Assembly: GCA_012845835.1 (NCBI GenBank)
Contig: JABAKD010000013.1
Coordinates: 15,504,732 to 15,568,731, forward strand
From: Undaria pinnatifida
Lineage: Eukaryota; Sar; Phaeophyceae; Laminariales; Alariaceae
Reading direction: 5' to 3'
DNA: 64,000 nt
The notes beneath the pieces were generated by a model that worked only from the letters and a program-made list of their open reading frames with translations, was not told the DNA's origin and did no database searches. How positions within the stretch are numbered: position 1 is the stretch's first letter; each line of letters starts with the position of its first letter. Shown one piece after another: positions 1 through 64,000 of the stretch. Both the position numbers and the translations under genes were made by a program.

Positions 1-547
1 CGTTCGCTGGCAAGTTTAGTCGTACACGCATCACTCTCAAGAGCCAACAAGAGGCAGGGCAGGGGCCCCCAACACAGAGACACGTGACAACCACGGCCAG
101 CTGTCGATCGCGTAATTGGCCGGTAGTCCGTGCTTCGGTGAGTGTATCGGAAGTCGTTCGTAGTACTACTGCTGTAGACCGTCGAAAGACCACGTGACAT
201 GTGACATCCCGTTCTGATGGCAGCCTCGCCAGTAGACCCCCCAAAATTTATTTTTCTTTTCTTTTTCTTGGCCCCATGCACCCATTTCCTTTCCTTTCTC
301 TTCTTTGTTCTTTGTTTCTTTTTTCCAATTGACTTGCGTCTGTTGTGCGTATGCGTAGTGATAGATACTACGTGTGATATATACGTGGTAGTCTTTCTTG
401 GGTGGCAAGCGGTATTGTCGGTTTTCCCAGGCGCGAGTAATGAGACGTATGCACCGGTATGGACCTGGCACATCGTAGGGTGACTCCCGATCTCACTTTT
501 ATATGTTTCTGGTGGAGGCATGAATTGCGTCAGCTGTGATTTATGCG

Positions 548-665
548 TGTACCACCTTGGGTTGTTTGTGTTTTTCCCTAGGGTATTCCTCTGCTCCAGA
601 TTGACTGGAACCAGTCCTGTGACCACGGACTGGATTGTGCGAGTTAATGTGAGAACAATCAACAA
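548..665 (+). repeat. SINE-D-like dispersed repeat, copy 1
   Basis: The block carries CTGTGACCACGGACT and ends in GTGAGAACAA followed by CAA-type simple sequence. Related blocks lie at 8372-8482, 11398-11530, 41003-41225 (reverse) and 45150-45260. A shared 3' end running into an AAC microsatellite is typical of retroposed elements. The 5' extent differs between copies. Confidence 0.7.
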
Positions 666-778
666 CTGAAATATTGCCTGTTCCTTGACCTTTCAGCTGC
701 TTCCTGCAAATTTGTTTTTTCTGCCAACACGATTTTGAACCCTATGCAAAGATCCTGTTTTGTTTTAATCAATTGTCA

Positions 779-1115
779 GCCGGCCGCCCCGGTGGTCTAG
801 TGGTTTTACCCTCGAATACCTCCAACGTTTGGTTGTCCTTGAGTTCGACACCCACCACCACGATGAATATGACCTAATTTGCAAAAATGCAATCAAAAAA
901 AGAGATCAACTGCTGAGAGCGCCTGCTAGGTACAATTCGACGCGAGTCGACGAGGGAAGAAAATGCTCGATTCTCCTCGCGGAGAAAATGAAGGCACGTG
1001 CCGAAGTGGGGAGGGAGGAGGAGGGCCCGCTATGTGACCCCGGATCTGAGTTACTACTGGGAGGGAGCGCGAGAATGGTGCGGGGATGATAAATGGGATG
1101 AAGAAAAAAAATGTT
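779..1115 (+). repeat. SINE-B, tRNA-derived, copy 1
   Basis: The head reads CCCCGGTGGTCTAGTGGTTT, a good RNA polymerase III A box, and GAGTTCGACACCC follows about 50 bp later as a B box. The body contains a conserved segment with GGGAGGAGGAGGGCCCGC and an A-rich 3' end. The 86-residue open frame across it is a by-product of tRNA-like and repeat sequence. Other copies are at 9034-9362, 3648-4010 and, 5'-truncated, 26881-27066. Confidence 0.8.
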
Positions 1116-1897
1116 GCAAAGAAAGGTATATGATTATTTCTACCAGTAAATATTACGCCAGTCTCTGGGGAATACGCACAGCACCATCAGCAGTCGTCAT
1201 GGTAGAGACACTCCGGATATTATGTATTGAGGGGACGCGTCCGATTTCGACAACGTGAAAGCACCCACGAAGCAAAGATAGCAAACACACATATCCCGCC
1301 TTCTCAAGAAAAACAGAGAAGATTCTGAAGCGCTACGCCAACCTCCCGTACGAGCAAAGCCACCCCCGCACCTATCTTAGACAACGCCGACGCAACGAGA
1401 GATCGCCCTCCTCTTCGTTTTTCTCCTCGCCGGCAACCGCGCAGACCAATCAATGCGACAGCCTTCACGTAACAAACAAAACAATCTTCTTCCAAAACCT
1501 CGCCGGCTGACATGGCCCCATGTCGACGTTTAATGCAAACCGACTTTGCATCCTGTCGACTTCGAACCTCCATTGCCACGGGGACAGCAGTGCAGTCTCT
1601 TCATTAATGCCAAGGCCTCTTTCGATTCGCCTAGAGGCGACGCAGGTTCTCAATAATACTATTTTCGGTATTTTTGTTTGATAGACGCCAACTTTTACTT
1701 GACGGCGCATTCAACATAGTGTGTTTCGCCTATCCTTGCCTTTTTTGTTGTATAATATTACGTTTTTTTTCTGTCAAACCATGAATTTCATAATCCCATG
1801 TTCGTATTAAACTCTTGGCATTACTTTAAAGTTCAATGCATGCCAAATCGGACAGCTACACCTTAAGTTGTCGAAGTGCTGCCCTGCCCTACCCGAA

Positions 1898-1929
1898 GCA
1901 TGGGCGCCGGCGAATGCCGGCGCCCATGC
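1898..1929. other. Terminal hairpin of R1, copy A
   Basis: A perfect 14-bp stem (GCATGGGCGCCGGC against its reverse complement) has a 4-nt loop. It is followed by GGAGCCCTTGTA, where similarity between R1 copies ends. An outer AAGTTGT...ACAACTT pairing surrounds it. A hairpin close to a sharply defined 3' end recalls Helitron-type elements, but the expected CTRR end is not seen, so this is inference only. Confidence 0.75.
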
Positions 1930-1942
1930 GGAGCCCTTGTAC

Positions 1943-3339
1943 AACTTGCTATTGTGTGGTCACAGATTGTGAGACAGAGTAAGCCAAACAATCGCAATTA
2001 ATCAAGGTATGAAGCATGTAAAATGCTAGCGTACCGGGTACGAGAACACAACAAAACAGACCAGAGACCATAACCGAAATAGAAAATAAACACAACGAAA
2101 GGAGTGGTCGCTTTTAAAAATCGCAGTACGAGAAGCAATATTTTGTCAGTCTTTTTGGTCGCCGCTCCAAAGATTCGTTCCGTATATGTTGGTCCACGAT
2201 CAACGATGCATCTTTCAGGACCGCATAAAAATATCCCACACGAATTACATGTATATTTATCCCCACAAACTGAACCTGGATGCACTTCTAAAGGTAGGTG
2301 TCATTATAAAGGTAGTAGTGCTTCGAACGCTTTGTTGTGTGGTTGCAAGAATTGCGCTGGCTACTGGCTGTTGATGTTGCTGGTCAATCCGTTCTGCACC
2401 TCGACGTGAATGCGGATGGATGCTGAGCGAGACAAGCGAGAACCGCGCAAAATTTTGTGTTCTGAACGATACTCTTCAGTTATTATTCGGATGTTGATGT
2501 TTGGAGAGGTTGATACAATAAAACTTGGTAAGATATTATTGCCAAGTTGGCGTCATATTTTGCCCCAAAACAAATACGGAGTAATATTTACTGTAAAAAA
2601 ATTGCCCATGGTACTGTGGTGGGTATCCTAGTAGTGCATTTACGTATTGAATTTCGGTAGGTACACGTACATACATGGATATAAACGTGGCAAGCGGGCG
2701 CAGGACTACAACGAGGAGGGGGCAGTAGTGATTACGATTACTGTCCCAGAAAAAGCCACACAGCAGCATTGCGAGCGGCTGCGTCCCCGGGGCCTCGAGG
2801 GTGGTATTATACAAGTTCGGACAAACCGATATGGTTTGTACTCTCGTGCAAGTAATATAGGTACGTAAGAGTAAGACCACACACAGCGATGCTCTATTAC
2901 ACACAACATGCTTTTCGTCTGTGAAATATTTTATGGCATGCATGGGGGGAGGGTATACCAAAACACAGGGAATACATTTTTGACACAAAGACAAGGGGAA
3001 AAATAACCGTTCCTCTTCTTGTTAAGCTGCGCCACGCGAAGGTGGTAGTATGTAGACATATTCACGGAAGAAACAGTGAGTGGCATAAATTCATCCCGGT
3101 ATCGCATCGTTTGGTGTTTTTCCCCGTCAAAAAGACTTTCTGGACAAATATAGGCGGTGTGTTTTGTTGTTGCTGTGGTCCCTGACTCCGTTGCTGTGGT
3201 CGTAAACGTTTGCCGGTCAAGTGCAAGCGGTCGTGTTGGTACGTAACGGACAAATAAGTTTGTGTTGCTTCATACTTGACGTGCCCTTTGCTGCTGATTG
3301 CTGATTGACCATCTCTTCTAGTGAGTTTTTTTTTTTTCT
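1943..3339. other. Unassigned sequence, no supported gene
   Basis: Open frames up to about 150 codons exist on both strands but show no third-position bias, no splice-bounded exon structure and no recognisable domain. The only structured item is the segment at 2388-2443, which recurs at 6070-6131. Confidence 0.6.
2388..2443 (+). repeat. Short segment shared with 6070-6131
   Basis: The two segments align over about 55 bp (CTCGACGTGAATGCGGATGG against ATCGACGTGAACGCGGACGG). Apart from an initial A/C transversion, the differences I see in the core are transitions, several of them at third positions of a frame reading HxDVNADGC. In this copy that frame hits a TGA. It could be a decayed coding fragment or an old repeat with CpG decay. 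The flanks do not match. Confidence 0.45.
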
Positions 3340-3345
3340 CATCAC

Positions 3346-3630
3346 ACTTCTACTTTCCAGCTTCTAGTCATACAAGCCGTGATCACAGGTCTCGTCCCTT
3401 CCCCCTCCCCGGTTATTGCCTTCAATTTGTTTTGCGCATAGGGTTCAGCACCCACTGATCGTCGATTTTTCATCGAGTGTTGCTAACTCACACTCTCGCG
3501 CTTCCCGCAAGTCAATTAGTGTACAAGAAAAGTGCCACGAAAATTTATACGAGTACGCACTCGGGGGGATTCGAACTCACGAAGCTGACCTATACCAGGC
3601 TCGAGGATAACCTGATACGCCACCGGGGCA
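3346..3630 (-). repeat. SINE-A, tRNA-derived, copy 1
   Basis: Read on the minus strand, the element starts with a tRNA-like head (CCCCGGTGGCGTATCAGGTT-type A box, GAGTTCGAATCCCC-type B box). It continues with a conserved body of about 200 bp and ends in GGAAAGTAGAAG plus an A-rich tail. The plus-strand peptide GGIRTHE is the usual false translation of a tRNA T-arm. Other copies are at 4803-5095 (+), 19080-19348 (-), 28459-28744 (+) and a divergent one at 45480-45600 (-). Confidence 0.85.
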
Positions 3631-3647
3631 GTGAGTGATATGGAGCC

Positions 3648-4010
3648 GGTCGCCCCGGCGGTCCAGTGGGGTTACAATATTAATACTACCGTTGGTCCTT
3701 GAGTTAAATAACCATCTCGTTGTGGGATTTGTTGGCTTTATTTATTTGCAGAAATAAATGAGAAAAAATGGATCAGCTAACTGCTGAAATCGCCTAGCAG
3801 CGTGGGTAGCTACAATTCGACACGAATCGACGACGACAGGGAAGAAAATGCTGAATTATTCTCGCTATGAAAGTTAGGGCATGTACCATAGTGGGGAGGG
3901 GGGAGGGGAGCCCGCTATATGATCCCGGATCTGAGTTATACTACTGGGAGGGCGAGAGTAGTGCAAGCATCACAATAAACGGGATGGGAAAAAGAAAAGA
4001 AATGAAGTGT
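3648..4010 (+). repeat. SINE-B, diverged copy
   Basis: The tRNA-like head (CGGTCGCCCCGGCGGTCCAG) is followed by the SINE-B body, including the GGGGAGGGG and CCCGGATCTGAGTTA segments, and an A-rich end. It starts only about 18 bp from the head of the reverse-oriented SINE-A, so the two tRNA heads face away from each other. Confidence 0.75.
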
Positions 4011-4090
4011 ATTACTGCTGCTATATTATTACGATACCCAAGCAAGTTGCACTGTATCACTCGATCTGGATCGACTGCTGTATGTTACGC

Positions 4091-4250
4091 AATACTGTAG
4101 TTGTAAGGGGAGTCGCCGACCTATATCCTTAATGAGGACACACAACTCGTAATGCGCGCGATCGGAGTATCACACACAGCTTGCAAAGATGAGTTTCGAC
4201 GAAATCTTCGATCTCACAGCTGGAGTGTATTTTCATTTTTTATAATATTA
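4091..4250 (+). repeat. SINE-C dispersed repeat, copy 1
   Basis: It contains the family core AAGGGGAGTCGCC, ATCCTTAATGAGGACACACA and GCGATCGGAGTATCACACA, and ends in the AT-rich terminus TTTTTATAATAT. At least eleven other copies occur in the window on both strands. Near the 3' end an ATG opens a short frame beginning MSFDEIFDLTAG that recurs in other copies. Confidence 0.85.
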
Positions 4251-4535
4251 CGCAATTGGTCCATGTACAAATTCTCTAATCAAAGATCAGTATGAGATGA
4301 TAATCATTGAACTTGCTGAACTTCTTAGTGAGTGGTGGTTTCGTCTATCCACGAACCCTGGCCGAGCCGATTATTCGAAGATTGGGTTACACTGTGCGGG
4401 GTGGCATCGAGGCAGGGGGGCAAATGAAATGTCCGCGTACCGCGGGGTTGGGGTATACCAGGTACGAATAAAAAATCAGCAGTAGCGCGAGTTGCCCCAT
4501 TTTTTTCCCGTTGAAAGTACCTTGAAAGATTTCTG

Positions 4536-4802
4536 AACCGGGGTTGGACCCTGTTGTGTGGTGCTGGCGTTGTATACGAACCTCAGCGAGCTAAGGCTTC
4601 CTCACCGTGCGGTGTGTTGTCGACCCGGGAGAAGTCGGTTTTCGTCCCCGGTTTGTTGGAGTTGATGGGGAATGGAAGGATTTCTGGAACGGCGGTGGAG
4701 CCTCATCGGGTGCGTCGGAACGCCTCCCGCCCGTTTGCTGGTCTATCTCCTCCCCGGGTGTCCCTGGCTCTACGAGATGCACAGCCACTCAACGATAAGC
4801 CA
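4536..4802 (+). repeat. 174-bp satellite, forward block 1
   Basis: The block carries the unit landmarks GTGTTGTCGACCCGGGAGAA, GGAATGGAAGGATTTCTGGAAC and CTCTACGAGATGCACAGCCA of the satellite seen in reverse at 14960-16183. It ends abruptly at the SINE-A insertion at 4803. Confidence 0.8.
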
Positions 4803-5095
4803 CGGGTCGCCCCGGTGGCGTATCAGGTTATCCTCGCGCCTGGTATAGGTCAGTTTTGCGAGTTAGAGCCCCTCCGAGTGCATACTCGCATATTTTCGTG
4901 GGGACTTTTTCTTGTGCACAAGGTGACTTGCGGAAAGCGCGGGAGCGTGAGTTAGCAACACTCGATGAAAAATCGACAAGCAGTGGGGTTGCTAAACCCT
5001 ATGCGCGATAAAAATTGAAAGCAAGAACCGGGGGGGAAAAGGGACGAGACCTGTGACCACGGCTTGTCCAGAACCTGGAAAGTAGAAGTTAGCAA
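4803..5095 (+). repeat. SINE-A inserted in satellite
   Basis: A full-length SINE-A starts GGTCGCCCCGGTGGCGTATC and ends CCTGGAAAGTAGAAG followed by an A-rich tail. Satellite sequence lies on both sides, so the SINE arrived after the array. The insertion point falls within a few bases of the unit position hit by two other elements at 16184 and 17109. Confidence 0.85.
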
Positions 5096-5114
5096 AAAAA
5101 AGCCAATGTGAAGA

Positions 5115-5835
5115 ATAGAATATTATCGCACCATCGTGCGGGGCTGTGTCGACCCGAGGGAGAAATCGGCTATAGTCCCCGGTTTGTCAGGATGTCTGAA
5201 ACGGGCACAGGACTCTATATCCTCCCGTGGTGGCGTTGCTCTTATGTCCGAGCCCCAGCCAATCAGCGGTGAGCGAATATGGTTGGGGTTCCACGTCGTG
5301 CGGAGTGGTGTCGACACGGGAGGTCATCATTATTGTTCCCGCGTTTTTGGAGCTGTAGAGATTTGGTGGATTCATGAATCGGGGATGGGACCCTATCTTC
5401 CCCGCGTGCGACGAAAATGCCTCCCATTGATGGGCCTATATCCGCCTAGGACGGCGCTGTGGATCTCGAACGAATCAGCGATCAGCCAACGGGATTGGAG
5501 TTTTCTCACCGTGCAGGGTGGTATCGACCCGATAAAGCTCGGTTTGCTTCCCCGATTGATGGAAGTTTTAAAGATGTGGAACGACCTCTGGACCGGGGAT
5601 GGGACTCTAAATCCTCCCGAGGTGGAGCTGGCTCAACATACGAACCATGGCCAATCAGAAAATCGGCCGGTGGTGTTGGGATTTCCGCACCGCGCGGGGA
5701 GGTATCAACCCGGATGATACCCGGGTTCGTCCCCGGGTTGTCGGAGTTGTAGATGTGTGGATGGATTCCGATCCCGGCATGTGACCCTATCGTGCCCGGG
5801 TGACGCCTACTTTGTGTATGAACCCCGACCAATGA
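5115..5835 (+). repeat. 174-bp satellite, forward block 2
   Basis: About four degenerate units are recognisable by repeated GTGTCGACCCG, GGGGATGGGACCC and CCAATCAGCGAT-type landmarks spaced roughly 175-210 bp apart. It is more diverged than the reverse array, with partial units and small indels. Confidence 0.8.
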
Positions 5836-6379
5836 GCAATCAGACAAAACTGACATGTTTCATTTTCGTCTATAAAAACTCGAGTCCGAAACACTTAAAT
5901 ATATATAAAATCATTCCTTGAATATCGAGTCATTCCTTGGTGTCGTGGACTTTGGTCAGGAGTTTTTTGTCTCGGCCTAAGTATGCAATTCGCGGAACTG
6001 GAATTCTCGGTCGAATATGGCTTGGTTCGAGCGCCCCCTTCGGGGGGCGGCTCCAACGCCCCTCGCCCTGCCGTGTCCGTTCCGCACATCGACGTGAACG
6101 CGGACGGGTGCCGAGCGAGACGAGCGAGTGTCGAGGAGGAATTTCGTAAAAAAAATGTTGAATCTTAATGGCTGCAACGCCTGAATGATTTACAAAATTG
6201 GCATCATTTCCAAACGGTACGTGATAATGTTTGAAATTTTGCGGTGGCATACTCTCGAGCGTTAGTTTCTTTGCTGTACTTTTTTACTAGTTCGTTTGGT
6301 TTCTTGCTCGGCATTTTATTGCTTTTGTTTCTGCTCGTTTTGCAAGCTGGAAATTCAATTTGTTAGTGTGGGTTCACCT
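5836..6379. other. Unassigned sequence
   Basis: No supported gene. It contains the segment 6070-6131 that matches 2388-2443. Several short overlapping frames around 5930-6170 are shadows of a GC-rich patch. Confidence 0.55.
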
Positions 6380-6490
6380 AAAACGTGACACAACTTACCG
6401 ACGATATCCAACAACTTCGTGACACAAATTACCGACGGCAAGACGTTTCGTGACAAAATAACTCCCAAATCATGATACTTTCACGTAACA
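6380..6490. repeat. Short degenerate minisatellite
   Basis: Three to four imperfect units share CGTGACACAAMTTACCGACG over about 110 bp, immediately before the 460-bp tandem array. Confidence 0.5.
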
Positions 6491-7870
6491 ACAGAATTTC
6501 GAGACAAAACAAAGCAGTTAGAGTCGTCTCTTCGGCCTTTGGCCCTGGCTTCAGCACGGCCGCTGACACTCCAGCCAGCCTCTGCTGTAGGCATGAGCGA
6601 ATGCGGTTGATTCGCAGCGAACTATCCCGCTGTGCTCGCTTCTATGTGGCCATTGTCCATGCCATTTCATGTCACCTCCCTTCTGTTTTGAGCTCGTCGT
6701 CGTACGGTTGAGGTACGAGGAAACCCGTACGTACTCGGTGAGAACAGCAGTATGTACGACGAGCATGAACGCCAATTGACGACATTGGCAAGCACACAAC
6801 AGCAGGTGTAGCAGCAGTAGCCGAAGGGCGAAACGTCTAGCACATAATGCAGCAACAAGTAGCAACCAGAACTACAGCAGATAGCTCAAAGTGCAGTGCG
6901 AGTGCCGTTGGCAAGTTTAGTCGTACACGCATCACTCTGTCCAATATATAGCAGAATTTCGAGACAAAACAAAGCAGGTAGAGCCGTCTCTTCGGCCTTT
7001 GGCCCTGGCTTTAGCACGGCCGCTGACACTCCAGCCAGCCTCTGCTGTAGGCATGAACGAGTGCGGTTGATTCGCAGCGAACTATCCCGCTGTGCTCGCT
7101 TCTATGTGGCCATTGTCCATGCCATTTCATGTCACCTCCCTTCTGTTTTGAGCTCGTCGTCGTACGGTTGAGGTACGAGGAAACCCGTACGTACTCGGTG
7201 AGAACAGCAGTATGTACGACGAGCATGAACGCCAATTGACGACATTGGCAAACACACAACAGCAGGTGTAGCAGCAGTAGCCGAAGGGCGAAACGTCTAG
7301 CACATAATGCAGCAACAAGAAGCAACCAGAACTACAGCAGATAGCTCAAAGTGCAGTGCGAGTGCCGTTGGCAAGTTTAGTCGTACACGCATCACTCTGT
7401 CCAATATATAGCAGAATTTCGAGACAAAACAAAGCAGGTAGAGCCGTCTCTTCGGCCTTTGGCCCTGGCTTTAGCACGGCCGCTGACACTCCAGGCAGCC
7501 TCTGCTGTAGGCATGAACGAGTGCGGTTGATTCGCAGCGAACTATCCCGCTGTGCTCGCTTCTATGTGGCCATTGTCCATGCCATTTCATGTCACCTCCC
7601 TTCTGTTTTGAGCTCGTCGTCGTACGGTTGAGGTACGAGGAAACCCGCACGTACTCGGTGAGAACAGCAGTATGTACGACGAGCATGAACGCCAACTGAC
7701 GACATTGGCAAACACACAACAGCAGGTGTAGCAGCAGTAGCCGAAGGGCGAAACGCCTAGTACATAATGCAGCAACAAGTAGCAACCAGAACCACAGCAG
7801 ATAGCTCAAAGTGCAGTGCGAGTGCCGTTGGCAAGTTTAGTCGTACACGCATCACTCTCAAGAGCCAACG
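6491..7870 (+). repeat. 460-bp tandem array, three units
   Basis: The landmark AGAATTTCGAGACAAAAC recurs at 6493, 6953 and 7413, an exact 460-bp period. Units differ by only a few substitutions, so expansion is recent. The last unit runs without a break into R1 copy B and the same junction sequence begins the window, so the units are part of the R1 structure. Conserved minus-strand frames of about 104 codons merely reflect near-identical DNA and are not called as genes. Confidence 0.9.
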
Positions 7871-8371
7871 AGAGCCAGGGCAGGGGCCCCCAACACAGAA
7901 ACACGTGACAACCACGGCCAGCTGTCGATCGCGTAATTGGCCGGTAGTCCGTGCTTCGGTGGGTGTATCGGAAGTCGTTCGTAGTACTACTGCTGTAGAC
8001 CGTCGAAAGACCACGTGACATGTGACATCCCGTTCTGGTGGCAGCCTCGCCAGTAGACCCCCCAAAAATCATTTTTCTTTTCTTTTTCTTGGCCCCATGC
8101 ACCCATTTCCTTTCCTTTCTCTTCGTTGTTCTTTGTTTCTTTTTTCCAATTGACTTGCGTCTGTTGTGCGTATGCGTAGTGATAGATACTACGTGTGATA
8201 TATACGTGGTAGTCTTTTGGGTGGCAAGCGGTATAGTCGGTTTTCCCAGGCGCGAGTAATGAGACGTATGCACCGGTATGGACCTGGCACATCGTATACT
8301 GACTCCCGATTTCACTTTTATATGTTTCTGGTGGAGGCATGAATTGCGTCAGCTGTGATTTATGCGTGTAC

Positions 8372-8482
8372 CACCTTGGGTTGTTTGTGTTTTTCCCTAG
8401 GGTATTCCTCTGCTCCAGAGTGACTGGAACCAGTCCTGTGACCACGGACTGGATTGTGCGAGTTAATGTGAGAACAACAACA
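8372..8482 (+). repeat. SINE-D-like dispersed repeat, copy 2
   Basis: It is the counterpart of 548-665 inside R1 copy B, with the same CTGTGACCACGGACT core and GAGAACAACAACAAC end. Confidence 0.7.
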
Positions 8483-8561
8483 ACTGAAATATTGCCTGTT
8501 TCTTGACCTTTCAGCTGCTTCCTGCAAATTTGGTTTTTCTGCCAACACGATTTTGAACCTT

Positions 8562-8992
8562 TTCGCGATTTTTTCTTTTTTTTTGTCTAGTAAGTTGATT
8601 TGCCGCTAATTTGCCGCCTGTGCATTAGTTGCGGAATGGTCCAGCTTTAGCTTTGCTTTGATTACCACCATTTGTTTTGTAGTTGGCGAAGCTTCATCGG
8701 CTGAGATCTGGGCTTGGCTCATCAGCTCCACACCTCCCAGCACCCCATCGCAGCGCTATAGCTCACAGCAACGAAGCGCCGTGCAGTGCCCTGCGGCTCA
8801 GCTCAGCAGCGCACCGCAGCGCAGCGCTAGCTCAGCAGAGCGAAGCGCTATGCTTTGCCGTGCTCTGCCGTCGCGATCGTTCGTTGTTCATGATATCTAA
8901 AACTCCGCGTAGGCTGATATTTAGGTATTTGGCGCTTTATTCTATATCGCGTCAACCATCGTAATATCATACAATATGGGGGAGGGGATGTA
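8562..8992. other. Segment present only in R1 copy B
   Basis: Copy A joins GATTTTGAACC directly to CTATGCAAAGATCC, while copy B has about 431 bp here. No terminal inverted repeat or target duplication is visible, so it may be an insertion in B or a deletion in A. Its middle (about 8745-8880) is a low-complexity stretch of AGCGC and GCCGTGC words that resembles 10925-11015. Confidence 0.7.
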
Positions 8993-9033
8993 ATCTCTAT
9001 GCAAGGATCCTGTTTTGTTTTAATCAATTGTCA

Positions 9034-9362
9034 GCCGGCCGCCCCGGTGGTCTAATGGTTTTACCCTCGAATACCTCCAACGTTTGGTTGTCCTTGAGTT
9101 CGACACCCACCACGATGAAGTTTGATTTCATTTGCGAAAATGCAATCAAAAAAAGAGATCAACTGCTGAGAGCGCCTGCTAGGTACAATTCGACGCGAGT
9201 CGACGAGGGAAGAAAATGCTCGATTCTCCTCGCGGTAAAAATGAAGGCACGTGATGAAGTGGGGAGGGAGGAGGAGGGCCCGCTATGTGACCCCGGATCT
9301 GAGTTACGACTGGGAGGGAGCGCGATAATGGTGCGGGGATGATAAATGGGATGAAGAAATAA
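9034..9362 (+). repeat. SINE-B, copy in R1 copy B
   Basis: The A-box head CCCCGGTGGTCTAATGGTTT and B box GAGTTCGACACCC are followed by the same body as 779-1115. It duplicated as part of R1 rather than by separate insertion. Confidence 0.8.
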
Positions 9363-10151
9363 AAATGTCAAAGAAAGGTATACCAGGTATGATTATTTCT
9401 ACCAGTAAATAATATGTCAGTCTCTGGGGAAATACGCACGGCACCATCAGCAGTCGTCATGGTAGAGACACTCCGGATATTATGTATTGAGGGGACGCGT
9501 CCGATTTCGACAACGTGAAAGCACCCACGAAGCAAAGATAGCAGACACACATATCCCGCCTTCTCGAGAAAGAACAGAGAAGAAGCGCTACGCCAACCTC
9601 CCGTACGAGCAAAGCCACCCCCGCACCTATCTTAGACAACGCCGACGCAACGAGAGATCGCCCTCCTCTTCTTCGTTTTTCTCCTCGCCCGCAACCACGC
9701 AGACCAATCAATGCGACAGCCTTCACGTAACAAACAAAGCAATCTTCTTCCAAAACCTCGCCGGCTGACATGGCCCCATGTCGACGTTTGATGCAAACCG
9801 ACTTTGCATCCTGTCGACTTCGAACCTCCATTGCCACGGGGACAGCAGTGCAGTCTCTTCATTAATGCCAAGTCCTCTTTTGTTTCGCCTAGAGGCGACG
9901 CAGGTTCTCAATAATACTATTTTCGGTATTTTTGTTTGATAGATGCCAACTTTTACCTGACGGCGCATTTAACAGTGTATTTGCCTATCCTTGCCTTCTT
10001 TGTTGCATAATATTACGTTTTTTTCTGTCAAATCATGACTTTCATAATCCCATGTTCGTATTAAACTCTTGGCATTACTTTAAAGTTCAATGCATGCCAA
10101 ATCGGACAGCTACACCTTAAGTTGTCGAAGTGCTGCCCTGCCCTTCCCGAA

Positions 10152-10183
10152 GCATGGGCGCCGGCGAACGCCGGCGCCCATGC
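10152..10183. other. Terminal hairpin of R1, copy B
   Basis: It has the same stem as copy A with one more base pair, because a T to C change in the loop extends the stem to 15 bp. GGAGCCCTTGTA follows and ends the repeat. Confidence 0.75.
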
Positions 10184-10197
10184 GGAGCCCTTGTAGT

Positions 10198-10689
10198 TGT
10201 CAAAATAGTAAGCGCTGTAGTAGTGCACTGTATCTACAAGAAGTAAGTGAGTGATCTACACAGCTAGCAACAAGCAGCAGCATTGCAATTATAGCACTCG
10301 AGGAGTTGAATGACGAAGGCAGCCATACCACCGCGTTTCGCGCCTGGAGCAACGTCAGCACGTCTCTCCACGATCAAACAACATACAGATAGTCGATCTG
10401 GGAGGCTCGGATCAAGATGATACTATTATATCATGCATTGTATATTTTAGAAGCTGGCTCAGTGAGCGCCTCTCAGTGGCTACGAAGAGAACACGCAGCG
10501 GACATGATCAGTCACCTTACTGGCCCCGGATGCTTGATTGAGTTAAAACATCATAAGAAACACACTCGACACGTTTCGTCGCCAGACTAAAGGGTCAGTC
10601 GGCGTGTGCTCGAATTTATCCGATCGAAATCTGATGGATGAAGCTCGGAATCGGATTCACTTAAAAAACGGTAGCTATTCGTAATAGTA
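10198..10689. other. Unassigned sequence
   Basis: No coding signal, repeat match or inverted repeat was found here. Confidence 0.5.
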
Positions 10690-10880
10690 CATTGTTATGA
10701 TTGTTAGTCTATATCGAACTCTTGGCATTACCTTACATACTGTACGCGCAGACTATGATTGTGTGTGGTGACTTTTTTACTCTACCGAGTAGTGGATCGA
10801 GCAATTCGAAGTGCTGCCCTGCCCTACCCGAAGCTGGGTGCCGTCGAATGCCGGCACCCAGTGCGGAGCACTTGTAAATA
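10690..10880 (+). repeat. R1 3'-end fragment with variant hairpin
   Basis: ACTCTTGGCATTAC and GAAGTGCTGCCCTGCCCTAC match the R1 end. The hairpin at 10834-10861 (CTGGGTGCCG paired with CGGCACCCAG) differs from copies A and B by paired changes that preserve the stem. The outer AAGTGCT...AGCACTT pairing is perfect here. GGAGCACTTGTA closes it. Confidence 0.75.
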
Positions 10881-10924
10881 TAAATATGTTGAATCACAAA
10901 AAAATGCTCTCACAGTTCAACACA

Positions 10925-11015
10925 GCCCAGCGATAGCTCAGCAGCGCAGCGCCGTGCGGTGATGTACGGCGCCGTACCTTGCCCTGCGGTGCTGTGCCGT
11001 GCTGCGCTGTGCTTT
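10925..11015. repeat. AGCGC/GCCGTGC low-complexity stretch
   Basis: Degenerate short GC-rich words (CAGCGCAGCGCCGTGCGGTG) resemble those at 8745-8880. No function can be read from it. Confidence 0.5.
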
Positions 11016-11397
11016 CTTTCGAATACACAGTAGTTAGCAGTACCGGTTATCATGCGATACCCGGTACCGACCGGTACCTGGTATGTACAAATGTATGTAT
11101 GCATATATATGCTCGTCTTTTTTTTCGCTGATTGCCCAGTCCTTGCTCACAGTCGTCCTTTTTCTTTTTTCGAAAATCACACCCAAACTGGCGGTCAGAA
11201 CGTGACATCGCTTAAAAGCACACACAATAAAGCACAGGGCAACCAGCTCTGCGTATAAAGAAGCTTTTGGCATTATCAAACAGCTAGATGCAACAAATCA
11301 TGGATCTGTTCTTTCTGCCACCTTCACGTTTAGTTGTTGTGTTCTTCCTTGCGCGAGCGTGGCGGGCCGCGTCAGCCGCCCGCGGGGCGGAGCCCTT
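11016..11397. other. Unassigned, with R1-like terminal word
   Basis: Nothing coding is seen. A GC-rich hairpin-forming patch around 11365-11402 ends in GGGGCGGAGCCCTTGTA, the same terminal word as R1, directly before a SINE-D copy. Confidence 0.45.
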
Positions 11398-11530
11398 GTA
11401 TCCGTGTACCACTTTTGGTTTGTTTTCATTTTTTCCCTGGTGTGTTCTTCCACTCCAGAGCGCCTGGAGCCTGTCCTGTGACCACGGACTTGATTACGCG
11501 AGCTAATGTGAGAACAACAACACCAACAAC
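11398..11530 (+). repeat. SINE-D-like dispersed repeat, copy 3
   Basis: It carries CACTCCAGAGCGCCTGGAGC, CTGTGACCACGGACT and GTGAGAACAACAACACC, followed by an AAC-rich tail. It lies outside an R1 copy, so this block can occur independently. Confidence 0.7.
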
Positions 11531-11863
11531 AACTGGGCTGCCGTTTAATGCCTGGTGTAGCCGGATTGCTCCGGCTGGTGCTGCTGCTGCTGCTGTGTTG
11601 TGTGCTGTACTCGGTTCTCGGGTAGGCGGGTAAAAGCTGGACTGTGAGATGTGAGATGCTACTTGCTGGCACAAAAGATGTTAGAAGACCGCGGTTTGAC
11701 TCCTTGATTGACCGACCTTGTTGAATAAATTATAGTATATTTAGGGCGAAATAGGCCTTGACGCGTCAAATCATTATATTCAACCGGTCGGTCAATTACT
11801 GCCGGGCTGTTCGTTGCCAATTTCGACAGTCCTGTGCCATGGGCTACTACCGTTACCGGCTAT

Positions 11864-12025
11864 GCAGGGGTCCCCCAGTAAGGCGGTGATGTACCAGAGC
11901 GAAACAACCGCCTTATTAGGGGCAGCAGCGTTATTCCTTCTGTATTATAAGGTGGGTCAAGCGATTTTGACCGCCTTATATAGGTATACCATCGTATTTA
12001 GACCGCCTTATTGGGGGACCCCTGC
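11864..12025. mobile_element. 162-bp MITE with 24-bp inverted repeats
   Basis: Terminal inverted repeats at 11864-11887 and 12002-12025 match at 23 of 24 positions (GCAGGGGTCCCCCAGTAAGG outer part). The word ACCGCCTTA or its complement occurs four times within the element. The flanking bases suggest a TA-type target but no clear longer duplication is visible. The element has no coding capacity. An open frame crossing it (11814-12401) is therefore not trusted. Confidence 0.8.
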
Positions 12026-12804
12026 GATATTACAAATCTTGCCGCGTTTCTCGAGTCACAGCCACAGCAGCTACGAACGTGCCATACCAGCTCCTGAAGC
12101 ACCCCTACTAGCGCTGAAGCTACCCACCATCACCAGCCACCAGAGTTCCTCTTTGGAGCACGAGGGAACTGTTGTTATTCCCCTGCTTGGGAGTCGTCAA
12201 GATTTTAAAGAATTCGGACCAGAGAATCGAGGGGTTTCCTTGAGTACGTACGTGATCGATATTCTGCCGGTCAAAACCATCGGGGCAGGCCATACCCGAG
12301 AATATACGTCGAGGGCGATCGATCGAGATCGCAAGAGCGAACAAATCGCCTCGCACGCGCCAGCACCAGCACCAGCCGCCCGTCTGCGGTGTACTGCATG
12401 AGGTGAGGGGGTGTACAAGACAATGACTTTTGACGGGATGTGGTGTCTGTACAACAGGAAATCTCTCCTACTCGCACTTGTACTTTGTACGGGTGCTCTG
12501 GTTGTTCTGGAACAAAAGGGCACAGAATTAAGTACTTGTACGTACGTACCATATTCGCTGCTGTACCTGGCACCAGGCAAAACCGCACGTCCGTCTCGTG
12601 TTCCTGTCCACCCACCACACAACAACACAACAGCCGACGTAAATCAGCCGGCGCAAGCACGATACTTATTTTGTACCTACTGTGCGGGGTTGAGAACTTG
12701 AACGGCGGTGGTATCACGCAGCACCTGGTACCTGGTGCCAGGTATCAGGGAGTGTGCATATGGTAAGGCACCCACCACGAGGCAGTTCGGTACGTAAACT
12801 ACTG
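12026..12804. other. Unassigned; weak open frame on plus strand
   Basis: The plus-strand frame continuing from the MITE to 12401 has no clear GC3 bias or domain. The rest holds a cluster of TACCTGGTACCTGGT-type words near 12725-12750. No gene is called. Confidence 0.4.
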
Positions 12805-13095
12805 TATATTATAAAAATTAAAGTACACTCCAGCTGTGAGATCGAATATTTTGTCGAAACTCATCTTTGCAAGCTGTGTGTGATACTCCGATCGCGCGTA
12901 TTACGGGTTGTGTGTCCTCATTAAGGATATAGGTCGGCGACTCCCCTTGCAACTACAGTGTAGCTATCAGGGTCAACAGGGTGATGTTTGGCAGTCGGTG
13001 CGCGGAAACTATAAAACCCGTTTTTGAGGGGGACAAAATCTGACAGCTGTGGAAGGAAATGCATCAGTTTATCAAATGAATCCTGTACGTCGAAT
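12805..13095 (-). repeat. SINE-C, long copy
   Basis: On the minus strand it ends in the family terminus TATAATATA and extends upstream through the core to a segment containing GACAAAATCTGACAGCTG and the GCGCGGAAACTATAAAACCC monomer-like sequence. It is nearly identical to 18765-19062, including the point where similarity stops. Confidence 0.85.
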
Positions 13096-13129
13096 AACCG
13101 GTGACGGGAGGGCGGAGTTTTTAAGGACG

Positions 13130-13560
13130 TGGGGGCCTGATTTTGATCAAAAGGGGGGCGGGAGGGGGGGAAGGGGGGAGGGACAGGTGGGGTAGCTCAA
13201 TTTGTGCATAGAAACTAAAAATCCTGCTTGTGGGGGACGGGGGGGGGAAGTGTGTGTGTGTGGGGGGGGGAGGGCTTTAGGTCGCATAGATGTAGGGGTT
13301 TGCTATACGCTTGGCGCTAGATCTAGGCGATGGTGCGGGTGGTGGGGAAGGAGGGGGCGTTGGGGACGGGGGTGGGTGGGAATTGCAGCAGCGGCATGGA
13401 CGGCTCTGAAACGATAACGAGGCGATATCCAGGGCGTGGAAGTGTTTATTACTCTGGCGGATTTTGATATTTGGTGGGGCGTTTGGGCAAGAGAGAGCGA
13501 GGAAAGAAAAAAAAAAAAGGATGGGGGGGGGGTAGGGGTTCAAGAGGTTTAGGTCACATA
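13130..13560. repeat. G-rich tracts and minisatellite
   Basis: Runs of six to nine G separated by short words, plus a GT run near 13251, could form G-quadruplexes on this strand. A degenerate copy of the monomer seen in poly-C form at 22970-23270 (TTTGTGCATAGAAACTAAAA) lies inside, so this is the upstream part of the long SINE-C version. Confidence 0.7.
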
Positions 13561-13650
13561 TATTATTAAAATAGACTCCAGCTATGAGATCAAGGATTTG
13601 GTCGAAACTCATCGTGGCACCATTGTGTGTAATACTCCGATCGCGCGTAT
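13561..13650 (-). repeat. SINE-C, short diverged copy
   Basis: Only the 3' part of the family is present (terminus, GTCGAAACTCAT, ACTCCGATCGCGCGTAT in plus reading). It is flanked by G-rich sequence. Confidence 0.7.
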
Positions 13651-13814
13651 GTGGGGAAGGAGGGGGCGTTGGAGGGGGGGAGGGGGGATGAATTGTATAT
13701 GTAGCATCCCCGTTGCTGTCTTTATGGCGTGGCCACACCAGAACAAAAATCAATGTATGAGCTGGGCCGGGCAAGAGGCCCTGATCGGGACAATGTCGCA
13801 ATATCATACCCTAT

Positions 13815-14042
13815 TTTTGGAGTTTGGATCTAACATTTTGACACGTGATTTGAAACAAGCTGAGCAACACATACAAACTCGGATGCAAAAAAAAAAAAAT
13901 GTCCTCCTACGGCCGGCCCAAAATTTCTGCTGAAGCTTGAGGCGGGGAAAAGTGCATCTTTTTTTTTTCGCATCTCACCTGCACTTTTTTTTTTAGCTTG
14001 ATTCAGATCACGTGTCAAAATTTCAGGTCCTAACTTCAAAAA
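13815..14042. repeat. Inverted duplication with shared peptide
   Basis: Two arms of about 80 bp face each other. Each contains ATTTTGACACGTGAT, a following CAAGCT and a poly-A run. Read outward-in, both arms encode a peptide with ILTRDLxQA followed by a lysine run (LEFGSNILTRDLKQA on plus, LKLGPEILTRDLNQA on minus). The shared peptide could be nucleotide conservation rather than protein selection. No splice or start context supports a gene. Confidence 0.6.
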
Positions 14043-14955
14043 TTGAGAGGCGCATGGCCAAGTTTCCACCGAATTGCCTCTGCATACAAATTTGCATATA
14101 TTTCAGGGATTCATCCATAACTTTCGAACGAAAGTGACCCATGAAATGAAACGCATATGTCCCTACTCCTCGTCCCAAGATGTACATGCCCAGGAAAACT
14201 GAGCCAATTCCATCCACGTTCTATTGCGACAAAAATTAGAAAAAGCAACACAAACAAATCATGACAAAAAAATGCTCAAATTAGGAGACGCGAGTGGCAA
14301 ACACTTTTTCCGGCACCGACTTGGCAGATTCTCAAGCTGGAGGGCTTAAACTGACCACCGTATCTAGCTGATTACGAGGATATGCTCAGTTTGCAGTGGG
14401 TCACTGTCGTTCAAAAGATATGCCCGACTGACGGATTGTGGGTTTCTTGGCCGGCCCAGCTTGTATTCGAAAGCTGTCTCGAGCTGTTGTCCATATGCAA
14501 GAAATAATTCACGAGGGGCGGAAGTCCGCCTCGCAAGTGGTTCTTAGTAGGATGCAGCTCACCCTTCATGCGACTCGCCGGCTATCCCACGGCGCTTCGC
14601 GCTTGGTGCACGTGATGTCTGCATGATCGGTGAAAAATTCACGTGCTCCGTTGTAGGGATGCAAGAGTTTATGGCCATGGCTATGGCTATGCATGAAATG
14701 AGTACACCCCCCACCCCCCCCCACCCCTCCGCTGACTCCCTCTCCCTCGGCAATGAATTACGAAGAAAGTGCAATCCGTTGAGTATGACACACTTGAACA
14801 AATTCTGCACGTCAATGAGACTGATATCGAAAAACTCTTGTAAGTGGGACTGAGAACTGACACTGACAAAGGAACCTCAGAAACGAGGCTCATAAAGCAT
14901 CAGAGGAACGAGACTGATACATGTCATGTGGTATAATACAATAGGCATATGGCTT
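14043..14955. other. Unassigned sequence
   Basis: No repeat match, and no supported gene. A C-rich run near 14705-14730 and an ATGGC-rich patch at 14670-14695 are the only low-complexity items. Confidence 0.5.
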
Positions 14956-14959
14956 TCAT

Positions 14960-16183
14960 CCCTGCGTTTCCCGAGCCCCAACCCCATTGGCCGAGGGTTC
15001 CCCCCCGCCCTTCCTCGGCCAACCAGGGGGCGAGGCGCGCGCGGCGGGAGTTTCCCCTTGAGACAATCCCCCCCAGTCCCGCCGCACCCGGGGAGGGTTG
15101 GGTCCCATCCCCGGTTCAGAAATCCTTCCATATGTCTATAAATCCGACATCCCGGGGACGAAAATCGAGATTTCCCGCGTCGACACCGCCCCGCACGGTG
15201 TGGAAACCCTAATTCCACGGGCCGATCGCTGATTGGCTGAGGTGCGTAGAGCGAGGGCAACCCGGAAAGGATAGGGCCCCGTCCCCGGTTCAGATGTCCT
15301 TCCATACCTCTACAACTCCGGCACCCCGGACGCAAAAATCGACTTCTTCCGGGTCGACACCTCCCCGCACGGTGTGGAAACCTCAATCCCACGGGCCGAT
15401 CGCTGATTGGCTGGGGCGTGTAGAGTGAAGGCAACCCGGGGAGGATAGGGCCCCATCCTCGGTTCAGACATCCTTCCATGTCCCTACAACTCCGACACCC
15501 CCGGGACGAAAATCAAGTTCTCCCGGGTCGACAACGCCCCGCAAGGTGTGTAAACCCCAATCCCACGGGTCGGTCGCTGATTGGTGGGGGCGCGAAGAGC
15601 GAGGGAAACCCGTGGAGGATATGGCCCCACCCCCGGTTCAGAAATCCCACCGTATCACTACAACTCCGACACCCCGCGGCGGAAAACGGTAGTCGCCCGG
15701 GTCGGCAGCGCTCCGCGCGATGTGGAAACCCCAATCACGTTGGCCGATCGCTGATTGGCTGGAGCGCGTAGAGTCAGCGCCACGCGGAAAGGATAGGACT
15801 CCATGCCCGGATCATAAATCCCTCCGTATCTTCAATCAGGGGGCGAGGCGCGCGCGGCGGGAGTGTCCCGCTGCACCTAGGAAGGATTGGGCCCCATCCC
15901 CGGTTCAGGCATCCTTCCATATATTTACAATTCCGACACACCGGCGACGAAAATCGAGTTCTCCCTGGTCGACACCGCCCCGCACGGATGTAGAAACCCC
16001 AATCCCACAGGCCAATCGCTGATTGGCTAGGACGCGTAGAGCAAGGGCAACACGGGGAGGATAGGTCCCCATCCCCGGTTCAGAAATCCGTTCATATATC
16101 TACATATCTGACGCCCCGGGGACAAAAATCGAGTTCTCCCGGGTCGACACTGGCCCGCAAGGTGTAGAAACTCCAACCCCACG
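14960..16183 (-). repeat. 174-bp satellite, reverse array
   Basis: The landmark CCCCGGTTCAG recurs with GGTT at 15113, 15287, 15461 and 15635 (and as GGATCA at 15809), exactly 174 bp apart, then at 15902 and 16077. 174 is 58 codons, so a minus-strand frame stays open across several units (14877-15479). Its repeating peptide includes LNRGWGPILPG and SDRPVGLRFPHRAGRC. The array has partial units carrying a GGGGCGAGGCGCGCGCGGCG insert (15040 and 15840 areas). Confidence 0.9.
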
Positions 16184-16923
16184 TGTGAGGAAAAGGAGTG
16201 TTCGCAGACTCGCTTGTTGATGCAGATGTGTCCTGGTTGCTGGTGTTCGTGGTGTCAGCAGTGGCTCGCGATCAAGGAGGATTATCTTGTATTAGTGTCC
16301 CTGCAGCAAATGGTTGAGAGCAGGGGAATGACGACTGATCCGATGTGGCTCGTTTTCCTTGCTCATTTTGCTCCAAAATGCTACCTAACTCTTCCAATTT
16401 CCAACAAACACAACAGTACTTCAACAGTACCTGCAGGAAAATCAGGCTCTCCTCAGGTAACTGCTATTTAACGTAAACCTAGACTATCTCCTTTAGGAAA
16501 GACTCACTTCTCCTCATACTTCCCGTGGCTCCTCTGTCCTAGCTCTGTCTAGCCTTGCCACTTTCGACTCCAACTGACACTTGTCTTTTCCTGTCTTTGA
16601 GATCATCCTATTTCTCTGTGCAATAACTCATAAAAATATCACCACACTACTGCGTTTTAGTGTACAATTTCCCATTGGTTCCTCTCAGTTCATTATTCAT
16701 CTCTTCCTGCCTTATTTCGGTAAAACCTGGGACTTTTTATGAACTAAATTCCGTCATGGAACAACCGAACAAAGAGGATAAACGGAATTCTTGCTCATGA
16801 AGAATTTGCAATTTTCCTTATCAAACATCCGATTCTTTCTCATTGAAATCTTCTGTCTCCAATTTAATTACAAATGAACTCATTTCCCATACTAATTCCT
16901 AGTAATGTCCCAATCTCATCACA
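16184..16923. mobile_element. Putative 740-bp solo LTR in satellite
   Basis: The insert begins TGTGAGGAAAAGG and ends TCTCATCACA, and is flanked by CACG at 16180-16183 and 16924-16927. TG...CA ends with a 4-bp duplication fit a solo LTR. The same 4-bp duplication length is seen for the mini-LTR elements in this window. No internal direct repeat, inverted repeat or protein frame was found. It could instead be an unrelated DNA insertion. Confidence 0.55.
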
Positions 16924-17108
16924 CACGAGCCGACCGCTGATTGGCTGGGGGGCGTAGACGCGTAGAGCGAGGGGCACCCGGGGAGGGTGGGACCCCATCC
17001 CCGATTCAGAAATCCCTCAGTGTACTACGACTCCGACACCCCGGGGATGAAAACGGGAGTCCCCCGGGTCGGCACCAACCCGCACGATGTGGAAACCCCA
17101 ATCACGTT
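16924..17108 (-). repeat. 174-bp satellite, single unit between insertions
   Basis: One unit (GCTGATTGGCTGGGGGGCGT through CACGATGTGGAAACCCCAAT) lies between the putative solo LTR and the mini-LTR element. Confidence 0.85.
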
Positions 17109-17531
17109 TGTAAGGAAATAGACTAAAAATGTTGCACAACAAATGCTACTCGAGCTATTTCCTTCTGAATAAACTCGTTTTTCCACCACATTCTCCCCCT
17201 CTAAACCTGACATATTTCCCAGATTATGTCAGGAACCCCGATGCGATACCCAGTATCCAATGCGACATTTTCGGTATTGGAGTGACTTGCAATGATCCTA
17301 TACATTGCTCTTATCGTTGTTTTTAAGTGGTTGAGCTTTACAGGTTCTTAAACGTGAGAAAATCCCTTTTTTTCTTTTCCTGGGAAAGACGGTCAAAATC
17401 GAACCAGCGACCTCACTGTCCATAATCTCACGTCCTGCCGTCGACGCCATTGTGAGGAAGTCGTAGACTAAAAATGTTGCACAACAAATGCTACTCGAGT
17501 TTCTTCCTTCTAAACTCGTTTTTCCACCACA
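17109..17531 (-). mobile_element. TRIM-2: 423-bp miniature LTR retrotransposon
   Basis: Two direct repeats, 17109-17190 and 17451-17531, start TGT(A/G)AGGAA, end CCACCACA and share a core with GACTAAAAATGTTGCACAAC. CGTT is duplicated at 17105-17108 and 17532-17535. Read on the minus strand, the first bases after the 5' LTR are ATGGCGTCGACGGCAGGACG, a plausible tRNA primer-binding site. The last bases before the 3' LTR are the purine tract TTTAGAGGGGGAGAA. With no coding capacity it fits a TRIM that relies on enzymes from an autonomous relative. Confidence 0.85.
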
Positions 17532-17590
17532 CGTTGGCCGATCGCTGATTGACTGGAGCGCGTAGAGCCAGCAACACCTGGAGAGGATCC
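17532..17590 (-). repeat. 174-bp satellite, terminal fragment
   Basis: CGTTGGCCGATCGCTGATTG resumes the satellite after TRIM-2 and ends near 17590, where unrelated sequence begins. Confidence 0.75.
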
Positions 17591-17614
17591 CGCACACCCT
17601 GGACAAGAGGTTCC

Positions 17615-18764
17615 AGGTCAATAGGCAATCGATAGGATCCTATTCCATTGGGAGACCTATTGTTGTCGCGATAGGTATCGATGGGTACTTTTCGTAGCCT
17701 ATTGGGGCGGCAATGTATCGATTGGCATCTTTAAGTATCTACTGTTTGGCCAATAGCCTATTGTACCTACTTTTCTGAACAAATTGATACAACAAGTAGG
17801 TATCGATAGACATTTTCAGGACGGTATTGTTTGGGCGATAGGATATTGGCGCTGAGAGACAGAACCTATGGGTTTGTCCGATAGGTACAGTTGTATCGAT
17901 ATACCTTTCACCAATCCTATTGATTCGGAAAATAGGTATCAATAGACAATAGACCTTCCACCATTCTATTGTTTTGGACGATAGGCATCGACAGACCTTT
18001 CACATTTCATCGTTTCGGATGATAGGTATCGGTACGTAGATCTTTCGACATTTTATTGTTTCAGTATTGGAGAACAAAGGCGCTCGAAGAGAGCCCGTCT
18101 AGGTACAATCAATTATAATTCGCCATTCATCATCCACGCCGCACGTCCCTCCAGCCCAGCGGAGAATGCCCGAAAACGGCGCTGTCTATCCATGTTGTGC
18201 CCTAAAAAGCTCAAGGTGGATGGTCTCAACAACAAGGTAGTGATGACTACTTATATGTGTTCGATGCGAAGCTCAAGCCTGCAGTGCTTTAGAGCGATCT
18301 GTTCGTGAGCCGTCGAGTTCCTTCCTATACCATGGTTAATACCCTATCGAATAGGCTTTTGAGCCAACAATAGGTCGGCAACAGTGAGGATCGGTACCTA
18401 TCGCGGGGCATAATAGCTCGGCTTCGAGGTCTATCGATAGGTATTGTAAGCAACAATAGGGTTAGGGCAGTCGGCACAATAGCCTATTGTGCGACCGATA
18501 TGCTTGCGAAGGTGTATATCGATACATATCTTGGGCACCAACGAAATGTGAAAATGACTCCCAACAGGCTATAGTTCTATCAATACCTTTTTATCGCCAC
18601 CAGTCAATAACTATTGGTTAAAGTGATAGGTGTGCGATGATATCGGTCGATACCTATTGCTCAATGTAATAGGTTTGCAAGGGTATCGATCGATGCCTAT
18701 TGCCCAATATAATACTGGTAGGTTCTCAAGGGTATCGATCGATACCTACTGACAATTTAATATA
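17615..18764. repeat. Degenerate CCTATTG/ATAGGTATCGATA repeats
   Basis: Imperfect units of roughly 45-60 bp combine CCTATTG, GATAGGTATCGATAG and ACCTTTCAC words, many forming small palindromes such as GGTATCGATCGATACC. The part from about 18065 to 18340 lacks the pattern and shows nothing recognisable. The repeat resumes at 20285-21008 after younger insertions, and short pieces recur near 25040-25090. Confidence 0.75.
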
Positions 18765-19062
18765 TATATTATAAAAATAAAAATACACTCCAGCTGTGAG
18801 ATCGAATATTTTGTCGAAACTCATCTTTGCAAGCTGTGTGTGATACTCCGATCGCGCGTATTACGGGTTGTGTGTCCTCATTAAGGATATAGGTCGGCGA
18901 CTCCCCTTGCAACTACAGTGTAGCTATCAGGGTCAACAGGGTGATGTTAGGCAGTCTGTGCGCGGAAGCTGTAAAACCCGTTTTTGAGGGGGACAAAATC
19001 TGACAGCTGTGGAAGGAAATGCATCCGTTTATCAAATGAATCCTGTAGGTCGAATAACCGGT
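18765..19062 (-). repeat. SINE-C, long copy in TATCGATA repeats
   Basis: It is nearly identical to 12805-13095. It lies within the degenerate repeats and directly beside SINE-A at 19080, indicating nested insertion. Confidence 0.85.
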
Positions 19063-19079
19063 GAAGTATTTGTTCGCAC

Positions 19080-19348
19080 ACTTCTACTTTCCAGCTTCTG
19101 GACAAGCCGTGGTCACAGGTGTCGTCCCTTCTCCCCCCCGGTTTTTGCCTTCAATTTTTATCGCGCATAGGGTTCAGCAATCCCACTGCTCGTCGATTTT
19201 TTATCGAGTGTTGCTAACTCACGCTCTCGCGCTTTCCGCAAGTCAATTTGTGCACAAGAAAAAGTCCCAACGAAACTGGGCGGGGCTCGAACTCACGAAA
19301 CTGACCTATACCAGGCTCGAGGATAACCTGATGCGCCAGCGGGGCGAC
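19080..19348 (-). repeat. SINE-A, copy 3
   Basis: The reverse-oriented element runs from CTTCTACTTTCCAGCTTCTG (its 3' end) to GATGCGCCAGCGGGGCGACC (its tRNA-like head). The plus-strand GLELTKLTYTRLE peptide is tRNA-head translation, not a gene. Confidence 0.85.
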
Positions 19349-19414
19349 CTTATATGCAAGGGTTTCGATCGATACCTACTGCTTATAAATGTATACCCTC
19401 GTACTGCTTAGAAC

Positions 19415-20172
19415 ATACCGTAAACGACACAAGATAACACACCCCCGGTGATACATTTGAGCGCTTGAAAATATTATCACCGGGTGTGGTATCCTGTGGG
19501 GAGTGTAGTATCTTGTGTAGCCCCGGTGATAGAGTGCTGGTCGCGGCGGCCCCCAGGGGGTGTGATAAACCAGGGGGTGTGATAGCACGTCCGACCACCC
19601 ACAGGGTACGTTTGGGGGTGTGATAAATGTGGGGGTGTGATAAACCAGGGGGTGTGATAGCACGTCGGAACACCCACAGGGTGTGTTTGTGGGTGTGATA
19701 AATGAGGGGGTGTGATAAACCAGGGGGTGTCATAACCTCCGAACACCCACAGGTCGTGCTTGGGGGGGGATACCGAAACACTCCTTGTAGAGTTAAGCCG
19801 CTGCTGCCGCACACTTGAAGGGGTGCGGTATTGCGGGGGGGTGATACCTGTCCGAACGCCGCACACACAGTAGGTTCTTGCGGGGACAAAACTCCTGAGC
19901 ACATTACCTCGACGATGACTGACCCCCCTCAAAGGTGTGGTGTTGTGTGCCCACGGGGCAGATGTTCTATAACCCCGGTGGTAGAAAGGAGGGGCCCTGT
20001 GAATGTACGCGGCGTAACTAAAATTATCACCGGGGTGTGTTATGTTGTGTAGCCCCGGTGGTAAATCGATGGTTGCAAAAATGCGCCCAAAATTATCACC
20101 GGGGTGTCGTATTCTGTGGTGGGTGTGGTATCTTACGTGGGTGTGTTATCTTGTGTAGTTTACGGTATCTAT
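19415..20172. mobile_element. TIR transposon with TATCACC repeats, copy 1
   Basis: The ends form inverted repeats of about 33 bp (19415-19448 against 20139-20172), starting TACCGTAAAC and containing ACACAAGATAACACACCC. Flanking TA bases are compatible with a TA target. Inside are many copies of TATCACCGGGG or TATCACACCCCC in both orientations and a tandem block with a period near 75 bp at 19555-19745. No protein is encoded. The repeated internal words may be transposase-binding sites. A related element lies at 40414-41589. Confidence 0.7.
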
Positions 20173-20284
20173 ACGTGCCGTATACCCCAGGCCATTGCTC
20201 CAATGAATACCTTGGACCAATGATAGCAATAATATGTACCTTGGCCTACTTCTTGCCTTTTGTTTCAAAACAGCAGCTTTACGA

Positions 20285-21008
20285 CAATAACTGGTATTGA
20301 AATACGTTTAATTAATCGATAGGCTTGTGAGGATTTCAATCGATATGTAAGGAAAGGAAGCAGTAGATTAAAGAAGCTGTTGGGAAAGGAAATGGGGAGA
20401 TTGTTGGCAGAAGATACCACCGCTTTATGGAGGGATTATTCGACTTCATTGATACTACTGCTTTATGGAAGGATATTCGATCTACATCGGAACAGCATCT
20501 ACGCTATATTGTCGGAGGACAAATAATAACAAGACGGACGTATCGATGTTCAATTAATCGATATTCGATACACCAGCTTGTGGACAGACCAACAGGCGTA
20601 CTCAATACGTGGTAAATAACTGTGCAGGGCTGTATACCTACTGCTCATTACAGTAGATATCGATCGACCGTTTCACATACCTCTTGGGCAAACAATATGT
20701 ATCGATCGACACTTTCACGTACTTATTGGTCACAGTAATAGGTATCGATCTACGGTGCGACATAACTATTGTAAGAACAAATGTGCCGATTTATCATAAC
20801 CTATTGGTCGAAGAAATAGGTATCGATAGACAGATTAACACACCTATCTTAAGAACAATAGCCTATTGTACCAATTTCTCTGGACCTATTGGTCCAAGCA
20901 ATGGGTATCGATCGACAAATTCGCATACCTATCGAACGTGTGAATAGGTATCGATATGCAATACCCCAACCTATTGGCATTCAGTAGGCATCATCAATAG
21001 GCTATTGT
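20285..21008. repeat. Degenerate ATAGGTATCGATA repeats, second block
   Basis: It continues the pattern of 17615-18764, with AATAGGTATCGATCGACA and ACCTATTGG words every 45-60 bp. No gene is seen. Confidence 0.7.
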
Positions 21009-21009
21009 C

Positions 21010-21206
21010 CGAGGTGTGGAGGATAGGACCCCATCCACGGATCATAAATCCCTCGGTATCTCTACCACTCCAACACCCCGTGAACGAAAACGATGTTTTC
21101 CTGGATCGACACCGCCACGCACGGTGTGGAAATCCCACCGCCGCTGGCCGATCGCTGATTGGTTACGGCTCGTACATAGAGCCAGTGCAACCCGGGGAGG
21201 ATAAGG
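21010..21206 (-). repeat. 174-bp satellite, isolated unit
   Basis: The block (GGAGGATAGGACCCCATCCA through GCAACCCGGGGAGGATA) is just over one reverse-oriented unit, separated from the main array. Confidence 0.8.
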
Positions 21207-21484
21207 GGGAAGCAGTACACAACACCATTAATACACCAATACGAAGCCTGCGCTTCCAGTTGACCGGGAAACGACCCAAACAGCAGCAGCACAGGCAGGC
21301 ACCACAGCGACAGCACGTCTTTCGCACCTCTTCTTGTACTGCTCTAGCGAGTGTGGCACGAAAGCGGCGATCCCCTGATACGATACCGTGACGAATGCAA
21401 CCGTTTCCGTGGATACACTCCACGACCTTTGCTTGGCGCAGCCCAATAAGAAAAAATAATGCGCGCGGACCGATTTTGCGCTTG

Positions 21485-21655
21485 TATTATCGAAAATTAA
21501 AAATACACTACGACAACTGTGGGATCGGAGATGTCGTCCAACACATTTCTGCAAAGTGTTGTGCTGTGTGATGCTTCGATCGCGCGTGTTCCTGGGTGTG
21601 TGTCCTCATTAAGGATATAGGTCCGCGACTCCCCTTAGAACTAGCTTGTAATTAG
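21485..21655 (-). repeat. SINE-C, diverged copy
   Basis: The core words GTGTCCTCATTAAGGATATAGG and CGACTCCCCTTAGAAC are intact, while the AT-rich terminus is degraded. Confidence 0.75.
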
Positions 21656-22310
21656 CTTGATAATCACACGAGGCATGCACTGACAGCTGAGTAGCACAAA
21701 TTAAGCAAGAGCGGAAAGCTGCACTGGTTAATGAAACGAACAAACGAAACGAGTCTGAAGGTGGGAACTGACGAAGAAAGCAAACCTTAACCCTATCACC
21801 AACGACTCTGAGAACTGCTAAGTGGGACTGGGTCCTGTAATCCCAATCACTAACTACTTGCGCCTCATTTCTTTATTATATACTCCGGAGTATATATATA
21901 TATCGTTTTCTTTAATCCTTTTAACTCGGCGATGCCTGTACCGTATACTGTTAACATGCAGGTATGGTAATAGAATGTCTTGATCCTACTGCAACCCTTA
22001 ACACGATAAACGCTTCCCAGGTACCTTGCACCATGGTATGTACTATGCACATGTTTGGTCGTATATAAATGTACTGGTAAATGCTTCATCCTGGAAGAAT
22101 ATCAAACCATGAGACGAAACAATACAGAGATTTTATCCGAAACATGCGGAGCCCGCCTTGATATTTTCTGCAATTAATTCTTGTTTTGTGGATCGATAAA
22201 TATCTACGCGAACTCGCAACACAACGCCCGCAACACAACGTACCTAGCACCTGGTATCATCACACCTTACAGCAGTACTACAGCACTACCAGTACCGTAT
22301 ATCAGGTGCA
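21656..22310. other. Unassigned, with AT palindrome
   Basis: No gene is supported. A perfect palindrome TATATACTCCGGAGTATATA lies at about 21877-21899. Confidence 0.5.
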
Positions 22311-22311
22311 C

Positions 22312-22462
22312 CCACAGGGCACCTAATAAGAAACCAGGTGAAAAGAAAAGCAGGCTGGCATCTACCAGAGTACCTGGTGCAAGAAATACGGAACACGTGC
22401 TGAAGTTGGCGTAGAAAGCATCCTCTCCCAAATAAGAAATCCAGACTGGGTAATATTTTTTG
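22312..22462 (+). repeat. Dispersed repeat family E, copy 1
   Basis: The element contains AATAAGAAACCAGGTGAAAA and TGAAGTTGGCGTAGAAAGCA followed by CCTCTCCC and CCAGACTGGGT. Copies with the same order of words lie at 22622-22820, 32826-32960, 28848-28985 (reverse) and 43935-43988 (reverse, partial). Confidence 0.65.
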
Positions 22463-22621
22463 CGTTTGTTATTGTTACTAGAAGTTGTCCTGTGCTGCTG
22501 AACTACCGTCATCACCGAATACCTGGTACGTCATACGCACGGTAGCCCGCGGGTCGTTCCTCTCGGGTTGTCCTCCCTGCCCGAGTGCACATACAGTATT
22601 AATAGATTAATAGTACGTACA

Positions 22622-22820
22622 AGACGCCGAATAAGAAACGGGGTAATCAGGGAGCCAGGCTGGGATTTTCAGTCAATACGAAACAGGGTAGCGCTTGTAC
22701 TGAATTTGTTGTAGAACGCACCCTCTCCGTAACCGTAACCGTAACACCGAACCGTAACCGTAACCGTAACACCGAACCGTAACAAGGTAACCGTAACAAC
22801 AAACTCAGCCTGGGTCAATA
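22622..22820 (+). repeat. Family E copy 2, split by CCGTAA array
   Basis: GAATAAGAAACGGGG, TGTAGAACGCACCCTCTCC and, after the hexamer array, AACTCAGCCTGGGTCAATA restore the family E order. The (CCGTAA)n block at 22726-22798 therefore sits inside the element. Confidence 0.65.
22726..22798. repeat. (CCGTAA)n telomere-like array
   Basis: About eleven imperfect CCGTAA hexamers are interrupted by CACCGAA. It resembles an interstitial telomeric-type repeat, but whether it matches this organism's telomere is unknown. Confidence 0.75.
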
Positions 22821-22897
22821 TATATCCGCCACATTAATAAACACTTCACGCACAGGATATCACCTCATTATCTTTCGAGAGCCATCCATGCCGCTGT

Positions 22898-23202
22898 CCC
22901 CCCCCCCCCCCCCCCCGCCCCCACCCCCCACCTTCCCCCCCAACCCATCCCAACCCCACCCCCTCGAACACTCCACCCTCTCTTTACTCACTGATTGTAC
23001 GACTTACCCCAGGATATACATGATAAACTGATGTATTATTTCCAAAACCGTCACATTTATCCCCTCAAAATAATGTATAGTTTCCACGCACATATTAAGC
23101 TGCCCCCCCCTCCCCCCCCCGCCCCCAATAATATACTGGTGCCAAAACCGTCAGATTTATCCCCTCGAAAGAATTTATAACTTACATGCACAAATTGCCC
23201 CT

Positions 23203-23254
<52 letters not shown>
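22898..23254. repeat. Poly-C tracts with tandem monomers
   Basis: C runs occur at 22898-22916, 23103-23125 and 23204-23254 (51 C). They separate tandem units containing CCAAAACCGTCA, ATTTATCCCCTC and TTTCCACGCACA. Long C runs can form i-motifs, with G-quadruplexes on the other strand, and such runs are prone to assembly error. Confidence 0.85.
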
Positions 23255-23257
<3 letters not shown>

Positions 23258-23269
23258 AAACCCGCTCGC

Positions 23270-23548
23270 TTTTGATCAAAACCAGGCCCCCTTTCCCTTC
23301 ACAGCTGTCAGATTTTGTCCCCCTCAAAAACGGGTTTTATAGTTTCCGCGCACAGACTGACTAAAATCATCCTGTTGACCCTGATAGCTACACTGTAGTT
23401 GTAAGGGGAGTCGCCGATCTATATCCTTAATGAGGACACACAACTCGTAATGCGCGCGATCGGAGTATCACACACAGCTTGCAAAGATGAGTTTCGACGA
23501 AATCTTCGATCTCACAGCTGGAGTGTATTTTAATTTTTATAATATACT
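23270..23548 (+). repeat. SINE-C, long copy
   Basis: It runs from TTTTGATCAAAACCAGGCCC through the family core to the TATAATATA terminus. The open frame starting at 23487 begins MSFDEIFDLTAGVYF and runs out of the element. The poly-C monomers immediately upstream look like the 5' part of the full-length form. Confidence 0.85.
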
Positions 23549-25675
23549 GAGTATATATTTTTCATTGGGTGTTCCGTACTCTACAGGCTTGTGTTCATTC
23601 ACCCATCCATATCCAACACGCCCAGTGTTCGTGAAGATTTTTCATTCTAGAGAGGTACAAGCTCTGTGTCCACAAACTACGCCGCGGAGATAGAGCCTCC
23701 TAGCTTGCCGTACCATGCAATGACAACCATACGGAGACGAAAAAAAAGTGGAACCTACATGGGTCTGGGGCTCTATATGGGACGTCGTCTGGGGCTCTAT
23801 ATGGGACGTCTTCGGCTTGAGGTTTGGGGGGAGCGATGGCCGTATCACAATATCACAGGCGTTTATTATGTAGACTACTAGTCTAGATTCTTGTACTATT
23901 CAATGGTTGCACCGATAATATCCCCACCCGCGCGGTACACGAGGTGCGGCTATACAGCAGCAGCATGACGTGATTACACGCCAGCAATACGAAGGACAAC
24001 CTTGCACACCAGCCGATGCCACATGCTTCAAGTCTCCTCTGCGTCGGCTTCTGGGAGAGCTGCTTCCTGTATGGCACCTAATTAGCCGAAAGTTGCGGTT
24101 TTCCGGCAATATCAGTCGCCTCTGCGTATGTATAAGGCAGGCATACCGGGGAGGAAAAAACAAAGTAGTTGATGTAAGTGCATTGCTGTAAGAGTTCAAC
24201 GCAACAGCGGCGCTCAACCCGCTTTGAGCAGCGTGTGTACGAATGTGTGCAGGTCGGTTCGTTGCATCACCCAGGTACGTGGCGCATTCCGATGTACGTC
24301 CGAAGCCAGTTCTTCGGTAATTATTTCTGGTAAACAGCAACGAGGAAATAATGTTCTGCTTGGTGATAATGTGCTGTGACCGACTTTGTCGGTACCGTTG
24401 TGATTTATCATGAACCGTACCTGGGGCATATGTTTGGTTCAAGTCTCAGTTGGTGGTGAGTGGTAAAGCCTGTATGCCCTCCCTCCAGGCATATGTACAC
24501 GTATGAACACAACGTAGACCCTGGGATATTTGCAGGGAATTGCTTTTGTTACATACCCTGGTATTCTATATGGTTGTGCCCTTATGGTGTGGGAGAGCGG
24601 CGGGAAATCTTCGAATAGGGACTGTACGTCGGGGAAAACCCGCAATTACAAGTGTAGGTCATCTGACTGTAGGTCGGTGGCTAGCGCAGGCTGATGCCAT
24701 CTTTCTTTAAAATATTAACACCGGCAATTCAATTGTCGTATGATTCAGCCCGTTGTCACGAAAGGGGACGAGGAGTCTTCGAGCGGGGAAATAGCCAGCA
24801 GTAGTTCCCCGACCCCACGCGCAAACGCGAAAGCAAACGCAAATCAAATACGATCCAAAGTTTATACGGTATCCGACACTACACTATGCTGCTATTAATA
24901 ATCATCTTGGCACCCATGGCATGTGTCTCTCGATAGAATAATCGAGAAGAAGACTGGTCTTCTTGCAGTGTCATCATACGATAGGGCATGCTATGCTCGT
25001 GCCGTTCAACTCCCTGCGTTGGAATTCTACAGTAGCGGCATCACCCCCTATCAATAGCATATCAATAGCCTATAAAATAGCCTATTAATAAATAGCAGCG
25101 GGCCTTGTTCTAGCTGATGATGCTGCAATTGTAATTTATACAAGATTCCCCTTCGGGAAGTGCCCAGGGGAGTTGCGCAAGAACGAATACTCGGTATTTT
25201 TTCCGTCTGAAGTCCCAATAGGTAGCTACCAATAGGGTTAATTGACCCTGGTGCGGCCCGTTTATATCGACCAAAAACACGCGAGAAGTGCCACACAATC
25301 AAACGTGTACGAGTAAGGAGAGGGTACGGCCGTACGCCTACCCCTATGTTTTTAGTATTGCGCCTCGGATATCCCGCTTACCCCTTCAAAAGTTCCCCCT
25401 TAGCCCGGGCTGATTCGTGAAGCCGATCCTGTAGATATTTTTGTCGCTTGTTTTCGACAGATTGTTCCCCTTCAACTCCTTTGGGGCTCAATCACGTTAA
25501 CAACACGAACACTAGAAAAACCGTTTTTTCAACCGTCTAGTAGTCCAGTATGAGCGTGGAGCAGTACGAGGTTTGTCGTGCGTTCCTTCAACCGTCGCTC
25601 AGACACAATACACACCTGTTATCACCCTGCCCAGCCGCCCGCGTTAAGACGTGTGGCCGATTCTGCAATCGTCAT
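23549..25675. other. Unassigned, with small tandem and hairpin
   Basis: No exon-like sequence is seen. A 27-bp unit containing GGGGCTCTATATGGGACGTC is repeated at 23763-23815. A hairpin with AAGAAGAC paired to GTCTTCTT is near 24945-24962. Short TATCGATA-family fragments lie at 25040-25090. Confidence 0.5.
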
Positions 25676-25840
25676 TTTTCGCTATTCTGTATTCTATATG
25701 GTATATTGTACATTGTATATTGTGTATTGTGTATTGTGTATTGTATATTGTATATTGTATATTTTATATTGTATATTGTATATTGTATATTGTATATTGT
25801 ATCTTGTATCTTGTATATTGTATATTGTATATATATAGTA
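25676..25840. repeat. (TATATTG)n-type microsatellite
   Basis: It consists of degenerate TGTATAT and TGTGTAT words. Frames of Tyr, Ile, Val and Cys across it are artefacts. Confidence 0.85.
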
Positions 25841-26009
25841 TATTCAAGTCCCCACGGGGTTAATAAAGTGATTCTGCAGCGCTACAAAGTATACTGAGCG
25901 AAAAACCTAAAACGCACTATCTATATCAACTGTCGCTGCTGCTGTTGTCGCTTGTAGTCAGCAAACAACGACATCTACAGTACTCTACCAGTACAGTACT
26001 CGTCGCTAT

Positions 26010-26145
26010 GGTATAGTATATCTAGTATCGTATAGTATAGTATAGTATCGTATAGTATAGTATAGTATAGTATAGTATAGTATAGTATAGTATAGTACAG
26101 TATAGTATAGTACCAGGTACAGTATAGTATACTATAGTGTACTAT
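26010..26145. repeat. (TATAG)n microsatellite
   Basis: More than twenty TATAG pentamers have a few interruptions, including ACCAGGTACAG, and the array abuts the AT-rich end of a SINE-C copy. Confidence 0.85.
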
Positions 26146-26240
26146 ACTATAAAAAAATGAAAATACACTCAGCTGTGAGATCGAATATTTTGTCGATTCT
26201 CATCTCTGCAAGCTGTGTGTGATACTCCGATCGCGTATAT
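26146..26240 (-). repeat. SINE-C, short copy
   Basis: Only the 3' part is present (terminus to ACTCCGATCGCG in plus reading). Its AT-rich end is joined to the TATAG microsatellite. Confidence 0.75.
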
Positions 26241-26279
26241 CTCGTGACCAAGTACGTATGCGGATGGAGTGTGCCATAC

Positions 26280-26880
26280 TGTCATTTCCGTACGTTCGCA
26301 ATATTCCAATGAAGAGGGCAACACTAGTATTACTGTGCACCAGTGTGTGTATGTATTACCGTACACCAGTGTGCAACTAGTTCGGTATACCACCTGGTAG
26401 CAATGCTGTTGCGCGTCCGGCCTACCCTTCACCATGCCCAGCGACACTTCTCCACTAGAGGTTTGTATCCAGCGCACAACGTAAGGATAATCCTTGTAGC
26501 TATAATATATTCGGTCGAGAGTGCAACACGATTATCGCAGGCAACAGGCCAATGAAGAGTGCAATGAAGAGCGCAACATTGTTATTGCCGTAGACCTGTG
26601 TGTAACACTGTTGTTACCGTACACAGTGCGTAACACTGTTATTACCGCACACCAGCGTGTAAAAATGGTGTTGCGCGCCTGCCCCTCCCTCCCTCATGCT
26701 GCTCGCAGCTATAACGCAAGAAGTGTTCCAATCGAGAGTGCAACACTGTTTGCCTATATATTTAGATACAATATGCGCGGTATGCCAATGGAGAATGCAA
26801 CACTAACACCATAGACCAGTGTGCTACTGTTTCGGTTGTCAAGTATGCCAATGAAGAACAGTGCAACATTAAAACCGCAC
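26280..26880. repeat. Degenerate repeat, GTGCAACACTGTTATTACC words
   Basis: CCAATGAAGAGTGCAAC, ACTGTTATTACCGTACACC and CAGTGTGTAACAC recur at irregular spacing, with two GTTGCGCGCCTGCC-type words. It reads as a decayed tandem repeat. Confidence 0.6.
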
Positions 26881-27066
26881 TGTACAATTTAATGCGGGTC
26901 GAAGAGGGGAAAAATGCTGAGTTCTTCTCGTGATAAAAATGAAGGCACGCACCTATCGGGGAGGGGGGAGGAGGGCCCGCTATGTGACCCCGGATCTGAG
27001 TTACCAGTGGGAGGGAGGGCGAGAGTAGCGCGAGGATAATAAATGTGATGAAAAAAAAATTGTGCA
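26881..27066 (+). repeat. SINE-B, 5'-truncated copy
   Basis: The head is missing. The body begins near TACAATTTAATGCGGGTCGA and continues through GGGCCCGCTATGTGACCCCG to an A run. Confidence 0.75.
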
Positions 27067-27235
27067 ATTATTGATGTTGCCCGTCTGCCCCCGCCTCCGT
27101 CTCCTTCGCCCAGCCTAACCCTGTGAGAGAGAAGGAAGCTACGCCAAACACAAACACCGAGGAGAACGAGCGAGAGAACCATTGGCATAAGCTAATCACC
27201 ACGAAAGGTCTAACGATACGGTCGGCAATATTGTC

Positions 27236-27526
27236 ATGGAGGTTTCGCCGCCTACACCACCCCCGGAGAAAAGCCGCCGCGTCCGCAAACACCGGGAACG
27301 TAACGTTCCAACCAGGGGAAAATGTGGACCAATGGGGGGACTCCTTGGCGACTGCATGCCAACAGGGCAAGAGGTGGACGACACCAAGAGGGGTCGCAGA
27401 GCCAGAATAAACCGCAAAAAGCTCGCGAAAGCCCCTCAAAGCGACGAGAATGACTTGTGCCGCAAGCTGAAGTCTTTTTTTTGCCACGAGCCCAATAGGA
27501 AGGTTGGGTTCGACGACAAGCCTACG
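27236..27526 (+). CDS. 5' exon of a putative RVxF-motif protein (family member 1)
   Basis: An ATG opens a frame of 97 codons with a clear preference for G or C in third position. It ends at a strong splice donor (ACG then GTGAGA, GT at 27527-27528) in phase 0. The peptide is basic and proline-containing (SRRVRKHRERN, GRRARINRKKLAK). It closes with RKVGFDDKPT, which matches the [R/K]VxF protein phosphatase 1 docking pattern. The minus-strand exon at 61699-61976 ends the same way (RSVSFNEDVK then a donor), with V eight residues before the junction in both. The natural partner is the phase-0 exon at 30583-30984, which would make an intron of about 3.1 kb holding SINE-C, SINE-A and family E copies. 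A read-through stop at 27541 is the alternative. Function is not recognised. The phosphatase link is inference from a short motif. Confidence 0.5.
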
Positions 27527-27744
27527 GTGAGAATATTTTAACGAATGCTTAATGCCGTTGTCGTTTTGGTGAAGAAACGGTGAAGAAACGGTGAAGAAAG
27601 AGGCAGCCAGACAAGCCACGATGTTAGTAGCGCCTTGGGGCCGACCTGTACCTATCCAATTGAGGGGCCCTTGAACAGTAGTCCAAAATCGTTACACTTC
27701 CCTTTGTGGTTTGGGACAGTATTCGTTGCATACCTAATAATCAC

Positions 27745-27900
27745 AACTAATAGTATCTAATAGTACCATATATTAAGAGTAGTATGCAATAGTACCATGT
27801 ATTGAGAGTAGTATATAATATTACCAAATAATATTAAGAGTAGTATACAATATTACCTAATAACATTAAGAGTTGTACCAAACAGTACTTAATATCAATA
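27745..27900. repeat. Degenerate AATAGTACC/TTAAGAGTAGTAT minisatellite
   Basis: Four to five units of about 35 bp alternate AATAGTACC or AATATTACC with ATTAAGAGTAGTAT. Confidence 0.7.
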
Positions 27901-27911
27901 GTAGTATCTAC

Positions 27912-28039
27912 AATTAAAAAAATTAAAATACACTCCAGCTGTGAGATCGAATGTTTTGTCGAAACTCATCTTTGCAAGCTGTGTGTGATACTCCGATCGC
28001 GCCTATTACGGGTTGTGTGTCCTCATTAAGGATATAGGT
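27912..28039 (-). repeat. SINE-C, medium copy
   Basis: Similarity runs from the AT-rich terminus to GGATATAGG and stops, so its 5' end differs from the long and the short copies. Confidence 0.8.
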
Positions 28040-28458
28040 AATGTTATAGTACCTAATATATACTTTAAATAGCATCGAATACTACCTAGGCCGTGGGGTT
28101 GCTAATGACTATCGAATACAAAGTCAGTTTTTGGTTTGAGGACAAGAGCTCCTGACGTCAAGTCAGGTCAGCTCAGCTCAATCAAGCCAGGAGCCCCGGA
28201 AATTTTGAGATGCTACCCGTAGCGTATCACGCGTATCGTATCGTATGACCAAAAATCCTGACAACTTTTGCGTTTTACGTTACGGTATCGTGCGGCGTCT
28301 TTTTTCGTGCGGTGCGCACAACTGCACGAAGACACAACAGCTACTTCGATTTCCACGCTAGCTATCGAAACCCGCACCGAATTGCGTGGTTATCAGCCGC
28401 GTCAAACCGACCAGCATGCCAGATTCCACACAGCGGATGCATACCTTGGACTGTTGTA
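28040..28458. other. Unassigned, inside the proposed intron
   Basis: No coding signal is seen. A CAGGTCAGCTCAGCTCAATC-type low-complexity patch lies near 28165. Confidence 0.45.
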
Positions 28459-28744
28459 GCCGGTCGCCCCGGTGGCGTGTCAGGTTATCCTCGAGCCCGG
28501 TATAGGTCAGTTTCGTGAGTTCGAGCCCCGCCGAGTGCATACTCGCATAAATTCGTTGGGACATTTTCTTGTACTCAAATTGACTTGCGGAAAGCGCGAG
28601 AGCGTGAGTTAGCAACATTCGATGAAAAATCGACGAGCAGTGGGAGTGCTGAACCCTATGCGCGATAAAAATTGAAAGCAAGAACCGGGGGGGAAAAAAG
28701 ACGACACCTGTGACCACGGCTTGTCCAGAAGCTGGAAAGTAGAA
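28459..28744 (+). repeat. SINE-A, best-preserved copy
   Basis: The A box (GGTGGCGTGTCAGGTTATCC) and B box (GAGTTCGAGCCCC) are intact, and the body ends in GCTGGAAAGTAGAA followed by an A-rich tail. Confidence 0.9.
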
Positions 28745-28847
28745 TTGTGCGAAAAAAAAGAAGAAAAGACTACATATTTGGTTCTAGTGCGGGACTGCTG
28801 TGTTGTAGAAGAACGGTGCCTTCAAAGCCATTGGCAGTACGGTACAG

Positions 28848-28985
28848 AGCACCCAATAAAAATATAGGTACCCGGCGATCCTTGGCTTCTTACACGGGAG
28901 AGAGCGCGTTTTACACTAACTTCAGTGCAACGGGTCCAGTATTTCTTGTATTCTTGCGAGTATCATCTTGCCTTTCTTACCACCC
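28848..28985 (-). repeat. Dispersed repeat family E, reverse copy
   Basis: Read on the minus strand it has CAAGAAATACTGGACCCG, TGAAGTTAGTGTAAAACGCG and CTCTCTCCCGTGTAAGAAGC, matching family E order. Confidence 0.6.
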
Positions 28986-30409
28986 TGTTTCTTAATACTA
29001 TAGTCTAAAGTCTATAGACCTCCTTAACTGCTATAGTATAGTCTAATGGTTGGCGTCAATCCGTGCAGAATATACCACCTCTTGAGCCTAGCGCATAACA
29101 CGCGAGACAGCACACTGTTTCAGCGCGTGTTTCCTCCAAGAACAAGAGGGGTACACAATACGAAGACGGCGGTTTCGGGAACATACCGTGGAGATCTTTC
29201 CATAGATGCATCCTTCGGTGTTTATACTCTCCTCGGTGTTGAAAAAATCAGCTTGAAGTTGTGTTTGAGGGTGTGTGTTTAACTTGCGTGATATACGGCG
29301 TTCATTCTATTCCGGCTGGACGAAGCTGATCCCAACTCCAGCAGACCTTGGCATACAATAACTAACTGATAGCGTCTAAAGTAGAGCTTACAGCGTCGCC
29401 CATGGGTACGCACACCCTGCAGAATGCTCGACAGTCGAATGCTCGTCGCCAGGAGGAGGCAAGGCGTGTGACGCATCTGCTTTGGTGTTTTCACTTCTGT
29501 TAGGTTTGTATTTGTATGTGCTGCATTTGAAGAAACGTGCATGTAACACATAAGCCGCCACCATGTAATCGATGAATCGTTCTTGTTCTAAGTCTGTCGC
29601 CCGAAGAAAACACCCCACCACGAAAGAAACACCCTACCAAAAAGCTGAAGGAGCAACATTGATTTATACGTCTTCCCGGGATATAGTCCAAGTATAGTAG
29701 AAGAATACAAGGAGGTAAAGATGATCGGATGCATGAGGCAAAGGAGGAGTGGGCTGGTGCGCGAATCATCCAAGCTTGTCTCCCGCAGTGTTACCATGAC
29801 CACACAGTTTATCGAATTACTGCGGAAACACTCCACAAGGACCGACAGAAACATTCCCCTTATCGTCCTTGGTCTTGTTGTTGTTACTACAGTGTTGTTA
29901 CTTCAGTGTTGCTATTGTTACTGTTCTCTTTACTTGTATTGTTACTGCTGCTGCTATTGGTGCCGTTGTTGTTGTTGTTGTATTTTCGGAATTGGCGCCC
30001 GTTTGGTCCGGTGCTACTACGCCCCCCCACGGTTTGATTTGACTTCACCCATAGGTAGGACTTCACCTGGTTTTTGTGACGCTCCACTTGGGACGGTCTA
30101 CAACCCCTCAACAGCTTACCCTGAGATGAAAATCAAGCTGCGGCCCGATGAACGATTCCAGTAATAACAACAATAACAACAACAATAACAATAGCAATAT
30201 CAACACCAACAAGACCAACAAGACCAACAACAACAACAACAACGTCGGCTAGTGCCAGCGTTGAGGAGCCCCGTCAGTCAGATATACTTTAACCACTGCT
30301 GCCCCTACCGTCTGGCATAATGTACCCAATATGAGTGGTCACATTCTGCGTCTTTTGATTGCGGCCTGCTGTGACTTTGGAGGTTGGCATCAAACCAACA
30401 CCGTCCCTG
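28986..30409. other. Unassigned, with TTG and AAC tracts
   Basis: A TTG/CTG-rich patch at 29870-29990 and an (AAC)n-type tract at 30160-30245 dominate. The 147-codon frame at 29721-30164 is mostly translation of the former. No exon is called. Confidence 0.5.
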
Positions 30410-30582
30410 TCCCTGATCACTGGCCGTACTTGGTGCCTGGCCAACTACGTTCCGTTTCCTGTCTCTAGAAGTTGGTGTCAAAACCAACTTACACCTTCCC
30501 TTTTCCTGTATCTCTGACCTTGCGTGGTGTCTACCCAATACCGTCCGTCCCGTTTCCCGTGTCTCTCCGTTAATTGTTTCAG
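30410..30582 (+). repeat. Pyrimidine-rich intronic repeats and splice acceptor
   Basis: Three imperfect units (CCGTTTCCTGTCTCT, CCCTTTTCCTGTATCTCT, CCCGTTTCCCGTGTCTCT) precede TTAATTGTTTCAG, a strong 3' splice site whose AG is at 30581-30582. Confidence 0.6.
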
Positions 30583-30984
30583 GTTCTCCTGATCGAGAGC
30601 ACGCGGGAGCGATTCCCGCCGACGATCAGGGGGATCGAGCTGAAGCGAGAAGCCTTCTGGACGGTGTGGGAGGTCCGACAAAACAGGAGAAAATGGAATA
30701 GGCATACCGATGCCCACAAGGAGGAATCCACCGGCTTCAGCTGCGACTGCAAGGAATGCCAGGCGGAAGGGGAAGACCCCGACTTTGTGCCATTCGACCG
30801 CCTCGGAATCCACAAGATGCTCCAAGCTCTCTCCGAGGGAGACACTCTGCCACTGCCGCCGCCTAAGACAAGTGATGGGAAAAAGAGGTTGCCGCTGCCG
30901 GCTGTAGCAAGCGATGGGAAAATAGGAGTACCGCGGGCGGTTGTAAAAGGTGGTGGGAATGCGAGAGTATCTGATTCAGAGTGA
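30583..30984 (+). CDS. 3'-terminal exon of the VLIES family (member 1)
   Basis: The exon opens in phase 0 after a strong acceptor and reads 133 codons to TGA. Codons are GC3-rich. It begins VLLIESTRERF, continues ELKREAFWTVWEV and RKWNRHTDAH, then a cysteine cluster CDCKEC, and has a low-complexity tail with repeated DGK(K/I) and PLP motifs. The minus-strand exon at 36098-36394 aligns along most of this length (VLIESRRQRY, KREAFYSNADLAFFKRAW, CGCPCC), so this is a real protein family rather than chance. A V-L-I-x-S-R stretch about ten residues after a VxF motif reminds me of predicted stramenopile proteins. That is from memory. A likely polyadenylation signal AATAAA lies at 31126-31131. Biochemical role unknown. 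Confidence 0.65.
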   Translation, partial: VLLIESTRERFPPTIRGIELKREAFWTVWEVRQNRRKWNRHTDAHKEESTGFSCDCKECQAEGEDPDFVPFDRLGIHKMLQALSEGDTLPLPPPKTSDGKKRLPLPAVASDGKIGVPRAVVKGGGNARVSDSE

Positions 30985-31125
30985 TGTATATTTTGGGGTT
31001 CTTGAACCACGGACACACCTTCTGTGCGACCGTCGACTGTAATATGCGATGGAGAAACGAGACGAGACCGTCTCAGTCAGAGTGATGTAGAACATGGGGG
31101 TGTTGGGTCAGAGACTCGAAGCTAA

Positions 31126-31131
31126 AATAAA
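31126..31131 (+). terminator. Candidate polyadenylation signal
   Basis: AATAAA lies about 140 bp after the stop codon of the exon at 30583-30984. Confidence 0.35.
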
Positions 31132-31167
31132 CATGATGTTGGTGTTTGTGTTATTGTTGTGTTTTGA

Positions 31168-31290
31168 AATGATGGTGCGTGTCAAGACTCTGTCTATGTG
31201 ATAAATGTGTCTATGAGGAGAGATGCATGAATGATGCGTGTCGAGACTTTGTCTTTATGACGAGAGATGCGTCTGGATTTGAGGTTATGA
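31168..31290 (+). repeat. Short tandem duplication
   Basis: GCGTGTCAAGACTCTGTCTA and GCGTGTCGAGACTTTGTCTT, each followed by GAGAGATGC, form two units. Confidence 0.6.
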
Positions 31291-31314
31291 GCCTCGACAT
31301 GCATCCTTCTTTCA

Positions 31315-31700
31315 GCATTGGTGTTGTACCGCAGACGTACTACTGTGTGGGCATCAAATGGGAGTAAAGGTGGTGTCGCACCAAGGACGCACCACGGACG
31401 GTTATCTGTATTATGTACAAACTACCTGGTAGAGATCAGAGCAATGTCAGGTATGCTGTACGAGAGCTTGAAATTGGAGTATAGTTGGTATTGTACCACA
31501 AACATTTGTCTGTCTGCTTGGGCCCTGAAAACGGAGTATTATTGTTGTACCCCAGATATGCTGCGCGAGAAGACGTAAACGTCGGAGTTTATTGGTGTTG
31601 TTGTGTTGTTGGTGTTGTACCACAGCTACCTGCCTGTATGAACTGTAAATCAGAGTCATGTTGGGGTTTCACCAAAGACAAATGTTTAGAGTAAGATTGG
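31315..31700 (+). repeat. Degenerate GGTGTTGTACCRCA minisatellite
   Basis: TTGGTGTTGTACCACA or a variant recurs about six times at irregular spacing, often followed by CTGTNTGGGC and GAGTAT words. It lies downstream of the coding exon. Frames across it are not trusted. Confidence 0.6.
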
Positions 31701-32825
31701 TGTTACCACAATTATTTTATAAGCTTAAGATTAGACCTTACATGTTTTGCGTGGACTTAACGACAAAGCTTTTTGGGTCTAGTACAACGGGCGCACTGTG
31801 CGAGCTCAAAACTATACGTAACGGGGGCAGGTTAGACGAGAGTAAGACCGCGTTGAGGGGTGGCTGTTGAAGTTGGAAGTGGGGTGAAGCCTCAATGTGC
31901 CGAAGTGCGGACATAGGCTAGGATTGCCGTCGTGCGCATTACGTTGCACATTTTGTTAGTGACAACTCGCGTCAAGGTGCACCGAATATAAGAGAAGGGG
32001 AGGGGAGGGGGGGAGGGAGAGATAGGCGGGGCAGGGCGCGGGGGAGTGGTGTTTATGTGTGAAAGCGAGGGCCATTCTATACGGCCAATGGCAACATTGT
32101 CGCCCGCAAAGCATTGTTGTGAGTTCGTTTCGTGCGCGTTCGTTGTAACTACAAGTCGCGCGTTTCTTGGCACAGCACCACTGTTTTAGCAAGTAGAAGC
32201 CTGTATGTAGCTGCTTTTTCCTAGCAAAAAAGCGGATGTTAACCTGCATCTTGTGTCTGGAATGCACCGCGTTGAAGTGTCGCTGCTGCCCTGGCTTCGT
32301 CTTTGTGGAGGTGCAAGTAAGTGCCGTTTTGTGTTGATGTTTTTTCAATTCTGAAACTCAATCAACACAGCTAACCCTTTGGTCACGATCACATTATCAT
32401 AGCGTTTCGATACCATCAACGGTCAGAAGAGAGCTTGAGGCCTTACTTGTTACTGAATACGCTTCACCGCATTACCTGGTACCAGGTATCTGGTAGCGTT
32501 TGATTCGCCGATCAGATTTTGGTGCTATTTCTAGCGGTTGTTCCACATCGCTTCATCAGCTGTACGCTTGCCTGTGCGCGTGCATCTAACTATACGCCAA
32601 CATTTAGTCCATTGGCTGCTTTCGTCTTGCTGCACTATTTATACCAGATCCAGCCACATTAATTAGGACATCTAGGGAAGCGCAGGCCTATGGCATTGAC
32701 GCTGCAGTACAATATTTAATACCTAGGTCCTGGCATGCACTATGTACGGCCCGATCAACAACTCTCGAGATTCGAAATATTATTATATGCATGTAGCTCT
32801 AGGCTACCATGGGACAGCACAGGAC
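31701..32825. other. Unassigned sequence
   Basis: No repeat match or exon-like segment was found, apart from a G-rich patch at 31990-32045 and a TACCTGGTACCAGGTATC palindromic word near 32473. Confidence 0.5.
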
Positions 32826-32960
32826 ATCAGATGAGAAAACAGGGCAATAAGAAAGCCAGGCCGAGATATGCACACAATAACACTTACACAAAATCCGGGA
32901 TAAAATTAGTGTTGAAAGCACCCTCTTCCGAACAAGAAAGCCACTCTGGCTCAGTACAGT
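32826..32960 (+). repeat. Dispersed repeat family E, copy 3
   Basis: AATAAGAAAGCCAGGCCGAG, GTGTTGAAAGCACCCTCTTC and CAAGAAAGCCACTCTGGCTC follow family E order. Confidence 0.65.
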
Positions 32961-34335
32961 ACACAACAGTGCAGCACAGTAGTACAGTATTTGTTTGCTA
33001 TTTGATGTCCTTAGGTGTATGCGTGTAAGCGCAAGCAATTGGCACTTTCTTCGTGCGCCTAAACGTGATCATTCGAACACGAAACTAAGGGCAAGTGGGC
33101 CTTGCCTTATGATCGCTGGCATAATCCCATCGCGCCTACAAAAATTACCGGCCACAAAAAAACAAACAAACGCTGCCATGTATTAATACTAATAAGATAA
33201 TAGTGCGTGCCACGTGCATAACGTGCATTTGGACCCTTCGGTCAGGTGTTGCACAAGAAGGGAGGTTCGGTGAAGGCGACTACACTGCTACTACTATTAA
33301 CGGAGCACAAGCCAAACCCAACCCCTAACCCTAAGCCAAACCCAACCCGCCCGTTCTCTCTTCGCTATTCGATTCCGCGAGATGTAGTCACGTACAAAGA
33401 ATATCTCCCAAATGGAATTTGACACGCACTAGAATAATACACCATACCCGATACGCTGGTACCCTGGTGCATTTCGTCGTTTTACAGAATGGCAAAGCTC
33501 TGGCAACAGGCAACAGGCAACAGGCAACAGGCAGCAACAGCTTCGTCTCCTAACCAGATAGTGGTGGCCTCCTTATGGTACCGCCGGTATGTGCCAGCCG
33601 GTATGTGCCAGCAAACAATACCGGCAGTAAAACATACCGGACAATGGCCTATTGGGTATATTACCAATAGTGACATTTGTTTAGCGGGCTCCGATCGTGC
33701 CAATCGGTATCACCGGCGCTTTTCAGGTAGTAACAAGACACTACTCAGCCGGTAGTTTAGGGAGATCCCTACCGCATCTCACTCGATACGCATACCTCGT
33801 CTCCGACGCGAGCGCCTAGTTCTTGAGTCCGGTGATATACGTATGGGTCGCCTTGCCTACCCAACCTTTCACTGTATCACCCTTGTGTCCTCCCTTCGTG
33901 CATTGATTCGCACGGGACGTCTCGGTTCGGGATATATCAGCATCAACCACCAGCCCTACCGAAAGAGACAACCCACGTAACCCTTTCGCCACCGACAAAA
34001 ACGGTTCAACACTACTGCTGCCCACGAAACGCGGATGGATGCAGTTCGAACCGGGCTAAAAAACTCTTGTTTTTGGCCAGAAGCTTAACCTATTATGTAC
34101 GGCATGGTCTGTCCCATATTAGTGCAGTATTCAGAACACGGTTTTCTCTTGTTTGATGCAAATCTCGAGCCATAGTTTGTAATACCCCAATCACTTAAGG
34201 CTGTGTGGGCTTTGACGGTCAGAAAGGGACAAGTTTTCTGACATAAGTATAACATCCCATCGGTCTTAAGTGTTGTCGCTCACTCTGGCAGTAAACAACG
34301 CACAATGTCGGTATTCGCAGTGCCCCAATGTTTGG
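32961..34335. other. Unassigned, with telomere-like words
   Basis: CCAACCCCTAACCCTAAGCC with flanking CCAAACCCAACCC at 33312-33350 is a short degenerate telomere-like patch. GGCAACAGGCAACA units lie at 33501-33535. No gene is supported. Confidence 0.5.
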
Positions 34336-34441
34336 TCAGCCTTGCGCCTGACGCCACGTCTTGTACTTGCCGGCGAAGACGTCGCAGAAAGTTCGATGAC
34401 GCTTAGGGCGGCCGAGAACGTTGTTCGACCTGTCCACTGCG
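34336..34441 (-). CDS. Candidate 3'-terminal exon, unknown protein
   Basis: On the minus strand the acceptor-like GCTAAACCCGCAG (with a possible branch-point CTAAAC) precedes a frame of 35 codons to TGA. The frame is strongly GC3-rich (for example GAC GTC TTC GCC GGC AAG TAC). The peptide includes RSNNVLGRPKRHRTF and DVFAGKYKTWRQAQG. No upstream exon was identified and I do not recognise the protein. Two other frames are open here, but they lack the bias. Confidence 0.35.
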
Positions 34442-34499
34442 CTGCGGGTTTAGCAACGTCCAGCACAGCACAGAGGATGCCCCCCTGTTATTTCGCCCG

Positions 34500-34755
34500 T
34501 CAACCTTTCACTGTATATCCTTTATCTTTCATTGAAAAAAGCACAAGTATCTCTGTCACCTTTAGACTTTACCCTTTACGTCGTTTCAACTTTCATTCCA
34601 AAAAAAGAAAAGAAAAAAAAGACATTATTCCCTTCATTTTTCAACCTTTCACCCTTGCAACTCTCACCCTTTAGACCACACTTTGCAACAATTCAACTCT
34701 CACCGTTTCACTCGTCAACCCTTCACCTTCCACTCATCCACCTTTCTTCCTAAGA
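34500..34755. repeat. Pyrimidine-rich CAACCTTTCACC repeats
   Basis: CAACCTTTCAC, CAACTCTCACC and related words recur over 250 bp. Serine, proline and phenylalanine frames across it are artefacts. Confidence 0.6.
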
Positions 34756-35479
34756 ACTGCAAGCATCACCGCCAGGGCGTCAAATCCAGCTTAATAAGTC
34801 GTGTCGGTTGTTCTCATCGCAATCCCGACGCGCGCCCACCCAGCTAGAACAATTGGCCGAGTCACTGTGCCGCCAGTAAACCAGTGCGACCGAAGCGAAT
34901 GACATTCGCTACAATACCACAATCTGCACCGCTGCCAAACGGCGCTACCCAATCTACAGGCCATGCGCTAATTCTGCACTAGCACGTTAGGAGACTGAAC
35001 AGATTGTGAACACGGCCGACTTAAGACCAAAAATAAAGCACCAACTTCGCTCACGTAGATTTGAGGAAAAAAACTGCTTAAAAGATACAATGTTTAAAAA
35101 AAAAACGTCGTGTAAATATGTTCCGTTCTCGCGAAGAAAGCAAAAGCGCACAAAACCTGATACAAAAAAATAACCTAACTATACGTATTACGATAAACAA
35201 CCCAGGGTTATGTTTTACGGAAAAAACTCCGAAGTAAACAAGCTTCTTTTAAAAGCGTTCCTATCCGACCTAGAATCGATACATACATGGCAAAAAAAAT
35301 ACACCTAAATCTTCTGAGCACATATTATACAACGTGAAGACTTACATACTTTTGTACACGTGGTGCGTCCGTACAAAACCAAAACGGATGGTTTTCCCCT
35401 TATTACTCTCCAAAAAAGCACAGGTAGACGTCTGCTTGGTGGAATGGTGCAGCATCGATGGTAGTCAGGTGTTATTCCA
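34756..35479. other. Unassigned sequence
   Basis: Nothing recognisable was found. A-rich patches occur around 35060-35170. Confidence 0.5.
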
Positions 35480-35690
35480 CAACGTATCCCTCCCATGCCC
35501 ATTTACTGTAATCATCCCTGTCTACGGTTATACCTACCCTCCCCATGTCCATCATTTACCGTACCTATCATCTTCGCGTCCATTTACCGTATCTATTATT
35601 CCCACGACCGTTTGCAGCGCCTGTCCCTTCAACGTCCACTACTTGCTATACCTATCCCTACCTGTTCGACAACCAGCTGACTTTTCCCCC
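35480..35690. repeat. Degenerate CCATTTACCGTACCTATC repeats
   Basis: CCCATTTACTGTAATC, CCATCATTTACCGTACC and CCATTTACCGTATC recur, and CCCATGTCCATTTACTGTAG returns at 36104. It explains the 152-codon plus-strand frame at 35334-35792, which is not called. Confidence 0.6.
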
Positions 35691-36097
35691 TGGTCCCTCC
35701 AAGAGTACTTTGGGGTGCATTTTGTGACTGAGGCGACCTGCAACGTACCCGCTCCCCTGGCTGCTGCGGGTATCACCGACTCATTCCCGTAACCAAGCTA
35801 CCCGTGTACGAGACTACAATATGTTGGCGGGCGACCGATGTTAAAAAACGCCAATTTGGGGTCGAGATTCAGTTTATCATATTCGGTGCATACACCAGCC
35901 GTTTTTTTTCAACAGCAAGCAGTGTTTCATTTTTTTCTCCGAGCTCCCATCGAGTTTCTTTCTCTTGTCGCACAGATTGAGGTGCATTCTTCCGCCAAAG
36001 TATTATTTTCCATTAGAAGACTACGAGTCAATATTTTAAAAACTACATACATACTGGTACCAGATATTTCTGCAAGTGCGGGTGTCAACTGTATCCC
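35691..36097. other. Unassigned, 3' flank of reverse exon
   Basis: No repeat or gene is recognised. If the exon at 36098-36394 is real, this is its downstream flank. Confidence 0.45.
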
Positions 36098-36394
36098 TCA
36101 TTCCCATGTCCATTTACTGTAGTCCTGCAAGAGCAGTGCATCGTTCGCACGGACATGCCCCGTCAGCCCCCCCACGTGCGCTGGCAGTACCCTCTCCTCC
36201 TCCTCATGGTCCTCTTCGGTGTTGTCGCAACAAGGGCAGCCGCACCTCATGAGTCCATCGGTCGGCCCTTCACTCACCCGAATGTGCAAGACCCAAGCCC
36301 GCTTGAAAAAAGCCAGATCGGCGTTCGAGTAGAAAGCTTCGCGCTTTGCGGCCAGACTACCGTAGCGCTGGCGTCTAGACTCGATCAAAACTTC
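36098..36394 (-). CDS. 3'-terminal exon of the VLIES family (member 2)
   Basis: The acceptor-like CACACATGCCTCACGATGCAG (minus strand) precedes 98 sense codons and TGA, strongly GC3-rich. The peptide starts EVLIESRRQRYG, then AAKREAFYSNADLAFFKRAW, a cysteine cluster CGCPCC and an acidic stretch with HEEEER. It aligns with the exon at 30583-30984 at both the VLIES start and the KREAF and CxC segments, and starts in the same phase. The equivalent RVxF-bearing upstream exon was not found on this strand nearby, so the gene may be incomplete or its intron long. The plus-strand 93-codon frame here is a shadow. Function unknown. It is the clearest evidence that a small gene family inhabits the region. 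Confidence 0.65.
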   Translation of the reverse strand, partial: EVLIESRRQRYGSLAAKREAFYSNADLAFFKRAWVLHIRVSEGPTDGLMRCGCPCCDNTEEDHEEEERVLPAHVGGLTGHVRANDALLLQDYSKWTWE

Positions 36395-36544
36395 CTGCAT
36401 CGTGAGGCATGTGTGTGCAGAGAGGGATGGCATTAGGCATTTGGTGAGGCGAGATACCACGAGAAAAGGATAGAGCTCTTGATTGTCGTGTATCGTCTCT
36501 CTCTGACACTCAACCCCGAAAGCAAATAATTAGATCTATTGACC

Positions 36545-36602
36545 AACCAACCCCCCTCCCCCCTTAAGGTTACCCCCCCTCAAGGTTACCCCCCCTCCCC
36601 CC
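36545..36602. repeat. CCCCTCAAGGTTAC tandem repeat
   Basis: About three units of 17 bp lie in a C-rich context. Confidence 0.7.
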
Positions 36603-37011
36603 AGAACGACACAATTTAGTATCAATTACAAGCTTCCCCTTTGAGATGTGGCTGGCTTATTGAAAAGGGGGAACACAGGCGTTCCTATGAGCAAATCAGG
36701 TATATAGCCAAAAAAGTATCTTGAAAAAATTAAAAATAGTTGGCCAACCGCGCAAGTAACCGGGCAAGTGACACCGACTATTCACAGCCAAAACGAGGTC
36801 AATAGTTTCGTTCAACTATTGTCGCCATAGCGCTGTTGCCTGGTCTCAGCGACGACCTTCTGCAAGGCAACGCAACCGTGAGGCATGGCCCAGAAAGCAT
36901 CGAACTGTTTGTTTCACAGATCGCATTTCATACCACATCGGCATACAGATGTAAAACGGTAGTGCCGAGACACAAACACGCGAGGGTTCCCAGGTCTTTG
37001 CCCGAACATTT

Positions 37012-37374
37012 TTGTTGGTTTCGTGCTTGTCCATGCTTCAAAGTTACATTACAGGAAGGTGTTCTACCCATCGTGTTGCCAGCGTATGCGCTATCTTTGT
37101 TGCGTTAGCTATATATAGAAGGACTGATATTGATAACTCGTCCAAACAAAGCAAAGCAGAAAATGTCGATGTTTTCGATTTTTCAATGTTTTTAAGCGGT
37201 AAAAGAGTACCGAAAGTTTGCTGCGACACACCCTGGGACACGTCCGTATCTAGACGATTCAATAAGTACATGCAGACACGTGCACAACCAAGTGAACACT
37301 GTGGAGATCTGATACTTGCAGCAGCTGCCGAGCAAAATCCCACTAGAACCAAGTTTTTGGGAAATCCAATTTAA
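37012..37374 (+). CDS. Candidate coding fragment, unknown protein
   Basis: A plus-strand frame ends at TAA and its second half is protein-like (VFDFSMFLSGKRVPKVCCDT, then WDTSVSRRFNKYMQTRAQ, then AAAAEQNPTRTKFLGNPI). Third-position bias is weak, unlike the other exons, so it may be a recently acquired or decaying sequence, or chance. No homologous copy occurs in the window. The first 35 codons look non-coding. Confidence 0.3.
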   Translation: MLVSCLSMLQSYITGRCSTHRVASVCAIFVALAIYRRTDIDNSSKQSKAENVDVFDFSMFLSGKRVPKVCCDTPWDTSVSRRFNKYMQTRAQPSEHCGDLILAAAAEQNPTRTKFLGNPI

Positions 37375-38181
37375 TAGCTGAAAACAAGTTCGATTAGGTC
37401 ATCTCCATGATGAGGTGTCGTGTCAAGGACAGCTATCGTGCTACTACCCAGCAGCAGTATTAATAGTAACCAGTAGCCTTTCGAGTCGCTGGTCGGTAAC
37501 ATAGTCGCCTGTAGCAAGTAGGCCACGGGGTGTCACCGCCATCGAGGGGTCGTATTAAGCATAGCTATTTTCCTAACCAGCAGTATAAACAATACCCGGT
37601 AGCCTACCGAGTCTACCATCGGAGGAAATTAACACTGTGGCGTGTAGTGAGTAGGTCACAGCACTACAAGATGCTGCGCTAAATGCCGATTGAGTAAATT
37701 ACCGGCTCCAAGCGTTGGTTTCGTAGATACGTGTTGCGTAATCTCGTCAGTCGTGAGTACCAACAGCATACCGAGTGCTGTGGTGCCAGGGGCAATTCTG
37801 GGGTACCCTTGTGGGTTTCCTATACATGTGAGATACCTCCAACCACGGGTGTGGAGGCGCGGGTACCCGCTTCTTTGCGTGCCTTTTAAGACGATCGAGA
37901 CGATCGAGGGGCAAAGGTTCTCGGGTTTTTGCCTTTTGGTTGTAGGATTTCTCCATGTCTTGTATTGATCCGTTCGAACCTGTGGCATACGTTTCGTACA
38001 CTTTTTCACTCTTCTTCCTCGTGATATATTCCTGGCCTCTTGGGCACCACCGATAATCAAGGCGATGATTAAGACGACTGTCCTTGGAAAGCCACTTCTT
38101 CTCCCCAAATCCCCAAAAAATTAAATAAACAGTATCCCATATTTAACGAGTTGTTAATGCATAAGACTAATAATTAAATTA
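37375..38181. other. Unassigned sequence
   Basis: ACCAGCAGTAT and GTAGCC words recur loosely at 37450-37600. The minus-strand 150-codon frame at 37656-38108 lacks support. Confidence 0.45.
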
Positions 38182-39127
38182 CAGTCGTCCCCGCTATAAA
38201 ATTGCATATGGTTTTTTGTTTAGGCGTCTTTAACGCAGGGAATCGTCTTTTAAGATTCCGGGGGCAATAAATCAACATCCCCGGGGTCAAGGACTGCGTA
38301 AGATGCGTCAAAAGACGCGCCGTTGCAGCAGAAATACTAGCACGAAAGGAAACACCGCAAACCTGACGATCACACCCTGGCAGCAGGTGATTGAAAGTCG
38401 CACGTACTATATAAGGTGTAGTGCTGCAGGACGACTTTTGGCTATTTTATTTACATCAGTAGTAAGTGCGTTGTTGTTGTTGTGGTTGTTTTTTGTTGTT
38501 TTCGTTGATATTGTTGTTTTGTCGTTGTTCTCACGTTGGAAATATTTCCGACATAGACTATATCGTCAGCACCTGAAACAAAATACTGTTGTTCCAACTG
38601 ATACCGATACACCTTCTCCTGTGTCAGGCTACCTACCAAACAGGAACAAAACGAAACATCTACAACACACGAAATACAGTCGAAAGCATTAGTAACTACC
38701 AGGTATAAAATATCGTTGAAGACAGACAAGACACCACCAGCAGCAAAAACAATAGAAGCATACCGAATAAAATAAGAGCCATAACATAAGAGCCATAAGA
38801 GCCATAAGAGCCATAGGAGCCCATCGCTCCTGCCCAAAATGTCAAGGCCAGGCAAAACATAAACAAAAAATTGCCAAGCCAGGCATAGCATAGCATCATC
38901 ACGAAAACGAACCAAAGCTAACCACAAAAATGGCAAATTTAGTTAGTGTAGAATATACAGTAAAAGTACTTTCTCGATACTCGCGAAGAGCGGCCTGCAC
39001 CCCACCCCCCCCTTCGCTCTACGGGTGATATCTATCTGCGGGGCACCCTGCTTCACAAGAAAAAATGTCGTCATAAAGCGGGGAGTTGGCGTAAGATGAG
39101 CGTCTTTAAAGCGAGCGGGGACGACTA
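38182..39127. mobile_element. pogo/Tigger-like non-autonomous DNA transposon
   Basis: The left end CAGTCGTCCCCGCTATAAA (38182) and the right end, whose reverse complement is TAGTCGTCCCCGCT (39114-39127), form a 13-bp inverted repeat. The left end is preceded by TA and a TA overlaps the right end. GCGTCTTTAA is repeated near both ends. CAGT...CCCCG..ATAA ends with TA targets are characteristic of the pogo group as I remember it. The interior has a 129-codon frame (38303-38692) with one hydrophobic stretch produced mainly by a TTG run and no transposase motif, so I treat the element as non-autonomous. GCCATAAGA units repeat at 38780-38822. Confidence 0.55.
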
Positions 39128-39399
39128 GCGCTTCATACGTTAGATATTTATTGAATCATCTCGTCGGAGCTGAAGCCCATCATGCAAGCAGTGGGTTAGC
39201 CCTATTCCTGACTGCCTTTGCTTGCCGCCTACGGGATATCTGGCAAACCCAGCGGCCGCACCACACGTCTCTTGCGGAGACTTGTGGTAACCAGGGGGTA
39301 TTCTGGTTCTTCCCCTTGGTTTGATAGGTAGGTGGATATGGATCTTGCGCCGGGTGTAACGGACACGCTTCGTTACCAGAGGTCTCGCCAGTAAGAGGT

Positions 39400-39760
39400 G
39401 GTATGGCACGGGCTATGCTATGGCCTGGAAGGCCGTGTGGATGCGGGATACAACCGAAACCACTTACAGATACACCACGACCAGTAAACGAGCCGTCACT
39501 GCAGATCGTTAGCTCAACGGTTATGGTGCATATCTATCGAAACCTAAACCTGACTGCTGGCTCAGTGGTTATGAGGCATACCTGGTATCTAACAATCTAA
39601 CAAAAGAACAATCTGGGGTCCATCTGGAGGTCAAGCCTGGACCCTACCAAGGGAGTCAAATGGACCCTACCAAGGGATTGTGTTTGGTTTCGTAGCAATA
39701 CACCGTAACCACTGATGTAGCAGTCAACGCTGACCGTTAGCTCAGTGGTTGTGGCGTATA
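39400..39760 (+). repeat. Three tRNA D-arm-like blocks
   Basis: GATCGTTAGCTCAACGGTTA (about 39505), TGCTGGCTCAGTGGTTATGA (about 39553) and CCGTTAGCTCAGTGGTTGTG (about 39731) each look like the 5' half of a tRNA with an A box, but no matching T-arm follows. AGGTCAAGCCTGGACC near 39629 recurs at about 47672. They are probably decayed SINE heads. Confidence 0.5.
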
Positions 39761-40413
39761 TAATCGCTAACATCACCGGAGTATGCTGAGTGCGTTTTGT
39801 CGACGATCTGGACCACTTGAGCTGGTTCTTTCTCTCCGGCTTCATCCCCGACTCAAACTGGCGTTGTGCGCGGTGTTTGGCGCCTACAGTAGGTCCTTGG
39901 ATTACACAGCGTGTTTGTTCGAGGCATTATATGTATTCAACCCGAAATGTAGACGAATCTCGGGGCCACGACGACGTGGTCAGCACGGATTCGCTATAGT
40001 ATAGCAGTTCTGGACTCCTGGCTTTCAGTTTTTTTTGTTTTTTTTTCAGTATCTCTACCACGATAATATTTTCCATCGTTTCGAGTCACTCCTGCCGGAT
40101 GGCCTCGGGCTCGCGGTCGATACCTCTTTCTGTTTGTTTTCCCCCTTTTTAGTAAGCGCTTTGCTTGTCGAATATCGGTGTAGCACTGCTTGCGAATGTG
40201 CCAGGTTTCGCGGTCAGGCGTTTTGCTGTCACGCATCACACCTGTACCCCCCCTCCCTGCTTCGCAGTCCACCACGCAAGTTCACGTTTTTTTTTGTCAT
40301 TTATTCGACCCCCCGCCCCCCCCCGATTCTTTAGTCAGTGAGGATCAATAGGACCATCTGTCCGAGTAGGGACGGTGGTCCGCCTGGAAAGGGATGCTTG
40401 GTCAGTGGCCATA
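39761..40413. other. Unassigned sequence
   Basis: Overlapping frames at 39783-40334 have no bias or domain. There are T runs near 40028-40046 and C runs near 40306-40325. Confidence 0.45.
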
Positions 40414-41589
40414 TACCGTACTTGACGTAACATAACGCCCTTCTCTTAGACCACAGGAAAACAGCTGCGGTGCTGCGGTGCTGACAGGTAAAAAAAGCAA
40501 AACTCGGTGATTCCATCGTCACCTGGGTTCCCTTAGATACCACTCCCCTAGGCCGGTCACCTTCCGACCAATACAAAAATAATATCACCCGGGGTTTTCC
40601 AAACAACACCCAAAGGAATATCACCAAAACGAATATCACCCGGGATCCACAAAAAAATAGCTTCCGGTACCGCACATCGTGGAGGACAGTATATTAACAG
40701 TACCGTTACCACCTCCGGGTCGGTCGCCGTTGAAGCAAGTACGGGCTGCTGGCTGGCACCTTCCGCTTTCAAACGGGGGGCGTTATCGGCACCATCGCGG
40801 ATAACGGTACACGGTGTATAATATCATGTAAAAGGACAACGGGAGCATCAAATCCTTTCTGATCAAGTGATACGTGCAAGCAATACGGGTACCGCTACTC
40901 GTTTAGCTATCACCCCCTTGGTATCACCGTGCTGGATGTTCAACAATGAAGTACAATGAAGTGATATACAAACATGATGTGTATTTCCATGCGATGATGT
41001 GTTGTTGTTCTTACATTAACTCGCATAATCAAGTCCGTGGTCACAGGACAGGCTCCAGTCACTCTGGAGCTGAGGAATACCCCGGGGAAAGAACACAAAC
41101 AAACCAAAGGTGGTACACGAATATATCACAGCTGACGCAATTCATGCCTCCACTAGAAACATACAAAAGTGAAATCGGGAGTCAGCCTACGATGGGCCAG
41201 GTCCATACTGGTGCATACGTCTCACTACTCGCATGTGCATCAACCCATTGGTTATCACCCCCCCTGGCACCTGCTTGGATGTGTCAAAACGTGCCAATTT
41301 TCTCGAATTACGGTATCGCGCCCCTTGTGATCACCCTCCTCTGTTACCTTGGTGCGTGTGCCACATGTTCCAAGTCATACCCATGGTACAGCTATCACCC
41401 TCTCGATATCACCCCGCCATGAGAACCACCCCCCGGTGATAAAATAAAGTAAAACTCGAGTAAATATTGTTTTTTATCACCTGGATTCCCTTAAATTCCG
41501 CCCAACCACAGGAAGCCACTCCGGGTGATGAAACAACCCAAACGCGAAAAACTTATCACCCAGGGTGGGTTCTTACGTCAAATACGGTA
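40414..41589. mobile_element. TIR transposon with TATCACC repeats, copy 2
   Basis: The left end TACCGTACTTGACGTAA (40414) and the right end, reverse complement TACCGTATTTGACGTAA (41573-41589), are inverted repeats related to those of 19415-20172. The interior again has many TATCACC(C/G)GGG and TATCACCCCC words. A SINE-D copy at 41003-41225 has inserted inside. No transposase is encoded. Confidence 0.6.
41003..41225 (-). repeat. SINE-D-like repeat, reverse copy inside transposon
   Basis: In plus reading it starts TGTTGTTCTTACATTAACTC and includes AGTCCGTGGTCACAGGACAG. It is longer than other independent copies and matches R1 positions of about 440-660. Confidence 0.75.
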
Positions 41590-42344
41590 ACTAAAGCAAT
41601 AAATAAAAACGCACGCCACCCCCCCCCCCCCCCCTCCTTGTCAGTCCGCCGCGCAAGCGTGTATACCTTTACGCCATCCACTTACCCCCCCCCCGTATGT
41701 TTTTCAGTGACGGGGCTATGATGTGTCTGGTCATTTCTCGGTGCAGGATGGTTGTGGGCTACGGATTGCATACACACCCGGGTCCTTAACATCCACCCTC
41801 GGGAAAGGCAACGCAGGTGATACCCCCAGACACTGGAGCTAAAGATTTATACTAACGATTCCTCAGACAGTATAGCCTGTAAAATCTGGGGGCTTTTGGG
41901 TTTCACTCTTTTAGAGCTAGGTACGGACTGGGTCTTGTCCGTACAACGTTCAAGGCATCCTTCCTTACTCACCCATTTTAGAACTCCACGCACATTCTTG
42001 GGGTTCTTGGGGATAAACGACTTGGGATTCGAGTGGCATTCCTCTCAGAGTAAGACGGTCAATAGTCCGCAGTACAAGGATTAACGGTTCGTGAACTTGT
42101 TTGGTGTATGCTTGTGGTCCCATTAGACACCCGCCTGACGTCAGATGGTCTGCACAGACAGACAGGTTTTCTCGTTTGAGCAGGTCGCCGGCATTCGCGA
42201 GAAACTTTCATGGGGCGGGGGCGGAATACAAAAGAAAGCGACAACACCGAAGGCGCCAAGAATAACACTGTAGTGGGCATGACGAGCAACGCTAAGCCAA
42301 AGGAAAGGTAAAACGCCCACAATCACATTGCAAGAAGGCTATTC
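41590..42344. other. Unassigned sequence
   Basis: There is a C run near 41618-41635. No gene is supported, and the minus-strand frames at 42059-42326 lack bias. Confidence 0.45.
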
Positions 42345-42440
42345 AAGTACCAGGTATCAAGGACCAGGTACCAAGTACCAGGTATCAGGTATCAGGTATC
42401 TAGGTTTCATGCACCAGGCATCACCATATCACCAGGTATC
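42345..42440. repeat. (ACCAGGTATC)n minisatellite
   Basis: Eight or more AGGTATC or CCAGGTA words occur in 95 bp. It is the densest cluster of a motif scattered through the whole window. Confidence 0.75.
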
Positions 42441-42592
42441 ACCAACCATGGAATGGCGACAATAACAACACCGCAGCACCTGTCATTAGCCAATAACACC
42501 GTCTATAGTCTATGACTGCACCCCCGTTTCGAGGACAAATTACATGGGTTTAGACTTTGATTTGTGTTTTTACGCAGTGTAGCTCAAAAAGT

Positions 42593-43021
42593 TTATACTC
42601 GTAACCCAGAAAAATCCGACGCGTGTGAGAAGCGGCGACGGCACAATATCACCAGCGGGCTGCACCGACGGCACGGGATGATAACGATGTGAGGAAGTGA
42701 GAGGCGTACCGGTATTGTACATGCGTATGCGTGGCGTGAGGGAGAGATATTTTCCGTTCGTTTCGTTTTACGCTCATCGCTCGTGCTGATGCTTTTTTTG
42801 CGGCGATACTCGAATTCAAGATCACTACAACCCACGTATTTGCCGACGGCGTCATTTGTTACTTTCAGGTACCTGGTATACAGTATCGTATTATCACGCT
42901 CGCAGTCTCTCATTGGTGCGGCGCCTTGCCAGATGACGATATCGGCAGTAAAGAGGGACCCCGCACTATCGCCGGCTAGGGTGGCACTCTTTAGGACGAG
43001 CAAGGTCGTCACGAAGCGATT
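42593..43021 (-). CDS. Candidate coding fragment, unknown protein
   Basis: A minus-strand frame of about 139 codons looks protein-like with moderate to high GC3. It reads RFVTTLLVLKSATLAGDSAG, SLFTADIVIWQGAAPM, RDCERDNTILYTRYLKV, then EFEYRRKKSISTSDERK. A TATACCAGGTACCTG motif falls inside and could mark an insertion or a splice site (CCAG then GTACCT). The C-terminal 40 residues are less convincing. The start is uncertain because the first in-frame ATG is internal, so an upstream exon is likely. No family is recognised. The plus-strand 80-codon frame is its shadow. Confidence 0.4.
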   Translation of the reverse strand, partial: NRFVTTLLVLKSATLAGDSAGSLFTADIVIWQGAAPMRDCERDNTILYTRYLKVTNDAVGKYVGCSDLEFEYRRKKSISTSDERKTKRTENISPSRHAYACTIPVRLSLPHIVIIPCRRCSPLVILCRRRFSHASDFSGLRV

Positions 43022-43407
43022 TTGACCACACTAAACTGGCACTCCGCAGTAAAGGACATATATATATACCGCACTAACAAGCTATAACAAGCTATAACAA
43101 GGGGCCACGACTGCTGTCGAGGGGATTAGTCCAGCCCGGAGTATGACTACTATTAATACTGCTGACATTTTTTCGGGTGCCCCGAAGGAAAAGCTGACGT
43201 TTTGTCTTTTTCCGTGTTCTCGTCGGATGCACGTCTGTCTGATTATCGCTATCTACAAAGGGCGGAGTGGTACAGTTTTTGGTGTGCGCACCAGACGTGA
43301 TAAGATTATTCGATGCTGGCCGATCGCTACAGACCGTGCTGGACCGCGTTTTCGTGTAAGATTTACACAGGCCTAAATATGCCATGGGACATGTGAAGCA
43401 AAAAAAA

Positions 43408-43560
43408 GGGAAAGGGAAAGGGAAAGGGAAAGGGAAAGGGAAAGGGAAAGGGAAAGGGAAAGGGAAAGGGAAAGGGAAAGGGAAAGGGAAAGGGAAAGGG
43501 AAAGGGAAAGGGAAAGGGAAAGGGAAACGGAAACGGAAAGGGAAAGGGAAAGGGAAACGG
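43408..43560. repeat. (GGGAAA)n microsatellite
   Basis: About 25 hexamers with four GGAAAC variants near the 3' end. The Gly-Lys and Pro-Phe frames across it are artefacts. Confidence 0.95.
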
Positions 43561-44112
43561 AAAACGCGCATTATGAAGGATACAGAGCCGAAGTTTGGGC
43601 ACACTATTACGTTACACTAAAACCTACCGGTAATTGTCTGGCCTCAGCCAAGGCAACAGAAGGCTAACTCGAACTTGCTCTCCGCCAACGGACGGACGTG
43701 CTGCAGCATGCTGTCTCCGAGTACCTTTGCCACAGGCCGTACAGGGCAGCGTCGTTACGTTGTGTTTGCCGTTCCACAGTGTGTAGTATGATTTTTATTC
43801 TTCAACACCACAACCCGTACAGGACAGCACTACTACTGTTCTGTAAGAAGACCGCCGCAGACCGTACAAGGCAGTATAATGTCGGCCCTTCGCCAAGTAA
43901 CCCGGAGCAGAGGGTTAGGGATGATTTCTCAGTTGAGATAGGGTATGTTCCACACTAACTTCAGTATTACTGCTCTCGGAATTCTTGCTTCCCCCTTTTG
44001 TTTGTAGCTGTGCTTCTTGTAGTGCAGTAAAACTATTAATACTAATAATAGTATTATTGTTTATTACCACGTTATGGTGCATAGTAATAATATTAATAGT
44101 GTATTATTATGT
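43561..44112. other. Unassigned, with partial family E copy
   Basis: GTATGTTCCACACTAACTTC and GAATTCTTGCTTCCCCC at 43935-43988 match the reverse of family E. The rest is AT-rich, with ATTAATAATAT words at 44030-44110. Confidence 0.5.
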
Positions 44113-44230
44113 GCTATAAGAAAAATGAAAATACACTCCAGCTGTGAAATCGAAGGCTTCGACGAAAATAATCTTTGCAAGCTGTGTGTGTTACTCCGAT
44201 CGCGCGTACTACTGGTTGTCGTATAGATCG
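44113..44230 (-). repeat. SINE-C, medium copy
   Basis: In plus reading it runs from ATGAAAATACACTCCAGCTG through GCAAGCTGTGTGTG to CGATCGCGCGTACTACTGG. A GAATATTTTG to GAAGGCTTCG change marks it as diverged. Confidence 0.8.
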
Positions 44231-45149
44231 GCGTGCATTACTATAATAGTGTGTTGCAGTGAATTTTATGTTTTATTGTTCTGTGTGAGACGACAAGATA
44301 TAACACCAGCCCGTCGTTCGTCTTTGATGCTTTCCACGCGCCTGACAACAAGGAGACATCAATCTCCGTTGTGTGTCTAAACTGAAAGCGGTCGGTTTTG
44401 TTCACTGAAATACATGCCATGCATAGTGTATGTTTCCTACAATTCACCCGAGAAAAAAATAATTTTCCTTCGTACAATTCACATCCACCCGAGAACGAAA
44501 GGGAGGGCCTATAAGTAGGTAGGCGTGGTGTGCTTGCATAACACAGCTTGCTTGCAAAGTTGTGTTTACACCATTCAATCGTTCGTACGCACATCTGAAG
44601 TTTTCAACTTTTTTATAATATATATAGTCTCATTACGTTTGGTGCCCACGCAGCAAAATTCAAAGAAAACTAATACGACGAACGATAGAATACGTCAGCT
44701 GTGAGTTTGACCACTCACGGAGTGGATAGTAATTGTCGATGCTCATACAAAGCATGTATTATGTGTTACACAAACGTCAGCTGTCGACCGATTGGCTATA
44801 CTAATGGTAGTCGCCGCTCAGCTTTGATAGGCTATTAGCACGCATAGGGCTGTCCTAGTTGAAGTTTTCTCACATACATTACGAGTCGCGCATTGCCGCA
44901 ACAACCCGCCGTCCGCATAGCCCGTCGATGGTCGCAAAACAGGCTGCTACCAATAAAACATGGAGGCTAAACAAAAGGGAGACTGGATCGTCAAACATAT
45001 GAATAAATAAATGTGTATGGAATTAATAAGCTCGCCCAGAGAAAATTGCGTGAAACAAAAAAGTAAACCACAGCAGTGTGCCACGAAACCTTCTGGTGCT
45101 TGTTAGCAGTAAATAGAGATCAGGCGCCCTTTTACTTTTTTTTTTTCCC
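44231..45149. other. Unassigned, possible remnant SINE-C
   Basis: CGTCAGCTGTGAGTTTGACC and TTGTCGATGCTCATAC at 44690-44760 are faintly SINE-C-like in order. No gene is seen. Confidence 0.35.
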
Positions 45150-45330
45150 GGGGGGTAATATTTCACTCCAGAGTGACTGTGGAGCCTGTTTTTTGTTTCT
45201 GTGCGCACGGACTTGATCATACGAGAGCTAGTGAGAGAACAACAACCACAACAACCACAACAATCACCGCCACCACCACCACCACCACCACCATAATGAC
45301 GACGACGACAACAACATCAACAACAACAGG
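45150..45330 (+). repeat. SINE-D-like repeat with AAC/ACC tail
   Basis: CACTCCAGAGTGACTGTGGA and GAGAGAACAACAACCACAAC run into a long ACC, GAC and AAC tail that ends near 45330. It shows well how these copies end in trinucleotide simple sequence. Confidence 0.7.
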
Positions 45331-45479
45331 TGTCAACAGGGTCTGTTGACTAACCTGTTAACAGCAACAAACAGGTGTTAAGTTTGTCTAAATTTTCCGC
45401 TCTACTGCTACCGCGAGAGGTTAGGTGGCATGTAACATGTAACAAGTTAACATGCTAACATGGTTTTGATCGCGCAAAA

Positions 45480-45600
45480 AGGTTCAACATTGAATTTCCC
45501 ATTGCTCGTCGGTGTTTATCGATGTTTGCCAGCTCACGCTCTCTCGCTTTCGGTGACGGAAGATCAGATGTGGTGCTGCCGGGGTTCGAACCTCCAAGCT
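45480..45600 (-). repeat. SINE-A, diverged partial copy
   Basis: Plus-strand CCCATTGCTCGTCGGTG, CAGCTCACGCTCTCTCGCTT and CGGGGTTCGAACCTCC match the reversed SINE-A body and B box. The middle is shortened. Confidence 0.6.
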
Positions 45601-46126
45601 TCAGCCAGAAAAAGCGTGACATAGCACAGCAGCCACTATTATTAGTATTAATAGTAGAAGTGTGGCAGTACAGGAGGCACAGACAGGGTAAAAATAATGG
45701 ATTTAGTGTGAATGTTGGAAAATTTCATGATATATATGAAGACAAGAAACACGCTACGTTATCATATTCCCCAGATTTATTGCTACTAACATAACGCTAC
45801 TACACTACAACTGTACACTACGTATACAAGTATAGTACTGTAGTACTGTAGTAGTATAGTACTGTATTAGTGTATAGCTTGCGCTGCCGGGGTAGTAACG
45901 AGGACCGTACCGCTGATAGGGACAGACAGCTCACGCTATCGCTATAGTGGGATCCGAAGGACGCGCCAGCTAGCGCTGGTTTGCGAAATCAACTGAGTTA
46001 AATCGACACACGACGCGTATGAAAATACGTGGAAGTGTGGTGAGCTTAAGCTCTGGTTTGCCCACCCCATCCGCCGGAGGATGAAGAAACAACAACAAAA
46101 AAACACTCTCGTCGTGGTAAGGCGAA
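45601..46126. other. Unassigned sequence
   Basis: It contains GTAGTACTGTAGTAGTATAG words at 45820-45870. The word ATCCGCCGGAGGATGA at 46066 recurs at about 50343. Confidence 0.45.
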
Positions 46127-46284
46127 AAGACAACAACAACAACAACAACAACAACAGCAACAACAACAACAACAACAACAACAAAAACAACAACAACAAC
46201 AACAAAAACAACAACAACAAAAACAACAACAACAACAACAAAAACAACAACAACAACAACAAAAACAACAACAACAACAACAAC
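46127..46284. repeat. (AAC)n microsatellite
   Basis: Over 50 AAC triplets have AAAAAC interruptions at regular intervals. The Asn, Cys, Val and Leu frames across it are artefacts. Confidence 0.95.
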
Positions 46285-47712
46285 CGCAATCAAGATTGGC
46301 ATGTTCATTTATGTTGTGCATGGTACCACAGTATACTACTCCGCAGACTCAAGAGACAGGCGAAATGTTGAATGAGTTACTCAGATAATCTCAAGGGACA
46401 CCTCAACAACAAAATTGCAGTTAATAATCCTAACTTTTTCCCTTCTTTATTTCCAAGTAGGTTTCCCCACTACTCGAGTGGCTACGAGCAGTGTCATTTG
46501 TTAGTTGTTGTTGTTGTTGCTGTTGTTGTTGAGATGGTCGTTGAGCGCTGAAATAAAGCTCATCATGCGATATGACCTGGGATCTGGGAGCGCCAAAACT
46601 AAAAAATAAGTTGCATCAGCCACACACAGCGTTCTCAGAATATTGCATCGACGAATTAATGCGAGAAGAACAACTTAACGCTTAGAACAACATTTACAAC
46701 ACAATGAATGGAGATATCGAGCAGGCCAGTGTAAAACCGCAAAAAATAAGCGCGGATGTACAACCGAAATTCCCGCAATATCCTTCCTCCGGAGATCCGC
46801 ACACAGGTTCTTCCGTGGTAAGTTAGTGGATATAGTAGTTGGTGGAGTAGTTTACGAGAAACGAGGATGAAGAAACCATAAGTAATTACACATGATGTCA
46901 TGTACCCACAAGTATATACACCACGAACATATTTGGTGCGCTCAGCTCGAACTAGCCTATACCTTGGGAATCATTAAATAATGATTTAACCTAGTCGGGG
47001 ATTGGTTACTTTTATGTTTCTTGTGTTGGCCTCCGACAATGTACAAGGTAGTGACAGACCCACACCCATGGGGTGGGGATGAAGGCTGAGTGCGGCCTAA
47101 CCGTGTTAAAAGGGCATCCGCGTATTTTGGGGACATGCTATTTGCAGTTAGTGTGGGATAACGTGTGCAGTGAGTGCTGAAAACGGTTATTAAGGATTAA
47201 GAATTTAATATACATGACAGTGTATATGACAATATATATATATGTGCAATGAGAACCAGGAATCGTGGAGCAAGGGCAGCAGGTGGATCACTAGGTCGAC
47301 ACTAAGGCGGACGATGCTATCATTAACCATATATATGGCTACAGAAAGGAGGTAGAGGCCGTGCATAAAATTATTCAATATAGGCTCCTTTCCTGTGGAG
47401 TTCCCTTGTTTTTTTTCTACTTTCGATGAATATGTTGCTATTATGACATTAATTGTACCAATTCAGTTACTATTAGTTGTCGACGCCGAAGCTTATGCTC
47501 TGCACATTGTCGGATGAGAAACATACTTCTATTACATGATATTACATGCTATTACATGCTATTAATAAGAGTATATTACAGCGTATATTATGCAATATGG
47601 TCACTGCACAGCTCGGTGATAATGGCGTATCTCTAATGAAAGTACATACATAGTGCGTGCGGCATCTGACGATCAAGCCTGGACCTCGGATCTATACTCT
47701 AGGGTCGCAATC
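46285..47712. other. Unassigned sequence
   Basis: No exon-like sequence is seen. ATTACATGCTATTACATG repeats occur near 47530-47560, and a GTCAAGCCTGGACC word at about 47672 is shared with 39629. Confidence 0.5.
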
Positions 47713-47794
47713 CCTTAAATTAGTCATCTTAAATTAGTCATCTTAAATTGGTCACCTTAAATTAGTCACCTTAGATTAGTCACCTCAAATTAGT
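47713..47794. repeat. TTAAATTAGTCACC minisatellite, left part
   Basis: Five to six 14-bp units continue at 49441-49487 on the other side of the hAT-like element. Confidence 0.85.
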
Positions 47795-48154
47795 CAGGGC
47801 TTTTCACGGGTCATGACCCGACCCGCGGGTCGGGTCAAGGGGGTTTCAAAATCTCGCGGGTCGGGTCGGGTCGGGTCAAGAGGTTTTCAAAATCTCGCGG
47901 GTCGGGTCGGGTCATGACCCGCGAGATACGGGTCACTTCGCGGGTCAAGCCATAATGACCCGTGAGTTGTTTTGGGCTGACCCGCGGGTCAAACCCGCGG
48001 ATCTAGCCGGCGGATCCGCCTTTTTCAAACTTACAGCTGAGAGCCACGTTGATGCCGTGCAGGCGTCCCGCGGGTCAGGCCCGCGGGTCCGCCAATAAAA
48101 TACAAACATTATTTTTTCGGCTTCCTGCCTCCCTCGTGCCGATGCTCCGATCAT

Positions 48155-48472
48155 ATGTCATCACAGCGTGCAGAACAATCACCAGGCAGTACCCCTCGCT
48201 ACTCGTACCAAGGCATACGGCAGTGTGACGGGAATCCTGTTCCTACTGAAGCCGCAACAACAACAACAGCAGTAATATTACGGTCATACCAGTACGAAAT
48301 GTCACCAAACAAACGTAAAAAGGCAAGGAAGGACAGTCGTCGTCGAAGCAGCAGCAGCAGCACTGGCAGCAGCAAGCACCAGCAGCAGACGCCGGATTCT
48401 CGCGGATCGCAGCCCCTGCTGACAGACCCACCGCCCCAGTTGTGGGCTTGCTGCCGGAGGCGGCTCAGCTAG
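48155..48472 (+). CDS. Small basic, Ser/Gln-rich ORF inside hAT-like element
   Basis: This 105-codon frame has a basic patch (NKRKKARKDSRRR), a serine run from CAG repeats, and GSQPLLTDPPPQLWACCRRR. A second version at 48575-48814 repeats the basic patch (TKRKKARRR), a longer CAG tract and the same C-terminal words. The pair could be a duplicated transposase N-terminal or host exon captured by the element. Expression is unproven and a chance frame in CAG-rich DNA is possible. Confidence 0.3.
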   Translation: MSSQRAEQSPGSTPRYSYQGIRQCDGNPVPTEAATTTTAVILRSYQYEMSPNKRKKARKDSRRRSSSSSTGSSKHQQQTPDSRGSQPLLTDPPPQLWACCRRRLS

Positions 48473-48845
48473 GCTGCTTGCCGGGGCTGGAGATTGCACA
48501 GATAGAAGATAGATACAGCAGTGGTAGTAGTAGTAGACTACTAAGTAGTAGTAGCTAGCTCAAGAATTATCATACCAGCACGAAATGTGACTAAACGTAA
48601 AAAAGCAAGAAGAAGAGCAGCCGTTGTCGAAGCAGCAGCAGCAGCAAGCAGCAGCAGCAGCAGCAGCAAGCAGCAGCAGCAGCAGCAGCAGCGGCAGCAG
48701 CACCCTGGCAGCAGCAAGCACCAGCAGCAGACAACGCATCCTCGCGGATCGCAGCCCTTGCTGGCAGGTCCACTGCCCCAATTGTGGGCTTGCTGCCGGA
48801 GGCGGCTCAGCTAGGCTGCTTGCCGGGGCCGGAGATTGCACTTAC
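48290..48845 (+). repeat. Direct duplication with CAG tracts in hAT-like element
   Basis: Blocks 48290-48500 and 48575-48842 share ACGAAATGT, CTCGCGGATCGCAGCCC, GTGGGCTTGCTGCCGGAGGC and GGAGATTGCAC. CAG runs at 48345-48375 and 48628-48725 differ in length between the blocks. Confidence 0.85.
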
Positions 48846-49440
48846 TTGTAAACAAGTTTTATAACTAGCTTGCTCGTCGGGTCGCTCGTCGGGTCGACCT
48901 GGTGGTCTAACGGTACGGGCATGTCCATGCATGTGGGTTGCGGATTATTTCCTATTTCTCGCGCGCACACCACATAGCATAATCATCAGCAGCAGCAGCT
49001 GCAAACAATGCCGGTAAAAAACGCAGAGAACACGACATATTGGGAAAAGTACGAGGGACCAAGGACCAACCAACCGACCGAGGTATACATGCTTTGACCC
49101 GTGACTTTTTGACTTTGACCCGTGAGAAATGTCACGGGTCAAGTTAACGTGACCCGCCAGACGACCCGAATCTCGCGGGTCACTCGGATTGTCGCGGGTC
49201 GGGTCGGGTCGGGTCAGGACGATTACAAAATCTCGCGGGTCGGGTCGGGTCGGGTCAAGACGTCTCGAAAATCTCGCGGGTCGGGTCGGGTCGGGTCAAG
49301 ACGTCTCGAAAATCTCGCGGGTCGGGTCGGGTCGGGTCAAGACGTCTCAAAAATCTCGCGGGTCGGGTCGGGTCAGCTGACCCGACCCGACCCGACCCGA
49401 CCCGACCCGCGAGATTTGACCCGACCCGTGAAAAGCCCTG

Positions 49441-49487
49441 AAATTAGTCACCTTAAATTAGTCACCTTTAGTCACCTTTAGTCAGTC
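49441..49487. repeat. TTAAATTAGTCACC minisatellite, right part
   Basis: It resumes the array of 47713-47794 after the hAT-like insertion and ends in two CTTTAGTCAC units. Confidence 0.8.
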
Positions 49488-49639
49488 TGAGTGCTGCCCC
49501 AAACAGGCGGGGTAAAGGGGTTGGCTTATGCTTGCGGACAAGTCTGATTTACTATGTGGCATTTATGTGTGTGACGGTAGCATCTTCGGAGATGCTGTGA
49601 AACTCATTCATTGGTTCCCGAAAGCGCCACTTTGGGGTC

Positions 49640-49745
49640 TCGTATACCGTATACCGTATCCCATATACCCTATAATACCGTATACCGTGTACCGTATACC
49701 ATGTACCGTATACCGTATACCGTACACCGTATACTGTGTATCATG
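49640..49745. repeat. (CCGTATA)n microsatellite
   Basis: About twelve degenerate CCGTATA or CCATGTA heptamers occur, and the plus-strand frame reading tyrosine and proline words across them is an artefact. Confidence 0.85.
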
Positions 49746-50009
49746 TACCTGGAATGATCGGTGTGAACAGAGAGCATTTCCCCACCGACTGGTCCGTACG
49801 ATAATTTAGACATTTATTTATGTTTTTCTGAACCTTCTTCTTTTCCCATCGTGATGCCGGCACAGGTGTCGAGACTCTTCTCCCCGTGACCGAGCTAATT
49901 ATCCTCGTGACCGAGCCCAGGCAGCCTGCACCCCGGTGTACTGTTTACCCCATTATGCTATTAACAGCAGTGTACCTGCTAGTATGATCGACACAACCGG
50001 TGGTTGGGG

Positions 50010-50384
50010 TACAGGCAGGCTCGCGGGGACAGACGTCACGAGGGAAGAAGAATAAGGTTGACTATGCCCAGGGAAACAGACCCAGGAGTGTCGCCACCCC
50101 TCCCCCAGAGCTATTTCCGCAGACCAGAGGCAAGGCATTGCCGCAGGCATCTGCAGCACCCCCGCTCAGCGTAACTGTGGCGAGGAGCGACTCGCGTACG
50201 AAGCAACGATCGAGTCGGCCCTAATCATCGAAATATATTTTCTGATGTTGAGGATTTTGCGACAAAGGTCGTCAGTGCTCTCAGAAGTTTCGAAAGCGGG
50301 AGAACATGACGGACCGAGCAGATGCTTTATTTTTCCCCATCATCCGCCGGAGGATAATAAAATAAAAAATAAAAGTTACAAGGC
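50010..50384 (+). CDS. Candidate 3' coding region, frame unresolved
   Basis: Two overlapping plus-strand frames look coding. One ends at 50224 and is rich in Lys, Arg, Pro and Gln (GKKNKVDYAQGNRPRS, PLSVTVARSDSRTKQRSS). The other runs from about 50060 to 50384 (EERLAYEATIESALIIEIYF) and runs into the LTR of the following TRIM-1 copy, which supplies its stop codon. GC3 is elevated in both up to about 50220. A GCCGGAGGATAATAAAATAA stretch at 50346 could hold a polyadenylation signal. I cannot choose between the frames. Confidence 0.3.
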
Positions 50385-50741
50385 TTAGTTTGGGTAAGCT
50401 CTTGGTTAACCTTTCGCAAGTAAGTGGTTAAACAGACTATTAATAATACCCCACTAATACCCCACTAATAATGGCGTCATCAACAGACCAGGGCTTTTGG
50501 GGTCGTGGGTTCGAATCCCACCATCCGCAATAATACTGTAATAAACTTTTCAGACTTTCCCCATGTCGAACTTGAAAATACTCTGCCCGGTATACCCAGG
50601 AAATGAAACCGCTCGGATATTGGCATGTCCGCCCGTATATCTGGCCGACCTGCTATCCCGTCGTTTCAGGGGGGGGGGATGTTATAAGGCTTAGTTTGGG
50701 TAAGCTATTGGTCATCACCTTTTTTTGCAAGTAGTCAAACG
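50374..50741 (+). mobile_element. TRIM-1 copy 1, diverged
   Basis: The 5' LTR (50374 to about 50469) has small duplications. The internal region has ATGGCGTCATCAACAGACC (primer site), a perfect tRNA T-arm-like GTGGGTTCGAATCCCAC and a G-run purine tract. The 3' LTR begins TGTTATAAGG at 50680 and is truncated near 50741. Confidence 0.8.
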
Positions 50742-51563
50742 TGTTAGAGATGCTACTTACTTGTCAGTATAACCATCACGTTGTTGTTACTTGACATCAC
50801 TTTAAAAAGTCATCTGGTATACATTGCGAGTTAGTTGCTATTCATATTATTAATAATATTATAGCACGACAGACAGTACTCAGTCTGGTAGTTAACAGTT
50901 GTCGTTTATCGATACAATACGTGGCAAGCACAAGTCTCAGCAGCAAAAATATCTTGGATACATGATACGCAGCAGTTTACAGGCTAATCACATCCACATA
51001 CATCTGGTACATGTAATACGTACTGAGTACACGTTGAGAGGGACTCGTAGGCAGTCTAAGGTATCTCTCGTGGAACCGGTATCAAGATATTCAAGATACG
51101 AGTTAGTTGTTGATGAAGTAAGAAGATAGGCTACATAGGGTCATATGATCACATAATACCCTGAGATACGAGTTGTTAAACAACAAGGCTGTAGGATCTC
51201 GCCTTGGGGTCTTTTGCTTCTTGGGGTCATATCGTAGCTTGTTTTTTGTTTTGTATATCCGTATCCTGGAATTATATCGGTCGGTACCGTTGTTCAAGGG
51301 TCCATTTCAAAGGTCCTTTTTTTCTTCTTGTTTGCAACGGATTTTGAGGGTCCTTATCTTTGAGCTACGAGCGGCGCACAGGCGTATCGCTCATATGTAT
51401 GTGCTCACTCCTTTTCGCTCACCATCAGCTCTCATCTGCTGAGCAAATTAACCATCAACCAGCATATTATCGGGGTCGCCGAACAACATCTTCTCTGCTA
51501 GAGCTCTCTGCTCGTTTACAGGCTCACCCAACCGTGGCCTTCGTTTGCCTCAAATCATATATG
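50742..51563. other. Unassigned sequence
   Basis: No repeat match or exon-like segment was found. GATACGAGTTAGTTGTTGA and GAGATACGAGTTGTTAAAC at about 51095-51180 form a loose repeat. Confidence 0.45.
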
Positions 51564-51682
51564 AACACACACAACAACCCGTAATACGCGCGATCGAAGT
51601 ATCACACAGCTTGCAAAGATGACTTTCGACAAAATATTCGATCTCACAGCTGGATGGAGTGTATTTTAGTTTTTATAATATA
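51564..51682 (+). repeat. SINE-C, medium copy
   Basis: AACCCGTAATACGCGCGATC through TTTTTATAATATA, with the conserved ATG here reading MTFDKIFDLTAG. Confidence 0.8.
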
Positions 51683-51773
51683 GGCTGTGTATTCATCGCG
51701 TCATCAGAAAGCGAGCCTACGAGCGTACACCAGCTAAGAGCTGATACACGCCACATGCCATCTCAAATATAAG

Positions 51774-51807
51774 AGGGTTTATTAAAACGGACTAATACCC
51801 CGCTAAT
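51774..51807 (+). repeat. TRIM-1 LTR-end fragment
   Basis: AACGGACTAATACCCCGCTA followed by ATAATGGC matches the LTR end plus the start of the primer site. The rest is missing. Confidence 0.6.
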
Positions 51808-52021
51808 AATGGCAAGTAAGTATCTAATAAAAATATTTCGAGCATTATTTACTCTAACAATTAGTCTACATATTTACAATAATAATTACATTGTTTCGGG
51901 TTTCCTTTTTGGTTTTAAGTTTTCAATACTCTACATAGGTTGCTCCATTCTGGTTTTCCGTTTTCCTCTCTCTTCCTGTGGCCTGTCTTTTAGCGATCTG
52001 CTTTATTAGTGAATAGCCCTA

Positions 52022-52394
52022 TGTTATAAGGCTTAGTTTGGGTAAGCTATTGGTTAACCAGTTGCAAGTGGTCAAACGGACTAATACCCCACTAATTCCT
52101 TAACAAATGGCGTCGTCGACAGACCATGGGTTTTTGGGTCGTGGGTTCGATCCCCACCATCCACAATAATAAACTTTTCAGATTTTCCCCATGTCGAACT
52201 TGAAAAATACTCTTCCTGGTATCCCCAGGAAATGAAACGGCTTGGATATTGACAGAGGTCCGCCGTATATCCGGCCGACCTGCTATCCCGCCGTTTCAGG
52301 GGGGGGAGAGTGTTATAAGGCTTAGTTTGGGTAAGCTATTGGTTAACCAGTTGCAAGTGGTCAAACGGACTAATACCCCACTAATTCCTTAACA
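52022..52394 (+). mobile_element. TRIM-1 copy 2: intact 373-bp miniature LTR element
   Basis: Two 84-bp LTRs, 52022-52105 and 52311-52394, are identical, start TGTTATAAGG and end CCTTAACA. CCTA is duplicated at 52018-52021 and 52395-52398. After the 5' LTR come ATGGCGTCGTCGACAGACC (primer site) and a T-arm-like GTGGGTTCGATCCCCAC. Before the 3' LTR is the purine tract AGGGGGGGGAGAG. Identical LTRs mean a recent insertion. With only 205 internal bases it cannot encode any enzyme. It must use a reverse transcriptase and integrase supplied from elsewhere. Confidence 0.9.
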
Positions 52395-53469
52395 CCTATC
52401 CTTGGAGTTTAGGCCTCTTTACGAGGTGTGGGGGAATCTATAGCCCCATGTGTTTGTTTCGAATAGCCGCATCTTCGACTTCCTTTCTCGGTCTTTTAGG
52501 ATGAACGTTGTCGTCATCTTTCGACCGTCTTGAGGTCTGCATATACGACTATTCAGGGTGGGCTAATGTAATAGAGTGTCGGTATAGCGGGCAATAGATT
52601 CGGTAAGATAGTCCGCAGAGTAACGGTCTACTATTGGCCACAAGAAGATTCCCTTAGAACGGAATATTCTTAGTGAAGCGGATAACCCGTAGAGAATAGC
52701 TAGCTTATACCACAAGAACGTTCTCGGTAATAATGGAGCGTCCTCCTCTGGACAAGATAGGTAGAAGTGAGCGCGTTAAGCGCTCTTGGGAATATAGCAC
52801 ACCTAGGAGAACGTTCCTTGTACGTTCCATAGGTAAAGGTCCAGAAGAGAGCACAGCAGCAATGCTGGAGGGTGAAGCGAACTCTGTGAGCCTCACCCCA
52901 CCCCCATGCTCTCACTCCTTCCCCTTTCCTGTCTCCTTCGAGCTTCTCATAGCTCAACGCCAGTAATAAGAAACCATCAAAGAAGAACCGGTGCTGTCTC
53001 CAAGCGAAGCTGATACCCCTGCGTCCCTTCCCTCCCAACATCCGGCACCACGACTCCTTTACAACATTCATCAAATCAAAATACTTGCGAGCATATCATA
53101 TTACTATAATAATTACAATTAATTATATCATCTTACAAAAAAACGCTACAAAAGGGCCCAACGGGTTCCAACTATTAATACTATACAAAGAGGCCCACCT
53201 ACTTCCAACTTTTTTGAGCTTACAAGAACAAATGCAAAGGTTACTTGTATCCCACCAACAAAACTGCCCGAAAAAAACACGCGAAAACCAATCTACAGTA
53301 CTATTAATACTATATTATATAGCTGCAGCAAGAACAGCAGTTTTGTTTAGAGGCGAATTAAACTCGAACAGATGCTACTGCTGTGAGTTAATATCAATAG
53401 TATAGCCCCCAGCCCCCCCCGCCCCCCAGCCTTCTTCAGCCCTCGTTCAGGCCCATGTCGACCAGAGAC
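52395..53469. other. Unassigned; weak plus-strand frame at 52733
   Basis: The frame starting ATGGAGCGTCCTCCTCTGGA (52733) reads about 45 protein-like residues (DKIGRSERVKRSWEY) to a GTGAAG donor-like site after GCAATGCTGGAG. I cannot find its partner exon, and it remains unsupported. Confidence 0.3.
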
Positions 53470-53570
53470 CTTGCAAGTTGACAGGTCCAGCCCGTAGTGG
53501 ATGATGGCGAGCGTGGCCTTCTTGATCTCCTCCTGCATGTTACCGGCAGCCATCTGATCTGCGAGGACGG
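53470..53570 (-). CDS. Candidate internal exon with extreme GC3
   Basis: On the minus strand a T-rich acceptor (TTTTTTTCTTCGACAACTGCAG) leads into 33 full codons, reading VLADQMAAGNMQEEIKKATL then AIIHYGLDLSTCK. The next bases GTCTCT could be a donor after CAAG. Of the 24 codons from AAC ATG CAG onward, all but two end in G or C, the strongest coding bias in the window. Neighbouring exons were not found. GTC GAC ATG GGC CTG AAC GAG GGC TGA just downstream, one frame off, is equally biased and may be a continuation across a frameshift or tiny intron. Protein not recognised. Confidence 0.5.
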
Positions 53571-53674
53571 CTGCAGTTGTCGAAGAAAAAAAGACGATGT
53601 TTATGCCTTTAACTTTGCTTGTATGTATGTATCATTACTACTGCTGTACTACAGTTAGAATATGATAATATTAC

Positions 53675-53692
53675 GTACCAGGTACCTGGTAC
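53675..53692. other. Perfect 18-bp palindrome of the CCAGGTA motif
   Basis: GTACCAGGTACCTGGTAC is self-complementary and is followed by ACCAGGTAT. It is the best palindromic form of the motif scattered through the window. Confidence 0.8.
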
Positions 53693-53732
53693 CAGGTATT
53701 TGTTTTTGAGTAGTGGATTACGAAACGCATTA

Positions 53733-53823
53733 TTAATATTATAAAAATTATTAAAAAAATACACTGCAGCTGTGAGATCGAAGATTTTGTCGAAACTCAT
53801 CTTTGCAAGCTGTGTGTGATACG
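53733..53823 (-). repeat. SINE-C, short copy
   Basis: From the AT-rich terminus to GCAAGCTGTGTGTGATAC in plus reading. The minus-strand frame starts MSFDKIFDLTAAVYF. Confidence 0.8.
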
Positions 53824-54250
53824 ATTATCGGCTCTATCTACAAAAAAAAGTTTTTGCCCATTCGTTAGGGTCTCTTCTTAAAACATATACGCCGAAAACG
53901 TTTATAAACAAAATTGAATTTGTAGATATGTTGTACGTACAACCTTGTACGAGTGTAGACTATACGCATACATACGAACAGTACAATATTTTTGTGGCCA
54001 CAGAAGAGCTCTTGTCTTGTCTCTATTAATAGGATGGAAGATAAGAAAGACTATAGAATCGGCGCGGACACCGGGTGTGCTGGATTTTTATGGGTAAAAA
54101 TAAATGAACGGATTTTGTATGTATATATCTAATATTGGTTTCAAAGAGACAAGAAAGAGGGAGGAGAGAAGAGACCCCAAAAATGTGTACGTATCATAAG
54201 GATACAAGCACAATACCAAAAGTGCCGCCACTAAACAATGAACCACTGAC
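53824..54250. other. Unassigned sequence
   Basis: No repeat match or coding bias is seen. It may include intron or upstream sequence of the gene called at 54259. Confidence 0.4.
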
Positions 54251-54258
54251 CTTTGTAG

Positions 54259-54494
54259 CGATGTACATCTCCGCAAGGAGGTGCTTGATGCACCGAGAAG
54301 AAAGCGGCGGAAAGTGTGTCGTGTTGGACGTGAGCAGCCCCACCACCAGCTCCTGCCACGTCGAACCAAACGAGAAGAAGCCGCACGGGAAAAAACTTCT
54401 CGATCACTATCTTGGCAGCATTAACCTCGCGACCTCTGAAAAAAATACACAAATACAGAGCAGCAGCGATTGGAAGGTCGGAGTTGGGGGGCAG
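54259..54494 (+). CDS. Candidate penultimate exon, unknown protein
   Basis: After an acceptor-like CACTGACCTTTGTAG the frame reads MYISARRCLMHREESGGKCV, VLDVSSPTTSSCHVEPNEKK and HGKKLLDHYLGSINLATSEK. It ends at GGGGCAG before GTAATATG in phase 0. About three quarters of codons end in G or C. The opposite strand is also open, with plausible splice sites, but its GC3 is only near half, so plus is preferred. The frame is open further upstream to 54135, but that part is A-rich and looks intronic. Function not recognised. Confidence 0.45.
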
Positions 54495-54561
54495 GTAATA
54501 TGAGCAACCAACGTGCGCGTGAGACCAGATACCAACTGCCTCCTTTCCCTTCACTAACCAG

Positions 54562-54636
54562 ACCAGGGCAGTGAGACAAAAAGGCAAAACGACATCGCAG
54601 TCCTACAAAGTCGCGCGAAACATATCGGTGGGCTGA
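54562..54636 (+). CDS. Candidate terminal exon joined to 54259-54494
   Basis: The 67-bp gap 54495-54561 starts GTAATATG and ends CCTTTCCCTTCACTAACCAG, with a CACTAAC branch-point-like word, a textbook short intron. The exon then reads TRAVRQKGKTTSQSYKVARN plus ISVG and TGA. The basic tail suggests an exposed C-terminus. Confidence 0.45.
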   Translation, partial: TRAVRQKGKTTSQSYKVARNISVG

Positions 54637-54761
54637 GATTTCTCGACGAATTTGCAACACGCGATATTTTTCAAACTTTTTTTTCAATTGGTTTTGGTAT
54701 ACCCCCCCCTACCTGGGTTTTAGAAATGGATGGCGAGCTGTCGATATTACATTGTTATTCG

Positions 54762-56330
54762 AGCGAAGCGAGTTTCTAATTCCCACCCGCGGTCCCCCCG
54801 TAATAGCGCTCTATCTACTCGAAAAAAAAAGTTCGTGTGTTTGTGTGTTTGTACGCATTAACTTGAATTTAGACTAGGTCACTAGAAAAATGAGTGCTGT
54901 GGTGGCGGACCACACGAAAAAAAAAAAACGTAATAGCGCTTTACTCGAAAAAAAAAGTTCGTGTGTTTGAGTGTTTGTACGCTTTAACTTTTATTAAGAC
55001 TAGGTCACTAGAAAAATGAGTGCTGTGGTGGCGGACCACACGAAAAAAAAAAAAACGTAATAGCGCTTTACTCGAAAAAAAAAGTTCGTGTGTTTGAGTG
55101 TTTGTACGCTTTAACTTTAATTTAGACTAGGTCACTAGAAAAATGAGTGCTGTGGTGGCGGACCACACGAAAAAAGAAAAAAACAGCACAACAGCACAGC
55201 GGGACACACGAGCACACAGAGCACACAAAGACTAGGTCACTAGAAAAATGAGTGCTGTGGTGGCGGACCACACGAAAAAAAAAAAAACGTAATAGCGCTT
55301 TACCCGAAAAAAAAGTTCGTGTGTTTGTGTGTTTGTACGCTTTAACTTGAATTTAGACCAGGTCACTAGAAAAATGAGTGCTGTGGTGGCGGACCACACG
55401 AAAAAAAAAAAAAACGTAATAGCGCTTTACTCGAAAAAAAAAGTTCGTGTGTTTGAGTGTTTGTATAGTACGCTTTAACTTGAATTTAGACTAGGTCACT
55501 AGAAAAACGAGTGCTGTGGTGGCGGACCACACGAAAAAATAAAAAAATAAAAAAACAGCACAACAGCACAGCGGGACACACGAGCACACAGAGCACACAA
55601 AGACTAGGTCACTAGAAAAATGAGTGCTGTGGTGGCGGACCACACGAAAAAAAAAAAAACGTAATAGCGCTTTACTCGAAAAAAAAAGTTCGTGTGTTTG
55701 AGTGTTTGTACGCTTTAACTTGAATTTAGACTAGGTCACTAGAAAAATGAGTGCTGTGGTGGCGGACCACACGAAAAAAGAAAAAAACAGCACAACAGCA
55801 CAGCGGGACACACGAGCACACAGAGCACACAAGGGACCGCCAACACGCACAGCGGTCGCACAGCAGTCAGCACCACACGCACAGCAGACAACACACGCAA
55901 GCAGGGGGCATAGCTGATGGCATAGCGAAGGGCATAGCTGCTGCCTCATGGACCGGTCAAACAGACGTCCGTTGGCCTCGATTGAACCGAGCTCAGTCCG
56001 TGAGGCTAATTCCCACCTGCGGTCCCCCCGTAATAATAGCGCTCTACTCAATAAAAAAAAAAATGTGTGTTTGTGTGTTTGTACGCTTTAACTTGAATTT
56101 AGACTAGGTCACTAGAAAAATGAGTGCTGTGGTGGCGGACCACACGAAAAAAACAAACAGCACAACAGCACAGCGGGACACACGAGCACACAGAGCACAC
56201 AAGCGACCGCCAACACGCACAGCGGTCGCACAGCAGTCAGCACCACACGCACAGCAGACAACACACGCAATCACAGAGCACGAGGGTAAGGTACACGGGC
56301 AGGGGCGTCTTCAACGCCGCCTAAGGAAAC
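54762..56330 (+). repeat. 126-bp tandem array, about nine units
   Basis: GACTAGGTCACTAG (once GACCAGG...) occurs at about 54872, 54998, 55125, 55230, 55356, 55489, 55602, 55729 and 56102. Spacing is 126-133 bp, or 105-113 bp for units carrying an AGCACAACAGCACAGCGGGA block, plus one long 373-bp unit. Each unit has AAAAATGAGTGCTGTGGTGG followed by CGGACCACACG and poly-A, so a start codon and a GTGGT...ACCAC hairpin are repeated. Units differ mainly by poly-A length and block deletion. Confidence 0.9.
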
Positions 56331-56626
56331 CAATGATTTCCTCTTCTGCTGCAGATGCACGACCAATCAATTGCAAGTCAAACGTGGTGCCCCTCGCAAT
56401 CACACGAACCAATGGCCCGCGGACGCACACGTCTGACGACAGTTACATCTATCAGCTGTCGCTCGTTTTAGCGACAGCTACAATATCTTACATTTTAGTA
56501 CGCCCTTGCCCAAACCCGTCTGACATGTGTTCGAGAAAAAAATTGCAATTTGACTTCACACACACCTGTTCGTTCCAGCAAAGGAGTTCTTGCTCGCCTC
56601 GAAGCTCCGCTGGATGTTCCCTTTAG
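56120..56626 (+). CDS. ORF continuing from the last array unit, doubtful
   Basis: The last unit's ATG opens a 168-codon frame that begins MSAVVADHTKK. It passes through the His, Thr, Ala and Gln-rich block shared with the long unit at 55751-56107 and ends in sequence overlapping the reverse exon at 56566. The amino acid composition is repeat-driven. It might be the source gene of the array, but I give this little weight. Confidence 0.2.
   Translation: MSAVVADHTKKTNSTTAQRDTRAHRAHKRPPTRTAVAQQSAPHAQQTTHAITEHEGKVHGQGRLQRRLRKPMISSSAADARPINCKSNVVPLAITRTNGPRTHTSDDSYIYQLSLVLATATISYILVRPCPNPSDMCSRKKLQFDFTHTCSFQQRSSCSPRSSAGCSL
56453..56478. other. Hairpin with 10-bp perfect stem
   Basis: AGCTGTCGCT and AGCGACAGCT are separated by six bases. 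No terminator-like T run follows. Confidence 0.7.
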
Positions 56627-56706
56627 CTTTCTTTTGCTTCCCAGCCTTCACAGCGCCAGCCTCTCCGCGCAGCCTGTGCTTAATCTTGTGGTGGGTGTTC
56701 ACGTTG
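56566..56706 (-). CDS. Candidate lysine-rich exon
   Basis: The minus-strand frame reads NVNTHHKIKHRLRGEAGAVK then AGKQKKAKGNIQRSFEASKN and SFAGTNR to a donor-like AACAG before GTGTGTG. Most codons end in G or C. The upstream boundary is set at an AG after GGGCACCGC, which lacks a good pyrimidine tract, and an in-frame TGA lies just beyond it. It lies downstream of 56801-57127 on the same strand and may belong to the same gene. The plus-strand 77-codon frame is a shadow. Confidence 0.4.
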
Positions 56707-56800
56707 CTGCGGTGCCCTTTTCAGGGAACTGTCGTCTTGTTTTTGCGGCATGCGGGGTCCGCCATGTGGTCCTCTTCAGCTAACGGGACGACGTAGACCC

Positions 56801-57127
56801 CTATGTATGGAGTACATAAACGAGCGCTCGCCGGAAAACCTCTCTCCTGTAGCCGTCCGGCACCTTGAAGTCATCGCCAGCTTGGACGATGTCCTCGGGC
56901 AATACATATACCTCTTCTTCCATGCCGTACACGAGCGCCGGTGTAATTGCTAGCACGGCTTTATTGTCATCCACCTCGATTACCTCGGGCTGGCTCCCGG
57001 CTAATGGTGGAGAACGCGAACTGCCGCCACCCATCTGACGGAGGGGGATAGATGAACTGCCGCCACCCCTGTCAGGCGTGGATCCTCGCGGATCCGCCGC
57101 GTCCATATTCCCTCTCCGCGGGTGCAC
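56801..57127 (-). CDS. Candidate N-terminal coding region, unknown protein
   Basis: A 108-codon minus-strand frame with high GC3 starts MHPRRGN, with a second Met at residue 8 (MDAADPRGSTPDRGGGSSS). A GGGSS(S/R) segment is duplicated near the start. The rest is acidic and globular-looking (EVIEVDDNKAVLAITPALVY, MEEEVYVLPEDIVQAGDDF, VPDGYRREVFRRALVY). It either stops at TAG (56801-56803) or is spliced before that, for example at the GT after GACTTCAAG or AGAGAG, to reach 56566-56706. The fold is not recognised. Confidence 0.5.
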   Translation of the reverse strand: MHPRRGNMDAADPRGSTPDRGGGSSSIPLRQMGGGSSRSPPLAGSQPEVIEVDDNKAVLAITPALVYGMEEEVYVLPEDIVQAGDDFKVPDGYRREVFRRALVYVLHT

Positions 57128-57339
57128 AGATGCAATTTATGGATGTGCGTGTTTGTGTTCTTTGGTTTTGTGTCTGAGCTGTGGGTTGTTGTGAACGAGT
57201 GGGTGTGTTTGTGTGTTGGTGGGAGGGAATTGGGTCTGTGTAATTTCGTGTTGGGGGGGTGTGGCGTCAGCGTGACGGAAGAGACGTGACGTCAGAATGC
57301 ATGACACAATACAAGCAGTCAGAACCCGCTTGACCCTAA

Positions 57340-57780
57340 TTTGCAAAATTTACAATATATACCGGCCACTCCGGGTATTGTTACAAACGTACACCCGTAC
57401 CCGGGGTGTTGTGCCACAATCTTACAGAACTCACAGAACTTCCGGGTAAGGGTACGGGGTTCTTACAGAACTTCCAGAGGTTCCGGGTACGGGTACAGAG
57501 TTCTTACAGAACTTCCAGAAGTTCCGGGTATTGTAGCACGTGTGCACAGAACTCACAGAAGTTCTGAGCGGGTATAAAAATGCTGTACCCCTACCCCGGG
57601 TATTGTGCGCTCGGGCGTACAGAACTTCCGGGTACGGGTATATATGTCGTACAGAACTTCCAGAAGTTCCGGGTACGGGTATGAAAATGTCCTACAGAAC
57701 TTACAGAAGTTCTTTGTAGGGTGATACCCGGGGTAAATACCCCGGGCATGACTTTGTGAGTACCCTACAGAACACAACCT
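57340..57780. repeat. Palindromic GAACTTCCAGAAGTTC array
   Basis: ACAGAACTTC and GAAGTTC(C/T) words alternate with CGGGTACGGGTA and CCCGGGGT words about ten times. Perfect GAACTTC-CA-GAAGTTC palindromes occur at several places. The unit varies between about 30 and 60 bp. Confidence 0.8.
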
Positions 57781-57902
57781 TGGAAATCTTATTCGACGCG
57801 AAAATTAGCGTACGCCCTCTGTGATACAAAGAGTATCTGACCATCCACAAGCCACCCCGTTTTGCATTGCATTGCAAAAAATAAAGCTGCTTGTGAATTA
57901 AA

Positions 57903-58100
57903 TCAAATTATCAAACATATCATCCTTCGAATTCCCAAACAGGATTGCAACGACCCATCAAGTTCAGAAAATATCATCGGTAATTCAATGACTAATCGTG
58001 ACTTTGCATCCCCTCTCTCATTTTGAGACCAGCGTGTCCTGCACTGTACGATCACAAGGATGCCCCATCCCATCTCGTCAACACACGTAGGCAACCACAA
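57903..58100 (-). pseudogene. Decayed reverse-strand coding fragment, unit Z
   Basis: The frame contains SRLVIELPMIFSELDG, which aligns with EVVLPTVSF in the neighbouring unit at 58257-58475. The DNA just upstream in both (GTATCTCTTGTTTGTGG against GTATCTTTTGTTTTTGG) also aligns, with frame changes. The spacing of about 360 bp suggests a tandemly duplicated, broken gene. It is AT-rich and lacks the GC3 bias of the exons elsewhere. Not recognised. Confidence 0.35.
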
Positions 58101-58256
58101 ACAAGAGATACCAGCAAAACCTATGAGCCAGTGTAACCAATCCTTGCCAGCAAGCTTAATTAGCCGAAGTATTGGTCACTTGCAAACCATCATAAAAACG
58201 AAATACTCCCTTTCTGGCTTCTGTTCGCTCTAGCTCCAAATAGTCGAACAAATAAA

Positions 58257-58475
58257 CTATAAAATGCCGCTACTCTCGACACGAATAGCCCAAGCCCTCC
58301 CAGCTACGCAAACTATTCGATCATCGCAAAAATAACTCGTAATCCAGTCCTTGTCAATTGCGAACCAGTGCTCGCAAAATGATACTGTTGGTAAAACAAC
58401 CTCATGAACATGTTCACCCTCCTTTAATTTGCGATCAACCAGGAAATTACCGCCAAAAACAAAAGATACCCGCAA
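58257..58475 (-). pseudogene. Decayed reverse-strand coding fragment, unit Y
   Basis: A 72-codon frame reads MRVSFVFGGNFLVDRKLKEG, EHVHEVVLPTVSFCEHWF and ITSYFCDDRIVCVAGRAW to TAG. It looks protein-like, resembles unit Z, and a VFGG motif recurs in the ORF at 58795-59220. AT-rich codon use differs from the GC3-rich exons, hinting at a different origin. No family is recognised. Confidence 0.35.
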
Positions 58476-58794
58476 AATTCAATAAATCAGTGCCACCATC
58501 AATACCATACATAAGCAGTACACCTCTCAATAAGGTGCATCTACGTACCCTATTCTCCAAATCGTTGTCATATGTTTGTCAGCTCCACCAGTCCCCTTCT
58601 GGTTCTGTCTACACCAGAAAAACACTACAAGCTTCTCGGATATATGAGACTGTTTGATTTGAAAATGAAAACACACTTCAAAACTACCAACCAGGCGAAA
58701 AAGGATACGTATACTATCCAGAACGAATCTTAGATGATATTATCTGCGGGTCTCCACCCTCACCGCAAATAAATCGCCTACTATTTACGGGTCT

Positions 58795-59220
58795 TCATTC
58801 ACTCTTGTCAAAAATAAATAAACGCCATAATCCACCAAAAACAATATTTCGATCGGAAAGTGAATCCCTCGAAAAAACAGCTTCACCATTTTGATCAGAC
58901 CTGTTCCCCCCCCCGCCCGGCGATGTCGCCGAACCGTAAAGCTCCGGGAGTCGTTCTACGGTAGCCCCCCCAACACCCTTTTCTTTAACCAAATCGCCGG
59001 TTTCAAAATCGGCTCCCGGTCGTATCTCCTGAGATACGGTGTCCCTCGACACTCCGACGTCATCGATCAATAGACCTTTGCCCACAACTTTGTTTTCAAT
59101 TGTACCCTTCCTTGTGTCGAGCAGCCATGAAACGTTAAATAAAATCGCTGATTTTTTTTGGGGGACTATCGTAGAATCAGTCCCGGCTGGCGAAATAATG
59201 AACCAATCTGCTCCTTTCAT
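58795..59220 (-). CDS. 141-codon ORF, unknown protein
   Basis: An uninterrupted minus-strand frame runs from ATG to TGA. It begins MKGADWFIISPAGTDSTIVP, continues FNVSWLLDTRKGTIENKVVG and DDVGVSRDTVSQEIRPGADF, has a glycine-rich patch from a C run, and ends RNIVFGGLWRLFIFDKSE. It is the most natural single-exon protein in the window. Codon use is mixed, and the terminal VFGG region lies about 385 bp from the similar point in unit Y, so it may be the youngest of three duplicated units. No signal peptide or known domain is evident. Confidence 0.4.
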   Translation of the reverse strand: MKGADWFIISPAGTDSTIVPQKKSAILFNVSWLLDTRKGTIENKVVGKGLLIDDVGVSRDTVSQEIRPGADFETGDLVKEKGVGGATVERLPELYGSATSPGGGGNRSDQNGEAVFSRDSLSDRNIVFGGLWRLFIFDKSE

Positions 59221-59809
59221 GACCTCTCCCGCTGCTGCTGTTGCTGCTGCGTATCATGGAGTGCGCGCGGCCATGCCGCTCGACTTGTTACCCGGGCGAA
59301 CCCCATCGTTATTTGGTACTGCTGCCGACCGCCCACGATTACCCCACGTCCGTCCCTACCACTGTTACCAGCAGCAGGAAGCATGCGGTTTTTATGCCGC
59401 GCTGCTTTGCCCTACCAAACCACCCCCCTGGTAGGTGCACACGGCTAGCGGCCGTACGGCTTCTCGCGGAATATGCAGATAACGCGATATCTGCTGCCTC
59501 CACAACCGACCTTCCGAAATGGAGGGCGCACTGTGAATAATAACAAAATAAATGCCGTGCGACTAAAAATCCCCCGCTCGCAACACACGGCGAGGGTGCC
59601 TACGGCTGTACTTCTGCCATAGGACTTTTAGCTGCTGCTGTAAACCCCCCTGGCCGCTGTATACGGCGGGGGTGTCCTTGGGACGCTTCAATCATGGACA
59701 TTGTAAGCTGCTGCTACTCCCTGTCTACGGTCACGCTCCACCGTAGGGCTTTTACTAGCCACGCACTACGGCGGTACCCTGGAGCAAACTATCATACCCA
59801 TTCATGATG
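59221..59809. other. Unassigned, GCTGCTGC and CGGCGGGGG words
   Basis: GCTGCTGCTGTAAACCCCCC, CATAGGACTTTTAGCTGCTG and CGTAGGGCTTTTACTAGCC recur loosely. The plus-strand frames at 59039-59540 overlap each other and are not supported. Confidence 0.45.
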
Positions 59810-59935
59810 TCCCCAGCGCGCACGCTCGTGAAAACGAAACATAAAGTCGGTGGGAATCATACCCACGACCCACCGTTTGTTGGCTATTATATAGCACTAC
59901 CCACTGGACCATCCAGTCACGTGACTGTAGAGCAA
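59810..59935 (-). repeat. tRNA-like SINE head or tRNA pseudogene
   Basis: The minus strand reads ACTGGATGGTCCAGTGGGTA (A box) and, about 45 bases later, GTGGGTATGATTCCCAC, a perfect 5-bp T-stem with a 7-nt loop. Acceptor-stem halves do not pair, so it is not a functional tRNA. It is not clearly SINE-A or SINE-B. Confidence 0.55.
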
Positions 59936-60299
59936 ATTTGACTGGCCCAAAAGTACCGATCCCGTCAGAAAGCAACTCGCTTATCAAGCTGCCCTCCTTG
60001 CTCCCTCTTCCATCTTCGAAGAATCTCGACGATGGCAATACAGCATCTCTCTGTGCCATACCAGGTTGGCTCTCTCCTTCTCCCCATCGGACTCCTCCTT
60101 GCGCCTTGCTGCTCGTCTCGGCTGGTCTCCAAAAAGGCTGGCTCCTCAAACATGGCCTTTCCTTCCCCACCAAGCTTCTGCTAGAGCATGGCCCTGTTTC
60201 AATACCGCTGACTCGTAGACCTCCCATGAGGCTAGACCGAATCGGTTTCGCTCTAGAGTGCTCGTTAGCTCCAAGCGGGGTAGTTTTCAAGTCATTGCG
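59936..60299. other. Open on both strands, unresolved
   Basis: Plus (to 60438) and minus (60290-59802) frames are both open here. Neither has splice or codon support until about 60300 on the plus strand. The plus strand is pyrimidine-rich, as expected for an untranslated region or intron. Confidence 0.35.
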
Positions 60300-60418
60300 T
60301 TACGTCTCCCAACCTAGGGTAGAAGCGAGTCGAGTGGAGAACTCATGCGTGAGACCTCCGAGACGTGAGGTCCTGAGCGAGAGCTCACAGCAGTCGACCA
60401 TCAAGAACGCCACCCAGG
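60300..60418 (+). CDS. Candidate exon ending REVLSESSQQSTIKNATQ
   Basis: The last 16 codons before a GTACTA donor (after CACCCAG) are almost all G or C ending (GTC CTG AGC GAG AGC TCA CAG CAG and onward). The peptide is VEASRVENSCVRPPRREVLS followed by ESSQQSTIKNATQ. The 5' boundary is unknown and no partner exon was found. Confidence 0.35.
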
Positions 60419-60805
60419 TACTACTAGGTACCCAATAATAGTCCAATAATAGCCCGAACCGGCACGACACTGATAAGTAACTGCTGCGATGCTGAAAATC
60501 CCAAATCAACAGAAAAGGGGGAACACAGCCTTCCCAATTATATTATGTATGTGGGCTGTTCCTATCGAAAACAAACATGTCAGGCATCATGACAAAAAAT
60601 GAGTTATATTGCTTTTGCTACTGCTACGAGTATATGCTTGGTGTACCTGGTATGAGGTCCGACGATGTGTGTTTGATTGTTGCACTGGACGTTATTATGT
60701 TGTTGTCGTTGCTCGATCTCCTGCCGTGCACGAACCACACACATACACCTTGACTATTGGCACAAAGGCAAGAGCTTGAAAGACGATTCCTGCAGTTGTA
60801 CTACT

Positions 60806-60970
60806 TACACTGTAGTTGCAAGGGGAGTCGCCAACCTATATCCTTAATGAGGACACACAACCCGTAATACGCGCGACCGGAGTATCACACACAGCTTGCA
60901 AAGATGAGTTTCGACAAAATATTCGATCTCACAGCTAGCTGGTGGAGTGTATTTTTATTTTTATAATATA
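60806..60970 (+). repeat. SINE-C, medium-long copy
   Basis: ACACTGTAGTTGCAAGGGGA through the full core to TTTTTATAATATA, one of the best conserved copies. A GCTAGCTGG micro-duplication lies in the tail. Confidence 0.85.
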
Positions 60971-61698
60971 TTTGTAGCTAAAACAGATCAGGTGGAGCAA
61001 GAAAACAAACAAAAAAAGCTGGACCGTTCTGCAAGTAATATGCTGGACCGTCCGACCTCGGAGATGCCAGGGAAGAACCAACCGAGCGCTTTCAGCACAA
61101 AGATATTCGTAAGTAAGTCTATGCCTGGTATGTGCATACGAAGTTTGCTTCTTATTATGTTGCTTGTGATCTCACATTTTTGGTGCAAGCCTCTTCCCGT
61201 CATAATCTAGCCCGTGGCCACCAAAAGGCACAGGCAACCTACAAGGATGTACGCCTAGAATGCATACATACACTAGATAGACTCTTATGCGTACGGTACG
61301 TATTATACATTACATATTGCATTATCTGCTCATGAATGTGCATGCATGCCATGTATATGTGCATGCTGTACGCGGTCACGTGTGTGTTTATGTGTGAGTA
61401 AATTATCACTTGTGCGCGCATCACAGAAGAGAGCCGACTGACTCGTGGTGCATCACAACGATGGGCAAATCATTTATTGACAGTTGGCATAGAAAACAAA
61501 ATGCTAGTAACTTGTTGATATGGACAATTTTTATGTACGGGCTCTACCACCAGTCGTGCAGAATAAGCTGTTAACAGCAGTTGTACCAGGTATCGTGCAT
61601 CTTGCAAGAACGTACGGTACACTCTGCTGCCAGCTGCTGCCGTTGCCGTTCTGTTCATGGCATGACAACATATCACATCTAGCTGACGAGATGCTTAC
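60971..61698. other. Unassigned, possible intron of the reverse gene
   Basis: The sequence is AT-rich with no exon match. If the exon at 61699-61976 is spliced downstream on the minus strand, this region is intron. Confidence 0.4.
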
Positions 61699-61976
61699 CT
61701 TGACGTCTTCATTGAACGAAACGCTCCTCGCTCTTCTTGGGGACGGCGTCTGGAGAACACCGTCCAGACTGCGTCCAGAATCTGTCGTCGCCGGTGTTGA
61801 TATCGTAGTGCCGATCATAATCTCCTCACACAAGTCATCATCCAAAGAAGAACACGATGCTGGTGGTGATGATGGAGAATCGAAGCCACGAGCCACCACC
61901 GCAACCCCATCATCATCATCGTCGCTGATGCAACCCCCTCGACCCCCCTCCAAGCAGTCAACAAGTAATAATGCAC
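61699..61976 (-). CDS. 5' or internal exon of a putative RVxF-motif protein (family member 3)
   Basis: The minus-strand frame reads an aspartate run (ISDDDDDGVAVVARGFDSP), SSPPASCSSLDDDLCEE, IMIGTTISTPATTDSGRSL and DGVLQTPSPRRARSVSFNED, and ends DVK at AAG before GTAAGC, a near-perfect donor (GT at 61697-61698). The RSVSF motif fits the [R/K]VxF phosphatase-1 docking pattern preceded by a phosphorylatable serine. The motif-to-donor distance and phase match the exon at 27236-27526. The 5' limit given is an AG after GGTTCTGTCAC, but the frame is open further, to 62301. The VLIES partner exon was not found downstream on this strand. Confidence 0.5.
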
Positions 61977-62329
61977 CTGTGACAGAACCAGCAACAATGC
62001 TCCTAATAATCCTCTCCTTCCATCCCTCCCCACTCCCCTCCTTCACGTGACTCCTCTCGCCCTCTCCCTCCTGCGCGTAGGTCGGCACTCGAACTTCTCT
62101 CGAGATGCCTCGCGAGGGTTTCGCCTGGGGGCTTCTCTTATTGTTGAAGCCCGTTTCTCGAAGGTCTCGCTTTTGGAGACCCGCCGAGCCGGCAACAGAG
62201 ACAAAATTCAATATTTTCAATGCAGAGACCCCTTGGTGACTGTTGTTGTTGTGGCTCTGGCTCACTTGCCATGATCGCGTCATTCTAAGGAGTTCGTTCA
62301 AGGGGCTCGCTTGATGCTTTAGGGGGACC
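61977..62329. other. Upstream flank, frame open but unsupported
   Basis: The minus frame continues to a Met at 62301 with no third-position bias. It includes small palindromes such as GAACTTCTCTCGAGATGCC. Confidence 0.35.
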
Positions 62330-62520
62330 CTCTGCTATGCCGGTGGTTGCCGTGATGCGCGAAGTTGCAGCTATGCTCAGGCCAACCCGAGCCAAGGCTA
62401 TAAGTTTGACGCTTTGTGGGGCCCCGCTGCAGTGCCGGCGGTTGCTGCGCAAAGTTCGATCTTTTTTAGGCCCGCCCCGTCACATCCAACCGGATCCAAG
62501 GCTTTTACTTCGTTGTTTTG
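62330..62520 (+). repeat. Degenerate 105-bp tandem duplication
   Basis: CTCTGCTATGCCGGTGGTTGCC and CCGCTGCAGTGCCGGCGGTTGC begin two units that also share AAGTT and CCAAGGCT(A/T)T words. The plus-strand 68-codon frame spans them and is not called. Confidence 0.55.
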
Positions 62521-63671
62521 CCCAACAACGCAACAAGCAGTAAAAACTGCCCTACCGTACGTGCAGCAAGCAGCAGCAATGTAGGTACGTAGAGAGGAGC
62601 TACAACAACAGCTGAAATACATGATGTGTACGACGACGAAAATGACGATATTACGTAGCGCTTATTGTGTAAGGAATAATGCAGCATGTGATACGTGATG
62701 TGTGGTATGCCTGGGTACGGCCGAAAAGTTTCAATAATTGGCGCCTCTTCGACAGTCGCAGCAGCAGCAACAAAGTAAAAAGTGCAGCAGTATAGACTAG
62801 TCTACAGCAATTTTAGTACCAGGTACCCTGGTACAACAACAATAATAATAGAGTCGTGTCCCTTTATACGTAGCGCCGGTTGATTGAGTAGTAGTACCGA
62901 TCACCCGCTATATACACGACGTGTAGTGCCGGTGTAATCGCTTGGCACAGACGGCAAGAACGAGTGGTGGCAGTACGCCGAGTAGTAGTGCCGGTTGCCG
63001 CTAGCTATTAATGCCGGTATTTCCGGCTTGCACATACCGACGCTATAATAATAAGAGGGAAGAGAGGGATGGGATCACTGTCAGGTAAGTAGACTAAGTG
63101 TCGAAATGGGTTTCTGGGTCTTCGTGGTTCTGGTGGAGGCGGTACGAGTCGTGCACGTTATTATTTGCGAGTGCGTCGTGGAAAGAGGGGTAGCCTATAA
63201 TATCAGATCTGTCTACTTCATTCAGTACAAAACGTAAAATACGCACTTGTTTTTTGGCGTGTTCTCCGGCGGCCGAAGTATTAATATTTTCTCACACTTT
63301 GGGGTGCGGGTTCAGCAAGGGGATCATCGGTGCATTATTATGACGACGCACAACATAATATATCATGCAGCGTTTTGTCTGGATCTCAGCCAAGCTCCGT
63401 GGCAGTGCTCTGAGCATTCAACATCGCTGAACTGGCTCTTTTTGTCAAGGGGCTGTGCTCCGCCTCGCAGAGACGAGCAAGTGTGCATGGAAACCTCACA
63501 CCTCGCAGAGACGAGAGCAGCAGGTAGGTGGTGTCACAATTTTTGGATGTCCTAAAATAGACCCCCTTTTTTCGCTGGTGGCGGAGGCCAATCCGAAAAC
63601 GATATCCGAAAATTAGCGGACGCCTGAAAAATCGCTATTTTCTAGTATTATTATTATCTTCATGATGATAG
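62521..63671. other. Unassigned sequence
   Basis: GTAGTGCCGGTTG-type words repeat loosely at 62870-63040 and CACCTCGCAGAGACGAG is repeated at 63465-63520. No exon is supported. Confidence 0.5.
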
Positions 63672-63696
63672 TGTTAAGGTATTAGTGGGGTATTAG
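63672..63696 (-). repeat. Inverted TRIM-1 LTR end
   Basis: These 25 bp are the reverse complement of the last 25 bp of the TRIM-1 LTR (CTAATACCCCACTAAT...CCTTAACA) with one mismatch, placed directly against the start of the next LTR. Confidence 0.7.
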
Positions 63697-64000
63697 TGTT
63701 ATAAGGCTTAGTTTGATGAGCTATTGGTTAACCTTTGCATGTGGTCAAAAGGACTAATACCCCACTAATTTCCTTAACAAATGGCGTCGTCGACAGACCA
63801 TGGGTTTTTTAGGTCGTGGGTTCAAATCTCACATACATTTTTAGGTCGTGGGTTCAAATCTCACATACATCCACCTTAAATAAACTTTTTCAGACTTTCC
63901 CCAGGTCGAACTTGAAAAATACTCTCCCCGGTATCCCCAGGAAATGAAACGGCTTGGATAATTGGTAGGTCCGCCCGTATATCCGGCCGACCTGCTATCC
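63697..64000 (+). mobile_element. TRIM-1 copy 3, runs off the window
   Basis: The 5' LTR 63697-63779 is followed by ATGGCGTCGTCGACAGACC and the shared internal region. The T-arm-like segment is duplicated in tandem (AGGTCGTGGGTTCAAATCTC twice). The 3' LTR would lie beyond position 64000. Confidence 0.85.

Follow-up and report, generated by a model that had tools for sequence, protein, structure and literature searches.

The window analysed here is a 64,000-nt stretch of the Undaria pinnatifida genome. It probably holds two convergent genes, each made of an upstream exon that ends just after a VxF motif and a terminal exon with a cysteine cluster (Table 1). Gene 1 (27236-30984, forward strand) is the predicted join of 27236-27526 to 30583-30984, and gene 2 (reverse strand) the predicted join of about 61976-61699 to 36394-36098; transcription of both is likewise a prediction. 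Judged from sequence, these neighbouring genes probably encode small, unstudied proteins with a motif characteristic of regulators that direct protein phosphatase 1 (PP1).

Table 1. Features of the two predicted genes in the window
Feature	Position	Strand	Remarks
Gene 1 exon 1	27236..27526	+	ATG start, basic N-terminal region, ...NRKVGFDDKPT, then phase-0 donor GTGAG
Gene 1 VxF (VGF)	27503..27511	+	
Gene 1 proposed intron, 3056 nt	27527..30582	+	Predicted join; dispersed repeats 27913-28039 and 28462-28758 within
Gene 1 terminal exon	30583..30984	+	VLLIESTRERF...KREAFW...CDCKEC..., stop; database relative P0004
Gene 1 cysteine cluster CDCKEC (CxCxxC)	30742..30759	+	
Gene 2 upstream exon	61699..61976	-	Ends ...PRRARSVSFNEDVK, phase-0 donor GTAAGC; frame open back to 62334, 5' end uncertain
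Gene 2 VxF (VSF)	61714..61722	-	
Gene 2 proposed intron, 25,304 nt	36395..61698	-	Predicted join, ranked by profiles; contains repeats and tandem arrays
Gene 2 terminal exon	36098..36394	-	EVLIESRRQRY...KREAFYSNADLAFFKRAW...CGCPCC..., stop
Gene 2 cysteine cluster CGCPCC	36227..36244	-	

Exons and coding signals

The exons exist and are probably coding. CAG acceptors precede both terminal exons (TTTCAG before 30583-30984, ATGCAG before 36098-36394), and each of these exons is in phase 0 and open to its stop. GC by codon position is coding-like in the 27236, 30583 and 36394 exons (0.58-0.62, 0.45-0.49, 0.64-0.67). Unlike these, the 61699 exon has nearly flat GC across codon positions; moreover, because it is 278 nt long, its own start is not in phase 0.

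The initial annotation had paired the terminal exons as alignable sequences that start in phase 0 and end in a stop, and this holds. The two exons are collinear paralogues: aligned as one pair they give E 9e-6, and none of 5000 shuffles reached the score of the pair. The strength of the similarity had been overstated. In an all-versus-all comparison of 1506 window ORFs, where many higher-ranked pairs are repeats (individual pairs unchecked), the pair reached E 0.005 per query and rank 844 of 5372, and the similarity is therefore not outstanding by itself within the window. Likewise, both upstream exons do end eight residues from the V of the motif (V counted) in phase 0, with VGFDDKPT/GTGAG and VSFNEDVK/GTAAGC as described. 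However, with a loose definition of the donor, V/I-x-F/W precedes a phase-0 donor-like site by exactly eight residues seven times in the window, both genes included. Because there are seven such sites, this coincidence counts for little unless the basic/acidic context and the family spacing are taken with it.

Apart from the window's own sequence, the protein database holds a single relative of the 30583-30984 exon (P0004, with 81% identity across 41% of the joined query) and a single relative of the 36098-36394 exon (P0006, 58% over 54% of the exon). No relatives were found in viral_contigs with A1 and P0006 as queries, or in genome_contigs with P0004. Searches of the genome itself gave seven further matches for the 61699 exon (best E 0.007), no VxF pattern being found in the two loci inspected out of the five with C36 matches, and four further weak matches for 27236-27526 (best E 0.069), three of them with internal stops.

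The window is rich in repeats, and 20 of its open frames, including 61534-62334 with the upstream exon of gene 2, gave a single weak Pfam match, to AcnX in 23903-24445, at 13.6 bits where the cut-off is 31.5, and nothing else. Such a background would suit exons that are decayed or repeat-borne remnants without a functional protein. We regard this as very unlikely. None of the exons falls within the window repeats examined (20 of 34 direct families and 25 of 40 inverted pairs), and at E 0.001 their only matches in the genome are to themselves. Their database relatives also conserve frame and cysteines and terminate close to where the terminal exons do. The joined proteins of both genes had no Pfam match at E 10, in agreement with the initial description of an unrecognised family. 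Pfam also gave no match for seven open frames tested within the proposed intron of gene 2 (36395-61698), and Rfam and tRNA scans found nothing.

A wider stramenopile domain

A motif named in the initial annotation, VxF followed by V-L-I-x-S-R in many predicted stramenopile proteins, was borne out in diatom proteins and in the genome itself. A search for the VxF...PxR...W domain with a bait sequence matched 267 proteins at E<=10. Among the 120 matches listed (P0007-P0126), 118 have the F...P...W pattern, and nearly all organism-labelled matches are from diatoms. In addition, own-genome searches found four further loci of the domain (L006, L007, L008 and L011). The domain string reads V-x-F-x3-V-x-V-x-x-[VI]-P-x-R...W, and the own-genome and diatom rows have V7, P13 and W in common. 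No member examined here has a Pfam entry, and a literature search at listing level found no publication on the domain.

The window genes look like outlying, divergent members of this domain family, which is not in Pfam. If spliced as proposed, both have V1-x-F3, and V1, F3 and I12 come into register in both joins. V7, which is invariant in the combined profile A3, is present in gene 2 and replaced by P7 in gene 1; P13, also invariant in A3, is absent from both, and E stands there instead. Gene 2 has R15 and gene 1 has T15-R16, and both carry aromatic residues at the W site (Phe-Tyr in gene 2, Phe-Trp in gene 1). Unlike in L006 and L008, the stretch from R15 to the aromatic residues is 2-7 residues longer (counted by eye), and unlike the wider domain, the window genes carry a C-terminal cysteine cluster. 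An intron splits the domain in L011 too; it lies just before V7 there and between positions 8 and 9 in the window genes, while L006-L008 have none at this place. For L011, no convincing upstream VxF exon was found within 10 kb.

Ranking of the candidate joins

Scores of the gene 1 join (27526 to 30583, JOIN1) and the gene 2 join (61699 to 36394, JOIN2) were ranked among all scored window joins. JOIN2 ranked 1/55,891 with the 3-locus profile, 2/58,187 with 3 loci and 14 diatoms, 9/55,666 with the 4-locus profile, 111/58,234 with the diatom-only profile and 2/55,358 with A3, where 3 of 20,000 shuffles scored as high. Its score was 6-12 bits across profiles and came mostly from the donor exon. 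With the same profiles and in the same order, JOIN1 ranked 3585/55,891, 438/58,187, 34,267/55,666, 1268/58,234 (about 1 bit) and 2376/55,358, the last with 1394 of 20,000 shuffles as high. JOIN1 is thus at chance level on the family profiles, and gene 1 is linked to the family via gene 2 only. When gene 2 was included in the profile, acceptor 30583 was first of 469 with donor 27526 fixed, and donor 27526 was eighth of 731 with acceptor 30583 fixed. Gene 1 may therefore belong to the wider family through its similarity to gene 2, rather than by a direct profile match.

The terminal exons could be a real small conserved family and the VxF exons unjoined to them, being parts of other genes or chance frames beside donor-like sites. 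The poor ranks of JOIN1 are in line with this, as are the seven VxF-like motifs near donor-like sites, the flat codon-position GC of the 61699 exon and the want of a convincing genome relative for either upstream exon. However, phase 0 and the family register are kept in both joins, JOIN2 ranks between 1 and 111 in the five profile tests, each of over 55,000 scored joins, and codon-position GC of 27236-27526 is coding-like. We consider separate exons possible but doubtful, and the phase-0 junction of an upstream VxF exon to a downstream VLIES exon, as initially proposed, is the best reading.

The count of at least three members was not confirmed. Because the 61699 donor exon and the 36394 acceptor exon share a strand and follow each other in splice order, and their join ranks well, they probably form one gene; three separate members were dropped for two convergent genes, which is the simpler model. 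With acceptor 36394 fixed, donor 61699 was first of 667, at 8.8 bits against 4.0 for the next. With donor 61699 fixed, acceptor 36394 was fourth of 777, and acceptor 38362 outscored it with three of the profiles. The top of the 777 was acceptor 17577 on the same strand (15.9 bits), which also leads 2510 acceptor frames with about 10 bits. Three or more members would follow if 61699 belonged to a third gene with another downstream exon, such as -17577 (VLLALRAPVNQRSANVWWKNEFRRKKLE), and if the upstream exon of 36394 had gone unrecognised. The length of the 25-kb intron speaks for such an arrangement, and it far exceeds the mean Saccharina intron of 1203 bp stated in the cited part of a paper (PMC6507550). 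However, the join to -17577 needs a 44-kb intron, which is even less likely; about 10 bits among 2510 frames was judged near chance, and -17577 was rejected as a partner of 61699. Moreover, 61699 is clearly the best donor for 36394, and on that strand only one more VxF donor, 57769, was flagged in the interval; its donor reads GTAGGG and a stop lies a little upstream of it. A third gene is thus unlikely. Within the window, no convincing candidate was found for a nearer VxF exon to serve 36394 or a nearer VxxI exon to serve 61699.

Proposed docking on PP1

We favour, at an even chance of being right, two convergent paralogous genes for small, mainly disordered PP1-binding proteins that are divergent members of the domain family. 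The VxF near the donor end of the upstream exon would fit into the RVxF groove of PP1, and the hydrophobic run that opens the following exon, at domain positions 9-12, would form a strand beside it. The basic and aromatic residues that follow may continue over PP1 as in RVxF-PhiPhi-R-W proteins, and the intron would cut this RVxF-PhiPhi-like string. The cysteine cluster, 58-61 residues past the V of VxF, may bind a metal ion or be situated close to the active site.

An RVxF-PhiPhi-R-W class of PP1-interacting proteins is described in the cited part of a paper (PMC12185105). Its members (Phactr, neurabin/spinophilin, PNUTS, PPP1R15) likewise have a VxF, a short gap and then hydrophobic, basic and aromatic residues, but the class is defined by solved PP1 complexes whereas the window genes are known here from their sequence. 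The spacing in the window genes may resemble that of PPP1R15 and Phactr1. No sequence match to a member of this class was found in Pfam with the joined proteins or in PDB with A3, both at E 10. In PDB, gene 1 likewise had no match, and a match of joined gene 2 to eIF2 subunit 1 (E 0.32) was taken as chance. A structure predicted for the 30583 exon was too poor for a fold search (mean pLDDT 47.4, pTM 0.30), and the suggested disorder is read solely from this low-confidence model of one exon.

PP1 Inhibitor-3 resembles the window genes in having an RVxF motif plus a downstream cysteine motif, and its CCC motif engages the active-site metals according to the cited part of PMC10066265. The CCC stands about 20 residues from the RVxF there, against the much longer distance in the window genes, and the clusters compared with it are CxCxxC and CGCPCC, a comparison made through the Pfam and PDB searches only.

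A bolder idea, which we hold to be quite unlikely, is that the VxF-x3-V-x-V-x-x-[VI]-P-x-R...W string underlies a large set of PP1 regulators in stramenopiles that has yet to be catalogued. In some genes of this alga the docking residues and the strand completing them would then lie on different exons, which could let splicing turn PP1 binding on or off, and the window genes would be an offshoot whose cysteines reach or block the active site. If the favoured reading is right, a domain common to many diatom proteins and several loci here would gain a testable function, PP1 docking, and offer an entry point to phosphatase regulation in algae. The window pair would also illustrate how very long introns could let genes escape detection.

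The VxF...P-x-R...W family

The initial annotation had described, for many predicted stramenopile proteins, a VxF motif followed by a V-L-I-x-S-R run, and searches with a bait sequence composed to represent such a motif located it both in database proteins (267 at E≤10 among 322 candidates) and in the Undaria genome. Among the 120 matches listed of these 267, the organism, where named, was a diatom every time, except for one whose name is truncated at 'Kryp', which we take to be a dinoflagellate with a diatom endosymbiont. The pattern F...P...W fitted 118 of the 120 (exceptions P0018 and P0053), and a precomputed Pfam domain was absent from all of them.

Genome searches covered the 511,146,479-base assembly (68 contigs; the window is C19:15504732-15568731). 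One half of the bait led to three loci (E 0.063, 0.094 and 0.36), and a fourth, L011, was reached with one of these as query and recovered in two further searches. With L008 as query, L007 was found at E 1.3e-6, L011 at E 0.0018 and L006 at E 0.10. In L006, L007 and L008 the VxF and P-x-R...W parts lie within one open frame; in L011 a CAG acceptor stands directly before V7 (counted from the V of VxF), and a search over 10 kb turned up no convincing VxF exon. The L011 family exon (G000:C33:8913671-8913814) runs on into a long Ala/Glu-rich protein with an open frame of 645 aa.

In the alignment of these four loci with seven diatom sequences, V7, P13 and W never vary, and F3 and R15 are almost as constant. 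A Pfam scan of six bait matches and three own-genome members gave no match beyond one sub-threshold hit in one bait match. The family is probably real and not found in Pfam.

Two proposed genes on opposite strands

All four exons named in the initial annotation are present in the window sequence, with splice signals as claimed: 27236-27526 and 30583-30984 on the plus strand (gene 1), and 61699-61976 and 36098-36394 on the minus strand (gene 2). Where at least three family members had been proposed, we prefer two genes, since donor 61699 and acceptor 36394 share the minus strand and lie in splice order. The 61699-61976 exon is 278 nt long, and its own start is therefore not in phase 0; its reading frame continues without a stop back to 62334. 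By codon position, GC content follows a coding-like pattern in the other three exons and hardly varies here. The exons are probably coding.

The two terminal exons share LIES, KREAF and CxCxxC spacing, with 18/59 identities (E 9e-6 in one single comparison), a score reached by none of 5000 shuffled sequences. Counting against their kinship, when 1506 ORFs of the window were all compared with one another, this pair reached only E 0.005 per query and stood 844th of 5372 pairs. Searches of the own genome at E 0.001 recover, for either terminal exon, nothing but the exon itself; the 36394 exon has one additional match, at E 5.9. Among database proteins, P0004, a 131-aa protein encoded on a 546-base contig, covers 41% of the joined query at 81% identity, P0006 (68 aa) aligns with the 36394 exon in its C-terminal part, and P0005 is the window's own protein.

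Across the junctions VGFDDKPT/VLLIES (gene 1) and VSFNEDVK/EVLIES (gene 2), V1, F3 and I12 are in register with the family; gene 2 has V7 and R15 as well, and P13 is missing from both. As the null for ranking profile scores we used every pairing of a phase-0 donor and acceptor in the window that spanned at most 30 kb and passed simple filters (86,287 pairs, plus the two proposed joins), with the joins for which HMMER gave a score as denominators. The gene 2 join ranked 111 of 58,234 with the diatom profile, first of 55,891 with three own loci, second of 58,187 with three loci plus 14 diatoms, ninth of 55,666 with four loci, and second of 55,358 with the combined profile (four loci, seven diatoms). 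The corresponding ranks of the gene 1 join were 1268, 3585, 438, 34,267 and 2376. Shuffles reached the combined-profile score in 3 of 20,000 cases for gene 2 and 1394 of 20,000 for gene 1. With gene 2 in the profile, acceptor 30583 was first of 469 when donor 27526 was fixed, and this donor eighth of 731 when the acceptor was fixed. On this moderate evidence gene 2 is a probable distant family member; for gene 1, likewise a divergent probable member, the evidence is weak, and it is tied in through gene 2 alone.

The gene 2 join spans 25,304 nt. With acceptor 36394 fixed, donor 61699 was first of 667 (8.8 vs 4.0 bits); with the donor fixed, 36394 came fourth of 777, after 17577, 3611 and 19327. 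Acceptors 3611 and 19327 sit inside dispersed repeats, and 17577 lies outside all those listed. None of seven open frames tested within the proposed intron matched Pfam. Such an intron is unusual beside the mean of 1203 bp given for Saccharina in PMC6507550, and therefore the join is probable rather than proven.

At 17494-17577 (-), an open frame behind a good acceptor reads VLLALRAPVNQRSANVWWKNEFRRKKLE and then a stop. It has the top family-profile score among 2510 acceptor frames (~10 bits), probably by chance, and is possibly another family exon.

Likeness to PP1 regulators

RVxF proteins dock on protein phosphatase 1 (PP1), and a subset is described as running on across PP1 as an RVxF-PhiPhi-R-W string (PMC12185105). 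The V-x-F, hydrophobic run, R and W of the family come in the same order. Since no PDB chain matches the combined profile at E 10, we regard this as a likeness in the order of residues, homology not being implied. In Inhibitor-3, a CCC motif downstream of RVxF is reported to contact the active-site metals (PMC10066265), which suggests one possible role for the cysteine cluster of the window genes, although the cysteine motif and its spacing differ. The same source places S or T at the x of more than half of RVxF regulators, with phosphorylation there weakening binding; this position is S in gene 2 and G in gene 1. By analogy, we infer that the products of the window genes may dock on PP1.

Repeats

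Part of the 61699 exon recurs at five sites on contig C36 (L028-L032), with E values of 0.007-0.05 and one internal stop per site. The three that were translated are near-copies of one another, and the group resembles a local cluster of genes or repeats. Repeats within the window itself are listed in the table.

Repeated sequences in the window
Feature	Coordinates	Spacing or identity
Duplicated blocks, four over roughly 2 kb	5-1706 and 7826-9964	~8 kb apart, 95-98% identity
460-base unit, three near-identical head-to-tail copies	6492-7858	98% matches
Dispersed repeat, both strands	12804-13104, 18765-19064, 23292-23547, 27913-28039, 44116-44242, 60804-60955	copies ~65% to 98% alike
AAAGGG hexamer array, 26.5 copies	43405-43563	98% matches
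Two arrays of CGGGTCGGGTC-rich 41-base repeats	47826-47913 and 49192-49374	~1.3 kb apart
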